From: Pseudomonas sp. P5_109
GTDB taxonomy: Bacteria > Pseudomonadota > Gammaproteobacteria > Pseudomonadales > Pseudomonadaceae
Length of the DNA stretch: 64,000 bases
Assembly: GCF_034009455.1 (NCBI RefSeq)
Contig: NZ_CP125380.1
Span: 4,663,501-4,727,500 of the forward strand
Reading direction: 5' to 3'
The position numbers and the translations under genes were made by a program. Shown here piece by piece: positions 1 through 64,000 of the stretch. Position 1 is the stretch's first letter; every line of letters begins with the position of its first letter. Below the pieces are notes generated by a model. The model had not been told where the DNA came from. It worked only from the letters and a program-made list of their open reading frames with translations, and did not search any database.

Positions 1-30
1 TCATTCAACATCAATGTCGACTGACCCGCC

Positions 31-60
31 GCTTTCGCGAGCAAGCCCGCTCCCACATGG
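31..60. repeat. REP half-site (type A)
   Basis: A single copy of the Pseudomonas REP core (cgcgagcaagcccgctccca) lies upstream of the first gene. The inverted partner is not visible inside the window. The rest of 1-132 shows nothing else recognisable. Confidence 0.75.
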
Positions 61-132
61 GAAAGTGTCATTTTTCCGAAACCTTACTGACTTAATCTCC
101 CGACACCTCCTTTGGCTATTCAAGGTGCCGGC

Positions 133-1473
133 ATGATGCTGCGCGTGTTGTTCCTGTTGATGCTGTGCACGGGCTTGCCGCAGACGGCCTCGGCCGGCGA
201 CTTGCCGACACCCGAACACGGCCCGGTGTTGCGCATCCAGGGTTCCAACACCATCGGCGCGGCATTGGGGCCGGCGCTGGTCGAGGGCCTGCTGAGCGAG
301 CAAGGCCTGCGCAAGATCCACCGGGAAACCCCGGACACCGCCAACGAACTGCGCATTGTCGGCGAAACGGTTCAGGGTCGGCAGGTCGTGGTGGAGGTGG
401 CAGCCCATGGTTCCAGCACCGGCTTCACTGCGTTGAAAGCGGGCAGCGCCGACCTTGCCGCCTCCTCGCGGCCGATCAAGGACAGTGAACTGGCCAGCCT
501 GCAGTCCCTCGGCGACCTGAAAAGCCCGAGCGCCGAACAGGTCATTGCCATCGATGGCCTGGCGATCATCCTTCACCCGGACAATCCGCTGAACCAACTG
601 GACACCGTGCAACTGGCGCGCATTTTCAGTGGCGAGGTGAAAAACTGGGAAGACCTCGGTGGCCCCGGCGGGCCGATTCATTTGTATGCGCGGGATGACC
701 AGTCCGGGACTTACGACACCTTCAAGGAACTGGTCCTCAGTGGCCGTGGGAAAATCCTCGGCAGCGCGGCGAAGCGCTTCGAGTCCAGCGAACAACTGTC
801 CGATGCGGTCAGCACTGACCCGCAAGGCATCGGCTTCATCGGTTTGCCCTATGTGCGCCAGGCCAAAGCCGTGGCCATTGTCGACGGTCAATCACAAGCC
901 ATGCTGCCGCTCAACAGCCTGATTGCCACGGAAGATTATCCGCTGTCCCGTCGGTTGTTCCTTTACCTGCCGCCCAGCGGGAAAAATCCCTGGGCCAATG
1001 CCCTGGTGGCTTTTGCCCAGAGCACCAAGGGTCAGGCCATTGTTGCCGCCAACGGTTTTATTGCCCAAACCGTCCAGGCCATGGCCGTCACGCCGAATGT
1101 GCTGATGCCCGAGGGATACCAGTCCCTGAGTCGTCATGCCCAGCGGTTGTCGGTGAATTTTCGCTTCGAAGAAGGCAGTGCCAACCTGGACAACAAGGCG
1201 CGGCAAGACCTGACGCGAGTGCTCGACTATATAAGGCAGCACGACAAAACGACTGGGCAAGTGACGCTGGTAGGGTTTGGCGATGCCAAGAGTGACCCGG
1301 CGCGCGCCGATCTGTTGTCAAAACTGCGGGCCATGGCGGTGCGACGGGAGTTGGTGAAGAGCGGCGTGGTGTTTCGCGAGATCCGCGGATTCGGTGCCGA
1401 AATGCCGGTGGCGGCCAATAGCGCCGATGAGGGAAGGATCAAGAATCGGCGGGTTGAGGTATGGGTGTATTGA
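133..1473 (+). CDS. PstS-like substrate-binding / OmpA-domain fusion protein
   Basis: A 446-residue exported protein. It has a signal peptide (MMLRVLFLLMLC... ending near TASAG), then a phosphate-binding-protein-like domain at about residues 30-325 that opens with the typical IQGSNTIG motif. A C-terminal OmpA-type peptidoglycan-binding domain (about 335-446) follows, with an FEEGSANLD start and an NRRVEVWVY end. The family is annotated in pseudomonads as a phosphate ABC transporter substrate-binding/OmpA family protein. It probably sits in the periplasm anchored to peptidoglycan; its ligand is unproven. ATG 133 is chosen because AAGGTG lies 5 nt upstream; an in-frame TTG at 112 is less likely. 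No transporter genes are adjacent. Confidence 0.85.
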   Translation: MMLRVLFLLMLCTGLPQTASAGDLPTPEHGPVLRIQGSNTIGAALGPALVEGLLSEQGLRKIHRETPDTANELRIVGETVQGRQVVVEVAAHGSSTGFTALKAGSADLAASSRPIKDSELASLQSLGDLKSPSAEQVIAIDGLAIILHPDNPLNQLDTVQLARIFSGEVKNWEDLGGPGGPIHLYARDDQSGTYDTFKELVLSGRGKILGSAAKRFESSEQLSDAVSTDPQGIGFIGLPYVRQAKAVAIVDGQSQAMLPLNSLIATEDYPLSRRLFLYLPPSGKNPWANALVAFAQSTKGQAIVAANGFIAQTVQAMAVTPNVLMPEGYQSLSRHAQRLSVNFRFEEGSANLDNKARQDLTRVLDYIRQHDKTTGQVTLVGFGDAKSDPARADLLSKLRAMAVRRELVKSGVVFREIRGFGAEMPVAANSADEGRIKNRRVEVWVY

Positions 1474-1505
1474 ATCTGATGTGGTTGTGTTGAATGGGAT
1501 GATGC

Positions 1506-1569
1506 CTTCGCGAGCAAGCCCGCTCCCACAGGTTCAGTGCGGTCCCTGTGGGGGGGGCTTGCTCGCGAA
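1506..1569. repeat. REP inverted pair (type A)
   Basis: Two facing copies of the cgcgagcaagcccgctccca core are separated by a short spacer. They lie between convergent genes, where the folded RNA could act as a terminator or mRNA stabiliser. The right arm has a G-run (ctgtggggggggctt) that departs from the consensus. Confidence 0.85.
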
Positions 1570-1586
1570 TGGCAGGCGCCGCGGTC

Positions 1587-2816
1587 TTAGTGCCCGCTAC
1601 GCAGCATCTCCTTCGGCACATATTTGCCGATTTCGAACTTGCCGATCGCCGCACGGTGCACTTCGTCCGGGCCGTCGGCCAGGCGCAGGGTGCGCTGCAT
1701 CGCATACATGTAGGCCAGCGGGAAATCGTTGGAAACCCCTGCCCCGCCATGGATCTGGATCGCCCGGTCGATCACCCGCAATGCCACGTTTGGCGCGACG
1801 ACCTTGATCTGCGCGATCTCGCTTTTCGCCACTTTGTTGCCAACGGTGTCCATCATGTACGCCGCTTTCAACGTCAGCAGGCGTGCCATGTCGATTTCCA
1901 TGCGCGAGTCGGCAATCTTGTCGACGTTACCGCCCAGGCGTGCCAGGGGTTTGCCGAATGCGGTACGGCTTACCGAGCGTTTGCACATCAGTTCCAGTGC
2001 ACGCTCGGCCATGCCGATCGAACGCATGCAGTGGTGAATCCGGCCAGGGCCTAGGCGACCTTGAGCGATTTCGAAGCCGCGCCCTTCACCGAGCAGGACG
2101 TTTTCGTACGGCACCCGCACGTTTTCGAAATGCACTTCGGCATGCCCATGAGGTGCATCGTCGTAGCCGAACACCGGCAGTGGGCGCACGATCTTCACAC
2201 CGGGCGCATCCACCGGCACCAGAATCATCGAGTGTTGGGCATGGCGCGGCGCATCCGGATTGCTCAGGCCCATGAAGATCAGGATCTTGCAGCGCGGGTC
2301 GCAAGCGCCCGATGTCCACCATTTCTTGCCGTTGATCACCCACTCGTCGCCATCGCGCACCGCACGGGCGGCCATGTTGGTGGCGTCGGAGGACGCAACG
2401 TCCGGTTCGGTCATGGCGAATGCCGAGCGAATCTCGCCGCGCAGCAGCGGTTCGAGCCAGCGTTGTTTCTGCTCTTCGTTGGCGTAACGCACCAACACTT
2501 CCATGTTGCCGGTGTCCGGCGCCGAGCAGTTGAACGGCTCTGGCCCCAGCAACGAGCGGCCCATGATTTCCGCCAGCGGCGCGTATTCGAGGTTGGTCAG
2601 GCCAGCACCGAGCTCTGACTCAGGCAGAAACAAATTCCACAGGCCTTCAGCCTTGGCCTTGAGTTTGAGTTCTTCCATGATCGCCGTCGGCTGCCAGCGA
2701 TCGCCTTCGGCGACTTGGCGCTCGAACACGGCTTCGGCGGGATAAACGTAAGTGTCCATGAACGCTGTTACGCGCTCACGCAGTTCCTGAACCTTGGGCG
2801 AATAAGCGAAATCCAT
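1587..2816 (-). CDS. Acyl-CoA dehydrogenase family protein
   Basis: 409 residues with the complete acyl-CoA dehydrogenase fold. There is an N-terminal helical domain, a middle beta domain with the FAD/substrate motif [12 protein letters not shown], a C-terminal helical domain with [16 protein letters not shown], and the late motif [15 protein letters not shown]. The length and the RIHHCMR motif match the ACAD10/11-like bacterial group rather than short-chain ACADs. It should oxidise an acyl-CoA to the 2-enoyl-CoA with FAD and pass electrons to ETF; the chain specificity cannot be read from sequence. It is divergent from the LysR gene at 2981, which is its likely regulator (inference from arrangement). 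Confidence 0.92.
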
Positions 2817-2980
2817 GAGCGAGATACCTTCTTGGGGGAGGTTGTTTAGGTCATGTATCGATGCTAGAACAGCGCTGATAATTTACCTAGCCTATTCTCG
2901 GCGTGTATAAACATTCATCACCGATATATGATCGACTGATCGTCACGGTCAGTCCGCCCACACAATAAGAGAGCCGCGTA

Positions 2981-3910
2981 ATGAATCTGAGCAAGGTCGA
3001 TCTCAACCTTTTCATCGTCTTCGACGCGATCTATACCGAAGCCAACCTGACCCGTGCCGGGCAGATTGTCGGCATCACCCAACCGGCGGTGTCGAACGCG
3101 CTGGCGCGTCTGCGCGAGACTTTCAACGACCCGCTGTTCGTGCGCACCGCCCAGGGCATGGTGCCGACGCCGATGGCGCAGAACATCATCGGCCCGGTGC
3201 GCAACGCGCTCTCGCTGCTGCGCGTGTCGGTGCAGGAGAGCCGCATTTTCAACCCGCAGCAAGCGGTCAAGACCTATCGCATCAGCATGACCGACCTCAC
3301 CGAAGCGGTGATCCTGCCGCCGCTGTTCCAGCGCCTGCGCCGCCTGGCGCCGACGGTGATCATCGAAAGCTTCCTGTCCAAACGCCGTGAAACCACCAAG
3401 GAGCTGGCGGCCGGCCGCCTCGACTTCGCGGTCGACGCGCCGCTCAACACCGATCCGCAGGTACGCCACGTCAAGTTGATGGAAGACCGCTACGTGTGTG
3501 CCATGCGCAAGGGGCATCCGCTGGCGGGCAAGGACAAACTCACACTGGATGATTACCTGGGCCTGACCCACATCCATATTTCCAGCCGCCGCAGCGGCCT
3601 CGGCTATGTCGACCTGGCGCTGGGCAAGATGGGCATCCAGCGCAAGATCGCCCTGCGCTCCCAGCATTACCTGATGGCTTCGCAAGTACTGCAGCAGACG
3701 GACATGGTCATGACCGTGCCGGAACGTTTCGCCCGCCGTAACGACCTGCACGCCTTTTATCTGCCGGTCAACGATGTACCGCCAGTGGAAACCCACCTTT
3801 ACTGGCACGAAAGCACCGACCAGGACCCGGCGAACCGCTGGATGCGCGAACAGATGATCGAGTTGTGCCAGCAGGTGACGGCGCAGGAGAAAAAGCTCGA
3901 GAAGGTGTAG
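2981..3910 (+). CDS. LysR-family transcriptional regulator
   Basis: 309 residues. An N-terminal winged HTH (about 5-65, with LNLFIVFDAIYTEANLTRAG and ITQPAVSNALARLR) is followed by a LysR effector-binding domain (about 95-300). The HTH style (VDLNLF, QPAVSNALARLR, DPLFVRT) places it in the NodD/LeuO-like branch. It is divergently arranged with the acyl-CoA dehydrogenase across 164 bp, the classic layout for LysR control of a neighbour. The effector is unknown; an acyl-CoA or fatty acid would be a guess. Confidence 0.93.
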   Translation: MNLSKVDLNLFIVFDAIYTEANLTRAGQIVGITQPAVSNALARLRETFNDPLFVRTAQGMVPTPMAQNIIGPVRNALSLLRVSVQESRIFNPQQAVKTYRISMTDLTEAVILPPLFQRLRRLAPTVIIESFLSKRRETTKELAAGRLDFAVDAPLNTDPQVRHVKLMEDRYVCAMRKGHPLAGKDKLTLDDYLGLTHIHISSRRSGLGYVDLALGKMGIQRKIALRSQHYLMASQVLQQTDMVMTVPERFARRNDLHAFYLPVNDVPPVETHLYWHESTDQDPANRWMREQMIELCQQVTAQEKKLEKV

Positions 3911-3928
3911 TACTTGATACCGAGGTGG

Positions 3929-4023
3929 CTTCGCGAGCAAGCCCGCTCCCACATTGGATCTTCAGTGGACACAATACTTGTGTTCGACACAGATCCCCTG
4001 TGGGAGCGGGCTTGCTCGCGAAG
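3929..4023. repeat. REP inverted pair (type A)
   Basis: Facing REP cores about 45 bp apart lie between the end of the LysR gene and the LiuR operator upstream of liuR. Confidence 0.88.
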
Positions 4024-4055
4024 AGGCCCACAAGAACACTGAAATCTCACGCCCC

Positions 4056-4071
4056 TTGACGTAAACGTCAA
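4056..4071. promoter_or_regulatory. LiuR operator / MerR-type promoter of liuR
   Basis: The palindrome TTGACGTAAACGTCAA closely resembles the two palindromes before liuA. Its left half doubles as a -35 (TTGACG). A weak -10 (TAGCTT) follows after about 18 bp, the long spacer expected for a MerR-family promoter. It fits autoregulation of liuR. Confidence 0.75.
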
Positions 4072-4113
4072 CCTGCCATTAGCTTAGCGCCATGACCTTT
4101 TGCGAGCGCGCCC

Positions 4114-4515
4114 ATGAGCAGCCAGACCTACAGCATTTCCGACCTCGCCCGCGAGCTCGACATCACCACCCGGGCCATTCGCTTTTATGAAGAGCAAGGC
4201 CTGCTCAGCCCTGAGCGCCGTGGCCAGGAACGCATCTACTCACCCCGCGACAAGGTCAGCCTGAAGCTGATCCTGCGGGGCAAGCGCATCGGTTTCTCCC
4301 TGGCTGAATGCCGCGAGCTGATCGAGCTTTACGACCCGTCCAGCGGTAACACCAAACAGCTGCACAGCATGCTGGCGAAAATCAGCGAGCGCCGGGAGCA
4401 GCTTGAACAGCAAATGCTCGACATCGAACAGATGAAACTGGAGCTCGATACTGCCGAAGAGCGCTGCGTGCAGGCGCTGGAGCAGACGCTCAAAAGCCAG
4501 GAATCGATTCAGTAA
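4114..4515 (+). CDS. liuR: MerR-family regulator LiuR
   Basis: 133 residues. The N-terminal MerR winged HTH (YSISDLARELDITTRAIRFYEEQGLL) is followed by a dimerisation coiled coil (about 80-120) and a very short C-terminal tail with no metal-binding cysteine cluster. In proteobacteria LiuR controls branched-chain amino acid (leucine/isovalerate) catabolism by binding palindromes like those at 4056, 8089 and 8132. It is followed by liuE after 55 bp, so the two are probably co-transcribed. Confidence 0.93.
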   Translation: MSSQTYSISDLARELDITTRAIRFYEEQGLLSPERRGQERIYSPRDKVSLKLILRGKRIGFSLAECRELIELYDPSSGNTKQLHSMLAKISERREQLEQQMLDIEQMKLELDTAEERCVQALEQTLKSQESIQ

Positions 4516-4570
4516 CCCGCCACAATTCCCACAGTAGATCACCACTCACCCATTACTTCAGGTGAACCTT

Positions 4571-5470
4571 ATGCCTCTCCCCACCCACGTACGCATTGTC
4601 GAAGTCGGCCCACGCGACGGCCTGCAAAACGAAGCCCAGCCCATCAGTGTTACCGACAAGGTGCAACTGGTCGATGCGCTGACTGCAGCCGGGCTCGGCT
4701 ATATAGAAGTCGGCAGTTTCGTTTCGCCCAAGTGGGTGCCGCAGATGGCCGGTTCCGCCGAGGTCTTTGCGCAGATCCAGCGCAAACCGGGTGTGGTCTA
4801 CGGCGCACTCGCACCCAATCTACGCGGCTTTGAAGATGCCCTCGCCGCCGGAGTCAAGGAAGTCGCCGTGTTCGCCGCGGCGTCCGAGGCGTTTTCCCAG
4901 CGCAATATCAACTGCTCGATCAGCGAAAGCCTGGAGCGTTTCGCGCCGATCATGGACGCCGCGAAACAACACGGGATTACCGTGCGCGGGTATGTGTCTT
5001 GTGTGCTGGGCTGTCCCTATGAAGGTAACGTCGCCCCGGAGCAGGTCGCCCTGGTCGCCCGCGAGCTGTACGCCATGGGCTGCTACGAGGTCTCGCTGGG
5101 GGACACCATCGGCACCGGCACCGCTGGCGCAACCCGCAAGATGTTTGAAGTGGTATCGAAGGATGTACCCCGGGAAAAACTCGCCGGGCACTTCCACGAC
5201 ACCTACGGTCAGGCCGTGGCCAACATCTACGCCAGCCTGCTGGAAGGCATCTCGGTGTTCGACAGCTCCATCGCCGGTCTCGGCGGCTGCCCCTATGCCA
5301 AGGGTGCCAGCGGTAACGTCGCGACCGAAGACGTGGTTTACCTGCTCAATGGCCTGGGCATCGACACCGGAATCGACCTCGACGCCTTGATGCTCGCCGG
5401 CCAGCAGATCTGCACAGTATTGGGTCGCCCTACCGGTTCCCGCGTGGCCAGGGCCCGCAGCGCACAGTGA
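4571..5470 (+). CDS. liuE: Hydroxymethylglutaryl-CoA lyase
   Basis: 299 residues. It cleaves 3-hydroxy-3-methylglutaryl-CoA to acetoacetate and acetyl-CoA, the last step of leucine catabolism. The TIM-barrel family start VEVGPRDGLQNE is present, as are the signature VLGCPYEG (catalytic-loop region), the metal-binding GHFHDTYG motif and the C-terminal GLGGCPYAKGASGNVATED loop with the active-site cysteine. ATG 4571 is preferred over GTG 4562 because CAGGTGA at 4559-4565 is a well-spaced ribosome binding site. It completes the pathway encoded by liuABCD, from which it is separated by an sRNA and the divergent ligase gene. Confidence 0.96.
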   Translation: MPLPTHVRIVEVGPRDGLQNEAQPISVTDKVQLVDALTAAGLGYIEVGSFVSPKWVPQMAGSAEVFAQIQRKPGVVYGALAPNLRGFEDALAAGVKEVAVFAAASEAFSQRNINCSISESLERFAPIMDAAKQHGITVRGYVSCVLGCPYEGNVAPEQVALVARELYAMGCYEVSLGDTIGTGTAGATRKMFEVVSKDVPREKLAGHFHDTYGQAVANIYASLLEGISVFDSSIAGLGGCPYAKGASGNVATEDVVYLLNGLGIDTGIDLDALMLAGQQICTVLGRPTGSRVARARSAQ

Positions 5471-5490
5471 GTGCGCAGAGTGTGTCCGGG

Positions 5491-5530
5491 TGTTACCGCA
5501 CGGACTCAAACGTGGGCGTAAGCGAGTAAC
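5491..5530. promoter_or_regulatory. Possible CbrB enhancer half-sites
   Basis: TGTTAC (5491-5496) and its inverse GTAACA (5525-5530) flank 28 bp. They lie about 85-125 bp upstream of the sigma54 promoter, where an enhancer-binding activator would sit. The half-sites resemble those reported for CbrB at crcZ/crcY promoters; the spacing was not compared rigorously. Confidence 0.55.
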
Positions 5531-5542
5531 ACGGAAACAAAA

Positions 5543-5575
5543 TGTAGGGTTTAGCCTGAGGCGTAAAACCCTACA
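5543..5575. terminator. Hairpin after liuE
   Basis: A 10-bp perfect inverted repeat (TGTAGGGTTT / AAACCCTACA) with a 13-nt loop lies 70 bp after the liuE stop. It has no long T-run, so termination is plausible but weak. It could also be part of the upstream region of the sRNA promoter. Confidence 0.45.
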
Positions 5576-5612
5576 AATTCGCAAACCATTGATTTTAAAG
5601 ACTTTTAAAAAG

Positions 5613-5629
5613 TTGGCACGGCTCCTGCT
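5613..5629 (+). promoter_or_regulatory. Sigma54 (RpoN) promoter of the CrcY-type sRNA
   Basis: TTGGCAC-N6-TGCT with the invariant GG (5615-5616) and GC (5627-5628) separated by exactly 10 bp, the -24/-12 architecture. The predicted transcription start is near 5640. There is no reading frame downstream before a terminator at 5995, so the product is an RNA. Confidence 0.85.
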
Positions 5630-5639
5630 ATATCTATCG

Positions 5640-6020
5640 CATAACAAGAATAAAAAAATTGCGGCAACCCTAATAAAAACAAGACGTAACGACTCTGACA
5701 TAACAAAAACAACACGGCAGAGACGCAGCTAACAGATTTTTTTGGAGAAGATGTGCTTTTCAGGGTGCTTTTCGGAGTTACCCGCAACCGGGCAGAGAAT
5801 AATAAAACTACCTTCAGGTAGCTCCCGAACTGGTTGGATCGCTCAGCGAGAAAGTAGATCAGCGCTCAAAAAAATACGTTTGCTCTTGATCCCGAATGGG
5901 GATCGCCAAAAACAGCGGTAAAGGGCAACGGTTGCCAAAAACAACAACAGACCGACCCTCAATAATAAAAAAAGAGCACGCGCAACGACAAATTAAAGGG
6001 GAGCTTCGGCTCCCCTTTGT
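5640..6020 (+). ncRNA. crcY: CrcY/CrcZ-family sRNA (antagonist of Hfq/Crc)
   Basis: A roughly 380-nt non-coding transcript from the sigma54 promoter to a TTCG-loop terminator. It carries many A-rich CA motifs of the AAnAAnAA kind bound by Hfq/Crc: around 5643, 5672, 5701, 5797, 5866, 5934 (ccaaaaacaacaaca) and 5960 (aataataaaaaaa). Known biology: CbrAB-dependent CrcZ/CrcY RNAs sequester Hfq/Crc and relieve catabolite repression. In P. putida, as I recall, CrcY lies next to the HMG-CoA lyase gene, the same context as here, so CrcY is preferred over CrcZ. No protein-coding frame of credible quality is present. The exact ends are estimates. Confidence 0.85.
5995..6018. terminator. Terminator of the CrcY-type sRNA
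   Basis: A perfect 10-bp stem AAAGGGGAGC / GCTCCCCTTT with a TTCG tetraloop. The A/T ends make it usable from both strands, so it may also stop read-through from the ligase gene at 6163. Confidence 0.88.
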
Positions 6021-6052
6021 GCTGTCTGGCATTTGAGATTTCCACCGCCCCG

Positions 6053-6152
6053 TGTAGGAGCGAGCTTGCTCGCGAAGAACTCAAGAGCACCGCGTTTATC
6101 CAGGCTGCACGCGTTATCGTTGACGTTCTTCGCGAGCAAGCTCGCTCCTACA
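6053..6152. repeat. REP inverted pair (type B)
   Basis: Facing copies of the variant core tgtaggagcgagcttgctcg lie between the sRNA terminator and the end of the ligase gene. Confidence 0.85.
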
Positions 6153-6162
6153 GGGGAACGAG

Positions 6163-7860
6163 TCAGGCCTTGTTGATGCGCAACTCCTCGATACTGATCT
6201 CGCGCATGCGGAATTTCTGGATCTTGCCCGTTACCGTCATCGGGAACTCTTCCACGAACTTGAAGTAACGCGGCGTCTTGAAGTGCGCGATGCGCTCCTT
6301 GCACCAGGCTTGCAGCTCTTGCTCGGTGGCGCTGTGGCCGGGGTGGAACTTGATCCAGGCGACGATCTCTTCGCCGTAGCGCGAGCATGGAATGCCGATC
6401 ACCTGCACGTCGGCAACGGCCGGATGAGTAAAGAAAAACTCTTCCAGCTCCCGTGGATAAACGTTCTCACCGCCGCGAATGATCATGTCTTTGTTGCGCC
6501 CGGCAATACATACATAACCCTCGTCGTTCATGCTCGCCAGGTCACCGGTGTGCATCCACCCTGCCTGGTCGATGGCTTCTGCCGTGCCTTCGGGATTGTT
6601 CCAGTAACCCAGCATTACGCTGTAACCGCGAGTGCACAGCTCACCGATGGTGCCACGCGGCACCAGGTTGCCCGCTTCGTCGATGATCTTGCTTTCAAGT
6701 TGTGGCTGGGTACGGCCGACGGTGGTCACGCGCAGTTCCAGGTCGTCCGACGGACCGGTCTGCAACGATACCGGGCTGGTTTCCGTCATGCCGTAGGCAA
6801 TCTGCACTTCGCTCATGTGCATTTCGCTGATAACCCGGCGCATCACCTCGATAGGACAGGTCGCGCCCGCCATGATCCCGGTGCGCAGGCTCGACAGGTC
6901 GAATTGCGCGCGTTGCGGCTGATCGAGCATGGCGATGAACATGGTCGGCACGCCGTACAGCGCCGTGGCTTTTTCTTCGGCGACAGTGCTCAGGGTCAGC
7001 AGCGGATCGAATGCATCGTTGGGGTAAATCATGGTGCTGCCATGGGTGATGCAGCCGAGGTTGCCCATGACCATGCCGAAGCAGTGGTACAGCGGCACCG
7101 GGATCACCAGGCGATCGGCTGCCGTCAGGCCCAGGCTTTCGCCGACCATGTAGCCGTTGTTGAGAATGTTGTAGTGACTGAGGGTTGCACCCTTGGGGAA
7201 ACCGGTGGTGCCCGAGGTGTACTGAATGTTCACCGCCTGGTCGAAATGCAGGCTGTCCTGGCGCTCGCGCAGTTGTTCGGCCGACACGCTGCCCGCCAGA
7301 TCGGTCAATTGAGACCACGGCAGGAAACCACTGGGCGGCTGCGTGTCCAGACTGATCACCCCGCGTAAATCCGGTAGGCGTTCACTCTGCAATTTGCCGA
7401 TGGACTGCTCGGCCAGTTCCGGTACCAGGCCTTGCAGCATGGCGTGATAGTTGGAGGTCTTGAAGGCCCCGGCGCAGACCAGCCACTGGCAACCGGATTG
7501 CTTTAATACGTATTCGAGTTCGGAACTGCGGTAGGCCGGGTTTATGTTGACCAGGATCACGCCGATTTTCGCCGTGGCAATCTGAGTGATACACCATTGG
7601 GCGCAATTCGGTGCCCAGATGCCCAGGCGGTCTCCTGCTTGCAGTCCCAGCGCCAGCAGTGCCCTGGCGTGCAGGTCCGCAACCTGCGCCAATTGCCGCC
7701 AGGTGTAGCGCAGCTGTTGGTGGCGCACGACCAGCGCTTCTCCGGTCGGATACTGCGCGACAGTGTTGTCGAACGCCTGGCCAATGGTCATCGCCAGCAA
7801 GGCTTTGTCCTGGGAACCACGGGTATAACTGCGTTGCGGGCTTGCACTGGGTTGATCCAT
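6163..7860 (-). CDS. AMP-dependent acyl-CoA ligase
   Basis: 565 residues of the ANL superfamily. The P-loop motif [11 protein letters not shown], the adenylate-binding AYGMTETSP, the hinge region [14 protein letters not shown]...[16 protein letters not shown] and the C-terminal catalytic-lysine motif VTGKIQKF are all present. It should activate a carboxylic acid to its CoA thioester via an acyl-adenylate. Its position between liuE and liuA, divergent from liuA across a region with two LiuR palindromes, suggests it feeds isovalerate or another short/medium acyl acid into the liu pathway. Substrate assignment is inference; relatives are often called fatty-acid-CoA ligases. Confidence 0.92.
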
Positions 7861-7901
7861 GACGACCCCTATTGTCTTTATTTATGGGCTACCGGCGGTC
7901 T

Positions 7902-8031
7902 CTTGTGGGAGCGACCTGTGGCGAGGGGGCTTGCCCCCGCTGGGTTGCGAAGCAGCCCCAAAATTTCCGATGTATCGAAGATCTTGTGAGTGCTGCGCAC
8001 TCAAACGGGGGCAAGCCCCCTCGCCACAGGC
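7902..8031. repeat. REP-like inverted pair (type C)
   Basis: Facing copies of tgtggcgagggggcttgccc, the left one preceded by a partial type A start (ttgtgggagcg). They sit in the divergent region between the ligase gene and liuA, outside the operators. Confidence 0.82.
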
Positions 8032-8088
8032 CATCACCACAGGATGGGTCCGCTGTTCTATCTTGAACTGTCTCTACTCTCGCTCAAG

Positions 8089-8104
8089 TTGACGTTAACG
8101 TAAA
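8089..8104. promoter_or_regulatory. LiuR operator 1 (ligase/liuA intergenic)
   Basis: TTGACGTTAACGTAAA, near-palindromic about GTTAAC. It matches the operator before liuR at most positions and probably serves the divergent ligase promoter and/or liuA. Confidence 0.8.
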
Positions 8105-8131
8105 GGGTGATTGACAGCCATTCGTCACAGG

Positions 8132-8148
8132 CTTACGTTAACGTAAAG
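8132..8148. promoter_or_regulatory. LiuR operator 2 (proximal to liuA)
   Basis: CTTACGTTAACGTAAAG contains a perfect 14-bp palindrome (TTACGTTAACGTAA), 53 bp before the liuA start. A TTGACA at 8111-8116 would be the matching -35, placing the operator over the spacer/-10 as in MerR-type control. Confidence 0.8.
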
Positions 8149-8201
8149 GTGAGAGCCCATTGACAGTCTCACCAACCGACAAAAAAGCCAAAAGGTGACC
8201 C

Positions 8202-9365
8202 ATGAGCTACCCATCCCTGAATTTTGCCCTCGGTGAAACCATCGACATGCTGCGCGATCAGGTTCAGTCCTTCGTCGCCAAGGAGATCGCCCCGCGCGCC
8301 GCTCAGATCGACATCGACAACCTGTTCCCCGCCGACCTGTGGCGCAAATTCGGCGACATGGGCCTGCTGGGCATCACCGTGCCGGAAGAGTACGGCGGCG
8401 CTGGCCTGGGTTACCTGGCTCACGTCGTCGCAATGGAAGAAATCAGCCGCGGCTCGGCCTCGGTGGCGCTGTCCTACGGCGCGCACTCCAACCTGTGCGT
8501 CAACCAGATCAATCGCAACGGCAACCACGAGCAGAAATCCAAATACCTGCCGAAACTGATCAGCGGCGAGCACATCGGCGCCCTGGCCATGAGCGAACCG
8601 AACGCCGGTTCCGACGTGGTCTCGATGAAACTGCGCGCCGACAAACGCGGCGACAAGTACGTGCTCAACGGCAGCAAGACCTGGATCACCAACGGTCCGG
8701 ACGCCAACACCTACGTGATCTACGCCAAGACCGACCTGGAAAAGGGCCCCCACGGCATCACCGCCTTCATCGTCGAGCGCGACTGGAAAGGCTTCAGCCG
8801 CAGCAATAAGTTCGACAAGCTCGGCATGCGCGGTTCGAACACCTGCGAACTGTTTTTCGATGACGTCGAAGTGCCGGAAGAAAACATCCTCGGCGTACTC
8901 AACGGCGGCGTGAAAGTGCTGATGAGCGGCCTCGACTACGAGCGTGTCGTCCTTTCCGGTGGCCCGACCGGGATCATGCAGGCGTGCATGGACCTGATCG
9001 TGCCGTACATCCACGACCGCAAACAGTTCGGCCAGAGCATCGGTGAATTCCAGCTGATCCAGGGCAAGGTCGCCGACATGTACACCCAGCTCAACGCCAG
9101 CCGCGCTTACCTGTATGCGGTGGCCCAGGCCTGCGAGCGTGGCGAAACCACGCGCAAGGACGCCGCCGGCGTGATCCTCTACAGCGCCGAACGCGCCACG
9201 CAAATGGCCCTCGACGCGATCCAGATTCTCGGCGGCAACGGCTACATCAACGAATTCCCGGCCGGTCGTCTGCTGCGTGACGCCAAGCTGTACGAAATCG
9301 GCGCCGGCACCAGTGAGATCCGTCGCATGCTGATCGGTCGTGAACTGTTCAACGAAACCCGCTAA
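8202..9365 (+). CDS. liuA: Isovaleryl-CoA dehydrogenase
   Basis: 387 residues, the usual length. It oxidises isovaleryl-CoA to 3-methylcrotonyl-CoA, passing electrons to ETF. ACAD signatures are present: [13 protein letters not shown] (FAD), the short motif [13 protein letters not shown] that carries the isovaleryl-type catalytic glutamate, and [34 protein letters not shown] split over the C-terminal domain. It is the first gene of liuABCD, preceded by two LiuR palindromes, with 12 bp to liuB. Confidence 0.96.
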
Positions 9366-9377
9366 ACGGAGCTGTCC

Positions 9378-10985
<1,608 letters not shown>

Positions 10986-10990
10986 TTTTC

Positions 10991-11082
10991 TGTGGGTGCG
11001 GGCTTGTGTGGCGAGGGAGCTGGCTCCCGTTCGATTGCGTAGCAATCGTAAAACCCTTTCGCGAGCAAGCCCGCTCCCACAA
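10991..11082. repeat. Composite REP inside the liu operon
   Basis: The left part combines type A (tgtgggtgcgggctt) and type C (gtggcgagggagctggctccc) arms; the right part is a type A core. It fills most of the 118-bp liuB-liuC gap. Confidence 0.8.
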
Positions 11083-11103
11083 GGACCGTGGAGACGGACG
11101 AAT

Positions 11104-11916
11104 ATGAGCGACTTCAACACCCTCGAACTGCTGACCGACCCCCGCAGTTTTGCCACGCTGTGGCTCAGCCGTGAAGAAAAGAACAACGCCTTCAATGCCG
11201 AAATGATCCGCGAGCTGATCCTTGCCCTCGACAAAGTCGCGAGCGATGCCAGCCTGCGATTTCTGATCGTGCGCGGCCGTGGCAAACATTTCAGCGCCGG
11301 CGCCGACCTGGCCTGGATGCAGCAATCGGCCGAACTCGATTACGCCACCAACCTCGATGACGCCCGGGAACTGGCGGAGTTGATGTACAACCTGGCCAAG
11401 CTCAAAGTCCCGACCCTGGCCGTGGTGCAAGGCGCGGCCTTTGGCGGTGCGCTGGGCCTGATCAGTTGCTGCGACATGGCCATCGGTGCCGATGACGCGC
11501 AGTTCTGCCTGTCGGAAGTGCGCATCGGCCTGGCGCCGGCGGTGATCAGCCCGTTCGTGGTGCAAGCCATTGGCGAGCGCGCCACCCGTCGTTATGCCCT
11601 GACCGCTGAGCGCTTTGGCGGGCAGCGGGCACGGGAGCTGGGTCTGTTGTCGGAGAGTTACCCGATTGCCGAGCTGGAGCAAAAAATCGAGCAATGGATC
11701 GACAATCTGTTGCTCAACAGCCCCGCCGCCATGCGCGCCAGCAAGGACTTGCTGCGTGAAGTCGGCGATGGCTCGCTGAACCCGGCACTGCGCCGCTACA
11801 CCGAAAACGCCATCGCCCGCATCCGCGTCAGCCCTGAAGGCCAGGAAGGCTTGCGTGCCTTCCTGCAAAAACGTCCAGCAAGCTGGCAAGCACAAACCAC
11901 CAAGGAGCCCCGTTGA
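11104..11916 (+). CDS. liuC: Methylglutaconyl-CoA hydratase
   Basis: 270 residues of the enoyl-CoA hydratase/isomerase (crotonase) family. It hydrates 3-methylglutaconyl-CoA to HMG-CoA, the substrate of LiuE. The oxyanion-hole motifs HFSAGADLAWM and GAAFGGALGLISCCD are present, the catalytic-glutamate region (FCLSEVRIGLAPAVISP) follows, and the C-terminal helices are complete. ATG 11104 follows a GGAGA ribosome binding site. Its stop overlaps the liuD ATG by one base, indicating translational coupling. Confidence 0.95.
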   Translation: MSDFNTLELLTDPRSFATLWLSREEKNNAFNAEMIRELILALDKVASDASLRFLIVRGRGKHFSAGADLAWMQQSAELDYATNLDDARELAELMYNLAKLKVPTLAVVQGAAFGGALGLISCCDMAIGADDAQFCLSEVRIGLAPAVISPFVVQAIGERATRRYALTAERFGGQRARELGLLSESYPIAELEQKIEQWIDNLLLNSPAAMRASKDLLREVGDGSLNPALRRYTENAIARIRVSPEGQEGLRAFLQKRPASWQAQTTKEPR

Positions 11917-13871
11917 TGAGCGCACCTGTCCTCACCACCCTGCTGGTGGCCAACCGTGGCGAAATCGCTTGCCGGGTCATGCGTACCGCCAAGGCGCTGG
12001 GCCTGACTACCGTGGCCGTGCACAGCGCCACCGACCGTGACGCCCGGCACAGCCGTGAAGCCGACATTCGTGTTGACCTGGGCGGCAGCAAAGCCGCCGA
12101 CAGCTATCTGCAGATCGACAAACTGATCGCCGCCGCCAAGGCCAGCGGTGCCCAGGCGATCCATCCAGGTTATGGCTTTCTGTCCGAGAACGCCGGGTTC
12201 GCCCGCGCCATCGAAAACGCCGGCCTGATTTTCCTCGGCCCGCCCGCCTCGGCCATCGACGCCATGGGCAGCAAGTCTGCCGCCAAGGCCTTGATGGAAA
12301 CCGCCGGCGTGCCGTTGGTGCCCGGTTATCACGGCGAAGCCCAGGACCTGGAAACCTTCCGCGCCGCCTGCGAACGCATCGGCTACCCGGTACTGCTCAA
12401 AGCCACGGCCGGTGGCGGCGGCAAAGGCATGAAAGTGGTCGAGGACGTCAGCCAACTGGCCGAAGCCCTGGCCTCGGCACAGCGCGAGGCGCAGTCGTCG
12501 TTCGGCGATTCGCGGATGCTGGTGGAGAAGTACCTGCTCAAGCCACGTCACGTGGAAATCCAGGTGTTCGCCGACCAGCACGGCAACTGCCTGTACCTCA
12601 ACGAACGTGACTGCTCGATTCAGCGCCGCCACCAGAAAGTCGTCGAAGAAGCCCCGGCGCCGGGCCTGAGCCCGGAACTGCGGCGCGCCATGGGCGAAGC
12701 CGCCGTGCGCTCGGCCCAGGCCATTGGCTATGTCGGTGCCGGCACCGTGGAGTTTTTGCTGGATGCGCGCGGCGAGTTCTTCTTCATGGAGATGAACACC
12801 CGCCTGCAAGTGGAACACCCGGTCACCGAAGCCATCACCGGCCTCGACCTGGTGGCCTGGCAGATTCGCGTGGCACGCGGCGAAGCCTTGCCGATGACCC
12901 AGGATCAGGTGCCGCTGGTAGGGCATGCGATCGAAGTGCGGCTATATGCCGAAGACCCGGGCAATGATTTCCTGCCGGCGACCGGTCGTCTGGAACTGTA
13001 TCGCGAATCCGCCCAGGGATCGGGGCGTCGAGTGGACAGCGGCGTTGAAGAAGGCGATGAGATTTCGCCATTCTACGACCCGATGCTCGGCAAGTTGATT
13101 GCCTGGGGCGTGGACCGTGAACAGGCGCGCTTGCGCCTGCTGAGCATGCTCGACGAATTCGCCATCGGCGGGCTGAAGACCAACATCAATTTCCTGCGGC
13201 GCATTATCGGTCATCCGGCGTTCGCCGCTGCCGAACTCGATACCGGCTTCATTCCGCGCTATCAGGAGCAGTTGCTGCCGGCGCCAGCGGAACTCAGCGA
13301 TGATTTCTGGCAAGCCGCCGCCCAGGCGTTTACCCAAAGCCAGCCCCATGCAATCCGCACCGATGACCCGAGTTCGCCGTGGGCGGCACCGAACGGGCTG
13401 CGTGCAGGTTTGCCGAGAGAAATCACCCTTCACTTGAGTTGTGAAGGCCAGGACCGTGCGCTGACGCTGGGCGACATCGATGCCCACAGCGCACGGCTCA
13501 AGGGCGAGCACCTGCTGACCGAACACGACGGTGTGCGCCGTCAACACCGGGCCATACGCCGTGGCGAACATGTGTATCTGCAGTGGGATGGCGAATTGCG
13601 CCGTATCGAGTCCTACGACCCGATCAGCGCCGTCGAGGCCAGCCACAGCCATCAGGGCGGGCTCACCGCACCGATGAACGGCAGCATCGTGCGCGTCTTG
13701 GTGGAGGCCGGGCAAGCCGTCGAGGCCGGGGCGCAATTGGTGGTACTGGAAGCGATGAAGATGGAGCACAGCATTCGCGCGCCCCATGCCGGGGTGATCA
13801 AGGCGCTGTACTGCCAGGAAGGCGAGATGGTCAGCGAAGGCAGTGCGCTGGTCGAACTGGAAGAAGCGTGA
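11916..13871 (+). CDS. liuD: Methylcrotonyl-CoA carboxylase alpha (biotin) subunit
   Basis: 651 residues. An N-terminal biotin carboxylase (about 1-450) carries LVANRGEIACRVMRTAK, the glycine-rich ATP loop ATAGGGGKGMK and FFFMEMNTRLQVEHPVTE. A linker follows, then a C-terminal biotinyl domain with the attachment motif EAMKMEHS near residue 615. It carboxylates its own biotin with ATP and bicarbonate and hands CO2 to LiuB. The start is ATG 11916 with AAGGAG upstream (11902-11907), overlapping the liuC stop. It is the last gene of the operon, followed by a strong hairpin. Confidence 0.96.
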   Translation: MSAPVLTTLLVANRGEIACRVMRTAKALGLTTVAVHSATDRDARHSREADIRVDLGGSKAADSYLQIDKLIAAAKASGAQAIHPGYGFLSENAGFARAIENAGLIFLGPPASAIDAMGSKSAAKALMETAGVPLVPGYHGEAQDLETFRAACERIGYPVLLKATAGGGGKGMKVVEDVSQLAEALASAQREAQSSFGDSRMLVEKYLLKPRHVEIQVFADQHGNCLYLNERDCSIQRRHQKVVEEAPAPGLSPELRRAMGEAAVRSAQAIGYVGAGTVEFLLDARGEFFFMEMNTRLQVEHPVTEAITGLDLVAWQIRVARGEALPMTQDQVPLVGHAIEVRLYAEDPGNDFLPATGRLELYRESAQGSGRRVDSGVEEGDEISPFYDPMLGKLIAWGVDREQARLRLLSMLDEFAIGGLKTNINFLRRIIGHPAFAAAELDTGFIPRYQEQLLPAPAELSDDFWQAAAQAFTQSQPHAIRTDDPSSPWAAPNGLRAGLPREITLHLSCEGQDRALTLGDIDAHSARLKGEHLLTEHDGVRRQHRAIRRGEHVYLQWDGELRRIESYDPISAVEASHSHQGGLTAPMNGSIVRVLVEAGQAVEAGAQLVVLEAMKMEHSIRAPHAGVIKALYCQEGEMVSEGSALVELEEA

Positions 13872-13876
13872 AGTGA

Positions 13877-13908
13877 AGATCGGTCCTACGCATCGCGAGG
13901 ACCGATCT
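13877..13908. terminator. Hairpin between liuD and the convergent repressor gene
   Basis: A perfect 11-bp inverted repeat (AGATCGGTCCT / AGGACCGATCT, 10-nt loop) fills the 39-bp gap between two convergent genes. There is no T-run, but its placement argues for bidirectional termination. Confidence 0.7.
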
Positions 13909-13910
13909 GA

Positions 13911-14558
13911 TCAGAACCTGGCTGTTGCCTGAACCACTACGCCGATGATTCGACATTCTTCGGCGTACAAGGCTTTCGGATACGTCGGATTGAGCGGGAC
14001 CAGATAACGCTGCCCGCCCTCTTCGATCAACTTGCGAAAAGTCGCTTCGGCGCTGTCCGGCCACTGGGCAATGACCAGTTTGCCAGGCACCGCGTCCACC
14101 GCCGGGTCCACCAGGATCAACATGCCTTCCGGGATGCTGATGCCATTGGGTGCGGTCATCGCATCGCCCACCACCCTCAACCAGAATGCCTGGCCCCGGG
14201 CGTGGTAGTCGGACACTTCAGAGCGCTCTTTTGCGTATACCGCAACCTCGCCGTCGCGCACTTCGGCAGGTTCGCGCCAGTCACTGATCGGGTAGCGGAA
14301 GTACGGGTTGTACTTCTGTGTCAGAGAGATTTCGTCGTCCACTGATGCCTGCGGCTCGCGGATCACCAGCGCCACTTCGAGAAACTCAAGACCCAGCGCC
14401 CGCAGTACACGGTTCATGTCTTCGATGCCGGGTTCACGACGTTTGTTGAGCCAGTGGCCAATGCCGCCCTGGGACATCCCGAGGCGCTCGGCGAGTATCT
14501 CTTGAGTGATCTTGAGCTCACTCATCTTGGCCTTGACCAATTCAATCCATTTATCCAT
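13911..14558 (-). CDS. S24/LexA-like repressor lacking the catalytic serine
   Basis: 215 residues. An XRE-type HTH (about 1-65; LKITQEILAERLGMSQGGIG) is joined to a C-terminal S24/UmuD-like domain (about 95-215). In prophage and pyocin repressors of this type the serine motif is GDSM and the lysine motif reads roughly EATFKQL. Here the sequence reads VVGDAMTAPNG (GCG alanine codon, near 14165) and EATFRKL, so both dyad residues look replaced. Self-cleavage after DNA damage is therefore unlikely. The start at 14558 (MDKWIELVK) is preferred to an upstream in-frame ATG at 14600 because the HTH follows directly. It is divergent from the small gene at 14688, its likely target along with itself. 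Confidence 0.88.
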   Translation of the reverse strand: MDKWIELVKAKMSELKITQEILAERLGMSQGGIGHWLNKRREPGIEDMNRVLRALGLEFLEVALVIREPQASVDDEISLTQKYNPYFRYPISDWREPAEVRDGEVAVYAKERSEVSDYHARGQAFWLRVVGDAMTAPNGISIPEGMLILVDPAVDAVPGKLVIAQWPDSAEATFRKLIEEGGQRYLVPLNPTYPKALYAEECRIIGVVVQATARF

Positions 14559-14595
14559 GTGCGGCACGATACGTGGGGGACTCCGGCCATCAAAA

Positions 14596-14641
14596 CACAA
14601 ATTGTAGTATTTAAATTATGGTCACAAATACAGTTCGTATT
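14596..14641. promoter_or_regulatory. AT-rich putative operator between repressor and DUF6124 gene
   Basis: An AT-rich stretch in the divergent intergenic region contains imperfect inverted repeats such as AATAC-agttc-GTATT (14627-14641) and an AATT...AATT dyad. Suggested as a repressor site by position only. Confidence 0.35.
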
Positions 14642-14687
14642 AGGATCGATTCACGGATCTGAATCTAACACGGAGCTTGCCATCGCC

Positions 14688-15029
14688 ATGAACCCACCCG
14701 CCAATGACCTGCCGGACATGCAAGTCGATACGACCCTCACCTCCTCCCTGGACTCAGCGGCGGCACAACGCGCGCTGGACTATTACTTGAAACCTGCTGT
14801 TTCGGAGGAGTTGGCCGAGCCGCGTTTTTTTGATGTTAACCGCAATATCAGCGGCGAAGAGGCACTGGTCCATGCTTTGGACCTGTTGCGCTGTGCCGCC
14901 GCCACCGCGTACGAGTCAGCCAGTCACCTGCAAGGCGCAAACCGCGACCTGGCGTTTTCGACGGTGCACATGATCGACATGGCCAAGGCGATGGTTGATC
15001 GATCACTGGAGAAGTATGAAAACGCTTGA
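14688..15029 (+). CDS. Small DUF6124-like protein
   Basis: 113 residues, acidic and mostly helical, without signal peptide or membrane segment. A Pseudomonas-restricted family of such proteins (DUF6124-like: ...ALDYYLKP..., EEALVHALDLLRCAAATAYE, late M-x-D-x-AK) has no assigned function. It starts at ATG 14688, after ACGGAG. The in-frame extension back to 14454 runs antisense into the repressor gene and is rejected. The divergent S24-type repressor suggests its expression is switched off by that protein. Confidence 0.8.
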   Translation: MNPPANDLPDMQVDTTLTSSLDSAAAQRALDYYLKPAVSEELAEPRFFDVNRNISGEEALVHALDLLRCAAATAYESASHLQGANRDLAFSTVHMIDMAKAMVDRSLEKYENA

Positions 15030-15083
15030 GAAGGTAAATCGAGAGGGAAAGAAAGAATTTTCCTATCGCGCAGGTAAAAACGT

Positions 15084-15114
15084 TTGACTTGCAAACGAGA
15101 ATGATTATTATTGC
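15084..15114 (+). promoter_or_regulatory. Fur-box promoter of the PrrF-type sRNA
   Basis: -35 TTGACT (15084-15089), 16-bp spacer and -10 TATTAT (15106-15111). A Fur box (GAGAATGATTATTATTGC, 15097-15114) overlaps the -10. Iron-loaded Fur would therefore block the promoter, and iron starvation would release it. Confidence 0.88.
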
Positions 15115-15117
15115 ATC

Positions 15118-15230
15118 AACTGGTCGCGAGATCAGTCGATGGACCAGGTGACCTTAGGTCGGTCTCCTGGACTATCTCCTCATCAGGCTAATCACGGTTT
15201 TTGACCCGGCTTTTTGCCGGGTCTTTTTTT
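15118..15230 (+). ncRNA. prrF: PrrF-family iron-responsive sRNA
   Basis: About 113 nt. The 5' end aactggtcgcgagatcag, the conserved core ctcctcatcaggctaatcac and the terminator all match the remembered PrrF1/PrrF2 sequence and length (about 116 nt). PrrF RNAs are the Pseudomonas functional counterparts of RyhB: with Hfq they repress mRNAs of iron-containing proteins during iron starvation. The variable middle (15139-15173) forms its own stem. Pseudomonads carry two prrF copies; which one this is cannot be told. Confidence 0.93.
15202..15230 (+). terminator. Terminator of the PrrF sRNA
   Basis: GACCCGGC-ttttt-GCCGGGTC followed by an uninterrupted run of seven or more T. Textbook intrinsic terminator. 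Bases 15231-15369, between it and the methyltransferase gene, hold nothing recognisable. Confidence 0.93.
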
Positions 15231-15369
15231 GTCCGCCGCATTTCGCATTTGCCATAAGGCATCAATTGCACGGCGCTTTGGTGATTAGACAAGCCATCCC
15301 GATGCGTCCCCCGCAATATCTGCTGAGAGAAGACGAGCCCTGCATGCCGGGCCCGCTAGTGAGCATGGC

Positions 15370-15972
15370 TTAGGCAGGGAAATGCTGGTTGGCGATCGCC
15401 ACCACTTCCTGCTCGGAGATTGGCGCAAGTGCCGCCACCGCCCACAGGTCATAGGCCGGATGGGCGCGCTGGATCGGCAGCACCATGTCAAAGCCGGCCG
15501 CTTGCAGGGAGCCGGTCAGGACCTTCTTGGTGAAACCGCAACGGTGCGCCATGAACACGTTGCCGTTGGCCATGGCCGGGCGATGGCCGTAGAGGATGTC
15601 GATGGGCGCGATCGGGCCGGCCGGTGAAAGGTAGGCCTCCTCGGTCAGCTTGTCTTCGGCCACCAGAGCGCACACCGATTGCAGGTCCGGGCAAGTGATG
15701 ATCACGAAGCCGCCAGGCTTGAGAACTCGTTTGAACTCCGCCAGGGCTACCGGCACTTCATGGGGATAGAGATGCTCGATGTTGTGGCTGGAGAACAGCG
15801 CATCCACCGAAGCGTCCTTGACCTGGGACATATCGGTCATGGTGCCGACGATGTCCGGATTGACACTCTCATCGATATCGAAGCGCAGCTCCTGCCATTG
15901 CTCCGAGGCGAAGCCCTTGGTCGTGCTGTTCTTGCTCTTTGGACCGCAACCTACATGGAGGAAGGTTTTCAC
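15370..15972 (-). CDS. SAM-dependent methyltransferase (class I)
   Basis: 200 residues. The SAM-binding motif I is LHVGCGP at the very N-terminus; an acidic loop RFDID follows, then the post-II motif SSHNIEHLYPHEV and the family hallmark RVLKPGGFVIITCPD. Such short methyltransferases are common in surface-glycan and cell-envelope gene sets. It is transcribed away from the giant repeat gene, sharing a 398-bp upstream region. It may methylate a sugar or the exported protein of this locus, but that is context inference only. Confidence 0.85.
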   Translation of the reverse strand: MKTFLHVGCGPKSKNSTTKGFASEQWQELRFDIDESVNPDIVGTMTDMSQVKDASVDALFSSHNIEHLYPHEVPVALAEFKRVLKPGGFVIITCPDLQSVCALVAEDKLTEEAYLSPAGPIAPIDILYGHRPAMANGNVFMAHRCGFTKKVLTGSLQAAGFDMVLPIQRAHPAYDLWAVAALAPISEQEVVAIANQHFPA

Positions 15973-16370
15973 AATCAGTTACTCGATCAAGGCCCTTGCC
16001 GGATGGCAAAAGGGGAAATGGGGGCGTGTTCCGCTGGCCAATGCCTGCCAACGGACGCCCGCGCACACTAGGGGAAGTGCTGGGCAAGGGTCAAGGTCAT
16101 GGCAGCACAACGGAGTGCCGTTTGGTCAGCTCGCAACGAATGGCGTGAACCCACGATAGTGGCCATATAGCATCAAATCATTACTATTCAAGCCTATAAA
16201 GCGAAGTATTTTTATAACTAAAAGTTTAAAAAAGGCAAAAAGCCACCAAAAAGATTCTTAATGTTTTCACTGAATGTGTCGCTAATGACACGAGGGCTAC
16301 CAAATTTTCGCCCAAGGCTACGGCGACAACGCTGGCAGCGCCGTAAATGACCCCTAAACAGGATGCGTTC
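15973..16370. other. AT-rich divergent intergenic region
   Basis: 398 bp without a gene between the methyltransferase and the giant repeat gene. Bases 16160-16300 are markedly AT-rich (aagtatttttataactaaaa), unlike the flanks, and probably hold promoters for both. A small stem GTGTC-gctaat-GACAC lies at about 16274-16289. No operator was recognised. Confidence 0.6.
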
Positions 16371-19300
16371 ATGAGCTTTATTTCTTCGTTGACCCCAGCG
16401 CAAGTCGCTGCCCTGAGTACAACCACCATTGCTGGGCTTGCGACCCAGGATATTGCCGCCTTGAGCACCGCTCAGATCGCCCAGATGACCACTGCGCAGA
16501 TCGCGGTCATCACCACACCGAACATTGTCGTGCTTTCGGCCGTGCAGGTACCGGCACTGACCACCGCGCAGGTCGTAGCTCTGACCACCGCTCAGGTCAC
16601 TGCACTGAAAACCACGCAGATCGCTGCGCTGACGACTACGCAAGTCGCTGCCTTCGAAACGACGGATATCGCTGCGCTGCCCGTTGCCTCACTCGCCAGC
16701 CTGACCACCGCCCAGACCGCAGCGCTGACCACCGCACAGGTCGTGGCCCTCACCACCGCCCAGGTGGCCGCGCTGAAAACCACGCAAGTCGCAGCGCTAA
16801 CCACCACGCAAGTGGCGGCCATGCAGGCCGTCGATGTCGCCGCGCTGACCACCGCCAGCGTCGTGGCCCTGACCACCGCTCAGGTCGCCGCACTGACCAC
16901 TGCCCAGGTCGCCGCACTGACCCCGGCCCAGATCGGTGCTCTGGAAACCGCCGACGTGGCCGCCTTGACCACGGCTCAGGTAGTGGCCCTGACCACCGCC
17001 CAGGTCGCCGCGCTGAAAACCACCCAGCTCGCTGCCCTGACCACCACCCAGGTGGCGGCCATCGAAACCGCTGACATCGCTGCCTTGCCAGTGGCCAGCA
17101 TCGCCGCGCTGACCACCGCGCAGACCGCTGCACTGACCACCGCCCAGATCGTGGCCCTCACCACCGCCCAGGTGGCCGCGCTGAAACCGGCCCAAGTGGC
17201 TGCAATGACAACCACACAAGTGGCGGCCATGCAGGCCGCCGATGTCGCCGCACTGACCAGCGCTGACGTCGTCGCCCTGACCACTGCCCAAGTCGCGGCA
17301 TTGACCACGGCACAAGTGGCGGCTCTGAAGCCGACCCAGATCAGTGCCATGGAAACCGCCGACGTGGCCGCCTTGACCACGGCTCAAGTAGTGGCCCTGA
17401 CCACCGCCCAAGTGGCGGCACTGACCACTGCGCAAGTGGCGGCCTTGACCACCACGCAAGTGGCGGCCATCGAAACCGCTGACATTGCTGCCTTGCCAGC
17501 GACCAGCATCGCCGCCCTGACCACCGCGCAGGCCGCTGCCCTGACCACCGCCCAGATCGTGGCCCTCACCACCGCCCAGGTGGCCGCGCTGAAACCGGCG
17601 CAAGTGGCTGCACTGACCACCACGCAAGTGGCGGCCATGGAAACTGCCGATGTCGCCGCGCTGACCACCGCCAGCGTCGTCGCCCTGACCACCGCTCAAG
17701 TCGCGGCACTGACCACGGCACAAGTGGCGGCACTGAAACCGACCCAGATCAGTGCCATGGAAACCGCCGACGTGGCCGCCTTGACCACCGCCCAGGTGGT
17801 GGCACTGACCACCGCTCAAGTGGCCGCCCTGACCACCGCGCAAGTGGCAGCCCTGACCACCACGCAAGTGGCGGCCATGGAAACCGCTGATATCGGTGCA
17901 TTGACCACCGCTGGTGTCGTCGCCTTGACCACTGCTCAAGTCGCGGCACTGACCACCGCACAAGTGGCGGCACTGAAACTGCCCCAGATCAGCGCCCTGC
18001 AGACTGTCGATGTCGCGGCGCTGACCACCTCCCAGGTCGTGGCCCTGACCACCGCTCAGGTGGCGGCACTGACCACCGCGCAAGTGGCTGCTTTAACCAC
18101 CACGCAAGTCGCGGCCATGGAAACTGCCGATGTTGGCGCGCTGACTTCCGCTCAGCTGGTAGCCTTGACCACTGCCCAGGTCGCGGCACTGACCACGGCA
18201 CAAGTGGCGGCTCTGAAGCCGACCCAGATCAGCGCCCTGCAGACCGTCGACGTCGCGGCGCTGACCACCGCCCAGGTCGTGGCCCTGACCACCGCCCAGG
18301 TGGCTGCACTGACCACCGCGCAAGTGGCTGCCTTGACCACCACGCAAGTGGCGGCCATCGAAACCGCTGACATCGCCGCCTTGCCAGTGGCCAGCGTCGC
18401 CGCGCTGACCACCGCGCAAGCCGCTGCCCTGACCACCGCCCAGGTCGTGGCCCTCACCACCGCCCAGGTGGCCGCGCTGAAACCGGCCCAGGTCGCTGCA
18501 CTGTCCACCACGCAAGTGGCGGCCATGCAGGCCGCCGATGTCGCCGCACTGACCACCGCCAGCGTCGTGGCCCTGACCACCGCCCAGGTCGCGGCGCTCA
18601 CCACCGCCCAGGTCGCGGCACTGACTCCGGTTCAAATCGCGGCTCTGGAAACCGCTGACGTAGCGGCATTGACTACCGCTCAGGTGGTGGCGTTGACCAC
18701 CGCTCAGGTGGCTGCCCTGACCACCGCGCAAGTGGCTGCCTTGACCACCACGCAAGTGGTGGCCATCGAAACCGCTGATATCGGTGCATTGACCACTGCT
18801 GGTGTCGTCGCCTTGACCACGGCCCAGGTCGCGGCACTGACTACCGCCCAGGTCGCGGCTCTGAAACCGACCCAGATCAGTGCCATGCAGACTGTCGATG
18901 TCGCGGCGCTGACCACCGCCCAGATCGTGGCCCTGACCACCGCCCAGGTGGCGGCACTGACCACCGCGCAAGTGGCGGCCTTGACCACCACGCAAGTGGC
19001 GGCCATCGAAACCGCTGACATCGCTGCCTTGCCAGCGGCTAGCGTCGCCGCGCTGACCACCGCGCAGACCGCGGCCCTGACCACCGCCCAGGTCGTGGCC
19101 CTCTCCACCGCCCAGGTGGCAGCGCTGAAACCGGCCCAGGTGGCTGCACTGACCACCACGCAAGTGGCGGCCATGGAAACTGCCGATGTCGGCGCCCTGA
19201 CTTCTGCCCAACTGGTGGCCTTGACCACTGCACAGGTCGCGGCACTGACCACGGCACAAGTGGCGGCTCTGAAACCGACCCAGATCAGCGCCCTGGAAAC

Positions 19301-22060
19301 CGCCGACGTGGCCGCCTTGACCACGGCTCACGTGGTGGCCCTGACCACCGCCCAGGTGGCGGCACTGACTTCCGCGCAAGTGGCGGCCTTGACCACCACG
19401 CAAGTGGCGGCCATCGAAACCGCTGATATCGCTGCCTTGCCACTGGCCAGCGTCGCCGCGCTGACCACCGCGCAGACCGCTGCCCTGACCACCGCCCAGG
19501 TCGTGGCCCTCTCCACCGCCCAGGTGGCCGCGTTGAAACCGACCCAAGTGGCTGCACTGACCACCACGCAAGTGGCAGCCATGGAAACTGCCGATGTCGG
19601 CGCCCTGACTTCTGCCCAACTGGTAGCCCTGACCACTGCCCAGGTCGCGGCACTGACCACGGCACAAGTGGCGGCACTGAAACCGACCCAGATCAGCGCC
19701 TTGGAAACCGCCGACGTGGCCGCCTTGACCACCGCCCAGGTGGTAGCACTGACCACCGCCCAGGTGGCGGCACTGACCACCGCGCAAGTGGCAGCCTTGA
19801 CCACCACGCAAGTGGCGGCCATCGAAACCGCTGACATCGCTGCCTTGCCAGCAGCCAGCATCGCTGCGCTGACCACCGCGCAAGCCGCTGCCCTGACCAC
19901 CGCCCAGGTCGTGGCCCTCACCACCGCCCAGGTGGCCGCGCTGAAACCGGCCCAAGTGGCTGCACTGACCACCACGCAAGTGGCGGCCATGGAAACTGCC
20001 GATATCGGTGCGCTGTCCACCGCCAGCGTCGTGGCCCTGACCACCGCTCAGGTGGCGGCACTGACCACGGCACAAGTGGCGGCACTGAAACCGGCCCAGA
20101 TCAGCGCCATGGAAACCGCCGACGTGGCCGCCTTGACCACGGCCCAGGTGGTGGCGTTGAGCACCGCCCAGGTGGCTGCCTTGACGACCGCGCAAGTGGC
20201 TGCCTTGACCACCACGCAAGTGGCGGCCATTGAAACCGCTGATATCGGTGCATTGACCACCGCGGGTGTCGTCGCCTTGACCACTGCCCAAGTCGCGGCA
20301 CTGACCACGGCACAAGTGGCGGCACTGAAACCGACCCAGATCAGCGCCCTGCAGACTGTCGACGTCGCGGCGCTGACCACCGCCCAGGTCGTGGCCCTGA
20401 CCACCGCCCAGGTGGCCGCTCTGACCACCGCACAAGTGGCTGCGTTGACCACCACGCAAGTGGCGGCCATCGAAACCGCTGACATCGCAGCCTTGCCAGT
20501 GGCCAGCGTCGCCGCGCTGACCACCGCGCAGACCGCTGCCCTGACCACCGCCCAGGTCGTGGCCCTCACTACCGCCCAGGTGGCGGCGCTGAAGGTGACC
20601 CAGATCGCAGCCCTGACCACCACGCAAGTGGCAGCCATGGAAACTGCCGATGTCAGCGCCCTGACTTCTGCCCAACTGGTAGCCTTGACCACTGCCCAGG
20701 TCGCGGCACTGACCACGGCACAAGTAGCGGCTCTGAAACCGACCCAGATCGGCGCCTTGGAAACCGCCGACGTGGCCGCCTTGACCACGGCTCAGGTAGT
20801 GGCCCTGACCACCGCCCAGGTGGCGGCACTGACCACCGCACAAGTGGCGGCCTTGACCACCACGCAAGTGGCGGCCATCGAAACCGCTGACATCGCCGCC
20901 TTGCCAGCGACCAGCATCGCTGCCCTGACCACCGCGCAAGCCGCTGCCCTGACCACCGCCCAGGTCGTGGCCCTCACCACCGCCCAGGTGGCCGCGCTGA
21001 AACCGGCCCAGGTAGCTGCACTGACCACCACGCAAGTGGCGGCCATGGAAACTGCCGATGTCGGCGCGCTGTCCACCGCCAGCGTCGTGGCCCTGACCAC
21101 TGCTCAGGTCGCAGCGCTGACCACAGCGCAAGTGGCGGCACTGAAACCGACCCAGATCAGTGCCATGGAAACCGCCGACGTGGCCGCCTTGACCACCGCC
21201 CAGGTGGTGGCGTTGACCACCGCTCAGGTGGCCGCTCTGACCACCGCGCAAGTCGCTGCCTTGACCACCACGCAAGTGGCGGCCATGGAAACTGCCGATG
21301 TTGGCGCCCTGACTTCCGCTCAACTGGTGGCCTTGACCACCGCCCAGGTCGCGGCACTGACCACGGCACAAGTGGCGGCATTGAAACCGGCCCAGATCAG
21401 CGCCATGGAAACCGCCGATGTAGCGGCGCTGACTACCGCCCACATCGTGGCGCTGACCACCGCTCAGGTGGCGGCCTTGACCACCGCCCAAACGGCGGCA
21501 TTGACCACCACGCAAGTGGCGGCCTTTGAAACCGCGGACATCGCCGCGCTGACAGTGGCCGACACTGCCAGCCTGACCACCGCGCAGACTGCGGCCCTGA
21601 CCACCGCCCAGGTAGTTGCCCTGACCACCGCCCAAGTGGCGGCGCTGAAGGTGACCCAGATTGCAGCCCTGACCACCACGCAAGTGGCGGCCATGGAAAC
21701 CGCCGATATCGGCGCGCTGACGTCTGCCCAGCTGGTAGCGTTGACCACTGCCCAGGTCGCGGCACTGACCACGGCGCAGATCGCGGCCTTCAAGCCGACC
21801 CAGATCAGCGCCTTGGAAACCGCCGATGTGGCGGCCCTGACCACCGCGCAGATCGTGGCGATCGAAACCACCGACATGGCGGCATTGACCACGGCGCAAG
21901 TCGCGGCACTGACCACGGCGCAAGCCGCAGTCCTGACCACGGCGCAACTGTCGCACCTGTCGATGACCCAGGTTGATTCGTTCACCACCGCGCAACTGCA
22001 GGCGATGACCGCCACCCAGATCGACGCGCTGGCCCTGTCCACGCCGCTGGTCCTGGACCT
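16371..22060 (+). repeat. Tandem octapeptide-coding repeats (24 bp) in 408-bp super-repeats
   Basis: The basic unit is 24 bp, about gtggcggcactgaccaccgc plus caa/cag. Units of distinct type recur in fixed order, giving longer repeats of 17 octads (408 bp). The same phrase gaaaccgccgacgtggccgc recurs at 16944, 17352 and 17760, exactly 408 bp apart. GC-rich codon choice keeps several other frames open over kilobases. Confidence 0.92.
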
Positions 22061-22904
22061 CAACGGCGATGGCGTGCAGACCACCCACCTGAGCAACGGC
22101 GTCAAGTTCGACCTCAATGCCGACGGCCACAAGGAAGCCACTGGCTGGACCGCTGGCGGTGACGGCCTGCTGGCACTCGACCTCAATGGCGATGGCCAGG
22201 TCAACGATGGCTCCGAGCTGTTCGGTTCCTCGTTCCGTCTGCCGGACGGTTCGTTGGCCAAGGACGGCTTCGAAGCACTCGTCAGCCTCGACAGCAACCA
22301 TGACGGCGCGCTCAACTCGGCTGACCAGTTGTTCTCGGCGCTGCAAGTCTGGGTCGATGCCAACAACGATGGCGTCAGTGAAAAGGGCGAGATGCACACC
22401 CTCAAGGAGCTGGGCATCACCCAGTTCAATCTGGATGTGGCCAAGACCGCTGAGCTCAACCATGGCAACCTGATCGGTCTGGACAGCAGCTACCAAACCA
22501 GCGATGGCCAGAGCCATACGATCGCCGACGTCTGGTTCCGCACCGACGCCAATGGCAATCAGTCCCTGGACCTGACCAAGCTGGATTCGTCGAAAGTCGA
22601 TGCCCACTCCCTGGGTGCCATCGATCTGTCGACCGATGGCGGCAAGGCCAGCGTACTGACCGTCAATGCAGAGACAGTCGCCAAGCTCGGCCAGGCTGGC
22701 CAGGTGGATGTGGCCAGCGGTGCCGCGGCACCGGTGCAGATGATCATCGACGGTGACCATAACGACACGGTCAACATCACTGGCGACAGTGGCCACTGGC
22801 AGGCGGCCGGAACCACCACGGTCGATGGCGCCAGCTACAACGTGTTCAACGACGGCGACGTCCAGTTGTTGGTCGCAACCGACGTGCAGACTTGGATTCA
22901 CTGA
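16371..22904 (+). CDS. Giant Thr-rich octapeptide-repeat protein, type I secretion candidate
   Basis: About 2,177 residues. Residues 1 to about 1895 are some 235 octapeptides of the form TTAQVAAL, with variants KPTQISAL, TTTQVAAI, ETADVAAL and PVASVAAL. There is no signal peptide. The last ~280 residues hold calcium-loop motifs (DLNGDGVQ, DLNGDGQVNDGSE, DSNHDGALN, DANNDGVSEKGE) and end in an Asp/Gly-rich region resembling C-termini of type I-secreted adhesins (DGDHNDTVNITGD...LLVATD). Start ATG 16371 is chosen because ACAGGA lies 7 nt upstream; ATG 16347 in the same frame would add eight residues. Downstream are a GT41 glycosyltransferase and a convergent ABC/HlyD/TolC exporter. It lacks an evident LapA-type N-terminal retention module. 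Function unknown; an adhesin or surface polymer is plausible. The repeats could be short alpha-helical (LTxxQVxAL resembles helix starts) or a solenoid. Confidence 0.88.
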   Translation: MSFISSLTPAQVAALSTTTIAGLATQDIAALSTAQIAQMTTAQIAVITTPNIVVLSAVQVPALTTAQVVALTTAQVTALKTTQIAALTTTQVAAFETTDIAALPVASLASLTTAQTAALTTAQVVALTTAQVAALKTTQVAALTTTQVAAMQAVDVAALTTASVVALTTAQVAALTTAQVAALTPAQIGALETADVAALTTAQVVALTTAQVAALKTTQLAALTTTQVAAIETADIAALPVASIAALTTAQTAALTTAQIVALTTAQVAALKPAQVAAMTTTQVAAMQAADVAALTSADVVALTTAQVAALTTAQVAALKPTQISAMETADVAALTTAQVVALTTAQVAALTTAQVAALTTTQVAAIETADIAALPATSIAALTTAQAAALTTAQIVALTTAQVAALKPAQVAALTTTQVAAMETADVAALTTASVVALTTAQVAALTTAQVAALKPTQISAMETADVAALTTAQVVALTTAQVAALTTAQVAALTTTQVAAMETADIGALTTAGVVALTTAQVAALTTAQVAALKLPQISALQTVDVAALTTSQVVALTTAQVAALTTAQVAALTTTQVAAMETADVGALTSAQLVALTTAQVAALTTAQVAALKPTQISALQTVDVAALTTAQVVALTTAQVAALTTAQVAALTTTQVAAIETADIAALPVASVAALTTAQAAALTTAQVVALTTAQVAALKPAQVAALSTTQVAAMQAADVAALTTASVVALTTAQVAALTTAQVAALTPVQIAALETADVAALTTAQVVALTTAQVAALTTAQVAALTTTQVVAIETADIGALTTAGVVALTTAQVAALTTAQVAALKPTQISAMQTVDVAALTTAQIVALTTAQVAALTTAQVAALTTTQVAAIETADIAALPAASVAALTTAQTAALTTAQVVALSTAQVAALKPAQVAALTTTQVAAMETADVGALTSAQLVALTTAQVAALTTAQVAALKPTQISALETADVAALTTAHVVALTTAQVAALTSAQVAALTTTQVAAIETADIAALPLASVAALTTAQTAALTTAQVVALSTAQVAALKPTQVAALTTTQVAAMETADVGALTSAQLVALTTAQVAALTTAQVAALKPTQISALETADVAALTTAQVVALTTAQVAALTTAQVAALTTTQVAAIETADIAALPAASIAALTTAQAAALTTAQVVALTTAQVAALKPAQVAALTTTQVAAMETADIGALSTASVVALTTAQVAALTTAQVAALKPAQISAMETADVAALTTAQVVALSTAQVAALTTAQVAALTTTQVAAIETADIGALTTAGVVALTTAQVAALTTAQVAALKPTQISALQTVDVAALTTAQVVALTTAQVAALTTAQVAALTTTQVAAIETADIAALPVASVAALTTAQTAALTTAQVVALTTAQVAALKVTQIAALTTTQVAAMETADVSALTSAQLVALTTAQVAALTTAQVAALKPTQIGALETADVAALTTAQVVALTTAQVAALTTAQVAALTTTQVAAIETADIAALPATSIAALTTAQAAALTTAQVVALTTAQVAALKPAQVAALTTTQVAAMETADVGALSTASVVALTTAQVAALTTAQVAALKPTQISAMETADVAALTTAQVVALTTAQVAALTTAQVAALTTTQVAAMETADVGALTSAQLVALTTAQVAALTTAQVAALKPAQISAMETADVAALTTAHIVALTTAQVAALTTAQTAALTTTQVAAFETADIAALTVADTASLTTAQTAALTTAQVVALTTAQVAALKVTQIAALTTTQVAAMETADIGALTSAQLVALTTAQVAALTTAQIAAFKPTQISALETADVAALTTAQIVAIETTDMAALTTAQVAALTTAQAAVLTTAQLSHLSMTQVDSFTTAQLQAMTATQIDALALSTPLVLDLNGDGVQTTHLSNGVKFDLNADGHKEATGWTAGGDGLLALDLNGDGQVNDGSELFGSSFRLPDGSLAKDGFEALVSLDSNHDGALNSADQLFSALQVWVDANNDGVSEKGEMHTLKELGITQFNLDVAKTAELNHGNLIGLDSSYQTSDGQSHTIADVWFRTDANGNQSLDLTKLDSSKVDAHSLGAIDLSTDGGKASVLTVNAETVAKLGQAGQVDVASGAAAPVQMIIDGDHNDTVNITGDSGHWQAAGTTTVDGASYNVFNDGDVQLLVATDVQTWIH

Positions 22905-22932
22905 GTTTCAGTGGTAAACCTTGACTGATCCG

Positions 22933-22966
22933 ATACCGGGCTCGAAAGAGCTCGGTATTTTTTTAT
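22933..22966 (+). terminator. Terminator after the giant repeat gene
   Basis: Stem ATACCGGGCTC / GAGCTCGGTAT with one G-U pair and a GAAA tetraloop, followed by a T-run (tttttttatt). It lies just before the glycosyltransferase start, so the transferase is expressed by read-through or from its own start. Confidence 0.88.
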
Positions 22967-22986
22967 TGGAAGAGATCGTCGCGCAA

Positions 22987-24822
22987 ATGCCTAGACAGAA
23001 TCTTGAGAGCCCGAACCTCGATATCGTGCTGGCCGCAGCCCTGCAGCTGGCCGAGGGCGTCGCTCTGGAACCGATGAAGTTGCTCGAAACCGCAGACCGG
23101 CTCAATGGCGCGCAGCGCATCACCGATGTCGCTGCGCTCTACCAGCGCTGGCTGCAGCACTGCCATTCGTCGGTCAATTACATTATCCAGTTCAACCTGG
23201 GAACCACGCTGTCGCAACTGGGGCAGATCGAGGCCGCAGAGGCAGCCTATCGCGCCGCCATTGCCCAGAACCCGGAATTCGCCCAGGCGTGGTTCAACTT
23301 GGGGACGCTTCTGGAGCGTCAAAACAAACCGCAGGAGGCCCTGGCCATCTGGCAGTCGTTGCTCGATGACCGGCTGGTCGACGCCACGCAAAGCCGCGAG
23401 CTGTACCTGATGACCTGCAACAACCTGGGCCGCCTGTTCGAGGAAACCCGGCAGTTGCAGAAATCCGAAGCCATCCTGCGCACCAGTCTGGAAGTCGACC
23501 CGCATCAACCCAAGGTGATTCAGCACTGGGTGCACTTGCGCCAGAAACAATGCGTCTGGCCGGTCTATGAGCCACCGGCGGGCTTGACCCGTGGCGACTT
23601 GTTCAAGGCGTCCTCGCCCTTGGCACTGCTCGCCGGCAGCGATGACCCTGGCCTGCAACTGGCCGCCGCGGTGCACTTCGTCAAGGAACGGGTCAATGTA
23701 CGGGTACCCGCCCTGGCTCCGGCCCAGGGCTATGGCCACCAGAAGCTGCGCATCGGCTTCCTGTCCTCGGACTTCTGCCTGCATGCGGTGTCGTTGCTGA
23801 CGGTGGAGCTGTTCGAACTGATCGATCGGCAGCGCTTCGAGGTGTACGGTTTTTGCTGGACCCGCGAAGACGGCTCGCCCCTGCGCGAACGGGTCAGGCA
23901 GGCAATGGATCACTTCGTGCGCATCGACGCCATGGATGATGCCGCTGCCGCGCAATGCATCCGCGACCATGAGATCGACATCCTCATCGACCTGCATGGG
24001 CTGACGTCCGGGGCCCGTCCGGACATTCCGGCCTTCCGCCCGGCTGCGGTGCAGATGACCTACCTGGGCTTTCCCGGGTCGACCGGGCTGCCAGGCATCG
24101 ATTATGTAATCGCCGATCGCTACCTGATCCCCGACAGCGAGAAGGCGTACTACAGCGAAACACCGCTGTACCTGGCGCAGATCTACCAGTGCAGCGATCG
24201 CCAACGACCTGTTGCGGCGCTGCCGACCCGCGCCGAGTGCGGCTTGCCGCAAGACCGTTTCGTGTTTTGCTCGTTCAACAACAACTACAAGTTCAACGAA
24301 GAAGTATTCGACTGCTGGATGCGCATCCTGCACCGCGCGCCCGACAGTGTGTTGTGGCTGCTGGCCGACAACCCCTGGGCCCAGGAAAACCTCTGCGCCA
24401 GGGCCGAGGCACATGGCGTGAACCCGGCTCGCCTGCTGTTCGCCCCGCGGGTCGCACCAGCGCAATACCTGGCCCGCTACAGTGCCGCGGATCTGTTCCT
24501 CGATGCGTACCCGTTCAACGCCGGGACCACGGCCAACGATGCCCTGTGGATGGGCCTGCCGGTGCTGACCCGCTCGGGACGCACGTTTGCCTCACGCATG
24601 GCTGGCAGCCTGCTGACTGCGCTGGACCTGCCGGAGCTGATCACCACCACGCTGGCCGAGTACGAAGAGCGTGCCGTCGAACTGGCGACCCAGGCGGATC
24701 TGTTGCCCGGCTTGCGTGAGCGTCTGCACCAGGGCCGCGAGCACTCGGCGCTGTTCGACACCCCACGCTTCGTCAGGGATTTCGAGGACGCGATCAGCAG
24801 TGTCGCGCCTGGCCGGGTGTAG
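22987..24822 (+). CDS. GT41 O-GlcNAc-transferase-like glycosyltransferase with TPRs
   Basis: 611 residues. The N-terminal ~220 residues are TPR-like (AEAAYRAAIAQNPEFAQAWFNLG, then LLERQNKPQEALAIW). The C-terminal catalytic part is of the OGT/SPINDLY type: LRIGFLSSDFCLHAVSLL, DLHGLTSGARPDIPAFRPA, QMTYLGFPGSTGLPGIDYV, SFNNNYKFNEEVFDCW, and the donor-site block LDAYPFNAGTTANDALWMG followed by RSGRTFASRMAGSLL. These enzymes add a sugar (GlcNAc or fucose in characterised members) to Ser/Thr of cytosolic proteins, with TPRs holding the acceptor. The neighbouring Thr-rich giant is the obvious candidate. ATG 22987 is chosen because the earlier TTG 22921 lies before and across the terminator. Its stop codon is inside a REP element. 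Confidence 0.9.
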   Translation: MPRQNLESPNLDIVLAAALQLAEGVALEPMKLLETADRLNGAQRITDVAALYQRWLQHCHSSVNYIIQFNLGTTLSQLGQIEAAEAAYRAAIAQNPEFAQAWFNLGTLLERQNKPQEALAIWQSLLDDRLVDATQSRELYLMTCNNLGRLFEETRQLQKSEAILRTSLEVDPHQPKVIQHWVHLRQKQCVWPVYEPPAGLTRGDLFKASSPLALLAGSDDPGLQLAAAVHFVKERVNVRVPALAPAQGYGHQKLRIGFLSSDFCLHAVSLLTVELFELIDRQRFEVYGFCWTREDGSPLRERVRQAMDHFVRIDAMDDAAAAQCIRDHEIDILIDLHGLTSGARPDIPAFRPAAVQMTYLGFPGSTGLPGIDYVIADRYLIPDSEKAYYSETPLYLAQIYQCSDRQRPVAALPTRAECGLPQDRFVFCSFNNNYKFNEEVFDCWMRILHRAPDSVLWLLADNPWAQENLCARAEAHGVNPARLLFAPRVAPAQYLARYSAADLFLDAYPFNAGTTANDALWMGLPVLTRSGRTFASRMAGSLLTALDLPELITTTLAEYEERAVELATQADLLPGLRERLHQGREHSALFDTPRFVRDFEDAISSVAPGRV

Positions 24823-24917
24823 GAGCGAGCTTGCTCGCGATGGACTTGAGAGCGCCACGTTTAGTCAGTAAACACGCGTTATCGTTAACGACCATCGCGA
24901 GCAAGCTCGCTCCTACA
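24818..24917. repeat. REP inverted pair (type B) overlapping a stop codon
   Basis: Facing tgtaggagcgagcttgctcg cores between convergent genes. The TAG stop of the glycosyltransferase gene is the tag of the left REP arm. Confidence 0.88.
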
Positions 24918-24922
24918 GTTGA

Positions 24923-26251
24923 TCAGAACAACCCCTGGACCTTTTCCAGCTCGTTGCGGGTCATCAGGCCGGTGTGGGTGTGCAGGTTGACATAGCTTTG
25001 CAGCATCGCCAGCTTGGTATCGAGCAGGTCACGCTTTGAAGAGAACAGGCGCTGTTGGGCGTCGAGGATGTCGACCGTCGAGCGCACGCCGGCCTCATAG
25101 CCTTTTTCCGCGGATTTCAGGGCGGTCTGGCTGGATCGCACGGCGGTCACCAGCGCCTTGATTTTCTCGAAGCCCGCCACCACCCCCAGGTAGTTGAGCT
25201 CGAGGTCCTCATTCATTTGCTGGAGCTGGACCTCATAGCCGGACCGGGCACTCTCCAGGGCAGCACGGGCCTTTTCGGTAGAAGCGCTGACCCCGCCGCC
25301 CTGGTATATAGGGATATCGATGACGACGCCCACGTAGTAGGTCGACTGGCGCTGGGTCGTTTCGTTCAGGTCGCTCTGGCCGACCCGTGCGAGCCGGCCG
25401 CTCAGTGCTACGGTCGGGTAGTGCCCGGCCTTCTGTTGCTTGAGGTTGGCTTCGGCCACTTTGATCGAAGCACGGCTGATGCCCAGTGCAGACGCGGTCT
25501 GGTCGGCCTTGATCAGCCAATAGTCGAGGTCCTGCTCGGGTGCAAGCAAGGCGGCGGCCGGTGCCTGCTCTTGCATCTGCGGGATCTCGCTGACGGTAAT
25601 CCCGGCGCGGCCCGCCAGCTTGCGCAGGGCCGCGCGATGCTGGGCCTGCAACTGAATTTCCAGGGCGCGGATCGAATCGAGCCGGGCTTGAGCCTCTTCA
25701 AGGTCTGTGATGCTGCCTTCACCGGCTTCGAACAAGCGTCGGGATTGCTTGGCCAATTCTTCGACCGAGGCTTTCTGCTGGGTCGTCAGCTTGAGTTCGT
25801 TTTCCACCTGGGCGAGATCGAAATAGGCCTGCACCACGCGATCGAACAACTCCTGGTCGGCACCTTCGTGCTGGACTCCGCCCAGTTGCCCACGCGCCTT
25901 GGCCTGTTCGTAGGAGGCCCAGCGGCCTTTGTCGAACAGCGGTTGGATAACCGACAGGGCAATGCTGTCGGAAGCGTACTGATCGTCCTGGCTATTGGTC
26001 GATGACTGGTGTTCAAACAGGCCACCCTGACCGTAGCGTGAGTTGATGGCGACCTGAGGCAGCAAGCCGCTGCGGCCGATAGCCTCTTCCTGGCGCGATG
26101 CCTCGTAGTCATGGTTGGCAACCTGGTAGGTCGCATCGTTGAGCCGCGAGGCGTCGTAGAGAGCGACCAGTGACAACGGCGCTTCAGCCGCCAGCAGCCG
26201 GCACGAGCAGAACACGGAGAGTAGCAAGGCGATACGTACGGACACGGTCAT
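24923..26251 (-). CDS. TolC-family outer membrane channel of a type I secretion system
   Basis: 442 residues with a signal peptide (ALLLSVFCSCRLLAAEA). Two homologous TolC-type halves are rich in long amphipathic helices, with a family-typical start LYDASRLNDATYQVANHDYEASRQEEAIGRSGLLPQV (split here by the usual helix boundaries) and the late motif DILDAQQRLFSSKRDL. It forms the outer-membrane duct of the exporter. Its start overlaps the HlyD stop by 4 bp (ATGA), so the two are translationally coupled. It is the last gene of the three-gene operon and converges on the glycosyltransferase. Confidence 0.94.
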   Translation of the reverse strand: MTVSVRIALLLSVFCSCRLLAAEAPLSLVALYDASRLNDATYQVANHDYEASRQEEAIGRSGLLPQVAINSRYGQGGLFEHQSSTNSQDDQYASDSIALSVIQPLFDKGRWASYEQAKARGQLGGVQHEGADQELFDRVVQAYFDLAQVENELKLTTQQKASVEELAKQSRRLFEAGEGSITDLEEAQARLDSIRALEIQLQAQHRAALRKLAGRAGITVSEIPQMQEQAPAAALLAPEQDLDYWLIKADQTASALGISRASIKVAEANLKQQKAGHYPTVALSGRLARVGQSDLNETTQRQSTYYVGVVIDIPIYQGGGVSASTEKARAALESARSGYEVQLQQMNEDLELNYLGVVAGFEKIKALVTAVRSSQTALKSAEKGYEAGVRSTVDILDAQQRLFSSKRDLLDTKLAMLQSYVNLHTHTGLMTRNELEKVQGLF

Positions 26252-27582
26252 TCTTCCTTGAAAGCGCCAGCCATACGTTCGGTCACCGGCTGCATCAAGT
26301 AGTTGGCAAGGGTGCGTTCGCCGGTCTTGACCAGGACTTCAGCCTGCATGCCTGGCTTGACGTCCAGGCCCAACTCGCGCAGATGGATGATCGCCTCGGG
26401 ACTGACCGAGACCTCCACCGAGAAGTAGGGCGAACCGCTGTGTTCGTCGATCAACTGGTCGGCCGACACCGTGAGCACCTTGCCGACGATCACCGGGGTG
26501 TGGATCCGTTGCAACGAACCGAAACGCAGATCGACCGGCAGCTCCGGCTTGAGCCGGTCGGCCATCATCGGCGGGAATTGCGCCTTGACCACCCAGCTGG
26601 AACCTTGCGGGACAATGTCCATCAGGCGCTGGCCCGCGGGGGCGACGCCGCCGACGGTGTGCACGGTCATGCCCATCACCTGGCCGGCGACGGGCGCGAC
26701 GATTGCGGCGCTGTTGACTTCGAATTCCAATGACTTGATCTGGTCGATCAGGCTCGATGTCTGCGCCACGACCTGGGTCAATTGCGACTCGGCGTCGCTG
26801 CGAAAGACCTGTCCCTGTTGCAGCGCCTTGAGCTCGCTTTCATTGATCGCCTGGCGCGTGCGGCCGATATCGGAAACGCTCGAAGCCAATTGGGCGCCCA
26901 ACTGCGCCGCACTGCTTTCGGCTTCGAACAGCCGGTTGCGTGGCAGATAACCTTCACGGGCCAGTTCCCGCAGCCCCGTGAGCGCCTGCTGCTGGAATTG
27001 CAGTTGTACGGCGTGGTTGCGCTTGATCTCTTCGAAGCCCTGGAGCTGTTCTTTGAGCGAGGCTATTTCGTGCTGGCTGATTTGCATGCGACTGGCCAGT
27101 TCGGCACGGCGGGTGGCGAACAGATAGCCTTGCAGCTCCATCGCCGCGACGGCACGCGGGTCGCCGGCGCGGGCCAGCAATGCTGCGGACCACTGCACAG
27201 TGTCGCGGTTCAGGCGTTCGGCCATCAGCCGATCCTCGACGGCGCGAGCGCCGAGCCACTGGCCCAGGGCGACATCCAGTTGCGACTTGGCCTGGACAGT
27301 GTTGAGCTGCATCACTATCTGCCCCTGCTGTACCTGGTCGCCCTCACGTACCAGGATGTTGTCGATGGTGCCGCCGGTGCGCGACTGCACGGTCTTGCGT
27401 TCGCCGGAAACCACCACCGTGCCGCTACCGACCACGCCGCGGTCAAGTGGCGCCAGGCAGGCCCAGAGCAGGAACCCGCCGAGGCCCAGGAGCAAAAACC
27501 ACACACCGATCCTGGCAATGCCCGCGGCATCCGCATTGGGCTTGTTCTCGGGGGTCGAAATGTCGGTCGAACTGGCTTGCAT
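26248..27582 (-). CDS. HlyD-family membrane fusion protein of a type I secretion system
   Basis: 444 residues. A short cytoplasmic tail is followed by one transmembrane helix (about 25-46, VWFLLLGLGGFLLWACLAPL), a lipoyl/barrel half (VVVSGERKTVQSRTGG), a long coiled-coil hairpin (about 120-290) and the C-terminal HlyD signature (VVAPVAGQVMGMTVHTVGGV...MDIVP). It bridges the ABC transporter and TolC. The start at 27582 (MQASSTD) is chosen; an in-frame extension runs antisense-like through the ABC gene and is composition noise. It starts 7 bp after the ABC stop. Confidence 0.94.
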   Translation of the reverse strand: MQASSTDISTPENKPNADAAGIARIGVWFLLLGLGGFLLWACLAPLDRGVVGSGTVVVSGERKTVQSRTGGTIDNILVREGDQVQQGQIVMQLNTVQAKSQLDVALGQWLGARAVEDRLMAERLNRDTVQWSAALLARAGDPRAVAAMELQGYLFATRRAELASRMQISQHEIASLKEQLQGFEEIKRNHAVQLQFQQQALTGLRELAREGYLPRNRLFEAESSAAQLGAQLASSVSDIGRTRQAINESELKALQQGQVFRSDAESQLTQVVAQTSSLIDQIKSLEFEVNSAAIVAPVAGQVMGMTVHTVGGVAPAGQRLMDIVPQGSSWVVKAQFPPMMADRLKPELPVDLRFGSLQRIHTPVIVGKVLTVSADQLIDEHSGSPYFSVEVSVSPEAIIHLRELGLDVKPGMQAEVLVKTGERTLANYLMQPVTERMAGAFKEE

Positions 27583-27589
27583 TGACGCC

Positions 27590-29311
27590 TCAGGCTTCTT
27601 GATTACGGAGTTCGACGGCTTTTGCCGGCGTCGCTGGCACCAGGGTCTTGAGCACCTGGTCACGCGGGCCGAACAGGGTTTGTACGCCGTCCTTGAGGAA
27701 CAACAGCTTGTCGACCGCGCCAAGAATGCTCGGCCTGTGGGTGACCAGCACCACGGTGCTGCCTTCGGCCTTGAGCTTGCGCACGGCCTGCACCAGCGCC
27801 GCTTCACCGGCATCGTCGAGGTTGGAGTTGGGCTCGTCGAGCACCACCAGAGCCGGCTGGCCATACAACGCGCGGGCCAGGCCGATGCGCTGCTTCTGGC
27901 CGCCGGACAACCCCAGCCCGCCAGTCCCGAGCAAGGTGTCATAGCCTTTGGGGAAGTGCAGGATCATCTCGTTGATACCAGCCAGTTGCGCCGCTGCGAT
28001 GACCTTGCCTGCGTCCACCTCGCCGAAACGCGCGATGTTTTCGGCGATGCTGCCATCGAACAGCTCGATGTCCTGCGGCAGGTACCCCAGGTGCGGGCCG
28101 AGCGCTGCGCGCGACCACTGGCCGACCTCGGCGCTGTCCAGACGTACCGAGCCCTGCTTGGCAGTCCAGATGCCGACCATCGCGCGCGCCAGGGAAGACT
28201 TGCCCGACGCGCTCGGACCGATGATCGCCAGTACTTCGCCCTTGGCCAGGCTGATAGTCACGCCATTGACCGCAGGCTTGTGCATGCCCGGCGGGATGAT
28301 CACCAGGCGGTCGATGCTAAGGGCCCCGGTCGGCGCTGGCAGGGGCATGCCTGGTGCGGTTTTGGGAAATTCGCCGAGCAGGCGGTTCAAGCGTTCGTAG
28401 CTGCTTTTGGCGTTACCCATCTGCTTCCACGAACCGATCAGCGCTTCGGCCGGCGCCATGGCCCGTCCCAGCAATACCGACACGGCGATCATCACCCCGG
28501 CGGAAATCTGGTTCTCGATCACCAGGATGGCGCCCAGGCCAAGGGCCAGCGATTGCCAGGTCATGCGCACAAAGCGTGTCAGCGCAGCGATCCGCGAACT
28601 GCGGTCACTGGCCTCACCCTGCTCGGTAATGACCCGCTGCTGCACGTTGAACCAGCGCTGGCGCAAGGGCGCGAGCATGCCCATCGCCTGAATCACTTCG
28701 GCGTTCTGCAAGGTACTGTTCACGTAGCTGGAAGACGCCACGGACAAACGGTTGGCCTCGCTCATGCTTTTGCGGGTGGTCATCTCGTTCCAGACGCCCA
28801 GCCCGGCAAGAATTAGCGAGCCGATGACAGTGAAACTCCCAAGCCAGGGATGGAACAGGAACGTCGCGATGACATAGATCGGCAGCCACGGCGCATCGAA
28901 GATAGCAATCAGCGCGGGACCTGTGACGAACTGCCGGATGCTGTTCAAATCGCTCAGAACCTGCGCCGGGTTGGAGCTGTGCTCCTTCAGGCTACGCTCG
29001 AACGCCGCATCGAATACCCGCTCGCCCAACTGAGTGTCCAGGCCGGCGCTCATCTTGATCATCACCTGGCCGCGCACCCACTCCAGCACACAGCCAAGGG
29101 CAAAGAACCCGAGCAAGATAAGGCTCAGCATCAACAGCGTGGTTTCATTGCGACTGGTCAGGACGCGGTCGAAAACCTGCATCATATAGATGGACGGGAC
29201 CAGCATCAGCAGGTTGATCACCCCGCTGAACAGTGCCAACACGCCGAACAGCCGGCGATAACGTAGCAACGCTGCATCGATATCTCGCTGGGGATCTAGG
29301 AAAAATCGCAT
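27590..29311 (-). CDS. Type I secretion ABC transporter (PrtD type)
   Basis: 573 residues. The transmembrane domain (about 1-320) begins directly, with no C39-like or other N-terminal extension, as in PrtD/AprD exporters of RTX proteins. The C-terminal ATPase has Walker A GPSASGKSSL, the signature LSGGQKQRIGLARALYG and Walker B/D-loop ALVVLDEPNSNLDD. It powers export of substrates with uncleaved C-terminal signals. First gene of the exporter operon. The start at 29311 (MRFFLDPQRD) is preferred; an in-frame upstream extension to 29437 has no family similarity. Confidence 0.95.
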   Translation of the reverse strand: MRFFLDPQRDIDAALLRYRRLFGVLALFSGVINLLMLVPSIYMMQVFDRVLTSRNETTLLMLSLILLGFFALGCVLEWVRGQVMIKMSAGLDTQLGERVFDAAFERSLKEHSSNPAQVLSDLNSIRQFVTGPALIAIFDAPWLPIYVIATFLFHPWLGSFTVIGSLILAGLGVWNEMTTRKSMSEANRLSVASSSYVNSTLQNAEVIQAMGMLAPLRQRWFNVQQRVITEQGEASDRSSRIAALTRFVRMTWQSLALGLGAILVIENQISAGVMIAVSVLLGRAMAPAEALIGSWKQMGNAKSSYERLNRLLGEFPKTAPGMPLPAPTGALSIDRLVIIPPGMHKPAVNGVTISLAKGEVLAIIGPSASGKSSLARAMVGIWTAKQGSVRLDSAEVGQWSRAALGPHLGYLPQDIELFDGSIAENIARFGEVDAGKVIAAAQLAGINEMILHFPKGYDTLLGTGGLGLSGGQKQRIGLARALYGQPALVVLDEPNSNLDDAGEAALVQAVRKLKAEGSTVVLVTHRPSILGAVDKLLFLKDGVQTLFGPRDQVLKTLVPATPAKAVELRNQEA

Positions 29312-29994
29312 AAAGTCCGAAAGATGAAAAAAGCGTTGGGAAAGACGACGGTTATGTTGATGCCCGGGGGGGGATTGCGCGGCGGCGATGCTAGCACTTT
29401 GCCCCTTGTTAATGAACTGCTTGAGTCCAGTTGGCACCTTTACTCCATCGGCTTGAAGGAGGCGATCTTGAGTGGGTTTTCGATGGGCCGACGAGCAGTC
29501 GTCCGGGCCGGGTCGACGCAGGCATGGGCAGGCATACGTCGTACTCTGAGGAAGTCGTCTTTGGAGCGTTCTCTGCGGTCATGTCCGCGAAGCGTGCGGG
29601 TCAAATCTGATGCAAATGACGGCTCAGATCGACTGCGTTTTTTAGATGGGGGGATGGGGGAATAGAAAGGCTTTAAGAAATAAAAAACCCGGCTTTGGGC
29701 CGGGTCTTTTATTTGCCAGTTTTTCTGGCTTGTATCTTCAGGCTAATGAAGTCTTTGGGTGCTGCAAATTCGATGGCGCGGATAATATCAAAATAATGCC
29801 GATTGGCAAGAGAAGCCCGGCATCATGGGTTCAAATCAGCGACAGATAGCACTTGAGAATCAATCGCATAATCTCTAAGCTGCGACGGCGTCAAGGAGGA
29901 CGCCCCCCACCCTCGCACCCCGCAATTCCCCTCGGTTTCATCCCACTCTTGCGTGTAAAGTAGCCACCATAAAAATCATATTCAGGACCCGATT
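29312..29994. other. Gene-poor region upstream of the exporter operon
   Basis: 683 bp between the divergent ABC transporter and carboxypeptidase genes. An open frame at 29324-29665 (+) resembles nothing and overlaps the expected exporter promoter. A clear intrinsic terminator lies at 29683-29711 with no gene assigned to it. A short AT-rich block at about 29760-29810 and a C-rich block (29902-29935) precede the carboxypeptidase. Confidence 0.55.
29683..29711. terminator. Orphan bidirectional terminator
   Basis: Stem ACCCGGC / GCCGGGT with A-run on the left and T-run on the right, so it can work on either strand. No annotated gene ends here on either side. Confidence 0.8.
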
Positions 29995-31146
29995 ATGGCC
30001 GTGGCTAAATCTTCTTTCGATATCAGTGCCAATTTCGACAGCGGCAACATCCAGGTGATCGACCTCAGCGACCCGCTCAAGCCCCTGCTGGCGATCCGCC
30101 CGGACACCAAAAGCAACCATTTCCAGTGGTTCCACTTCAAGGCCAGCGGCCTGCATGTCGGCCAGGAACACTGGTTTCGCCTGAACAATGCCAGCCAATC
30201 CTCTTATAACAAGGCCTGGACCGGTTACCAGGCAGTGGCGTCCTACGATCACGTCAACTGGTTCCGCGTACCGACCATCTTCGAAGGTGACTGCCTGCGC
30301 TTCAGCCTCGAGGCCGAGCAGACCCACGCCTGGTTCGCCTACTTCGAACCCTACAGCCGCGGCCGCCACGACTGGCTGATCGAGCAGGCGCTGAGCAAGG
30401 CCGGTACCGAACTGCTGGCCACCGGCAAGAGCGTCGAAGGCCGCGACATCCAGTTGCTGCGTAAAGGCACTGGTGCTGAAGGACGAAAAAAAGTGTGGAT
30501 GATTGCCCAGCAACATCCAGGCGAGCACATGGCCGAGTGGTTCATGGAAGGCGTGATCGAGCGCCTGGAAAAACACGACGACCCAGTGCTGAACAAACTG
30601 CTGGCCAGCGCCGATCTGTACCTGGTGCCGAACATGAATCCGGACGGTGCCTTCCACGGCCACCTGCGCACCAACGCCATGGGCCAGGACCTCAATCGCG
30701 CCTGGCAGAGCGCCAGCCAGGAAATCAGCCCGGAAGTCCTGTTCGTTCAGCAGCAGATGGAAAAGTACGGCGTCGATATGTTCCTCGACGCCCATGGTGA
30801 CGAGGAAATCCCTCACGTGTTCACCGCCGGTTGCGAGGGCAACCCCGGTTACACGCCGCGGATCGAAAAGCTCGAGGAGCACTTCCGCAGCCACCTGAAG
30901 CACACCACCAAAGACTTCCAGACCAAGTACGGCTACACCCGCGACGAACCGGGACAGGCCAACATGACGCTGGCCTGCAACAGTGTGGGCCAGAAGTACG
31001 ACTGCCTGTCGCTGACCCTGGAAATGCCGTTCAAGGATCACGACGACCACCCGAACGCGGAAACCGGCTGGTCGGGCAAGCGTTCGAAGCAACTGGGCAA
31101 GGATGTGTTGACCACGCTTGCCGATATGGTCGATACCTTGCGCTGA
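29995..31146 (+). CDS. M14-family zinc carboxypeptidase (cytosolic type)
   Basis: 383 residues, no signal peptide. An N-terminal beta domain (about 1-130) precedes the peptidase domain, the layout of cytosolic carboxypeptidase-like (CCP/AGBL-type) bacterial enzymes. The zinc motif HPGE-x-MAEW (H and E ligands), NMNPDGAFHGHLRTN, the third ligand in FLDAHGDEE and the catalytic glutamate in SLTLEMPFKDHDD are all present. It should remove C-terminal residues from peptides; the natural substrate is unknown. It is followed by a 14-bp inverted repeat. Confidence 0.92.
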   Translation: MAVAKSSFDISANFDSGNIQVIDLSDPLKPLLAIRPDTKSNHFQWFHFKASGLHVGQEHWFRLNNASQSSYNKAWTGYQAVASYDHVNWFRVPTIFEGDCLRFSLEAEQTHAWFAYFEPYSRGRHDWLIEQALSKAGTELLATGKSVEGRDIQLLRKGTGAEGRKKVWMIAQQHPGEHMAEWFMEGVIERLEKHDDPVLNKLLASADLYLVPNMNPDGAFHGHLRTNAMGQDLNRAWQSASQEISPEVLFVQQQMEKYGVDMFLDAHGDEEIPHVFTAGCEGNPGYTPRIEKLEEHFRSHLKHTTKDFQTKYGYTRDEPGQANMTLACNSVGQKYDCLSLTLEMPFKDHDDHPNAETGWSGKRSKQLGKDVLTTLADMVDTLR

Positions 31147-31162
31147 TTCGACTACAACGACA

Positions 31163-31196
31163 GAGTGACGTGGCCTGACAGCAGGCCACGTCACTC
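31163..31196. terminator. Strong convergent hairpin
   Basis: A perfect 14-bp inverted repeat GAGTGACGTGGCCT / AGGCCACGTCACTC with a 6-nt loop lies between the convergent carboxypeptidase and metalloprotease genes. No clear T-run. Confidence 0.75.
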
Positions 31197-31206
31197 ACTT
31201 GAGCAT

Positions 31207-32556
31207 TTATGGTGTTGCAACAACGGAATTGCTCGACGGTGAAACCAGGCCAATAAAACTAACGGCCTTAACCAAGTACAGCGCCTCCCCGAAGATATTG
31301 GTTGTGGTAAAAGTTAACGCCGTAGTGTCTCCAATTTTTGTTGGCATAGGGCCCCCAGTAGAAAAATCCACGCTGTATATTTCATATCGAACAGCTTTAG
31401 GTGATGCGTTCCAGCTAAAAGTAATCGTCCTGGCGGTTGACCCCACTTTGGCAAAGTTTTCTGGGGCGGTTGGCGGGGTCTGAGGTGGAGCGTAAGAGGA
31501 TAACCGCACAGCATTTTCGCGCCAGACACGCGCTGTATCGGCGGTAACAGCATTGCCTAACGGCAAACCGTACTGATCAATGACGGCCGGTGTCGAATAG
31601 TAAATTGAGTTTGGGCCGTGACATAAGATACTTCGCGATTTTCCATTAAAATATCCAAAACGATAGTTGTTCACGCCGTTAACATTGCAGTGATTACTGC
31701 CTGCATTGTGACCAATCTCGTGAGCGAATATATAAGCGCCATTCGATACACCGATAGCAGAACCACCAGGCGTCCATCCCAACCCCATTGGCCCTCCTGG
31801 CACAATATAAGCAAAATTTCCGTACGTAACGTCTGGCCCAAACTTGGCCATACCCTCGGCAAAAATTGTACGTAGTTTCCCGAGGGTTTCAGTTGAAATG
31901 GGGTAATCATCTTCAACTATCTGAATACCAACCAGTCTCAATGAAACGTTGTCCACCAAGGAATTGCGTAACATCATATTGACCAACTCAATCTTGGCCA
32001 ACGCATCGGCATGCGCATCGCCGCCTGCTCTAATAACTCCCGCCTTGGAATACCCCATCAGTACATCTACAACAAAATGCTCTGACTTAGTTGAATTCAC
32101 AGATGCAGTAGCGACCTGTTCATTCGGATTGGGAACAGCGTCTTCAATATCGGTTTTAGCCTCAGGCTCCGGAATAAAATGACTTACCCCCTTACTATCG
32201 ACATGTAAGGAGCCGAATTGTCCCGGCTTATTGATCAATGCTGTCAAGCTTCCGTCAGCCGATCGAACAGTGACCAAAGAACCCTCGGATTTGTCCGGCA
32301 ACCGTAGCTTGCCGCTCTCAACGGTATACCCATCAATGACCTTTGAACTCGAACGTTCGAAAACCGCTGGCGCAATCAAATCCGCATACAACTCCGCTGT
32401 CGATTTACTCGCAACATTCTCGACAACCCGTTTTTTCGGTTCCGCGGAATCAGTCGTCGGCGGATGTGCACAGGCTCCGAGTATCAAAGCCAAACACACT
32501 AACGACAGCCCGGAAAAAGCGCGTCGCATGGAACCCACACCTGCTGTCTTGGACAT
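31207..32556 (-). CDS. Putative secreted lipoprotein metzincin protease with FN3 domain
   Basis: 449 residues. The lipoprotein signal has lipobox LILGAC near residue 28. A metzincin zinc motif HEIGHNAGSNH (HExxHxxGxxH) lies near residue 282, inside a reprolysin-like (M12B-like) domain, and a C-terminal fibronectin type III-like domain (about 360-449; PPTAPENFAKVGSTA...ITFSWNASPKAVRYEIY) follows. It is likely anchored to a membrane with the protease outside the cytoplasm. GGGAGA upstream supports the start at 32556. Base composition is clearly lower in GC than its neighbours, suggesting horizontal transfer. Confidence 0.85.
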   Translation of the reverse strand: MSKTAGVGSMRRAFSGLSLVCLALILGACAHPPTTDSAEPKKRVVENVASKSTAELYADLIAPAVFERSSSKVIDGYTVESGKLRLPDKSEGSLVTVRSADGSLTALINKPGQFGSLHVDSKGVSHFIPEPEAKTDIEDAVPNPNEQVATASVNSTKSEHFVVDVLMGYSKAGVIRAGGDAHADALAKIELVNMMLRNSLVDNVSLRLVGIQIVEDDYPISTETLGKLRTIFAEGMAKFGPDVTYGNFAYIVPGGPMGLGWTPGGSAIGVSNGAYIFAHEIGHNAGSNHCNVNGVNNYRFGYFNGKSRSILCHGPNSIYYSTPAVIDQYGLPLGNAVTADTARVWRENAVRLSSYAPPQTPPTAPENFAKVGSTARTITFSWNASPKAVRYEIYSVDFSTGGPMPTKIGDTTALTFTTTNIFGEALYLVKAVSFIGLVSPSSNSVVATP

Positions 32557-32717
32557 GGCCCGTCTCCCGGAATGGCACGATCAGTGCTCTTCGACTGACC
32601 CCGTTCGGGATCACTGCAGCCTTAGAGCATTGAACGTGCTTTTTCAGATCAGCGAAACTGTCAAAGTTGACAGGTGAGCGCCCTCCCTTCTTAAAACTGT
32701 CTTTTAGCGTAATGAGT

Positions 32718-33263
32718 TCAACCGCGACCCTTACCCCGCAACATACTGTCCAGCACCTCATCGCGGCGCACCCAGCCGTGAAACAACGCTGCCGCCAAAT
32801 GCAGCAACACGGTCAGAAACAACAGATACGCCAGATACCCGTGGGCTTTGCGCAAAAACGCAAACACCTGCGCGTTCGCCGGCACAATCGACGGCAACTG
32901 CAGCGAATTGCTGAGCATCACCGGTTCGCCCGATGCCGAAATCATCGCCCAGCCCAAAAGCGGCAAGACCAGCATCAATGCATACAACAAGACATGCGAA
33001 GCCTTGGCCGCGAGTACTTGCACAGCCAGCAAGTCCGCCGGCAGCGGTGGCTGCGTGGTGGAAAAGCGCACCACCAGACGCACGATCACTAACAACAAAA
33101 TCGCGACGCCCAAGGGTTTGTGCAGATGAATCAGCCATTCATGACGCTCGGACACCGAGGCAACCATGCCAGCGCCGATAAACAGCATGGCGATGATCAT
33201 CAGCGCCATCAGCCAGTGCAGCAGGCGCGCCAGCGGTGCGAAGTGGTTCGGTTGGGTGTTCAT
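32718..33263 (-). CDS. Cytochrome b561 family protein
   Basis: 181 residues with four transmembrane helices and the heme-ligand histidines of the di-heme b561 fold (LLHWLMALM, WLIHLHKPLG, KASHVLLY, KAHGYLAYLLFLTVLLHL). It likely carries electrons from quinol across the membrane. Its ATG overlaps the stop of the catalase-like gene by 4 bp, so it probably supplies electrons to, or works with, that peroxidase. Confidence 0.93.
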   Translation of the reverse strand: MNTQPNHFAPLARLLHWLMALMIIAMLFIGAGMVASVSERHEWLIHLHKPLGVAILLLVIVRLVVRFSTTQPPLPADLLAVQVLAAKASHVLLYALMLVLPLLGWAMISASGEPVMLSNSLQLPSIVPANAQVFAFLRKAHGYLAYLLFLTVLLHLAAALFHGWVRRDEVLDSMLRGKGRG

Positions 33264-34345
33264 TGCTGTGCCTCCTGTTTGGCGGCGGGCAACTGGCTGA
33301 CTTCGCTGGTGCGACGCAGGTAGGAATTGGCGTAACCGGCTGAACGAGCGGCGAGCAGCGGGTCGTCGGAACTTTCGATCCCGGCAGGCAGCACCAGCGG
33401 GTCGTAGTTGATGTCACGGCATTCGCCGTTGAGTTGCGGCTGAGTCTTTTCAAGCACCAGAGTGCCAGCGTTCAACACCTTGCGCCCTTCGGGCCAGGCC
33501 TTGCTGGCGTCGTTGACCGGATCGCCGGGGTTGGCCAGGGTGATGTTCAACTGCCAGCGCAACGGGCCGGCGGCGATTCGCTGAACCAGGTCTTTTTCCA
33601 GGAAATCACTGCCCTGCGGTGCCGTGGCCCCCGGCGCGTCTTGGGCCACTGGCGTCATGCTCCAGCGTACCGCTTGCTTTTGACCGGCGGCGTTGACCAG
33701 GTAAAACGCATTGACGCTGTTGTAGGTTTCGGTGACGTAGCTGGCCGACGGCTTGGCCGTCTTGACCCAGGCCAGGAAAGGCGCGGATTCGGGATGCGAA
33801 CCGAAAAACGCCGGCACGGCCTTGGGATCGGGTTTGCCGGTGGCCGGGTCTGGCGACTGGGCTTGTTGAAACTGGTAGAACGCCTCGGGCGTGCCCACCG
33901 GGAACACCGGCATGCTGTTCATCCCGGTGCGCCACTGCTGGCCGTTGGCCTGAGTGAAGCGCAAGGCCATGCTACGGATCGGCACAGCATTGTCCGGTGC
34001 GTATGGATTACCGGCGGGCAGAGCAAAACGTCCGACCACCGGCGTCCGCGCGTCGTTGAACACCTGAGCGGTGGAATAGCTGCGTGCCTCACCGCTGCTC
34101 TCGAAATACCCGATCACGCACACACCTTTGGAGTGATTGCGACGGAACCCCGGATGCACGCCATTGTTGGTTTCCAGCACGTTGATTAGTTTCTTCGGGG
34201 TCAGGCGCTGTGGGTCGAGAGTGCCGTTGACGTAGGCAAACGCCCCAGCCACTGCGGCAACGACTACGGCAATGCCAGCCAGACGCAACATCAGGCTGGC
34301 GGCGCTCAGGGGCGGCCGGATTGGCGGTGATGATCGATCTACCAT
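33260..34345 (-). CDS. Catalase-related heme peroxidase (SrpA-like)
   Basis: 361 residues, about three quarters of a standard catalase. A membrane-anchor or uncleaved signal segment (about 19-40) is followed by a catalase core with the distal region GVHPGFRRNHSKGVC, SMALRF and the C-terminal heme side ...DPLVLPAGIESSDDPLL and RSAGYANSYLRR. The family uses peroxide, often with weak catalase activity, in the periplasm. The start at 34345 has a GGAG 7 nt upstream. It is transcribed divergently from an ECF sigma gene with a matching promoter (34389-34414) and forms an operon with cytochrome b561. Confidence 0.92.
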   Translation of the reverse strand: MVDRSSPPIRPPLSAASLMLRLAGIAVVVAAVAGAFAYVNGTLDPQRLTPKKLINVLETNNGVHPGFRRNHSKGVCVIGYFESSGEARSYSTAQVFNDARTPVVGRFALPAGNPYAPDNAVPIRSMALRFTQANGQQWRTGMNSMPVFPVGTPEAFYQFQQAQSPDPATGKPDPKAVPAFFGSHPESAPFLAWVKTAKPSASYVTETYNSVNAFYLVNAAGQKQAVRWSMTPVAQDAPGATAPQGSDFLEKDLVQRIAAGPLRWQLNITLANPGDPVNDASKAWPEGRKVLNAGTLVLEKTQPQLNGECRDINYDPLVLPAGIESSDDPLLAARSAGYANSYLRRTSEVSQLPAAKQEAQQ

Positions 34346-34388
34346 GAAAGACTCCAGGGCCATCGGCCACAAGTGAGAAGAATCAAGC

Positions 34389-34414
34389 AGACGAACCGCA
34401 CGCAGGTTTATTCC
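34389..34414 (-). promoter_or_regulatory. ECF-type promoter of the peroxidase/b561 operon
   Basis: On the minus strand GGAATAA (34414-34408), 14 bp, then CGTCT (34393-34389). Motif and spacing are identical to the plus-strand copy before the sigma gene, which implies recognition by the same sigma factor. Confidence 0.75.
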
Positions 34415-34442
34415 CACACGCGGTTTTTATTTTTTCTGACGT

Positions 34443-34468
34443 GGAATAACCTCGAGTACCGGGCGTCT
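34443..34468 (+). promoter_or_regulatory. ECF-type autoregulatory promoter of the sigma/anti-sigma operon
   Basis: GGAATAA (34443-34449), 14 bp, then CGTCT (34464-34468), 36 bp before the sigma start. The predicted start of transcription is near 34475. Confidence 0.75.
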
Positions 34469-34503
34469 TCCTAGTCCAAAGCGTAGTGACTAGTCAGAGT
34501 TTG

Positions 34504-35010
34504 ATGAACGATATCGACGAACAACTCAGAGAAATCATTCCCCGATTGCGGCGCTTCGCCGTGTCGTTGACGCGCAACACCAGCAGCGCTGACGACCTGG
34601 TGCAAGCCTGCCTGGAGCGCGCGCTGTCGAGTTGGGGTAGCAAACGCGCCGAGGGCGACTTGCGCGCCTGGCTGTTCTCGATTCTCTATCGACAGTTTCT
34701 CGATGCGCACCGCCGCTCCCGGCGCTATGCGCGCATGCTCGACTTTTTCACCGGCCGTGACGATGCCCAGCCCTCGGTGGAGCGCACAGTCATAGCCCAA
34801 TCGACCCTCAACGCCTTCGACCGACTGCCCACCGAACAACGCGCGCTGCTGCTCTGGGTGTCCGTGGAAGGCTTGAGCTACAAAGAGGTCGCCGAGATTC
34901 TCGACGTACCCACCGGCACCGTGATGTCCCGCCTGTCCCGGGCTCGCCAGGCCCTGCGCCAACTCAGCGATGGCGAAATCAACCGCCCATCCCTGCGGAG
35001 ACTCAAATGA
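34504..35010 (+). CDS. ECF-family RNA polymerase sigma factor
   Basis: 168 residues with sigma region 2 (about 10-75; SADDLVQACLERAL and DLRAWLFSILYRQFLDAHRR) and region 4 (about 105-160; LPTEQRALLLWVSVEGLSYKEVAEIL then GTVMSRLSRARQAL). It presumably directs transcription of itself and the divergent peroxidase/b561 operon. ATG 34504 is preferred to an in-frame GTG at 34486. Its stop overlaps the anti-sigma ATG (ATGA), the usual coupling. Confidence 0.94.
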   Translation: MNDIDEQLREIIPRLRRFAVSLTRNTSSADDLVQACLERALSSWGSKRAEGDLRAWLFSILYRQFLDAHRRSRRYARMLDFFTGRDDAQPSVERTVIAQSTLNAFDRLPTEQRALLLWVSVEGLSYKEVAEILDVPTGTVMSRLSRARQALRQLSDGEINRPSLRRLK

Positions 35011-35759
35011 TCAGCATGCCCCCCAGCGAGCGTGACCTGCACGCCTACGTCGACCACCAACTGAGCGACGCCGACCGACGCCTGGTCGAGACTTTTCTGG
35101 CCAGCAATCCCGAAATCTCCGCACAAGTGCACGCTTGGCAACTGGACGCCCAGCAACTGCGCGCCGCCCTTGGTGGCGCCTTGCAGCAGCCAACCAACCC
35201 GGACCTCGATCCGGCAGTGATACGCCAGCGCCTCAAACGCCAGGCCCGTCGGCACCTGGCCAGTGCCGCGGTGTTGTTGATCGCGGTCGGCATCGGCGGC
35301 GTTAGCGGTTGGCAAGCACGGCAAATGACCCTGCTCAGCGCATCGGCACCGATGGCCGACGCACTGCAAGCCTATCGCCTGATTGCCCAGCAAGGCCTCC
35401 TGCCGGCCGATTACAAAGTCGGCGAGGACGGTGATATGCAGGGTTGGCTCGACCGTTATTTCACACAGGCCAATCGCCTGCCCGACCTTTCGGATGCCGG
35501 ATTCAAACCGGTTAGCGGGCGCCTGCTGAGCACCGAGCAAGGACCGGCGGCGATGGTGGTCTACGAGAACCAGAGCGGGCAGAAGATCAGTTTCTATGTG
35601 CGACCGCCCGGACCGAAAAACTTTCTCCTGCCCAGGGGCAGCCGCAGTGATGGCGGGTTGCAGGCCGAGTACTGGTCGGGAAGCGGCTACAACTATGCGA
35701 TGGTCAGCCCGACGGACACCCCGGCGGCGCGGATGCTCAGCAAAACAGTACAGTTTTGA
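35007..35759 (+). CDS. Membrane anti-sigma factor
   Basis: 250 residues. The N-terminal cytoplasmic part (about 1-80) resembles anti-sigma domains (LHAYVDHQLSDADRRLVETFL) but without the cysteines of a zinc-binding ZAS motif. One transmembrane helix (about 90-108, SAAVLLIAVGIGGVSGW) and a periplasmic domain of about 140 residues follow. It should hold the upstream ECF sigma inactive until an envelope or oxidative signal arrives. It overlaps the sigma gene by 4 bp. Confidence 0.9.
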   Translation: MISMPPSERDLHAYVDHQLSDADRRLVETFLASNPEISAQVHAWQLDAQQLRAALGGALQQPTNPDLDPAVIRQRLKRQARRHLASAAVLLIAVGIGGVSGWQARQMTLLSASAPMADALQAYRLIAQQGLLPADYKVGEDGDMQGWLDRYFTQANRLPDLSDAGFKPVSGRLLSTEQGPAAMVVYENQSGQKISFYVRPPGPKNFLLPRGSRSDGGLQAEYWSGSGYNYAMVSPTDTPAARMLSKTVQF

Positions 35760-35777
35760 TGGTGACCCCAATCAAAT

Positions 35778-35881
35778 ATGGGAGCGGCGGTGCGGCGATC
35801 CGACTTGCTCGCGAAGGCGGTGTGTCAAACAACATCATGTTGACTGATGCGCCCCCTTCGCGAGCAAGCCCGCTCCCACAG
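35778..35881. repeat. REP pair (type A) with an interrupted left arm
   Basis: The left arm reads gggagcgg, then a ~16-bp insertion, then cttgctcgcgaag. The right arm is an intact type A core. Confidence 0.78.
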
Positions 35882-35981
35882 GGTTTGCAGTGCGACTCCG
35901 CTGGAAGCCAATTCACTGCTCTGGTTACACTATGCCGCCGCAGCACGAAGAGCCTGCCCGCACTCCAGAGGTGATATCCCA

Positions 35982-37106
35982 GTGGCCGTTCGACCGCCCA
36001 ACCGTTCGCGAACCCAATCGCGCTGGCAAGCGTTGCGTCGTCTGCTCGGCAGGGCACCGGCTGCGGGCAGCTACGCGACACGCCAAGTCATCCACGATTA
36101 CTTTCGCCACCAGGCCCACTCTCGGGGTTATACCCTGAGTCACAGCCAACAGCGCGTGATCGACTGCATGGCCCTGCATGCCTCGATACTGATGGGTGAA
36201 TCGTCGAAAACCCTTCCCGGCCTTTACCTGCATGGTGCCGTGGGGCGCGGCAAAAGCTGGTTGCTCGACGGGTTTTTCCGGGCCATTCCCCTCGCGGAAA
36301 AACAACGCCTGCACTTCCATGAGTTTTTCGCCCAACTGCATCTGGGCATGTTCAAGCACCGCGAACAGGCCGACGCCCTGGCGATCACCCTCGATGAACT
36401 GCTCAGCGATTGCCGGGTGCTGTGTTTCGATGAGTTCCATGTGCACGACATCGGCGATGCGATGCTCATCACCCGGCTGTTCAAGGCGCTGTTCCAGCGC
36501 GGCATCCTGGTGCTGCTGACCTCCAATTACCCGCCCGAAGGCCTGCTGCCCAATCCGCTGTACCACGCCCGCTTCAAACCGGTGATCGACTTGATCAATA
36601 CGCGCATGCAGGTGATGGAAGTCGGCGGGCCGCACGACTATCGAAGCCAGATCCGCAGCCACGCGCAACAGGTGTTCACCCAGGGCCATTACGTGTGGCC
36701 GGCCAGTGTGGCGCAGCGTCAGGCTTTGCACCTGCCGGATCGCGACGCCCCGGCCGTGTCGTTGCCCGTCGGCACCCGGCATTTCCAGGCGCGCTTGTGC
36801 GAGGAGCGGCGCATTGGTTTTACCTTCGCCGACCTGTGCGAGCAACCCACGGCCGTGATGGACTATCTGGAACTGTGCCGCCGCTTCGACCGCTGGATCA
36901 TCGATGACCTGCCGCGGCTTGGCGAGTGCTCGATTGCCGCCCAACAGCGCTTCATCAACCTCATCGACGTGCTGTACGACCAGGACAAACACCTGACGCT
37001 GCTTGGGCAGCACTCATTGCGCGAAAGCCTGGGTGGTGATGCCATTGATCTGGCGCGCACCCGCAGTCGATTGGGGCAACTGGTCGAAGTCAGCGAACTG
37101 GCATGA
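35982..37106 (+). CDS. zapE: AFG1-like ATPase ZapE
   Basis: 374 residues of the AFG1/LACE1 AAA+ family. Walker A GAVGRGKSWL, Walker B VLCFDEFHVHD, sensor-like LLTSNYPPEGLLPNPLYHARF and the family C-terminal FADLCEQPTAVMDY are present. ZapE in E. coli acts late in cell division as an ATPase destabilising FtsZ bundles under stress. The GTG start at 35982 is chosen because AGAGGTGA lies 6 nt upstream; the upstream in-frame ATG at 35847 lies inside the REP element. Pseudomonads may have more than one AFG1-like gene, so the symbol is by family. Confidence 0.85.
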   Translation: MAVRPPNRSRTQSRWQALRRLLGRAPAAGSYATRQVIHDYFRHQAHSRGYTLSHSQQRVIDCMALHASILMGESSKTLPGLYLHGAVGRGKSWLLDGFFRAIPLAEKQRLHFHEFFAQLHLGMFKHREQADALAITLDELLSDCRVLCFDEFHVHDIGDAMLITRLFKALFQRGILVLLTSNYPPEGLLPNPLYHARFKPVIDLINTRMQVMEVGGPHDYRSQIRSHAQQVFTQGHYVWPASVAQRQALHLPDRDAPAVSLPVGTRHFQARLCEERRIGFTFADLCEQPTAVMDYLELCRRFDRWIIDDLPRLGECSIAAQQRFINLIDVLYDQDKHLTLLGQHSLRESLGGDAIDLARTRSRLGQLVEVSELA

Positions 37107-37135
37107 GCGGTTTTTTTTGTTGTATTGAAGGGCCT

Positions 37136-37200
37136 CTTCGCGAGCAAGCCCGTTCCCACATTGATTACCGATCCTTTGTGGGAGCGGGCTTGCTCGCGAA
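37136..37200. repeat. REP inverted pair (type A)
   Basis: Facing type A cores with a ~15-bp spacer between zapE and the LRR-kinase gene. One base in the left arm departs from consensus (cgttccca). Confidence 0.87.
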
Positions 37201-37291
37201 GGCGGCCTGACAGTCGCCACATCTTTCCCGCTATCATGTCGCGCATTTGCGGGGCCTCGCGCCTACTCCTTGATCAATAGCGAATCTGTTC

Positions 37292-38611
37292 ATGCATACC
37301 CTTGCTCAATTGCGTGCCGGCGAGTTGTCGGGCATCACACGGCTGGATCTGGTCGATGGCCTCACCGAATTCCCTCGGGAAATTTTCGATCTGGCGGACT
37401 CGCTGGAAGTGCTCAACCTCACTGGCAATGCCTTGAGCGCCCTGCCCGAGGACTTGCATCGCCTGACGCGTTTGCGCGTGTTGTTCTGTTCCGATAACCG
37501 CTTCACCGAGTTGCCGGCCTGCCTGGGCCAATGCGCCGCACTGACGATGATCGGCTTCAAGGCCAACCGTATCGTTCACGTGCCCGCAGCGGCCCTCCCG
37601 CCTCTTTTGCGCTGGCTGATCCTGACCGACAACAGCATCGAAACCTTGCCGGAGGAACTGGGAGAGCGCCCGTTCCTGCAAAAGCTCATGCTCGCCGGCA
37701 ACCGTCTGCACACGCTGCCGGAGTCGTTGCGTCAGTGCCATCGACTGGAGCTGCTCCGCATTGCCGCCAACCAGTTGACCGAGTTGCCACAATGGCTGCT
37801 GGAACTGCCGAGCCTGACCTGGCTGGCGTACGCCGGTAACCCACTGGAAACCGAAGCCGATGCCGCGGCCCTCGACGCCACACCGCGCATTGACTGGTCG
37901 GCATTACGCCTGGAGAAAAAACTCGGCGAAGGGGCCTCCGGAGTGATTCATCAAGCCCGCTGGCAACCGGTTGATCAGCCACCCATGGCTATTGCGGTGA
38001 AGCTCTACAAGGGCGAAATGACCAGCGACGGTTCGCCATTGCACGAGATGAACGCCTGCATCACAGCCGGGCTGCACCCGAACCTGATTCGCGTCGAAGG
38101 GCGGATTGTCGATCACCCGCAGCAAACCGCCGGACTGGTGATGCAACTGATCGCACCGAGCTACCGCAACCTTGCCGCGCTGCCCAGCCTGGCGTCGTGC
38201 AGCCGCGACATTTACCCCGACGACTTGCGCTTCAATGCAGCGGTGGCGCTACGCATTGCCGCGGGCATCGCCTCGGTGGCCGAGCACCTGCACGGCCATG
38301 GCATCACCCACGGCGACCTCTATGGACACAATATTCTGTGGAATGAACAGGGTGATTGCTTGCTGGGGGATTTTGGCGCGGCGTCATTCCACGCCTTGTC
38401 CGACAGCCCGGAAAGCCGTGCCTTGCAGCGGATCGAGGTACGGGCGTTCGGGGTATTGCTGGGGGAATTGCTGGCGCGGGTTGATTCGGGGTTGAGCGAT
38501 GAGCAGCGTGGGGTGCTGGAACAGCTGGAGCAGCGTTGCTGTCAGCCGCAGGTGCTGGCGCGGCCTGGGTTTGAGGAAGTTGTTCAGGAATTAGCTGAGT
38601 TCAAACTGTAA
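37292..38611 (+). CDS. Leucine-rich-repeat protein kinase family protein
   Basis: 439 residues. Residues about 15-195 are bacterial-type LRRs of about 23 residues (LEVLNLTGNALSALPEDLHRL, LRVLFCSDNRFTELPACL and so on). Residues about 205-439 are a protein-kinase-like domain with GEGASGVIHQARW (glycine loop), IAVKLYKGEM (ATP lysine), HGDLYGHNILWN (catalytic loop with G in place of the usual R after H) and LGDFGAAS (metal-binding DFG). It is cytosolic, with no signal or membrane segment. Substrate and role are unknown; no cognate partner gene is adjacent. Confidence 0.9.
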   Translation: MHTLAQLRAGELSGITRLDLVDGLTEFPREIFDLADSLEVLNLTGNALSALPEDLHRLTRLRVLFCSDNRFTELPACLGQCAALTMIGFKANRIVHVPAAALPPLLRWLILTDNSIETLPEELGERPFLQKLMLAGNRLHTLPESLRQCHRLELLRIAANQLTELPQWLLELPSLTWLAYAGNPLETEADAAALDATPRIDWSALRLEKKLGEGASGVIHQARWQPVDQPPMAIAVKLYKGEMTSDGSPLHEMNACITAGLHPNLIRVEGRIVDHPQQTAGLVMQLIAPSYRNLAALPSLASCSRDIYPDDLRFNAAVALRIAAGIASVAEHLHGHGITHGDLYGHNILWNEQGDCLLGDFGAASFHALSDSPESRALQRIEVRAFGVLLGELLARVDSGLSDEQRGVLEQLEQRCCQPQVLARPGFEEVVQELAEFKL

Positions 38612-38621
38612 ATACAAAACA

Positions 38622-38716
38622 ATGTGGCGAGGGGGCTTGCCCCCGTTGGACGGCGAAGCCGTCCCAAAAGCGACGGCTGCTGCGCAACCGAACGGGGGCA
38701 AGCCCCCTCGCCACAA
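38622..38716. repeat. REP-like inverted pair (type C)
   Basis: Facing tgtggcgagggggcttgccc cores between the convergent LRR-kinase and YebC genes, with an inner cgaagccgtc/gacggctgc stem. Confidence 0.86.
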
Positions 38717-38737
38717 GTCAGATCCAGGCCAGTCCGA

Positions 38738-39442
38738 TCAACCCGCCAAGCCGACAAACATATCCTGCACGTCGTCGTGGTTATCGAGGCCTTCGAGGAA
38801 CGCTTCGACTTCCGCCATCTGCTCATCGCTCAGGCCGCTGACCGGGTTCTTCGGCTGGTAACCCAGTTTGGCCGACAGCACGGTGAAGCCTTGTTCCGGC
38901 AGGGCTTTCTGGACCGCGTCGAGGTCGGTCGGCTCGGTCAGGAACAGGGTTGCACCCTCTTCAGCCGGTTCGAAATCCTGTGCACCGGCTTCGATGGCGG
39001 CCATTTCCGGATCGGCGTCCGGGGTGTCCGGCGACGCTTCGATCATGCCGACATGGTTGAAGTCCCAGGCCACGGAGCCGGACGCGCCCAGTTGGCCCTT
39101 GCGGAACGCTACGCGGATCTCGGCGACGGTGCGGTTGATGTTGTCGGTCACGCACTCAACGATCAGCGGCACCTGATGCGGGGCGAACCCTTCATAGGTC
39201 ACGCGATGGTATTGCACGGTTTCGCCCAGCAGGCCCGCGCCCTTCTTGATGGCGCGATCCAGTGTTTCCTTGGGCATCGAAGCTTTCTTGGCCTGTTCAA
39301 CCACCAGGCGCAAGTGTGCGTTGGTAGCAATATCAGCGCCGTTGCGCGCAGCAATGGTGATTTCCTTCACCAGTTTGCCGAAGATCTTGCCCTTGGCATT
39401 GGCTGCCGCTTCTTTGTGTTTAACCTTCCACTGTGCGCCCAT
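38738..39442 (-). CDS. YebC/PmpR-family protein
   Basis: 234 residues of the YebC/PmpR/TACO1 family: N-terminal [18 protein letters not shown] (the typical family start is MAGHSKW...), the long helical domain [26 protein letters not shown], and the acidic domains near 90-190. Members act as transcription regulators (PmpR) or as translation factors relieving ribosome stalling. The divergent N-terminus and extended acidic C-terminus suggest this is a second, paralogous YebC rather than the ruvC-linked copy. Confidence 0.9.
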
Positions 39443-39667
39443 TTCTCACTCTCTTATCTGTGGCATCTGTGGCGCCGAGACATCTATTGGCCGACGCTTT
39501 GCGCAAGTTTATACGGCCTAAAGTTGGCAATCGACCAAAAAATCCCGACTTGCATCGACATCTTCACCAGCGGTTGTAGGGCGATTCGGAAATGTCGCTT
39601 TGGCGTGCCCGCAATGCGCTGGGGTTTCGTACGCTCTGCACCCTACTCCACGGCGGTAGCGCGTTCG

Positions 39668-41089
39668 ATGCACAACGACAAGGAAAGTCCCACCACCCTC
39701 ACGCTTCTCGACAACGACCTGAGTTTCCAGGTGGTACGGTTCAGTGGTCATGAAGCTCTCAACCAGCCCTATCGATTCGACATCGAGGTCATCGGGCTGG
39801 CACCGGCCCTGAACCTTGAGCGATTGCTGCACCAACCGGCAGTCCTCGAGTTCGGCCACGACCAAGGCATTCATGGCGTGCTGCACAGTGCCAGTTGTGA
39901 ACATCGAAGCGGACACCGGGTCGCCTACAAACTGGCGCTGGTGCCCCGTGTCCAGGCGCTGGATCAGCAACGATGTCGACGTGTTTTCCAGCGCACCAGC
40001 GTGCCCATGATCCTGCGCCAATTGCTTGAGGAGCATGGATTGCCCGCCAGCAGTTATCGCTTTGAACTGACAACCGGGCACTATCCACTGCGACCTTTTT
40101 GCATCCAGTACGATGAAACCGACCTGGCGTTGCTGCAACGACTGTGCGAGGAAGAAGGCATCCACTATCACTTCGAGCATCAACACGACGGCCATGTGCT
40201 GGTGCTGGCCGATGACAGCCTGAGTTTTCCCCAGGAACCGTTGCTCATGTCGATGAGCAACAATGCCCTCGGCGAGCACCAGGAACCGGTGATCAGCGAA
40301 TTGTTCCAGCGCCATGATGCCCCGCTCTCCCCTGTGCGCCCTGGCGCCAGGAATCCGGGTGCAGCAGACATCAGCGAAGGCGCAGCCAATCACTCGTTCG
40401 CCACAGCACGGCATTGTCCCGCCCGCGAACAACAACATCGCGACCAGCTCAGCCGTCGACAACTGGAACGCCTGCGCTGCCGACACCTGCAGATCCACGG
40501 TCAAAGTAACCAGAGGGCATTTCGCAGTGGTCGGATCCTGCAAGTGGCCGAGCACCCGCTGGCGAATTTCAATGATCAATGGCTGGTGACAGAAATAAGC
40601 CATCAGGGGCGCCACTCATCGATTCTGCTCGACGACTCGTCGGGCATGGCCGCGGGCTACCGCAATCAATTCAGCGCCATCCCCTGGTCGACGGTGTACA
40701 GGCCCCCACTCAAACAACCCCGGCCGAGCATTCCCGGGTATCAGCCCGGCCAGGTGTGCGGCCCGCTCGGGCAACCGGCGCCAGTGGATGAGGATGGCCG
40801 GGTTCAGGTGCGCCTCTGGCCCGCCACGCCATCAGCCACGGAGGCGTCCACCGGCCTGTGGCTGCCGCTGGCGCTGACCTGCGCCGAGGACTGGATCGAT
40901 CCGTCCCGCTTGCCCGTGGCCGGCAGTGAGGTACTGGTGATTTTCCTCGACAGTGACCCGGATCGCCCGGTGCTCTGTACGGCTCTGGGCCCTAGGCCGA
41001 AACCTCATCGTCCTCGCCCGCGCGAGCCCCGTGGCGATACCCGCCTGCTGTTCGACTGGCTGCTCACCCGCTCGGACCTTGCGCCCTGA
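39668..41089 (+). CDS. Short orphan VgrG-like type VI spike protein
   Basis: 473 residues. The N-terminal gp27-like part begins in the VgrG manner (LSFQVVRFSGHEALNQPYRFDIEV, split in the middle of strands) with YDETDLALLQRLCEEEGIHYHFEH. A gp5-like OB-fold follows (DEDGRVQVRLWP), ending with a short Arg-rich tail. The long C-terminal beta-helix needle of canonical VgrG (600 residues or more) is missing. No other type VI gene is in the window. The start lacks a strong ribosome binding site, and in-frame ATGs exist upstream. Either a decayed/minimal spike or a specialised carrier; no effector gene follows on the same strand. Confidence 0.85.
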   Translation: MHNDKESPTTLTLLDNDLSFQVVRFSGHEALNQPYRFDIEVIGLAPALNLERLLHQPAVLEFGHDQGIHGVLHSASCEHRSGHRVAYKLALVPRVQALDQQRCRRVFQRTSVPMILRQLLEEHGLPASSYRFELTTGHYPLRPFCIQYDETDLALLQRLCEEEGIHYHFEHQHDGHVLVLADDSLSFPQEPLLMSMSNNALGEHQEPVISELFQRHDAPLSPVRPGARNPGAADISEGAANHSFATARHCPAREQQHRDQLSRRQLERLRCRHLQIHGQSNQRAFRSGRILQVAEHPLANFNDQWLVTEISHQGRHSSILLDDSSGMAAGYRNQFSAIPWSTVYRPPLKQPRPSIPGYQPGQVCGPLGQPAPVDEDGRVQVRLWPATPSATEASTGLWLPLALTCAEDWIDPSRLPVAGSEVLVIFLDSDPDRPVLCTALGPRPKPHRPRPREPRGDTRLLFDWLLTRSDLAP

Positions 41090-41092
41090 AAC

Positions 41093-42484
41093 TCAGCCCT
41101 TGTCAGCCTTGCCGGCGGCGGCAGCGAACTTCGCCAGGCGCACGTCCAGATGCCGTGGCCGACGCCCGTGATCCTCCGCGCGTTCCTTGCGGCGGATGGC
41201 GTTGCGCACCATCAACGAGCCGAGGTAGCGAATCGGCTCCGGCGGGAAAAAACCCAGCGGGCCGTTGACCAGCGGCGAGCGGGTCCAGGGGTTGTCCAGG
41301 CCCTGGACCATCGACGCCAGAATCTGTCCGCCCATATGGCAGGGACCGACACCGCTGCCGGAGTAGCCGAAACCGTAGAACACATTGCCACTGGCGCTCA
41401 TCTGCCCGAAAAACGGCAGCCCGGTCACCGAGCGGTCCGACGGACCATTCCAGGTCGCTTCAACCTTGACGTCGGCAAACGCCGGGAAGAAATCCGCCAG
41501 GCTGTTCTGCAACAAACCCGCATAAGGCGAAGGCTGATCGAACACCGGCAGCATGCGTCCACCGTAAGCGAAGGTATTGCCGCCCTTGCCCAGCATGATC
41601 CGGCCGTCCGGGGTGTTGTGGTAGTAGTGCACGAAAATCCGCGAATCGAGCACCGTGACGCCGCTGGTCAAGCCGATTTCATTGAGCAGGTCCGGGCGGG
41701 GTTCAGTGATCAGCATGTCGCTGGAAACGATCGCCACGCTGCGCTCGAACTGCGGGAACGCCCGGGCCATCCAGGCATTCATCGCCAGCACCACGCGGTC
41801 GGCGCGGACGGTGCCGTTGGGGGTTTGAATGCCCACCGGCTTGCCCTCTTCCAGCCCGGTCATCGCGGTGTTTTCGTGAATCCTCACGCCCAGCTGCAGG
41901 GCGACCCGGCGCAGACCGCGCACCAGCTTGCCTGGCTGCACACTCGCCGCGGCCGGGGAAAACCAGCCTTCCAGGTGTTTGCCGGACCCGGCCATGCGCT
42001 GCACATCAGCCACCGGCCGCTGGGTGAATGAGTTGATGCCGTTGCGCTCCAGTGCGGCGATGACCGCATCGGTCGAGCCGTATTGCGCACGGTTGGTGGC
42101 GGTGTAGAGCGTGCCGTCGAGGCGGTAATCGGCGTCCACCGCGTATTTTTCGCAGAACGCGCCGATGGCATGAATGCTGCGCTCGGACTCCTTGACCAGG
42201 CGCACGGCCTCTTCGACGCCGAACAAGCGCTCAAGAGTGAAATACTTGGCCGACCACGACAACGCACAACCGCCGTTGCGCCCACTGGCCCCGGCGCCAC
42301 AGATATCCGCTTCGATCAGCAACACGTCCAGCTCGGGGTTCTGTTCCTTGAGCATGATCGCGGTCCACAACCCGGTGTAGCCGCCGCCGACGATACACAC
42401 GTCGGCGCGGCTGTCGCCTTCCAGTGGCGGACAGGTTTCGGATGCATCAGCCTTCAAGGCCTGGTCCAGCCAAAAGGGTCTCAT
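41093..42484 (-). CDS. FAD-dependent amine oxidoreductase of the phosphonate cluster
   Basis: 463 residues of the DadA/glycine-oxidase-like DAO family. It has an N-terminal Rossmann FAD motif (VCIVGGGYTGLWTAIML, then GASGRNGG), the substrate-domain RIFVHYYHNTPDGRIMLGKGG and the C-terminal FAD contact YGFGYSGSGVGPCHMGG. Its position beside a GlpT-like transporter and phnW/phnX suggests oxidation of 2-aminoethylphosphonate or an N-alkyl derivative to phosphonoacetaldehyde, as reported for FAD oxidases in other phnWX clusters. The substrate is inferred. Start ATG 42484 is backed by GGAGA. It follows the transporter gene on the same strand. Confidence 0.85.
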   Translation of the reverse strand: MRPFWLDQALKADASETCPPLEGDSRADVCIVGGGYTGLWTAIMLKEQNPELDVLLIEADICGAGASGRNGGCALSWSAKYFTLERLFGVEEAVRLVKESERSIHAIGAFCEKYAVDADYRLDGTLYTATNRAQYGSTDAVIAALERNGINSFTQRPVADVQRMAGSGKHLEGWFSPAAASVQPGKLVRGLRRVALQLGVRIHENTAMTGLEEGKPVGIQTPNGTVRADRVVLAMNAWMARAFPQFERSVAIVSSDMLITEPRPDLLNEIGLTSGVTVLDSRIFVHYYHNTPDGRIMLGKGGNTFAYGGRMLPVFDQPSPYAGLLQNSLADFFPAFADVKVEATWNGPSDRSVTGLPFFGQMSASGNVFYGFGYSGSGVGPCHMGGQILASMVQGLDNPWTRSPLVNGPLGFFPPEPIRYLGSLMVRNAIRRKERAEDHGRRPRHLDVRLAKFAAAAGKADKG

Positions 42485-42553
42485 GGGGAAATCTCCAGTC
42501 AATGGCCCACACGCCAGCCTGCCGCAGACGCAGCAGGCGACGCGGGGCAGGAT

Positions 42554-43879
42554 TCAGGTGCGCAGGGGTTTGATGTTCATCGCCCGATTGGGCACGAAGG
42601 GGTAGTTGGTTTTCAGGCCGCCAGGGCGGCTGTTCCAGTGCGGGATCAGCACCAGCGCCGAGAACATCGCGCAGCCGGCGAAGACAATGAACACGGTAAC
42701 GGTGTCGAAGTAACCCGGTAGCAGGCCACCGAGAATCGCCCCGACCGAGCCGCAGCCGTTGACGAAACCGGCTGCCGTGGCGCCGGCCTTGGCGGTGCCG
42801 AAGTCGATGGCGGCCGAGCCGCTGATCATCGAGTCAGGTCCATAGAGGGTCAGGCCCATGACGAACAGCAGCGCCACCACCAGCAGTACGCTGCCGGTAT
42901 GCAGGGCGCCCATGAAAAACGCCAGGGACACCGTTAGCGCCAACAGGCTGATCACGCAGGCCGGCATGCGCCGGGCGCCGAACAGTTTGTCCGAGGCCAG
43001 GCCAATCAGGATCGGCCCAAGCAATCCCGCCAGTTCAAACGCGGTCGGAATGATCGCCGCACCCACCTTGCCCACCGAAGGCATCTGTTCGAAGACGATC
43101 ACCGGCCCCCACAGCAGAATCGCGTAGCGCGCCGGCTTGAGCATGAAGTACGCCAATCCCAACACCAGCACGGTGCGGTTGCGCAGGATTTCCTTTAGCG
43201 GCTCCCACATGCTGATTTTGCTTTGCGCGTCAGCTTGTTCGGCGGTCAGCTCAGGTTCCGGTTCCACCGCCGGCAAGCCCACGTCTTCCGGTTTGTTGCG
43301 TTGGAAAATAAAAAACAGCACGGCGACCAGCCCAACCACCGCCGCACTGGAAACAAACGCCGCATGCCAGCTACCGATGAGCGTGTACGCCCACCAACCG
43401 GCAAACGGCGAGGCTACCAGACCACCAAAGGCATAGCAGGAACTCCACAGGCCCAATACCCGCCCGCGTTGCTCGGAGGGAAAGAAGCTGCCGAGGTTCT
43501 TGCACAATCCCGACCAACCGGTGGATTGCGCCAGGCCTTGTATCAGCATGCAGGTAGCGAAAATCGGTAACGTTGCAAAGTTGCCCATCACCAGCGCTGC
43601 TGCGGCGGAAATCAGCAACCCGCCGAGCACCACCACCCGCGGCCCGAAGCGGTCGGCGAGGATGCCCCAGGTGAATTGGCCAACGGCGTAAGCCGTCAGG
43701 TAGATGGCGTCGAGGTTGGCCATGGCCATTTTGTCGAGCATGAAGGTCGGATCTTCGCCAATACCGAGTTTGGCGACCGAGAACGCTTTGCGGGTGAAGT
43801 AGAAAGCGGCGTAGGCGAGCCAGGTGATCGCGAAGATCTGCACGCGCCAACGCTTGATGGTGCCGATGTGCTTGTTCAT
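42554..43879 (-). CDS. GlpT-like MFS transporter, probable aminoethylphosphonate importer
   Basis: 441 residues, 12 predicted transmembrane helices, of the organophosphate:phosphate antiporter family (AFYFTRKAFSVAK, the GlpT/UhpT-type first-helix motif; WGILADRFGPR in loop 2-3; SGLCKNLGSFFPSEQRGRVLG). Members of this branch in pseudomonads have been shown to import 2-aminoethylphosphonate (AepP). Context with phnWX supports that role here. First gene of a two-gene operon with the FAD oxidase, divergent from the LysR gene at 44148. Confidence 0.88.
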   Translation of the reverse strand: MNKHIGTIKRWRVQIFAITWLAYAAFYFTRKAFSVAKLGIGEDPTFMLDKMAMANLDAIYLTAYAVGQFTWGILADRFGPRVVVLGGLLISAAAALVMGNFATLPIFATCMLIQGLAQSTGWSGLCKNLGSFFPSEQRGRVLGLWSSCYAFGGLVASPFAGWWAYTLIGSWHAAFVSSAAVVGLVAVLFFIFQRNKPEDVGLPAVEPEPELTAEQADAQSKISMWEPLKEILRNRTVLVLGLAYFMLKPARYAILLWGPVIVFEQMPSVGKVGAAIIPTAFELAGLLGPILIGLASDKLFGARRMPACVISLLALTVSLAFFMGALHTGSVLLVVALLFVMGLTLYGPDSMISGSAAIDFGTAKAGATAAGFVNGCGSVGAILGGLLPGYFDTVTVFIVFAGCAMFSALVLIPHWNSRPGGLKTNYPFVPNRAMNIKPLRT

Positions 43880-44147
43880 TGTAGTTCTGACCTCAGGGTG
43901 TGAGTGTGCCGGCAGAATTGGAAGAAAACGCCTGTGTTTTTATTGTTGAGCACTGCGAAATCACCTTGTCCCTTTGGGTGATTCCGGTCAGATGAGTCCT
44001 GTAGTTGCACGCACAGGCTCATGGCACCCGCTGCTGTTCGACTGACCAGTCACCGGGGCTGAGGTGGATAAAAACAATTACTGATTAATAAGTGAAATCG
44101 ATTTATCGTATTTCCAAAATAAGCTCAGCTTGTTACTGGAGATTCCC

Positions 44148-45020
44148 ATGTCGGTTTCCCACGCCCAGCTCAAAGCCTTCCATGCCGTGGCGGTCCATGG
44201 AAGCTTTACCAAAGCCGCCGAGCGACTTTTTCTGACGCAGCCGGCGATTTCCGACCAAGTGCGCAAACTCGAAGAGCGCTATGGCGTTTTGCTGTTTCAC
44301 CGCAACAAGCGCTCGGTACGCCTGACCGATCTGGGTGAACGCCTGCTCAGCGTGACCCAGCGGCTTTTTGTGATTGAGGCCGAAGCCCAGGAGCTGTTGC
44401 AGGATTCCCAGGCCTTGCAGACCGGCAGCCTGATTCTGGCGGTGGATGCGCCGGTGCACGTGCTGCCGCAAATTGCCCGCTTCTGCGAACGCTACCCCGG
44501 CATCAGCGTGAAGATCGAAACCGGCAACACCGATGAATCACTGTTTCGCCTGTTCAACTATCAGGCGGACCTGGCGTTACTGGGCCGCGACGTCAGCGAT
44601 GAACGCCTGATCTCCCTGCCCCTGCGTAACGACCCGATGGTCGCATTCGTGTCGCGCAATCACCCGTGGGCCGACCGCGAATCCATCACCCTCGCGGACC
44701 TCGACGACACACCACTGGTGCTACGGGAAATCGGTTCGGTGACCCGGCAGACCCTGGAAGAGGAAATGGCCGGGGCCGGGTTCCGCATTCGCCCGGCCAT
44801 TCAGGTTGAAGGCCGGGAGGCCGCGCGGGAAGCGGTGGTGGTTGGGATTGGGGTGGGCGTGGTTTCGGCTGCCGAGTTTGGCGCGGACTCCCGGGTTTGC
44901 GCGCTGCCGATTATCGATTGCAAACGACGGCTGACTGAAACCCTGGTGTGCCTGCGCGAGCAGAGTTCGCGGCGGGTGGTGGCGACGTTTCTGCAGATGG
45001 TTCGCGAGAGTCTGGTGTAG
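44148..45020 (+). CDS. LysR-family regulator (phosphonate cluster, first copy)
   Basis: 290 residues: HTH (about 5-62; AFHAVAVHGSFTKAAERLFLTQPAISDQVRKLE) and a CysB-like ligand domain. It is divergent from the transporter/oxidase operon across 268 bp, so it likely controls that operon. It shares recognisable similarity (EGREAAREAVVVGIGVGVVSAAEFG against DSREAVTEAVAAELGVGVVSSVEV, short matching stretches) with the second LysR at 45113, consistent with an old duplication. A stem AATCACC/GGTGATT lies at 43959-43983 in its upstream region. Confidence 0.93.
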   Translation: MSVSHAQLKAFHAVAVHGSFTKAAERLFLTQPAISDQVRKLEERYGVLLFHRNKRSVRLTDLGERLLSVTQRLFVIEAEAQELLQDSQALQTGSLILAVDAPVHVLPQIARFCERYPGISVKIETGNTDESLFRLFNYQADLALLGRDVSDERLISLPLRNDPMVAFVSRNHPWADRESITLADLDDTPLVLREIGSVTRQTLEEEMAGAGFRIRPAIQVEGREAAREAVVVGIGVGVVSAAEFGADSRVCALPIIDCKRRLTETLVCLREQSSRRVVATFLQMVRESLV

Positions 45021-45033
45021 GCAGGTCCGGCCC

Positions 45034-45099
45034 CTTCGCGAGCAAGCCCGCTCCCACAGGTTCAGCGTGATCCCTGTGGGAGCGGGCTTGCTCGCGAAG
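45034..45099. repeat. REP inverted pair (type A)
   Basis: Facing type A cores between the two convergent LysR genes. Confidence 0.9.
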
Positions 45100-45112
45100 G
45101 CCGCGTCTCGGT

Positions 45113-45976
45113 CTACCTGACGGGCGCCAGCCCGAAAAACGCCTGGATCAAGCGCAAATCCCGTCGCCGCTCCATGCACCCGATCATGTGCCGGTTAAGC
45201 AACCCCTCGCCAATGATCGGCACCGCCGCCACTCGCGGGTCGTGGCTGACCTCCACCGAAGACACCACCCCAACCCCCAGTTCGGCGGCCACCGCCTCGG
45301 TCACCGCTTCGCGGCTGTCCAGTTCCAGCAACACCCGAGGATTGACCCTGGCCTGGGCGCAAGCCTCATCGAAGGTGCGCCGGGTAATCGAACTCGGTTC
45401 GCGCAGTACCATGATCACCTGATCCAGCTCCTTGAGCTGCACGCCTTTGGTCTTCTGCGCCCAAGGATGGCCCTCGGGCACCAGTGCGCAAATCCGTGAC
45501 TCGTTCAGCGCCTGCAGGTGCAAGCCCTTGCGCGGCTCGACCTCGGTCAGCACCGCCACATCGGCATGTTCGGACAGCAGCGCCGCCAGAGTTTCCTGGG
45601 CGTTACCCAGGCGCAGGTTCACCGTGATCCCCGGATAGCGCGCGCGCAGGCTGGCGAGCATCGGCATGACCATGTGCGGACCATCCGCCGCCACCTCCAG
45701 ACGCCCCGTCAGCAATTGCCGGTTGGCTTCGAGCATCACCTGCGCCTCTTCGGCCAGGCCGAACATCGCCCGGGTGATGGCCGCCAGCTTGGTGCCCTCC
45801 TCCGTCAGCTCCACTCGTCGGGCGGTGCGGCGCAGCAAGGTGATCTGGTAGTGCTCCTCCAGGGCCTTGATGTGCCCGGTAACCGCCGGTTGGCTGATGA
45901 ACAGCCGCGCCGCCGCCCGGGTAAAGCTGCCCTCCCGGGCCACGGCATCGAAGGCGCGCAGCTGAAACAGGTTCAT
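45113..45976 (-). CDS. LysR-family regulator (AepR-like, divergent from phnW)
   Basis: 287 residues: HTH (about 3-62; FQLRAFDAVAREGSFTRAAARLF) and an effector domain with ALVPEGHPWAQ and LDSREAVTEAVAAELGVGVVS. It is divergent from phnW across 109 bp; the LysR next to phnWX is known in several pseudomonads as the aminoethylphosphonate-responsive activator. The inducer is inferred to be aminoethylphosphonate. Confidence 0.93.
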   Translation of the reverse strand: MNLFQLRAFDAVAREGSFTRAAARLFISQPAVTGHIKALEEHYQITLLRRTARRVELTEEGTKLAAITRAMFGLAEEAQVMLEANRQLLTGRLEVAADGPHMVMPMLASLRARYPGITVNLRLGNAQETLAALLSEHADVAVLTEVEPRKGLHLQALNESRICALVPEGHPWAQKTKGVQLKELDQVIMVLREPSSITRRTFDEACAQARVNPRVLLELDSREAVTEAVAAELGVGVVSSVEVSHDPRVAAVPIIGEGLLNRHMIGCMERRRDLRLIQAFFGLAPVR

Positions 45977-46032
45977 GAATAACCCTCACTGATGGCTGGC
46001 ATAACAATAAACAATTTGATTGATAACACGGC

Positions 46033-46044
46033 AAATTGCAATTT
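46033..46044. promoter_or_regulatory. Palindrome in the LysR-phnW intergenic region
   Basis: AAATTGCAATTT, a perfect 12-bp palindrome 41 bp before phnW, with AT-rich flanks (aacaataaacaatttg). A candidate LysR site by position. Confidence 0.45.
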
Positions 46045-46085
46045 AAGCCCCGTAGCTTCATCCCATCGATTGCGAGGACACGAGA

Positions 46086-47195
46086 ATGAGTACTGCCGAA
46101 CCCATCCTGCTCACCCCCGGCCCATTGACCACTTCGGCCCGCACCCGTCAGGCGATGATGGTCGACTGGGGTTCATGGGATGACCGTTTCAATCAACTGA
46201 CCGCCAGCCTCTGCGAGCAACTGCTGGCGATCATCAACGGCGCCGCCACCCACCATTGCGTACCCCTGCAAGGCAGCGGCACCTTCGCGGTCGAGGCAGC
46301 GATCGGCACGCTAGTGCCTCGCGATGGCAAGGTTCTGGTACTGATCAACGGTGCCTACGGCAAGCGCCTGGCGAAAATCTGCGAAGTGCTGGGCCGCTCC
46401 TTCAGCACCTTCGAAACCGCCGAAGACGAACCGACCACCGCCGCCGACGTCGACCGTCTGCTGCGCGCCGACACCGGCATCACCCACATCGCCCTGATTC
46501 ACTGCGAAACCAGCACCGGCATCCTCAATCCGCTGCCGGAGATTGCCCAGGTCGTGGCGCAACACGGCAAGCGCCTGATCATCGACGCCATGAGCTCCTT
46601 CGGCGCGCTGCCGGTGGACGCGCAACAGGTGCCATTCGACGCCCTGATCGCTGCGTCGGGCAAATGCCTGGAAGGTGTTCCGGGCATGGGTTTTGTCTTC
46701 GCCCGCAAGGAATCCCTGGCCAGCGCCGCCGGTAATTCGCACTCGTTGGCGATGGACCTGCAGGACCAGCACGCCTACATGGCCAAGACCGGCCAGTGGC
46801 GCTTCACCCCGCCGACCCATGTGGTCGCCGCACTGCACGAAGCCCTGCTGCAATACAACGAAGAAGGTGGCTTGCCGGCGCGGCACGAACGCTACGCCGC
46901 CAACTGCCAGGCATTGATGGAAGAGATGGGCAAGCTGGGACTGCGCAGCTTCCTGCCGGCGGCTATCCAGGCGCCGATCATCGCCACCTTCCACGCCCCG
47001 AATGATCCGCGCTACCAGTTCAAGGAGTTCTACGAACGGGTCAAGGCCAAGGGCTACATCCTCTACCCCGGCAAACTGACCCAGGTCGAAACCTTCCGCG
47101 TCGGCTGCATCGGTCACGTCAACCCGGCGCAAATGCGCGAAGCGGTGGCAGCGATTGCTGAAGTGTTGCGCGAGATGGAAGTGCTCGAGATCTAA
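46086..47195 (+). CDS. phnW: 2-aminoethylphosphonate-pyruvate transaminase
   Basis: 369 residues, the normal family length. A PLP enzyme of fold type I (aspartate aminotransferase superfamily, class V) converting 2-aminoethylphosphonate and pyruvate to phosphonoacetaldehyde and alanine. The start [27 protein letters not shown], the PLP-aspartate region IIDAMSSFG and the PLP-lysine motif [15 protein letters not shown] are present. phnX follows, 152 bp away, with a REP pair between. Confidence 0.96.
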
Positions 47196-47212
47196 CCCAC
47201 ACCGCAATTCTC

Positions 47213-47302
47213 TGTGGGAGCGGGCTTGCTCGCGAAAGCGGCATATCAGTCGACATCATTGCTGAATGTCAGACCGTATTCGCGAGCAAGCCCGCTCCCA
47301 CA
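47213..47302. repeat. REP inverted pair (type A) inside phnWX
   Basis: Facing type A cores fill most of the gap between phnW and phnX, a second case of a REP inside an apparent operon. Confidence 0.9.
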
Positions 47303-47347
47303 AAAAAGCAACCCATCATTAGCCAGTTGCCACAGGACTTGATCACC

Positions 47348-48175
47348 ATGAACTACTCCAACCCAAGCAAACTGCAAGCCGCCATCCTCGACTGGGCCGG
47401 CACCGTGGTCGACTTCGGCTCCTTTGCCCCGACGCAGATTTTCGTCGAGGCGTTCGCCGAGTTCGACGTCCAGGTGTCCATCGAAGAAGCCCGAGGCCCG
47501 ATGGGCATGGGCAAGTGGGACCACATCCGCACCCTGTGCGATCTGCCGGAAGTTGCCGAGCGTTATCGCAAAGTGTTCGGCCGCACGCCGACCGACGATG
47601 ACGTGACCGCCATCTATCAGCGCTTCATGCCGCTGCAGATCGAAAAGATCGCCGAGCACTCGGCGCTGATTCCAGGTGCGCTGGAGACCATCGCCAACCT
47701 GCGCCAGCAAGGGATCAAGATCGGCTCCTGCTCCGGCTACCCGAAACAGGTCATGGACAAAGTGGTCGAACTGGCCGCGACCAACGGTTACGTGGCCGAT
47801 CACGTGGTCGCTACCGACGAAGTGCCGAATGGTCGCCCATGGCCTGCCCAGGCACTGGCCAACGTCATCGCCCTGGGCATCGACGATGTCGGCGCGTGCG
47901 TGAAGATCGATGACACCGTACCGGGCATCCTCGAAGGTCGCCGCGCCGGCATGTGGACCGTTGCGCTGATCTGCTCCGGTAACGCCCTGGGCCTGGACTA
48001 CGAAGGTTATCGCGCGCTGGGCAGCGACCAACTGGACAGCGAGCGCAAGCGCATCCACGCGATGTTCGACAGTTCGCGCCCGCACTACATGATCGACACC
48101 ATCACCGACCTGCCGGAAGTGATCGCCGACATCAACAAGCGCCTGGCCAACGGCGAAATGCCGCAATCGAGCTAA
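47348..48175 (+). CDS. phnX: Phosphonoacetaldehyde hydrolase
   Basis: 275 residues of the HAD superfamily. It cleaves the C-P bond of phosphonoacetaldehyde to acetaldehyde and phosphate. The nucleophile motif [13 protein letters not shown], the cap-domain lysine that forms the Schiff base (MGMGKWDHI), motif II SCSGYPK and the acidic motif KIDDTVPGI are all present. ATG 47348 (MNYSNPSK) is taken; an in-frame ATG at 47327 overlaps the poorly conserved leader. Confidence 0.96.
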
Positions 48176-48187
48176 AAAACGCCCCCC

Positions 48188-48288
48188 TGTAGGAGCGAGC
48201 TTGCTCGCGATGAGCTCCAGGACACCGCTGGGTGTCAGGCTGCCGGCGTCATCGTTGACGACCATCGCGAGCAGGCTCGCTCCTACAG
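48188..48288. repeat. REP inverted pair (type B)
   Basis: Facing tgtaggagcgagcttgctcg-type cores follow phnX; the right arm has one change (gcaggctcgc). Confidence 0.87.
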
Positions 48289-48425
48289 GGGATTTTCTGT
48301 GTATTACCGAATCAGAGCATCCAGCGACCATTCGCCTCAGGCAAACCCGGTGAAACAGGATTACAGTTAAGGCACACCGTCGGACAAGAACGGTGGCTTT
48401 AAACCGGACCTCTGAGGAACACCGT

Positions 48426-48986
48426 ATGCCGTGGAAGAACTCTGCCTCGCGCTACAGCACCGTATCGATAACGCTGCATTGGTTGATGCTGGTCCTGCTG
48501 GCACTGGTTTACGCCTGTATCGAGTTTCGCGGGATGTTTCCCAAGGGCAGTGGCGGGCGCACGCTGATCGTCGAATCTCACTTCATGCTCGGCCTGACCG
48601 TATTCGTCCTGGTCTGGCTGCGCTTGTTCGCACGCAGTCTCGGCCCGGCGCCACAGGTCTTCCCGGCCTCGCCGCGATGGCAAACGACGCTGGCCAGGTT
48701 GATGCACTGGGCGCTGTACATTTTCATGATCGTAACGCCCATTCTCGGGTGGCTGGTCACCAGCGCCAAGGGCAATCAGGTGATGTTCTACGGTTTCGAC
48801 CTGCCGATGCCAATAGCGGAAAACAAGGAGCTGGGCAAACAACTCCAGGACTGGCACGAGCTCGGCGGCACTATCGGCTATTGGCTGATCGGCCTGCATG
48901 CAGTGGCCGCGCTGTATCACCATTACGTGGTGGGCGATAACACCTTGCTGCGGATGATGCCAAAAAGCGTAAACCGCGATACCTGA
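48426..48986 (+). CDS. Cytochrome b561
   Basis: 186 residues with four transmembrane helices and the expected histidines (STVSITLHWLMLVLLAL, LIVESHFMLGLTVFVL, LMHWALYIFMIVTPILGWL, LHAVAALYHHYVVGDN). A membrane di-heme electron carrier, possibly superoxide:ubiquinone oxidoreductase-like. Second b561-family gene in the window; this one stands alone. Start ATG 48426 with GAGGA upstream. Confidence 0.93.
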   Translation: MPWKNSASRYSTVSITLHWLMLVLLALVYACIEFRGMFPKGSGGRTLIVESHFMLGLTVFVLVWLRLFARSLGPAPQVFPASPRWQTTLARLMHWALYIFMIVTPILGWLVTSAKGNQVMFYGFDLPMPIAENKELGKQLQDWHELGGTIGYWLIGLHAVAALYHHYVVGDNTLLRMMPKSVNRDT

Positions 48987-49001
48987 GGCCACTGAATGCC
49001 A

Positions 49002-49028
49002 ATGTGGGGGCGGACTTGCTCCCACACT
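49002..49028. repeat. Degenerate REP-like hairpin
   Basis: aatgtgggggcggacttgctcccacactgg: a shortened type A element whose arms TGTGGG / CCCACA face each other directly, between convergent genes. Confidence 0.65.
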
Positions 49029-49043
49029 GGATCGCAGCGCCGC

Positions 49044-49970
49044 TCAGTTTTTTGAACTGAATCCCCGCCACCCCTGCAAGCCGCCGGTGTGAACGAAGAT
49101 CAGCCGCGTGCCACGGGCAAACTTTCCCGCCTCGAGTTGCTGCTTGAGTGCCAGCAGCGCTTTGCCGGTGTACAGCGGCTCCAGGGGAACGCCGCTGGCC
49201 TGCTCGGCCCTTTCAATGAAATCGAGCAGAAGCGGATCGACTTTGGCAAAACCGCCACGGCTGGCGTCGAACAGTTCATAAACCGGATCGGCGATAGCGG
49301 CCTGCTGCACGATACTCTCGACCTGCTGCGCCACCCCGTGATCGCCTGGCACCGCCAGGGCACCGTACACCGGATGATCCCCGGCCTCCGCAAGCACCAG
49401 GCCGGCCAGCGTCGTGCCGGTTCCGCAGGCCAGCCACCAGCCGTCGTAGTCGCTCCAGCCCAAGCCCTGCAATTGTGCGCAAACAGCGGCCCGCAACTGC
49501 ATGCAACCCAGGGCGCCAGGCAAACCTCCCCCCCCTTCAGGCACCGGATGCAACGTCGGGTAGCGTGTCTGCCAGGGTTGCCAGAAACCCGCTTCATGCC
49601 TTGCGCGATAACCGGCATAGCCCAGCCAGTGCAACTGCATGCCGAACGCCTGCAAGTCGTTGACCGTCGGGGTTTGCTGAGGATGGCCGCGCAACAGGCC
49701 GACAGTGGAAAAACCGAAACGCTTGCCCGCCGCTGCCAGCGCGTGAAGGTGATTGGAGTGCGCGCCACCCAGGCTGATGATGCCTTCGGCACCAGCGCGG
49801 TCGGCGATCCTCAGGTGTTCGATGAACTTGAACCATTTGTTGCCGCTGATCAGCGGGTCGATCTGGTCCAGGCGCAGGACCGCCAACTCGATGCCGGCGT
49901 GAGCGAGCCAGTCGAGGTGAAGGGGTTCGAGGGGGACTTGAGGAAGCCAGTTGTCAGGAGGAGAAAGCAT
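49044..49970 (-). CDS. D-cysteine desulfhydrase / ACC deaminase family PLP enzyme
   Basis: 308 residues of the tryptophan-synthase-beta (fold II) superfamily. The PLP-lysine motif is SGNKWFKF, followed by ISLGGAHSNHLHALAAAG, the phosphate-binding GTGTTLAGL and C-terminal FVHTGGLQGWRGF. Relatives deaminate D-cysteine or 1-aminocyclopropane-1-carboxylate; which one cannot be settled here. The family is typically annotated as putative 1-aminocyclopropane-1-carboxylate deaminase in pseudomonads. Confidence 0.88.
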   Translation of the reverse strand: MLSPPDNWLPQVPLEPLHLDWLAHAGIELAVLRLDQIDPLISGNKWFKFIEHLRIADRAGAEGIISLGGAHSNHLHALAAAGKRFGFSTVGLLRGHPQQTPTVNDLQAFGMQLHWLGYAGYRARHEAGFWQPWQTRYPTLHPVPEGGGGLPGALGCMQLRAAVCAQLQGLGWSDYDGWWLACGTGTTLAGLVLAEAGDHPVYGALAVPGDHGVAQQVESIVQQAAIADPVYELFDASRGGFAKVDPLLLDFIERAEQASGVPLEPLYTGKALLALKQQLEAGKFARGTRLIFVHTGGLQGWRGFSSKN

Positions 49971-50012
49971 GATGCCGGATCATTGGAGTGATCCGGCATC
50001 TTAGCAGCACCT

Positions 50013-50102
50013 TTGTGGCGAGGGGGCTTGCCCCCGTTCGGCTGCGAAGCAGTCGTATTAGGGCCGCTTCGCGTCCCAACGGGGGCAAGCCCCCTCGCCA
50101 CA
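50013..50102. repeat. REP-like inverted pair (type C)
   Basis: Facing tgtggcgagggggcttgccc cores between the desulfhydrase gene and fadH. Confidence 0.87.
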
Positions 50103-50130
50103 GGTTTTGTGAACAGCCTGATTACGTGAA

Positions 50131-52191
<2,061 letters not shown>

Positions 52192-52338
52192 TCACGGAAA
52201 GTGCAGGAGCTCTACGGCCCCCATCATTCATGTTCGACAGACTAAGAGCCGTGACGCCATGGCTCAATGACCGTAAATGACAACTTATTGATCAAAATGT
52301 GCAGCCCCTGACGGCATGTCCGCTATCTGCGGTCAAAC

Positions 52339-52914
52339 TCAAAAGCCGAAGTAGATAAATGCCGTAATGGCCGCCATACCCCACGCGACCAACGCCATGA
52401 CAGTTGAGTTTTGCGGTAACTGAAATTCGCTGGATTGCTGTAAATCGGGCTTCGAATGACCAGCCTGGTCATAGTAGCCATACCGGATTGCCCGGTAGGT
52501 ATATCCAAGACTGACCAACAAAAACAGAGTGATCAGGCCAAGCACAAGTCCACGCCTGATAGCCGGTTTAGCCAATGCTGCAAGGTGTTCCTGCTCGCAA
52601 GCAACGCTGTTGAGTTGCACGATGGTAATTCGTTGATAGTCGGTCGAAGACCGCTTATGCCCAATCTGGATCGCCGCCTGTTGTTCCAGATCCAGCGCCT
52701 GATACTTCCAAAGCGTCGACGATCCTTTTCGGCAGAAGGTAAACGCGGCAGGATTTGAAACGGAGATGATGCAAGCGTCGTTGATATCCAGTTTTTTCAG
52801 GGTTTCCTTGGCCGATCGGGTGAAGTCCAGATCGAACACCGAAGCAGCTCCGAGGGCAGAAGCCGTTACCGAAGCCAACAGGCTGATCAAGAGGCAGGTG
52901 GCTGAAATGTTCAC
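52339..52914 (-). CDS. Hypothetical membrane protein downstream of the peroxidase-RTX gene
   Basis: 191 residues, not recognised. A signal peptide or first helix (ISATCLLISLLASVTASALGAAS), an extracytoplasmic part of about 90 residues with three cysteines (DACIISVSN, FTFCRKGS, SVACEQEHL), then two helices (LVLGLITLFLLVSLGYTYRA and VMALVAWGMAAITAFIYFGF). GC content is lower than most neighbours. It lies 171 bp after the giant gene on the same strand, with a terminator between, so co-regulation is uncertain. Confidence 0.65.
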   Translation of the reverse strand: MNISATCLLISLLASVTASALGAASVFDLDFTRSAKETLKKLDINDACIISVSNPAAFTFCRKGSSTLWKYQALDLEQQAAIQIGHKRSSTDYQRITIVQLNSVACEQEHLAALAKPAIRRGLVLGLITLFLLVSLGYTYRAIRYGYYDQAGHSKPDLQQSSEFQLPQNSTVMALVAWGMAAITAFIYFGF

Positions 52915-53017
52915 GGCCGAATTCCCCCTTTTTCATTTTTTGATTTCGCAGCTCGGTTCCAGCCTGCTTTGTCGAGCTCCAGTACGCTGCTGGCACCCGG
53001 AAAACCAGGTGGAAGAA

Positions 53018-53046
53018 GAAAGGGAGGGCATCCATTGCCCTCCCTT
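53018..53046 (-). terminator. Terminator of the peroxidase-RTX gene
   Basis: Stem GGGAGGGCA / TGCCCTCCC with a short loop. Read on the minus strand it is followed by a pyrimidine-rich TTTCTTCTT tail, 40 bp after the stop of the giant gene. Confidence 0.78.
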
Positions 53047-53085
53047 CCGTGGTCCACGCTCCTTGCGACAGTGCCTGTCAGAACA

Positions 53086-56000
53086 TCAAGAGGCCAGAAT
53101 GAAGTCCGAGGCCGAGATGGTGTTCGGGTCGCCCACACCTACCAGGGTGATGGAACCGGCGCCGAAGTTCAGCAACAAATCCGCTCCCTGATCAACGATG
53201 TTGACACTCGTGTTGAATGTCGCTGCCGTGATGTTGAGCGCGGCAAAATTGAGCAAATCCTGTCCTCCAGCCGCGTTGGCATCAAAGTTGAGGATCCGAT
53301 CGTTGCCGAAGGCCAGTCCGAACACGAAGACATCGTCGCCACTGCCGGCATTCATCGTGTCGTTGCCGGCACCACCCGCAATACTGTCGTTGCCGGCACC
53401 GCCATCGATGATGTCGTTGCCTGCACCGCCCAGCATTGTGTCGTTACCGCCAGCGCCGTTGAGGTTGTCGTTACCCGCCCCACCGGTGATGACGTTGTTC
53501 GACGCGTTGCCGGTACCGCTGAAGTTGCCAACTCCGGTGTAGAGCAGATGCTCGGCATCGGCGCCCAGTGTGTAACTGGACAGCGAGGTCTGGATGGAGT
53601 CCTCACCGTTACCCGCCAACTCGATCACCCCGTCCGCGGCAGAATCGACGATGTAGGTATCATTGCCGACTCCGCCTTCCAGCCGGTCAGCCCCCGCACC
53701 GCCATTGATGACGTCGTTGCCGATGCCACCGAGCAATGTGTCGTTGCCATCACCACCGTTGAGGGTGTCATTACCCACCCCACCGGTCATGATGTTGTTC
53801 AACGCGTTGCCGGTACCGACGAAGTTGCCGGCTCCGAGGTAGAGCAGATGCTCGACATTGGTGCCTAGCGTGTAGCTGATCGTCGTCGTCTGTACGGAGT
53901 CCGCACCCTCACCTGTCACCTCGACCACCAAGTCTCCGCTCGAATCGACGCGGAAGGTGTCGTTGCCGACGCCACCGACCATCCGGTCATTGCCCGCACC
54001 GCCAGTGATGACGTCGTTGCCGGCGCCACCGAGCAAGGTGTCGTTACCGTCACCGCCGTTGAGGGTGTCATTACCCACCCCACCGGTCATGACGTTATTC
54101 AACGCGTTGCCGTTGCCGGTGAAGTTGCCGGTTCCGGTGTAGAGCAGGTTCTCGACATTGGCGCCCAGTGTGTAACTGGCCAGCGTCGTCTGCACGGAAT
54201 CGGAACCCTCACCCGCCGTCTCGACCACCAGGTCCCCGGTTGAATCGACGCGGAAGGTATCGTTGCCGGCTCCACCGACCATCGCGTCATTGCCCGCACC
54301 GCCGGTGAGGACGTCGTTGCCGGCGCCACCCATCAGTGTGTCATTGCCGTCACCGCCGTTGAGGGTGTCATTAGCCGCCCCACCAGTAATGACGTTGTTC
54401 AGCGCGTTGCCGTTACCGGTGAAGTTGGCGGCGCCGAGGTAGAGCAGGTGCTCCATATTGGCGCCCAGTGTGAAGCTGGCCAGCGTGGTCTGCACGGAAT
54501 CCGCACCCTCGCCGGTCAACTCGATCAGTACATCCCCGGCTGAGTCGACGCGGTAGGTGTCGTTACCGACTCCGCCCAGCATCTGGTCATTACCCGCACC
54601 GCCATTGAGGAAGTCATTGCCGTCCTCGCCATTGAGGAAGTCGTTGCCGTCTCCGCCACTGAGATTGTCGTCACCGATGCCACCAAACAACTGGTCGACA
54701 CCGCCCAGGCCAATGAGCGTATCGTTGCCGCCCAGGCCGAACAGCACATCGCTACCTGCGGTACCGACGAGGGTGTTCGCCAAAGCGTCACCCGTTTGCA
54801 CCGCACCCAGCAGCACGACCAGCGCCGTCGCCGCCGAGGTCACCGACTCCAGCGTGCCGAAGCCATCGGTGTAGCGCGCGATCACCCGGATTTGCTGGTT
54901 GATCTGCGCCGCGCCAGGCGTGAAGTTCACGCCCGTTGCGCCAGCGATATTGGTGAAGGTAGTCCCGGTACCTTGCTGCCATTGGTAGCTGAATGCGCCC
55001 ACGCCGTCCGGATCGACAATCGCGGCCGTCTGTGCGGTCAGCACCTGCCCTTGAGTCGGTGTGGTATCGCTGATCAGCAACGCACCTGTCGGTGCATCGT
55101 TGACGTTGACCACCGGCGCCGTGGCATCGGACGGCACGCTTTCAGCGACACCGAAGTCATCCACGTAACTGACCACCACGCGCACCTGGTTGCCGACCTG
55201 AGCCTGGCCAAGCGTAAGCGTGCTGCCGGTGGCACCGGCGATGTTGACGAAGGTAACCCCGTTGGTCACCTGCCACTGGAAGGTGAACTGCGGATTGCTG
55301 AGGCCATCGACGTCAATGATGGTCGACGGGTCGGCGGTCAGCACCTGGTTCTGTGTTGCAAGCCCGGTGACGGTTGGCCCTGCCGTCGGTGTGTTGTTCG
55401 CCGACGAGGAGACAAACTCCAGCGTGCCATTGCCATCCTGATACACCGCCCGAACACGGATGTTCAGACCGGCGACATCATCCGCCACCCGGTAGGTGGC
55501 GCCGATCGCCCGCGATACCTCGCCGGCGGCGACGAAGGTGATGTCTTCATAGACACCCGAGCCAGCAACGTTTTCGACTTGCCAGTAGTAAGACACGGGA
55601 CCGGTAACCGCACCGGTCGCATTGGTTGCACTCACGCTGTCCAGGTCGCGGATCGACTGACTGCTGACCCGCAGCAACTGACCGGCGACAGGCGTATCGT
55701 CACGCGCACCGGTAGTAGCGTCGAGAATTGCCAGACGCCCCACAGGTCCACTGTTCACAGCGGTGCCGACTCCGGTCGCCTGCGCCTGGTCAGAGAACTG
55801 CAGACGCTCGATGCCCGTCAGACGATCGACACCATCACGGCCCGCCACCAGGTCGGTCACGACGACGGCATTGCCGTCGAGCGTGACTGTGTACTCCGAC
55901 GCATTACCGGAATACACCGCGGTGTCGAAGTTGTCAGTGCCGGCCAGAATCTCCCGCACGACGACCAGTTGGCCCGGATTGTAGGTACCGTTGAGCATAA

Positions 56001-59000
56001 ACGGCACCAGCGGCTCCATGCTGTTGAAACTGGCGATTTCCGCGCCGGTACCATCAGCGTTTGCCCGTACGCTGATGCGTACGTTCAGCCACTTGTCACC
56101 ATCGATGATGTCGTCACCGCCGCGACCTTCGATGAGGTCGCTGCCGCTGCCGCCGAGGATGATGTTGCCGCCGTCGTAGAACGTCGCTCCGGCTGCCAGC
56201 AGATCGGACAGGCCGTTGATCAGGCTGATGTTGGTCAGCACACTGCCGGTTGCACCCGCGGTAGGTAGCGATGTCGCATCTTCGTTATCACCGCGCAGGA
56301 AGTCACCGTGTGTCGAACCCGACAGGCCTTCCATGATGTCGAAGCGCACCAGCGCCGAGGCTCCCGAACCCGGCATCGGTGGCACATCGAAGAAGCGGTC
56401 GCTGTAATCGATGGTCACACCCTGGGCGAGATCCTTGAAGGTCGCCCAGTCATAGCCCGAGCCGCCGATATAGCGGTCACCAAAGCCGAGACTGCCGACC
56501 ATGATGTCGTCACCGCCTTCGCCGTTGAACTTATCGTTCTCGTTACCGCCGACGAATACATCGTTGCCGATCACAGGGTCGTTGCCGAGCGGATCGAAGT
56601 TGTCGCCAGGTGCACCGTCCGAGGTGCCCTTTTCGATCCAGTCATCGCCTTCGTTACCCATGTCCTGTTCGTTGGCCTTGCTGCCCAGGATGAAGTCGTT
56701 GCCCTGGCCACCAATGGCCTCGGAGGCGTCCTCACCGGTCACGATGAAGTCACTGCCGAACCCGCCAATGATCAGGTTGACGCCATTGCCTCCGTGCAGC
56801 ACGTCGTTGCCGTCGCCACCCTGGATGTTATCGTCGCCACCGGTGTCGGTGATGATGTCGTCGCCAGTGCCGCCACGCAGCTGGTCGTTGCCGTCACCGC
56901 CGTCGATGCGATCGTTGCCGCCATCGCCCCAGACCGTGTCGTCGCCTTCACTGGAGATAAGGATGTCGACGCCGTCGGTACCACCCAGCACGATGTGCTC
57001 GGCACCGCTGTAGCGGATGTAGTTGGTGTCAGCGCCGACGGTCAGCGGGTTGTCGCGGAACACCACCTGCTCGCCGTTCGGGCCGAGCGGATCGACAGCG
57101 ACCAGGCCTTCGTTGAATTGCTTGCCCTGATCCACTTCCAGGTAGAAGCCAGGGTCCGAGAACACCAGGCCAGGCAAGTGCGTGGCCGAGGTGTTGGCCA
57201 TGATCAGCTTGGCGAAGGAGTTGCTTTCAAGTTCGGCATTCATCGACAGGCCAGAGGTACGCTCCAGGTAGTAGAAGCGATCGCCGTCCTGCAGTTTTTC
57301 CATCTGGTTCTCGAACACAAAGTTGAAGGTCGAGCCGAGCATGCCGCCGAACGGCGTTTTCTGTTCGGCAAGACCGCCAATCCACATATCGATGGCATCG
57401 ACGCCCGTGACCGTCACGCCCTTCAGGTCGTCGGCAGTACCCAGCACTCCATCCCTGCCGGGCAGCGTCACGTTGGCAAAGGCGCCCGTGCCATTGAGGA
57501 AGTCCAGACGGTCAGCTGGCGCACCGGCACCACCGAACACCAGCGCCAGGGCTGCATCGCGTTTGGCATCCATCGTGATCGCCGACGTGATCGAGGCGTG
57601 CGTACCATAGGCCGCGATGAAGTTGATCAACGACTCTGGATGCTTGAGGTGCTGCACCAGATCGACCCAGCTGTTGTACGGCTTGAGTTGGGTGTCACCG
57701 GTTTGGCTGTAGATGTCGCGGCGGAACGCGTTGAGTGAAGGAATCCCCACGTCGCGGCCACGGGCGATGTTGATCGCCGGCAGGTCGAGCGGCAAGCCCA
57801 ACAGGTTATTGCGCAAAGCCTCGGTAACGAACTCGTCGATTTCGTTACCGGCTTGACGGGTCACCCCACGCACGATCGCACTGGTCGCATCCTCTGGCGA
57901 CACGCCACTGGCGGCGTACGCCAACGGGTTGAGGAACGCCGCGATCAAGCCCAGTTGCTGATCGGGATTGGCGCTGGCCGGATCGCCCACCACGTTGAAG
58001 TCGATGTCGTAGCGATCGACAGTCTCGGTCAGCATCGAGTGACCAAACCGGTACACGGTGTGGGCGAACTCGGCGACGATCGAGGGATCGAGGTCGACGT
58101 CATAGACCTGGGTCGGTGCGAAGAACAGGTCAACGTTAGGCTGGATGGTCCGCGCAAACTCCTCGAACACCAGGTGTTGATACTGCATCTCGGTACCGAA
58201 CTTGGCAGCCTGGAACAAGCGCTCGCCATTCCACTGCAACGCATCGAACTCGGCCTGGGTGGTTGGCAATGCTGCCACCGGATTGAGCAGCCACTCGTTG
58301 AGGAAGGTCACGTCACCCGAATCGAGCACGGTGTCCTTGGTCTGCTGGACCAGGCGGTTGTGCTCGGAGTGGAAGATCGCATGCACCGCAGTCAGGCCGA
58401 TGTTCTCGTTGACCCGGCCGTCGCCAGCGATGTAGTGAGCGTCGAGCAGTTCGTTGTCATAGGTCAGGTTGTTGCCGGCCGGGCCAGTGGGCTGCGCATT
58501 ACCGACCAGGGAGTCGGTATCCGCCTGCAGAACCCCACCGACGATTACCGGTGCGGCATTGTTGTTGATGTCGACGAGGAACTGGTGACCGGTACGCACA
58601 GCAGTGGTCAGGCTAATGGGGGAAGTCGGATCGCCTTCGACAAGAACGTCATCCGCCGTACCACCAATGCCGTCAGCCCCCCTCATCACAACCATCGGGA
58701 AGCCGTTCGGCCCCTTGATGAAGTTGCCATAGGCGTCTGTCGCCAACAGTGGGGCGTTATCGACGTCGGCATCGGTCAGGTTGATGCCCAAAATGTCACG
58801 GGCTTGAGCCTTGACCACCTTCCAGGTCGCCATGCCACCGATTTCGACGTCGTCCGCGGTACCAAATGTGCCATCCGCGCCCAGGTCACGGTTAGTGATC
58901 AACCTGCCGTTGGCGACGGGGCCGTCAGCGGTAAGTTCATAAGCGCGCAGGAACACCTGGTGCGACGGATGCGAGCTATAGGTCTGGTTCTGGTCCACGA

Positions 59001-62000
59001 ACGGCGTGGTGGTGTTGCTTTGCTCATGGATGTCATCGGCCGTGCCGAGAATGCCATCCGCCCCTGGCAGGTTGGTCGCGCGGGTCACCACCATGAAGTT
59101 GGTGTTGCCGCCTGGCACAAACAGCGGATCATCCGGTTGCAGCGGGATGAAGATGGTGCCCGAACCGCCTTTGGTCACCAGGTCCAGGCCATGGTCGAAG
59201 AACTGCCCGAAGAACGTCATCCAGGAGTTGAACGGTGCGGACAGCCCCGCATCCGCCGCGGTGTTCTCGAACATATACACTTCGTGGTCGTCGGCAGTAC
59301 CGAACTGACCGTCCAGGCCAGGGCTGGCGACTACCCGCACGCCATCCTTGAGCACGTCGTCGTTGCCCACCGCGCCGAAGTTGAGCACGCCGTCCGCGCC
59401 AACGTCGTGGGCCGCGGCATAGGCCGCCGGGTTATTCGACGTCTGGTCGGAGATCAGGTTACTGATAGTGCGTGGCTGTGAGTCAAACACATTGCCGCTG
59501 GTCTGCGCATACGACGATCCAGGGACGGCCGGCGAACCGGGGCCGAAGAAGCCGGCAGGCACACCTTCCGCCGGATTGAAGACCGGATCGCTCAAGCGCG
59601 GAAAGACGTTGTCGGCGGCACCAAACTCGGTGTTGTTGTGGCCATTGAGGTTCATCAGGTTGTTGTTCGACCCGTCGACCGCACGCAGGCCCAACGGCGC
59701 GCGAATGTTCGGGATCAGCGAAAGGATGTCCTGACCGGACGCTTCAGCCTCGGCAATCTTGATCTGGTCAAGAATGAAGTTGAGGTCGGAGCGAACCATG
59801 TGCAGGCCCGCGCCACCCTCGGTGGCATCGACTACCGGTATCGGCGCCGTCGGTACGACCGGTGTGCCAGGAGCCACTACGCCAGTCGGCTGCGAGAACA
59901 TGATTTCAGTCGTGCCGTGAGCATCCTGGTAGATCGCCTTGACCCGCAGCGACAACCCGGCAAGGTCGGGAGAGACCTTGAACGTGGTGCCGTCGGCACT
60001 CTGGAACGCCAGGTCGCCGGCCGGCAAGAGGATGATGTCCTCGAAAACGCCGCTGCCTGGCGTTGACTCGAACTGCCAGTAGTAGGACACCGAGCTATTG
60101 ATCAAGCCCAGCGGATTACCCGCCGTGATGTTGTCGGCATCGCGCAACGCGTTCACGTTGACCGTCAGCGTGTCGCCCACGACTATCGCACCGCCGTTGC
60201 CATCGATGACCGCCGGACTGCCAGTCGGCTGGGCATTGAGCCCCGGTACCAGCACTTGCTGTTCATCGGAGAACTGCAGGCGTTCGATATGCAGCAGGGT
60301 ATCGGTGCCGTCGCGGCCCGCTACGCTATCTGTCACCGTATAGACATCGTCCGCCAGATCGACCGTGCCGCGGTCATCAACGGTAACCGTATACTCGGAG
60401 GCAACCCCGGAGTAAATGGCGGTGTCGAAGGCCGCCCCGCCCGTCGAGGTACCCGGCATGATTTCCCGCACGGCCTTGAGCTGACCGGGGTTAATGGTAC
60501 CGTCGATCATGAACGGGATCATATCGACCATGCTGTCGAAGGAGGCGACCTCAGGGCCCGTATGGTTGACGTCGCCAGGGGCATAAACGGCAATCCTGAC
60601 GTTGATCCATTTGTCACCGTCGATCAGGTCGTCACCACCGCGGCCTTCGATCAGGTCACTGCCATCACCGCCGAGGATGATGTTGCCGGTGGCAAAGCCG
60701 GTAACCGGCAAGCCGGCATCGGCCAGGAACTGATCCAGTCCGCGGATCAACGCGACATTGGTCAGTGCACTGCCCGTGGCACCACCGTGGTTGATGATGG
60801 TGTCAGCATCGACATCATCGCCTTTGAGCACGTCGCCGAAGCTCGAACCGGACAAACCCTCGACCTCGGCAAAACGGTCGAGAATCGAGGCCGGCGAGGC
60901 GCCGACCGGATTGAATACCCCGGCGTTCTGGTTTGGCGCGTTGCCGTGTGGCTGCGCCAGCGCGGCCAGGCTCAGGTCAGCGGTCACGCCAACCTTGTCA
61001 TTCTTGTAGGTGATCCAGTCGAAGCCGGACATGCCGTCCATCTTGTCCTGGGCATCGCTGCCGACAAAGATGTCATCGCCACCCTCGCCGATCATTTCGT
61101 CGAAGCCACCGCCACCGACAAAGATATCGTTGCCGATGATGTCGTCATTGAGCAGCGGCGAGAAGTTATCGCCTGGCGCACCGTCCTGGGTGCCTTTCTC
61201 GATCCAGTCATCACCTTCGTTACCGGTCGGTGGCAGGTTGGTCTTGGCACCGAGGATGAAGTCGTCACCCTGGCCACCGAAGGTGGTGGTGATGTCTTCG
61301 GTGGTGATGATGAAGTCCTGGCCATCGCCACCCAGGATCAGGTTGCCTAAGGCAAACATGCTGCCCGCCACGATCACATCGTTACCGGCATTACCTTCCA
61401 GACGGTTGTCGCCGAACGAGTCGCTGATGATGTCATCGCCATCGCCGCCCAGCACCGCATCGTTCCCCGCACCGCCTTCGAGACGGTCGTTGCCGCCGTC
61501 GCCGTAAACAGTGTCATCGCCATCACCGGAAATGATGATGTCATTGCCGGCGGTGCCGCCCATGACGACATGATCTTCACCGGTGTACTGCAGGTAATTG
61601 GTGTCCGCACCTGGGGTGTCGGGGTTGTCGCGAATCACCAGCGGCACGACTTCCACGCCGTTGATCATGATGCCGCCGGTCGGGTCGTCGTGGCCACCCA
61701 CGCCAAGGCCGGTGAACTGATTGGCCTGATTCACCTCGAGGGTGAAGGTCGGTGTCAGGAACACGGTGTTCGACAGGTGGGTGACATCGCTGTTGAGCAT
61801 GATCAACTTGGCAAACGAGTTGTTTTCAAGCTCAGTGCCGAAGTTCAGGCCCGCGGTACGCGACAGGTAGTAGAAGCGGTCGCCGTTCTGCAACGCCTCC
61901 ATCTGGGTTTCAAACACGAAGTTGAACGTCGAGCCGAGCATGCCGCCGAACGGCATTTTCTGTTCGGCGAGGCCACCGACCCAGAAGTCGACATCGTCTA

Positions 62001-64000
62001 GCCCGGTGATCGTCACACCCGTCACGTCGTCTGCGGTACCCAGTACCCCATCCGCGCCGGCCTGCGTTACGTTGGCCCAGGCACCAGTGCTATTGAGGAA
62101 GTCCAGGCGGTCGGCTGGCGAACCCGCGCCACCGAATACCAGCGCCAGTGCGGCAGCGCGTTTGTCTGCCAGGGTGGTCGCCGACGTGATCGAGCTATGT
62201 GTGCCATAGGCCGCGATGAAGTTGACCAGCGACTCGGGGTGCTTGAGGTGGTCCACCAGGTCAGCCCAACTGATGTACGGTTTCAGTTGGCTGTCGCCGG
62301 TCGCTCCGTACATATCACGACGCGCTTCATTCAATGTAGGGATGCCAGTGTCGCGACCACGCGCCAGGTTCAGGGCCGGCAAATCGAGCGGCAGACCGAG
62401 CAGGTTGTTGCGCAAGGCTTCAGTGACGAACTCGTCGATCTCGTTGCCGACCTGACGGGTCACACCACGAATGATCGCCCCTGCCGCTGCGTCCGCGGTC
62501 GCGCCGCTGCCGGCGAACGCCAGCGGGTTGAGGAAGGCCGCGATCAGCCCCATTTGCGAGTCCGGATTGGTCGGGTCAGTGAGCAGCGGATTGAACGCAG
62601 GGTCGAAGCGATCGACGGTCTCGGTCAACATCGAGTGACCGAAGCGGTACACCACGTGGGCGAACTCGGCGAGGATCGCCGGGTTGATCGAGGTGTCGTA
62701 GCCGTTGGGCGCGAGGAACTCGTCGACCTGCGGCTGCACGGTCCGCGCGAACTCTTCGAACACCAGGTGCTGGTACTGCATCTCGGTACCGAACTTGGCG
62801 GCCTGGAACAGGCGTTCGCCGTCCCACACCAACGCCGCGATCCCGGCAGGTGTAGTCGGTATTGCGGTCACGTCGTCAGCCAGCCACTGATTGAGGAAGG
62901 CCAGGTCGCCGGAGGCCAGGATGGTGTCCTTGGACTGCTGGACCAGGCGGTTGTGTTCGGAGTGGAACACATGGTGCACGGTGGTCAGGCCGATGTTCTC
63001 GTTGGCCCGGCCGTCGCCGGCAATGTAGTGGGCGTCGAGCAGTTCGTTGTCATAGGTCAGGTTGTTGCCAGTCGGACCAACGGGCTGAGCATTGCCGACA
63101 AGGGCGTCGCCATCCGCCTGCAGAACCCCGCCGACGACGACCGGCGCGGCATTGTGCGCGATGTCGTCGAGGAAGGCATGCCCGGTGCTCACGGCATTGG
63201 CCAGGCTGATTGGAGCAGCCCGGTTGCCTTCGACCAGTTGAGTGACGTCATCAGCCGTGCCGGCGATGCCGTCGGCACCGTTGCTGACGCGAATCACCAC
63301 CTGCGGCATGCCGTTAGGCCCGCGGATGAAGTTGCCGTAGGCATCGGTTGCCAGTAACGGCACGTTGTGCACATCGGCGTCGGTCAGGTTGATACCGAGA
63401 ATGTCACGGGCCTGGGCCTTGACCACCTTCCAGGTCGCCATGCCATCACCGACGCCATCATCCGCAGTGCCGAAGATGCCATCGGCACCGAGATCGCGGT
63501 TGCTAATCAGGTTCCCCGTTGCAACAGGGTCGCCTGCCGCGTTGAGAACGTACTCGCGCAGGAACACCTGATGCGAAGGGTGCGAGCTGTAGGTCTGGCT
63601 TTGGTCGACGAACGGCGAGGTGGTATTGGTCTGGCCATCATCGGCCGTGCCGACTACTCCGTCCGCGCCGGCGGTACGCACCGCACGTGACAGCACCATG
63701 AAGTTGGTCGGGCTGCCCGGTACGAACAACGGATCGTCCGGTTGCAGCGGGATGAATACGATGTCGGTGGCGCTCTTGGTGACCAGGTCAAGACCGTGGT
63801 CGAAGAACTGGCCGAAGAAAGTCATCCACGAGTTGAAGCTGGCGGTCAGGCCGGCGTCCGCTGACTGGTTGGGAAAGAAGAACACATCTTTGTCATCGGC
63901 CGTGCCGAATACCCCATCCAGACCGGGGCTGGAGACTATCTCTACGCCATCCTTGAGGACGTCGTCATTACCCGCGCCTACCACGCCGAAGTTGAGCACT
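53086..64000 (-). CDS. Giant two-domain animal-heme-peroxidase/RTX protein (PepA-like), 5' end missing
   Basis: At least 3,637 residues; the start lies beyond the right edge. Two animal-type peroxidase domains are present. The first has distal FFGQFFDHGLD near residue 66 and proximal YRFGHSMLTE near 457; the second has the same motifs near 1600 and 1983. Each carries five PERCAL calcium motifs (G-x-D-G-x-x-G-T-x-D-D, e.g. GADGVLGTADD). Each is followed by a short RTX block and Ig-like segments (SYYWQ...). Two more Ig-like domains, about 480 residues of RTX repeats (3080-3557) and a type I secretion C-terminus (DQGADLLLNFGAGSITLVG) complete it. P. putida PepA (PP_2561) has this architecture and a peroxidase domain with demonstrated activity and Ca binding. 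By comparing the second copy, about 150 N-terminal residues are missing. It is probably exported by a type I system; the one at 24.9-29.3 kb is a candidate. Confidence 0.93.
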   Translation of the reverse strand, partial: VLNFGVVGAGNDDVLKDGVEIVSSPGLDGVFGTADDKDVFFFPNQSADAGLTASFNSWMTFFGQFFDHGLDLVTKSATDIVFIPLQPDDPLFVPGSPTNFMVLSRAVRTAGADGVVGTADDGQTNTTSPFVDQSQTYSSHPSHQVFLREYVLNAAGDPVATGNLISNRDLGADGIFGTADDGVGDGMATWKVVKAQARDILGINLTDADVHNVPLLATDAYGNFIRGPNGMPQVVIRVSNGADGIAGTADDVTQLVEGNRAAPISLANAVSTGHAFLDDIAHNAAPVVVGGVLQADGDALVGNAQPVGPTGNNLTYDNELLDAHYIAGDGRANENIGLTTVHHVFHSEHNRLVQQSKDTILASGDLAFLNQWLADDVTAIPTTPAGIAALVWDGERLFQAAKFGTEMQYQHLVFEEFARTVQPQVDEFLAPNGYDTSINPAILAEFAHVVYRFGHSMLTETVDRFDPAFNPLLTDPTNPDSQMGLIAAFLNPLAFAGSGATADAAAGAIIRGVTRQVGNEIDEFVTEALRNNLLGLPLDLPALNLARGRDTGIPTLNEARRDMYGATGDSQLKPYISWADLVDHLKHPESLVNFIAAYGTHSSITSATTLADKRAAALALVFGGAGSPADRLDFLNSTGAWANVTQAGADGVLGTADDVTGVTITGLDDVDFWVGGLAEQKMPFGGMLGSTFNFVFETQMEALQNGDRFYYLSRTAGLNFGTELENNSFAKLIMLNSDVTHLSNTVFLTPTFTLEVNQANQFTGLGVGGHDDPTGGIMINGVEVVPLVIRDNPDTPGADTNYLQYTGEDHVVMGGTAGNDIIISGDGDDTVYGDGGNDRLEGGAGNDAVLGGDGDDIISDSFGDNRLEGNAGNDVIVAGSMFALGNLILGGDGQDFIITTEDITTTFGGQGDDFILGAKTNLPPTGNEGDDWIEKGTQDGAPGDNFSPLLNDDIIGNDIFVGGGGFDEMIGEGGDDIFVGSDAQDKMDGMSGFDWITYKNDKVGVTADLSLAALAQPHGNAPNQNAGVFNPVGASPASILDRFAEVEGLSGSSFGDVLKGDDVDADTIINHGGATGSALTNVALIRGLDQFLADAGLPVTGFATGNIILGGDGSDLIEGRGGDDLIDGDKWINVRIAVYAPGDVNHTGPEVASFDSMVDMIPFMIDGTINPGQLKAVREIMPGTSTGGAAFDTAIYSGVASEYTVTVDDRGTVDLADDVYTVTDSVAGRDGTDTLLHIERLQFSDEQQVLVPGLNAQPTGSPAVIDGNGGAIVVGDTLTVNVNALRDADNITAGNPLGLINSSVSYYWQFESTPGSGVFEDIILLPAGDLAFQSADGTTFKVSPDLAGLSLRVKAIYQDAHGTTEIMFSQPTGVVAPGTPVVPTAPIPVVDATEGGAGLHMVRSDLNFILDQIKIAEAEASGQDILSLIPNIRAPLGLRAVDGSNNNLMNLNGHNNTEFGAADNVFPRLSDPVFNPAEGVPAGFFGPGSPAVPGSSYAQTSGNVFDSQPRTISNLISDQTSNNPAAYAAAHDVGADGVLNFGAVGNDDVLKDGVRVVASPGLDGQFGTADDHEVYMFENTAADAGLSAPFNSWMTFFGQFFDHGLDLVTKGGSGTIFIPLQPDDPLFVPGGNTNFMVVTRATNLPGADGILGTADDIHEQSNTTTPFVDQNQTYSSHPSHQVFLRAYELTADGPVANGRLITNRDLGADGTFGTADDVEIGGMATWKVVKAQARDILGINLTDADVDNAPLLATDAYGNFIKGPNGFPMVVMRGADGIGGTADDVLVEGDPTSPISLTTAVRTGHQFLVDINNNAAPVIVGGVLQADTDSLVGNAQPTGPAGNNLTYDNELLDAHYIAGDGRVNENIGLTAVHAIFHSEHNRLVQQTKDTVLDSGDVTFLNEWLLNPVAALPTTQAEFDALQWNGERLFQAAKFGTEMQYQHLVFEEFARTIQPNVDLFFAPTQVYDVDLDPSIVAEFAHTVYRFGHSMLTETVDRYDIDFNVVGDPASANPDQQLGLIAAFLNPLAYAASGVSPEDATSAIVRGVTRQAGNEIDEFVTEALRNNLLGLPLDLPAINIARGRDVGIPSLNAFRRDIYSQTGDTQLKPYNSWVDLVQHLKHPESLINFIAAYGTHASITSAITMDAKRDAALALVFGGAGAPADRLDFLNGTGAFANVTLPGRDGVLGTADDLKGVTVTGVDAIDMWIGGLAEQKTPFGGMLGSTFNFVFENQMEKLQDGDRFYYLERTSGLSMNAELESNSFAKLIMANTSATHLPGLVFSDPGFYLEVDQGKQFNEGLVAVDPLGPNGEQVVFRDNPLTVGADTNYIRYSGAEHIVLGGTDGVDILISSEGDDTVWGDGGNDRIDGGDGNDQLRGGTGDDIITDTGGDDNIQGGDGNDVLHGGNGVNLIIGGFGSDFIVTGEDASEAIGGQGNDFILGSKANEQDMGNEGDDWIEKGTSDGAPGDNFDPLGNDPVIGNDVFVGGNENDKFNGEGGDDIMVGSLGFGDRYIGGSGYDWATFKDLAQGVTIDYSDRFFDVPPMPGSGASALVRFDIMEGLSGSTHGDFLRGDNEDATSLPTAGATGSVLTNISLINGLSDLLAAGATFYDGGNIILGGSGSDLIEGRGGDDIIDGDKWLNVRISVRANADGTGAEIASFNSMEPLVPFMLNGTYNPGQLVVVREILAGTDNFDTAVYSGNASEYTVTLDGNAVVVTDLVAGRDGVDRLTGIERLQFSDQAQATGVGTAVNSGPVGRLAILDATTGARDDTPVAGQLLRVSSQSIRDLDSVSATNATGAVTGPVSYYWQVENVAGSGVYEDITFVAAGEVSRAIGATYRVADDVAGLNIRVRAVYQDGNGTLEFVSSSANNTPTAGPTVTGLATQNQVLTADPSTIIDVDGLSNPQFTFQWQVTNGVTFVNIAGATGSTLTLGQAQVGNQVRVVVSYVDDFGVAESVPSDATAPVVNVNDAPTGALLISDTTPTQGQVLTAQTAAIVDPDGVGAFSYQWQQGTGTTFTNIAGATGVNFTPGAAQINQQIRVIARYTDGFGTLESVTSAATALVVLLGAVQTGDALANTLVGTAGSDVLFGLGGNDTLIGLGGVDQLFGGIGDDNLSGGDGNDFLNGEDGNDFLNGGAGNDQMLGGVGNDTYRVDSAGDVLIELTGEGADSVQTTLASFTLGANMEHLLYLGAANFTGNGNALNNVITGGAANDTLNGGDGNDTLMGGAGNDVLTGGAGNDAMVGGAGNDTFRVDSTGDLVVETAGEGSDSVQTTLASYTLGANVENLLYTGTGNFTGNGNALNNVMTGGVGNDTLNGGDGNDTLLGGAGNDVITGGAGNDRMVGGVGNDTFRVDSSGDLVVEVTGEGADSVQTTTISYTLGTNVEHLLYLGAGNFVGTGNALNNIMTGGVGNDTLNGGDGNDTLLGGIGNDVINGGAGADRLEGGVGNDTYIVDSAADGVIELAGNGEDSIQTSLSSYTLGADAEHLLYTGVGNFSGTGNASNNVITGGAGNDNLNGAGGNDTMLGGAGNDIIDGGAGNDSIAGGAGNDTMNAGSGDDVFVFGLAFGNDRILNFDANAAGGQDLLNFAALNITAATFNTSVNIVDQGADLLLNFGAGSITLVGVGDPNTISASDFILAS
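53330..54770 (-). repeat. RTX array with a 300-bp (100-residue) module
   Basis: Calcium-binding GGxGxDxLx nonapeptides are grouped in four modules of exactly 100 residues. Each contains VDS-x-GD, GEG-x-DSVQTT, SYTLG-x-N-x-E-x-LLY and GNGNALNN. The VDS codons recur near 54535, 54235, 53935 and 53635. Confidence 0.9.
54900..64000 (-). repeat. Large internal duplication of peroxidase + RTX + Ig-like unit
   Basis: The region 59.4-64.0 kb and the region 54.9-59.4 kb encode the same domain series at an offset of about 4.6 kb (distal-His motifs near 63800 and 59200; proximal-His motifs near 62630 and 58045; RTX blocks near 61500 and 56900). Long stretches are nearly identical at protein level. Confidence 0.88.

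Follow-up and report, generated by a model that had tools for sequence, protein, structure and literature searches.

A threonine-rich octad-repeat protein, a GT41 glycosyltransferase and a type I exporter form a putative glycoprotein secretion locus in Pseudomonas

A locus of Pseudomonas sp. P5_109 is likely to encode a glycan-studded helical fibre, in which the threonines of a giant octad-repeat protein would be O-glycosylated in the cytoplasm before type I export. The window analysed is a 64,000-nucleotide stretch of contig NZ_CP125380.1, to which all coordinates refer. What was observed directly comprises the sequences, their co-occurrence across genomes, a correlation at octad position 3, gene fusions in relatives and a predicted fold. 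From these we infer that the GT41 enzyme encoded beside the giant very probably sugar-coats it and that the adjacent exporter probably exports it. A published description of such a repeat protein and GT41 system was not found in searchable papers.

The repeat gene (16371..22904, + strand) encodes 2,177 aa, in agreement with the ~2,177 residues of the preliminary description. The longest reading frame opens upstream (16347-22904, 2,185 aa), and the second Met, at 16371, is by sequence the likelier start because two homologues (L031 and L039) open with MSYISSLTPAQ there. The protein matched ALTTAQ_rpt (PF20080) with 1757 bits over 62 stretches, above the cut-off. Its 235 gap-free octads of consensus LTTAQVAA (16389..22028, + strand), predicted to form a helix-per-octad solenoid, run in a single unbroken register, spanning long-ORF residues 15-1894. 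The exact octad LTTAQVAA occurs 62 times and is encoded by 44 DNA versions; the 22 copies of LTTTQVAA have merely 7 DNA versions and therefore point to some recent copying. The repeat part contains 393 Thr in 1,880 residues, and the adjacent Thr pair earlier proposed for most of ~235 octads was borne out, with Ser or Thr at positions 2 and 3 together in 152/235 and Thr-Thr in 136/235. The genome carries one ALTTAQ gene and one GT41 gene. An antisense ORF (18093-22901, 1,602 aa) appears to be a mere shadow ORF of the repeat gene.

The octads are followed by a Ca-binding domain resembling the FrpC self-processing module (22044..22547, + strand; residues 1900-2067 of the long ORF), which matched the fold of the Ca-loaded module. 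In the self-processing RTX proteins FrpC and ApxIVA, the Asp-Pro of the module gets cut and cross-linked (PMC7078468). In contrast, the scissile Asp is Thr in the giant, and the Asp-Pro for clip-and-link was absent from the N-terminal edge of the module in 25/25 aligned sequences, which had Thr-Pro or Ser-Pro. The β-rich C-terminal tail (22548..22901, + strand), with a weak RTX-like match, is the probable type I secretion signal region. RTX nonapeptide repeats (PF00353) were not among the 5 Pfam families listed for the giant.

The GT41 gene (22987..24822, + strand, 611 aa) begins 82 nt 3′ of the repeat gene on the same strand, and the two probably form one operon. Although the frame extends to a TTG at 22921 (633 aa), ATG 22987 appears to be the more likely start, because most close homologues, among the 120 of 5,868 matches listed, are ~611 aa long. 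Glyco_transf_41 (PF13844) matched both halves of the domain (252 bits in 2 stretches, cut-off 25), and TPR_1, TPR_2, TPR_8 and other TPR families matched above cut-off N-terminal to it, as expected from the earlier reading of a TPR-bearing GT41 enzyme directly after the repeat gene. The best solved relative was XcOGT, and the aligned OGT His and Lys positions were kept in 99/99 rows. The residue before Thr-Thr in the UDP-site motif is His in OGT. It is Gly in 87/99 rows of this GT41 clade, which suggests that the sugar donor may differ from that of known OGTs.

Linkage of the two genes was examined at the best 80 of 136 GT41 loci (51–98% identity). ALTTAQ repeats were present at 70/80 and the repeat gene lay directly upstream of GT41 at 55/80; 8 of the 10 loci without ALTTAQ were cut by a contig end. 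Thus GT41 homologues without Thr-rich partners in most relatives, the finding that would have spoken against the preliminary description, were not what we saw. One GT41 gene of the same clade (L103) has flagellin and FliD as neighbours instead of ALTTAQ. The linked pair ranged from Pseudomonas to Geobacteraceae, Holophagaceae and Riflebacteria, covering the phyla Pseudomonadota, Thermodesulfobacteriota, Acidobacteriota and Riflebacteria. Among 199 congeners ALTTAQ was found in 12, and GT41 was present in 12/12 of these vs 6/187 others, with the repeat gene directly upstream in 11/12. In a phylum sample, GT41 was present in 19/25 genomes with ALTTAQ vs 109/373 without; 16 of the 19 belong to one family. 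Since relatives are non-independent samples, the p-values of these comparisons are indicative only. The 6/25 ALTTAQ genomes without GT41 comprised five with a single match and one (G583) with a long array.

The repeat sequence itself varied with linkage. Ser/Thr at octad position 3 had a median of 0.80 at 69 loci where a single fetched stretch carried both ALTTAQ and GT41, vs 0.05–0.30 in 8 of 9 unlinked copies, three of the nine being from one genus. Within a single genome (G742) the linked copy had 0.95 and the unlinked copy 0.30. Exceptions occurred on both sides: one copy (G767), whose fetched 20 kb contained no GT41, still had 0.66, and two linked loci were low (L130, 0.40; G542, 0.36). 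For loci with more than one ALTTAQ frame, the highest value was used. Stretches of ALTTAQ in which fewer than 8 octads were recognised were left out, which removed one of the 70 loci (L065/G253 had 5 such octads and L066/G384 had 0), as were copies of family f47, whose genomes have several GT41 genes at unknown distance. Because Ser/Thr occupies position 3 mainly where GT41 is linked, Thr as the O-glycosylation acceptor is supported. The repeats look folded rather than like a disordered mucin. When the final 486 residues, including the last ~24 octads, were modelled with AlphaFold, each octad formed one short helix that begins at position 3, and the Thr of position 2 lay in a two-residue link (pLDDT 85–98 in the first 17 ten-residue blocks and 75–83 in the last repeats).

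This geometry would also suit threonines that are purely structural, capping the helix at position 2 and filling its first turn at position 3, with the GT41 target elsewhere or limited to a few end sites. HeliScrew4 (PDB 9zem), which by sequence has the same octad repeat as PF20080 and the giant, retains Ser/Thr at position 2, as do relatives in GT41-less genomes. However, a structural need should hold regardless of GT41, and in the five GT41-less genomes measured position-3 Ser/Thr was 0.05–0.29, with Pro up to 0.64; position 2 showed no such drop in unlinked copies. HeliScrew4 itself (120 residues, LTPEQ-like) is unlike the giant in having mostly Pro at position 3; a paper naming it was not found in the literature searched. 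We therefore regard a purely structural role as unlikely. Far less probable still, to the point of being nearly negligible, is an HMW1C-type N-glycosyltransferase acting on Asn of the giant. HMW1C belongs to the same GT41 family and modifies an exported adhesin (PMC3983070). The enzyme of this locus, however, has TPRs and scored 26 bits against the NGT model NF049992 (cut-off 1000), and the 1,880 repeat residues hold 1 Asn and no N-x-S/T site; the C-terminal region has 3.

Converging on the pair from the minus strand are genes for a TolC-family outer-membrane channel (24923..26251; TIGR01844, 260 bits, cut-off 225), a HlyD-family periplasmic adaptor (26248..27582, ATG at 27582; TIGR01843, 324, cut-off 209) and a PrtD-type ABC permease/ATPase (27590..29311, ATG at 29311; TIGR01842, 730 bits, cut-off 510). 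All three exceeded curated cut-offs, and the type I system is complete, as first described. Close homologues adjoined the pair at 18 of the best 80 of 136 GT41 loci, all Pseudomonas; at the other 62 none was on the fetched stretch, and none was seen beside the pair outside Pseudomonas. The three-part neighbourhood first proposed thus held for the repeat gene and GT41 generally and for the exporter within Pseudomonas. Because close exporter homologues lie next door only there, the conserved core appears to be the repeat protein with GT41, and outside Pseudomonas another export route must be assumed. The giant might accordingly be glycosylated and stay cytoplasmic, or leave by another route, while the neighbouring exporter serves other cargo. 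Relatives of the ABC protein at 65–67% were indeed found in 8/73 ALTTAQ-negative congeners, and G178, which carries ALTTAQ, encodes another ABC of this kind (66%) next to an epimerase-like RTX protein. Against this, an ABC orthologue (85% or more) was present in 8/10 congeners with a close pair vs 0/73 ALTTAQ-negative ones (73 of 187 covered, E up to 1e-195), and the giant has an FrpC-like Ca module and, by eye only, no N-terminal signal peptide. Among the close cases the exporter was next door in 8/10 and elsewhere in the genome, at 85–86%, in the other two; in Pseudomonas the close ABC orthologue tracks the pair even when sited elsewhere. Two ALTTAQ congeners (G128 and G123) had best ABC relatives at just 48% and 29%. 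Other cargo for this exporter is, on balance, a slightly less likely alternative than structural threonines.

Further glycan enzymes may act with GT41. A SAM methyltransferase gene (15370..15972, minus strand; Pfam Methyltransf_11), divergent from the giant, is a candidate accessory glycan methyltransferase, and its homologue lies next door at 86–99% in relatives of one Pseudomonas subgroup. In L120, GT41 is fused to a methyltransferase 52% like this one, and the GT41 frames of L127 and L147 contain methyltransferase-like stretches (34–38%). A GT2/GT92-like domain (L098) or a GT4-like domain (L142) is fused to GT41 elsewhere, and in L121 a cluster of glycan genes separates ALTTAQ from GT41.

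For glycosylation followed by type I export, we propose the following reaction, order of events and biological role. The ALTTAQ protein would linger in the cytoplasm until it meets GT41 made from the next gene. Guided by its TPRs, the enzyme would add sugar to octad Thr/Ser, chiefly at position 3, where each short helix begins, and glycans would thereby recur at fixed spacing along the solenoid. Further transferases or methyltransferases may extend or cap the sugar in some relatives, the candidate here being 15370-15972. The adjacent PrtD/HlyD/TolC exporter would recognise the C-terminal end and thread the protein out; dense glycans may hinder passage through the channel, and small sugars would be needed. 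Outside the cell, calcium would fold the FrpC-like module, and the repeats would fold into a long solenoid serving as an adhesin or as a fibre of the surface or matrix.

XcOGT of Xanthomonas campestris, human OGT and SPINDLY share the TPR-GT41 domain order and conserved catalytic positions, and we know of no dedicated exported substrate for any of them. HMW1/HMW2 lack an octad array, and FlmG carries TPRs. In Haemophilus influenzae the cytoplasmic GT41 enzyme HMW1C modifies large exported HMW1/HMW2 (PMC3983070), a likeness in that a cytoplasmic GT41 is paired with a large protein, here presumably exported; that system differs in its Asn-linked hexoses, AAD fold instead of TPRs and type Vb secretion. 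FlmG of Caulobacter crescentus, a cytoplasmic O-glycosyltransferase whose N-terminal domain binds the substrate, modifies exported flagellin, with four modified Thr reported in FljK (PMC7591256); it differs in substrate, sugar (pseudaminic acid) and flagellar export. Hosts of the ALTTAQ-GT41 pair include the floc and biofilm formers Thauera and Accumulibacter, and the matrix of Accumulibacter enrichments is reported to contain glycoproteins, in an excerpt that does not name such a pair (PMC11320575).

More tentatively, ALTTAQ-GT41 could represent a widespread glycofibre class, a folded helical counterpart of mucin. A cytoplasmic OGT-type enzyme would decorate the first turn of every octad helix in an α-solenoid of 100 to over 600 octads, and the regular glycan ladder, extended or methylated by partner enzymes, would be exported and contribute to surface or biofilm matrix, with a dedicated type I exporter serving this step in Pseudomonas; where the enzyme is missing, Thr at octad position 3 would be missing too. 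Many bacterial OGT-type enzymes have, to our knowledge, no known substrate. If the proposal is correct, these enzymes would gain a clear dedicated substrate family whose acceptor site is directly testable through the position-3 correlation, type I secretion would join the exit routes of pre-glycosylated proteins, and the repeats would provide a regular, genetically tunable glycan scaffold.

ALTTAQ octads (consensus LTTAQVAA, PF20080), of which the giant repeat protein (16371–22904, plus strand) is built, were found in 12 of 199 congeners. Close relatives (69% or more) of the GT41 encoded next to it (22987–24822, plus strand) were detected in 10 of the 199, all within the 12 ALTTAQ genomes. Some GT41 was present in all 12, versus 6 of the 187 congeners without ALTTAQ, where it is of a distant type (29–35%). 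The loci read, window included, have the repeat gene immediately upstream of GT41 and in the same orientation in 11 of the 12 ALTTAQ congeners; a contig end cuts the repeat gene of genome G021, the two genes are divergent in G128 (GT41 ~40%), and the 20 kb examined around the distant GT41 of G123 revealed no ALTTAQ gene. ALTTAQ giants of a second Pseudomonas subgroup (loci L034, L044, L167) have ~5,300–5,500 residues and >600 octads. A 1,602-residue antisense frame within the repeat gene (18093–22901, minus strand) was judged a composition shadow and not a gene.

The association extends beyond the genus. A GT41 query of the named collection gave 136 relatives, and among the best 80 of these, ALTTAQ repeats were present on the fetched stretch in 70 loci and directly upstream of GT41 in 55. 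Of the ten loci lacking them, six have a contig end <3 kb upstream (L102, L108, L112, L125, L141, L148) and two carry an FrpC-like module at the contig edge (L093, L139). The GT41 of L103 (5438–12574), which belongs to the same clade (55%), adjoins flagellin and FliD with no ALTTAQ gene there, possibly a substrate switch of the enzyme; in L120, where GT41 carries a fused methyltransferase, ALTTAQ was absent within the ~10 kb fetched on each side. Across a phylum sample of 398 genomes, GT41 occurred in 19 of 25 with ALTTAQ versus 109 of 373 without, a figure less independent than it appears because 16 of the 19 come from one family, f47 (nine from genus g108, seven from g121). In the class of G583, ALTTAQ was found in 6 of 289 genomes, four of which have GT41. 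The two genes share a contig, within ~20 kb, in several f47 genomes and in G542, G742, G767 and G830. The octad protein and GT41 are linked about as firmly as comparative genomics can establish. In four f47 genomes (G302, G314, G262, G326) long ALTTAQ frames are spread over several contigs per genome, and there are open frames of ~2,500–3,800 residues that each have >1 GT41 match.

AlphaFold was run on the last 486 residues of the giant with 25 aligned sequences as input (mean pLDDT 82, pTM 0.68; 85–98 in the first 17 ten-residue repeat blocks). Each octad is predicted to form one helix of ~six residues beginning at position 3, with positions 1–2 as the link. In sequence, the repeats match the solved 120-residue protein HeliScrew4 (9zem; E 7.7e-18), so at least one experimental structure exists for the repeat type; no paper naming HeliScrew4 was found in the literature search. 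An acceptor role of the octad Thr predicts that Thr is rare wherever the enzyme is missing. Ser/Thr at position 2 is common everywhere, matching the expectation for a helix cap. At position 3, the median Ser/Thr fraction was 0.80 across the 69 named loci whose stretch carries both genes (lowest 0.40, L130; Pro ≤0.16). The fraction was 0.26, 0.05, 0.13, 0.09 and 0.29 in five genomes without GT41 (G583, G389, G467, G392, G713), and 0.28, 0.30 and 0.22 in unlinked copies of GT41-bearing genomes (G623, G742, G542); linked copies in G742 and G542 had 0.95 and 0.36. The unlinked copy of G767, whose fetched stretch contains no GT41, is a clear exception (0.66). Rank tests, which ignore kinship, gave p = 2e-6 for linked versus unlinked copies at position 3, and at position 2 the opposite direction, with a slight excess in the unlinked copies (p = 0.005). 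Glycosylation of the octad Thr by GT41, as the preliminary description had proposed, is the best explanation.

The GT41 clade retains the His and Lys aligned with catalytic positions of OGT. At the UDP site, a His is replaced by Gly in 87 of 99 rows of the clade; the sugar donor may thus be other than UDP-GlcNAc. Fusions and neighbours of GT41 also carry glycan-related domains. GT41 is fused with a GT2/GT92-like domain in L098, with a GT4-like domain in L142, and in L120 (9956–12370, Thiospirillum jenense) with a methyltransferase 52% identical to the protein of the window at 15370–15972 (minus strand); L127 and L147 have weaker methyltransferase-like stretches within their GT41 frames. Relatives from one Pseudomonas subgroup have the window methyltransferase adjoining the locus at 86–99%, whereas it was not detected on the G118 and G194 stretches, which represent the second subgroup. 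Weaker homologues (36–40%) flank GT41 in L091, L093, L094 and L096. Between the ALTTAQ gene and GT41 of L121 (2184–9950) lie FkbM and other methyltransferases, a GT4, a GT9 and a protein with an O-FucT match under cut-off. A separation of 7–8 kb between the two genes is seen in L121, L099, L115, L116, L118 and L119.

Close homologues of the type I exporter (ABC 27590–29311, HlyD 26248–27582, TolC 24923–26251, all minus strand) adjoin 18 of the same best 80 loci, all 18 in Pseudomonas. Among congeners with the close pair the exporter is adjacent in 8 of 10, and the other two (G003, G144) have a complete operon elsewhere in the genome (ABC 85–86%). No ABC of 85% or more was found in the 73 ALTTAQ-negative congeners tested (of 187), eight of which have a relative at 65–67%; in G178, which has the pair, a second ABC (66%) adjoins an RTX protein with an epimerase-like domain. 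The exporter linked to the pair in G118 and G194 reaches only 67–68% and thus falls within the wider family of those 65–67% relatives, and the best matches in G128 and G123 are 48% and 29%. By these identities, the exporter is specific in one Pseudomonas subgroup and plausible in the second. Beyond Pseudomonas, and in the divergent Pseudomonas host of L117, some of the genomes tested have related ABCs, at 49–51% at best in the hosts of L107, L117, L130 and L135, and those of L126, L133, L143 and L145 have only distant ones (27–30%). In Pseudomonas, the neighbouring exporter likely carries the repeat protein out.

Elsewhere in the window, a second giant (L246; 53086–63999, minus strand, running past the window) has an animal haem peroxidase domain and RTX repeats, as read from the 3,204 residues coded by 53086–62700; the type I exporter operon beside it, just outside the window, has an ABC 54% identical to that of the octad locus. 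A VgrG-like protein (38624–41089, plus strand) with a Phage_GPD match and a baseplate V match just under cut-off suggests a type VI spike or tail hub.

The literature searched, outside which most subscription journals and bioRxiv fell, yielded no description of the ALTTAQ–GT41 pair among the results listed. The nearest described systems are HMW1C and FlmG. The pair belongs to a known theme, that of a cytoplasmic glycosyltransferase encoded with its exported, here putative, substrate.
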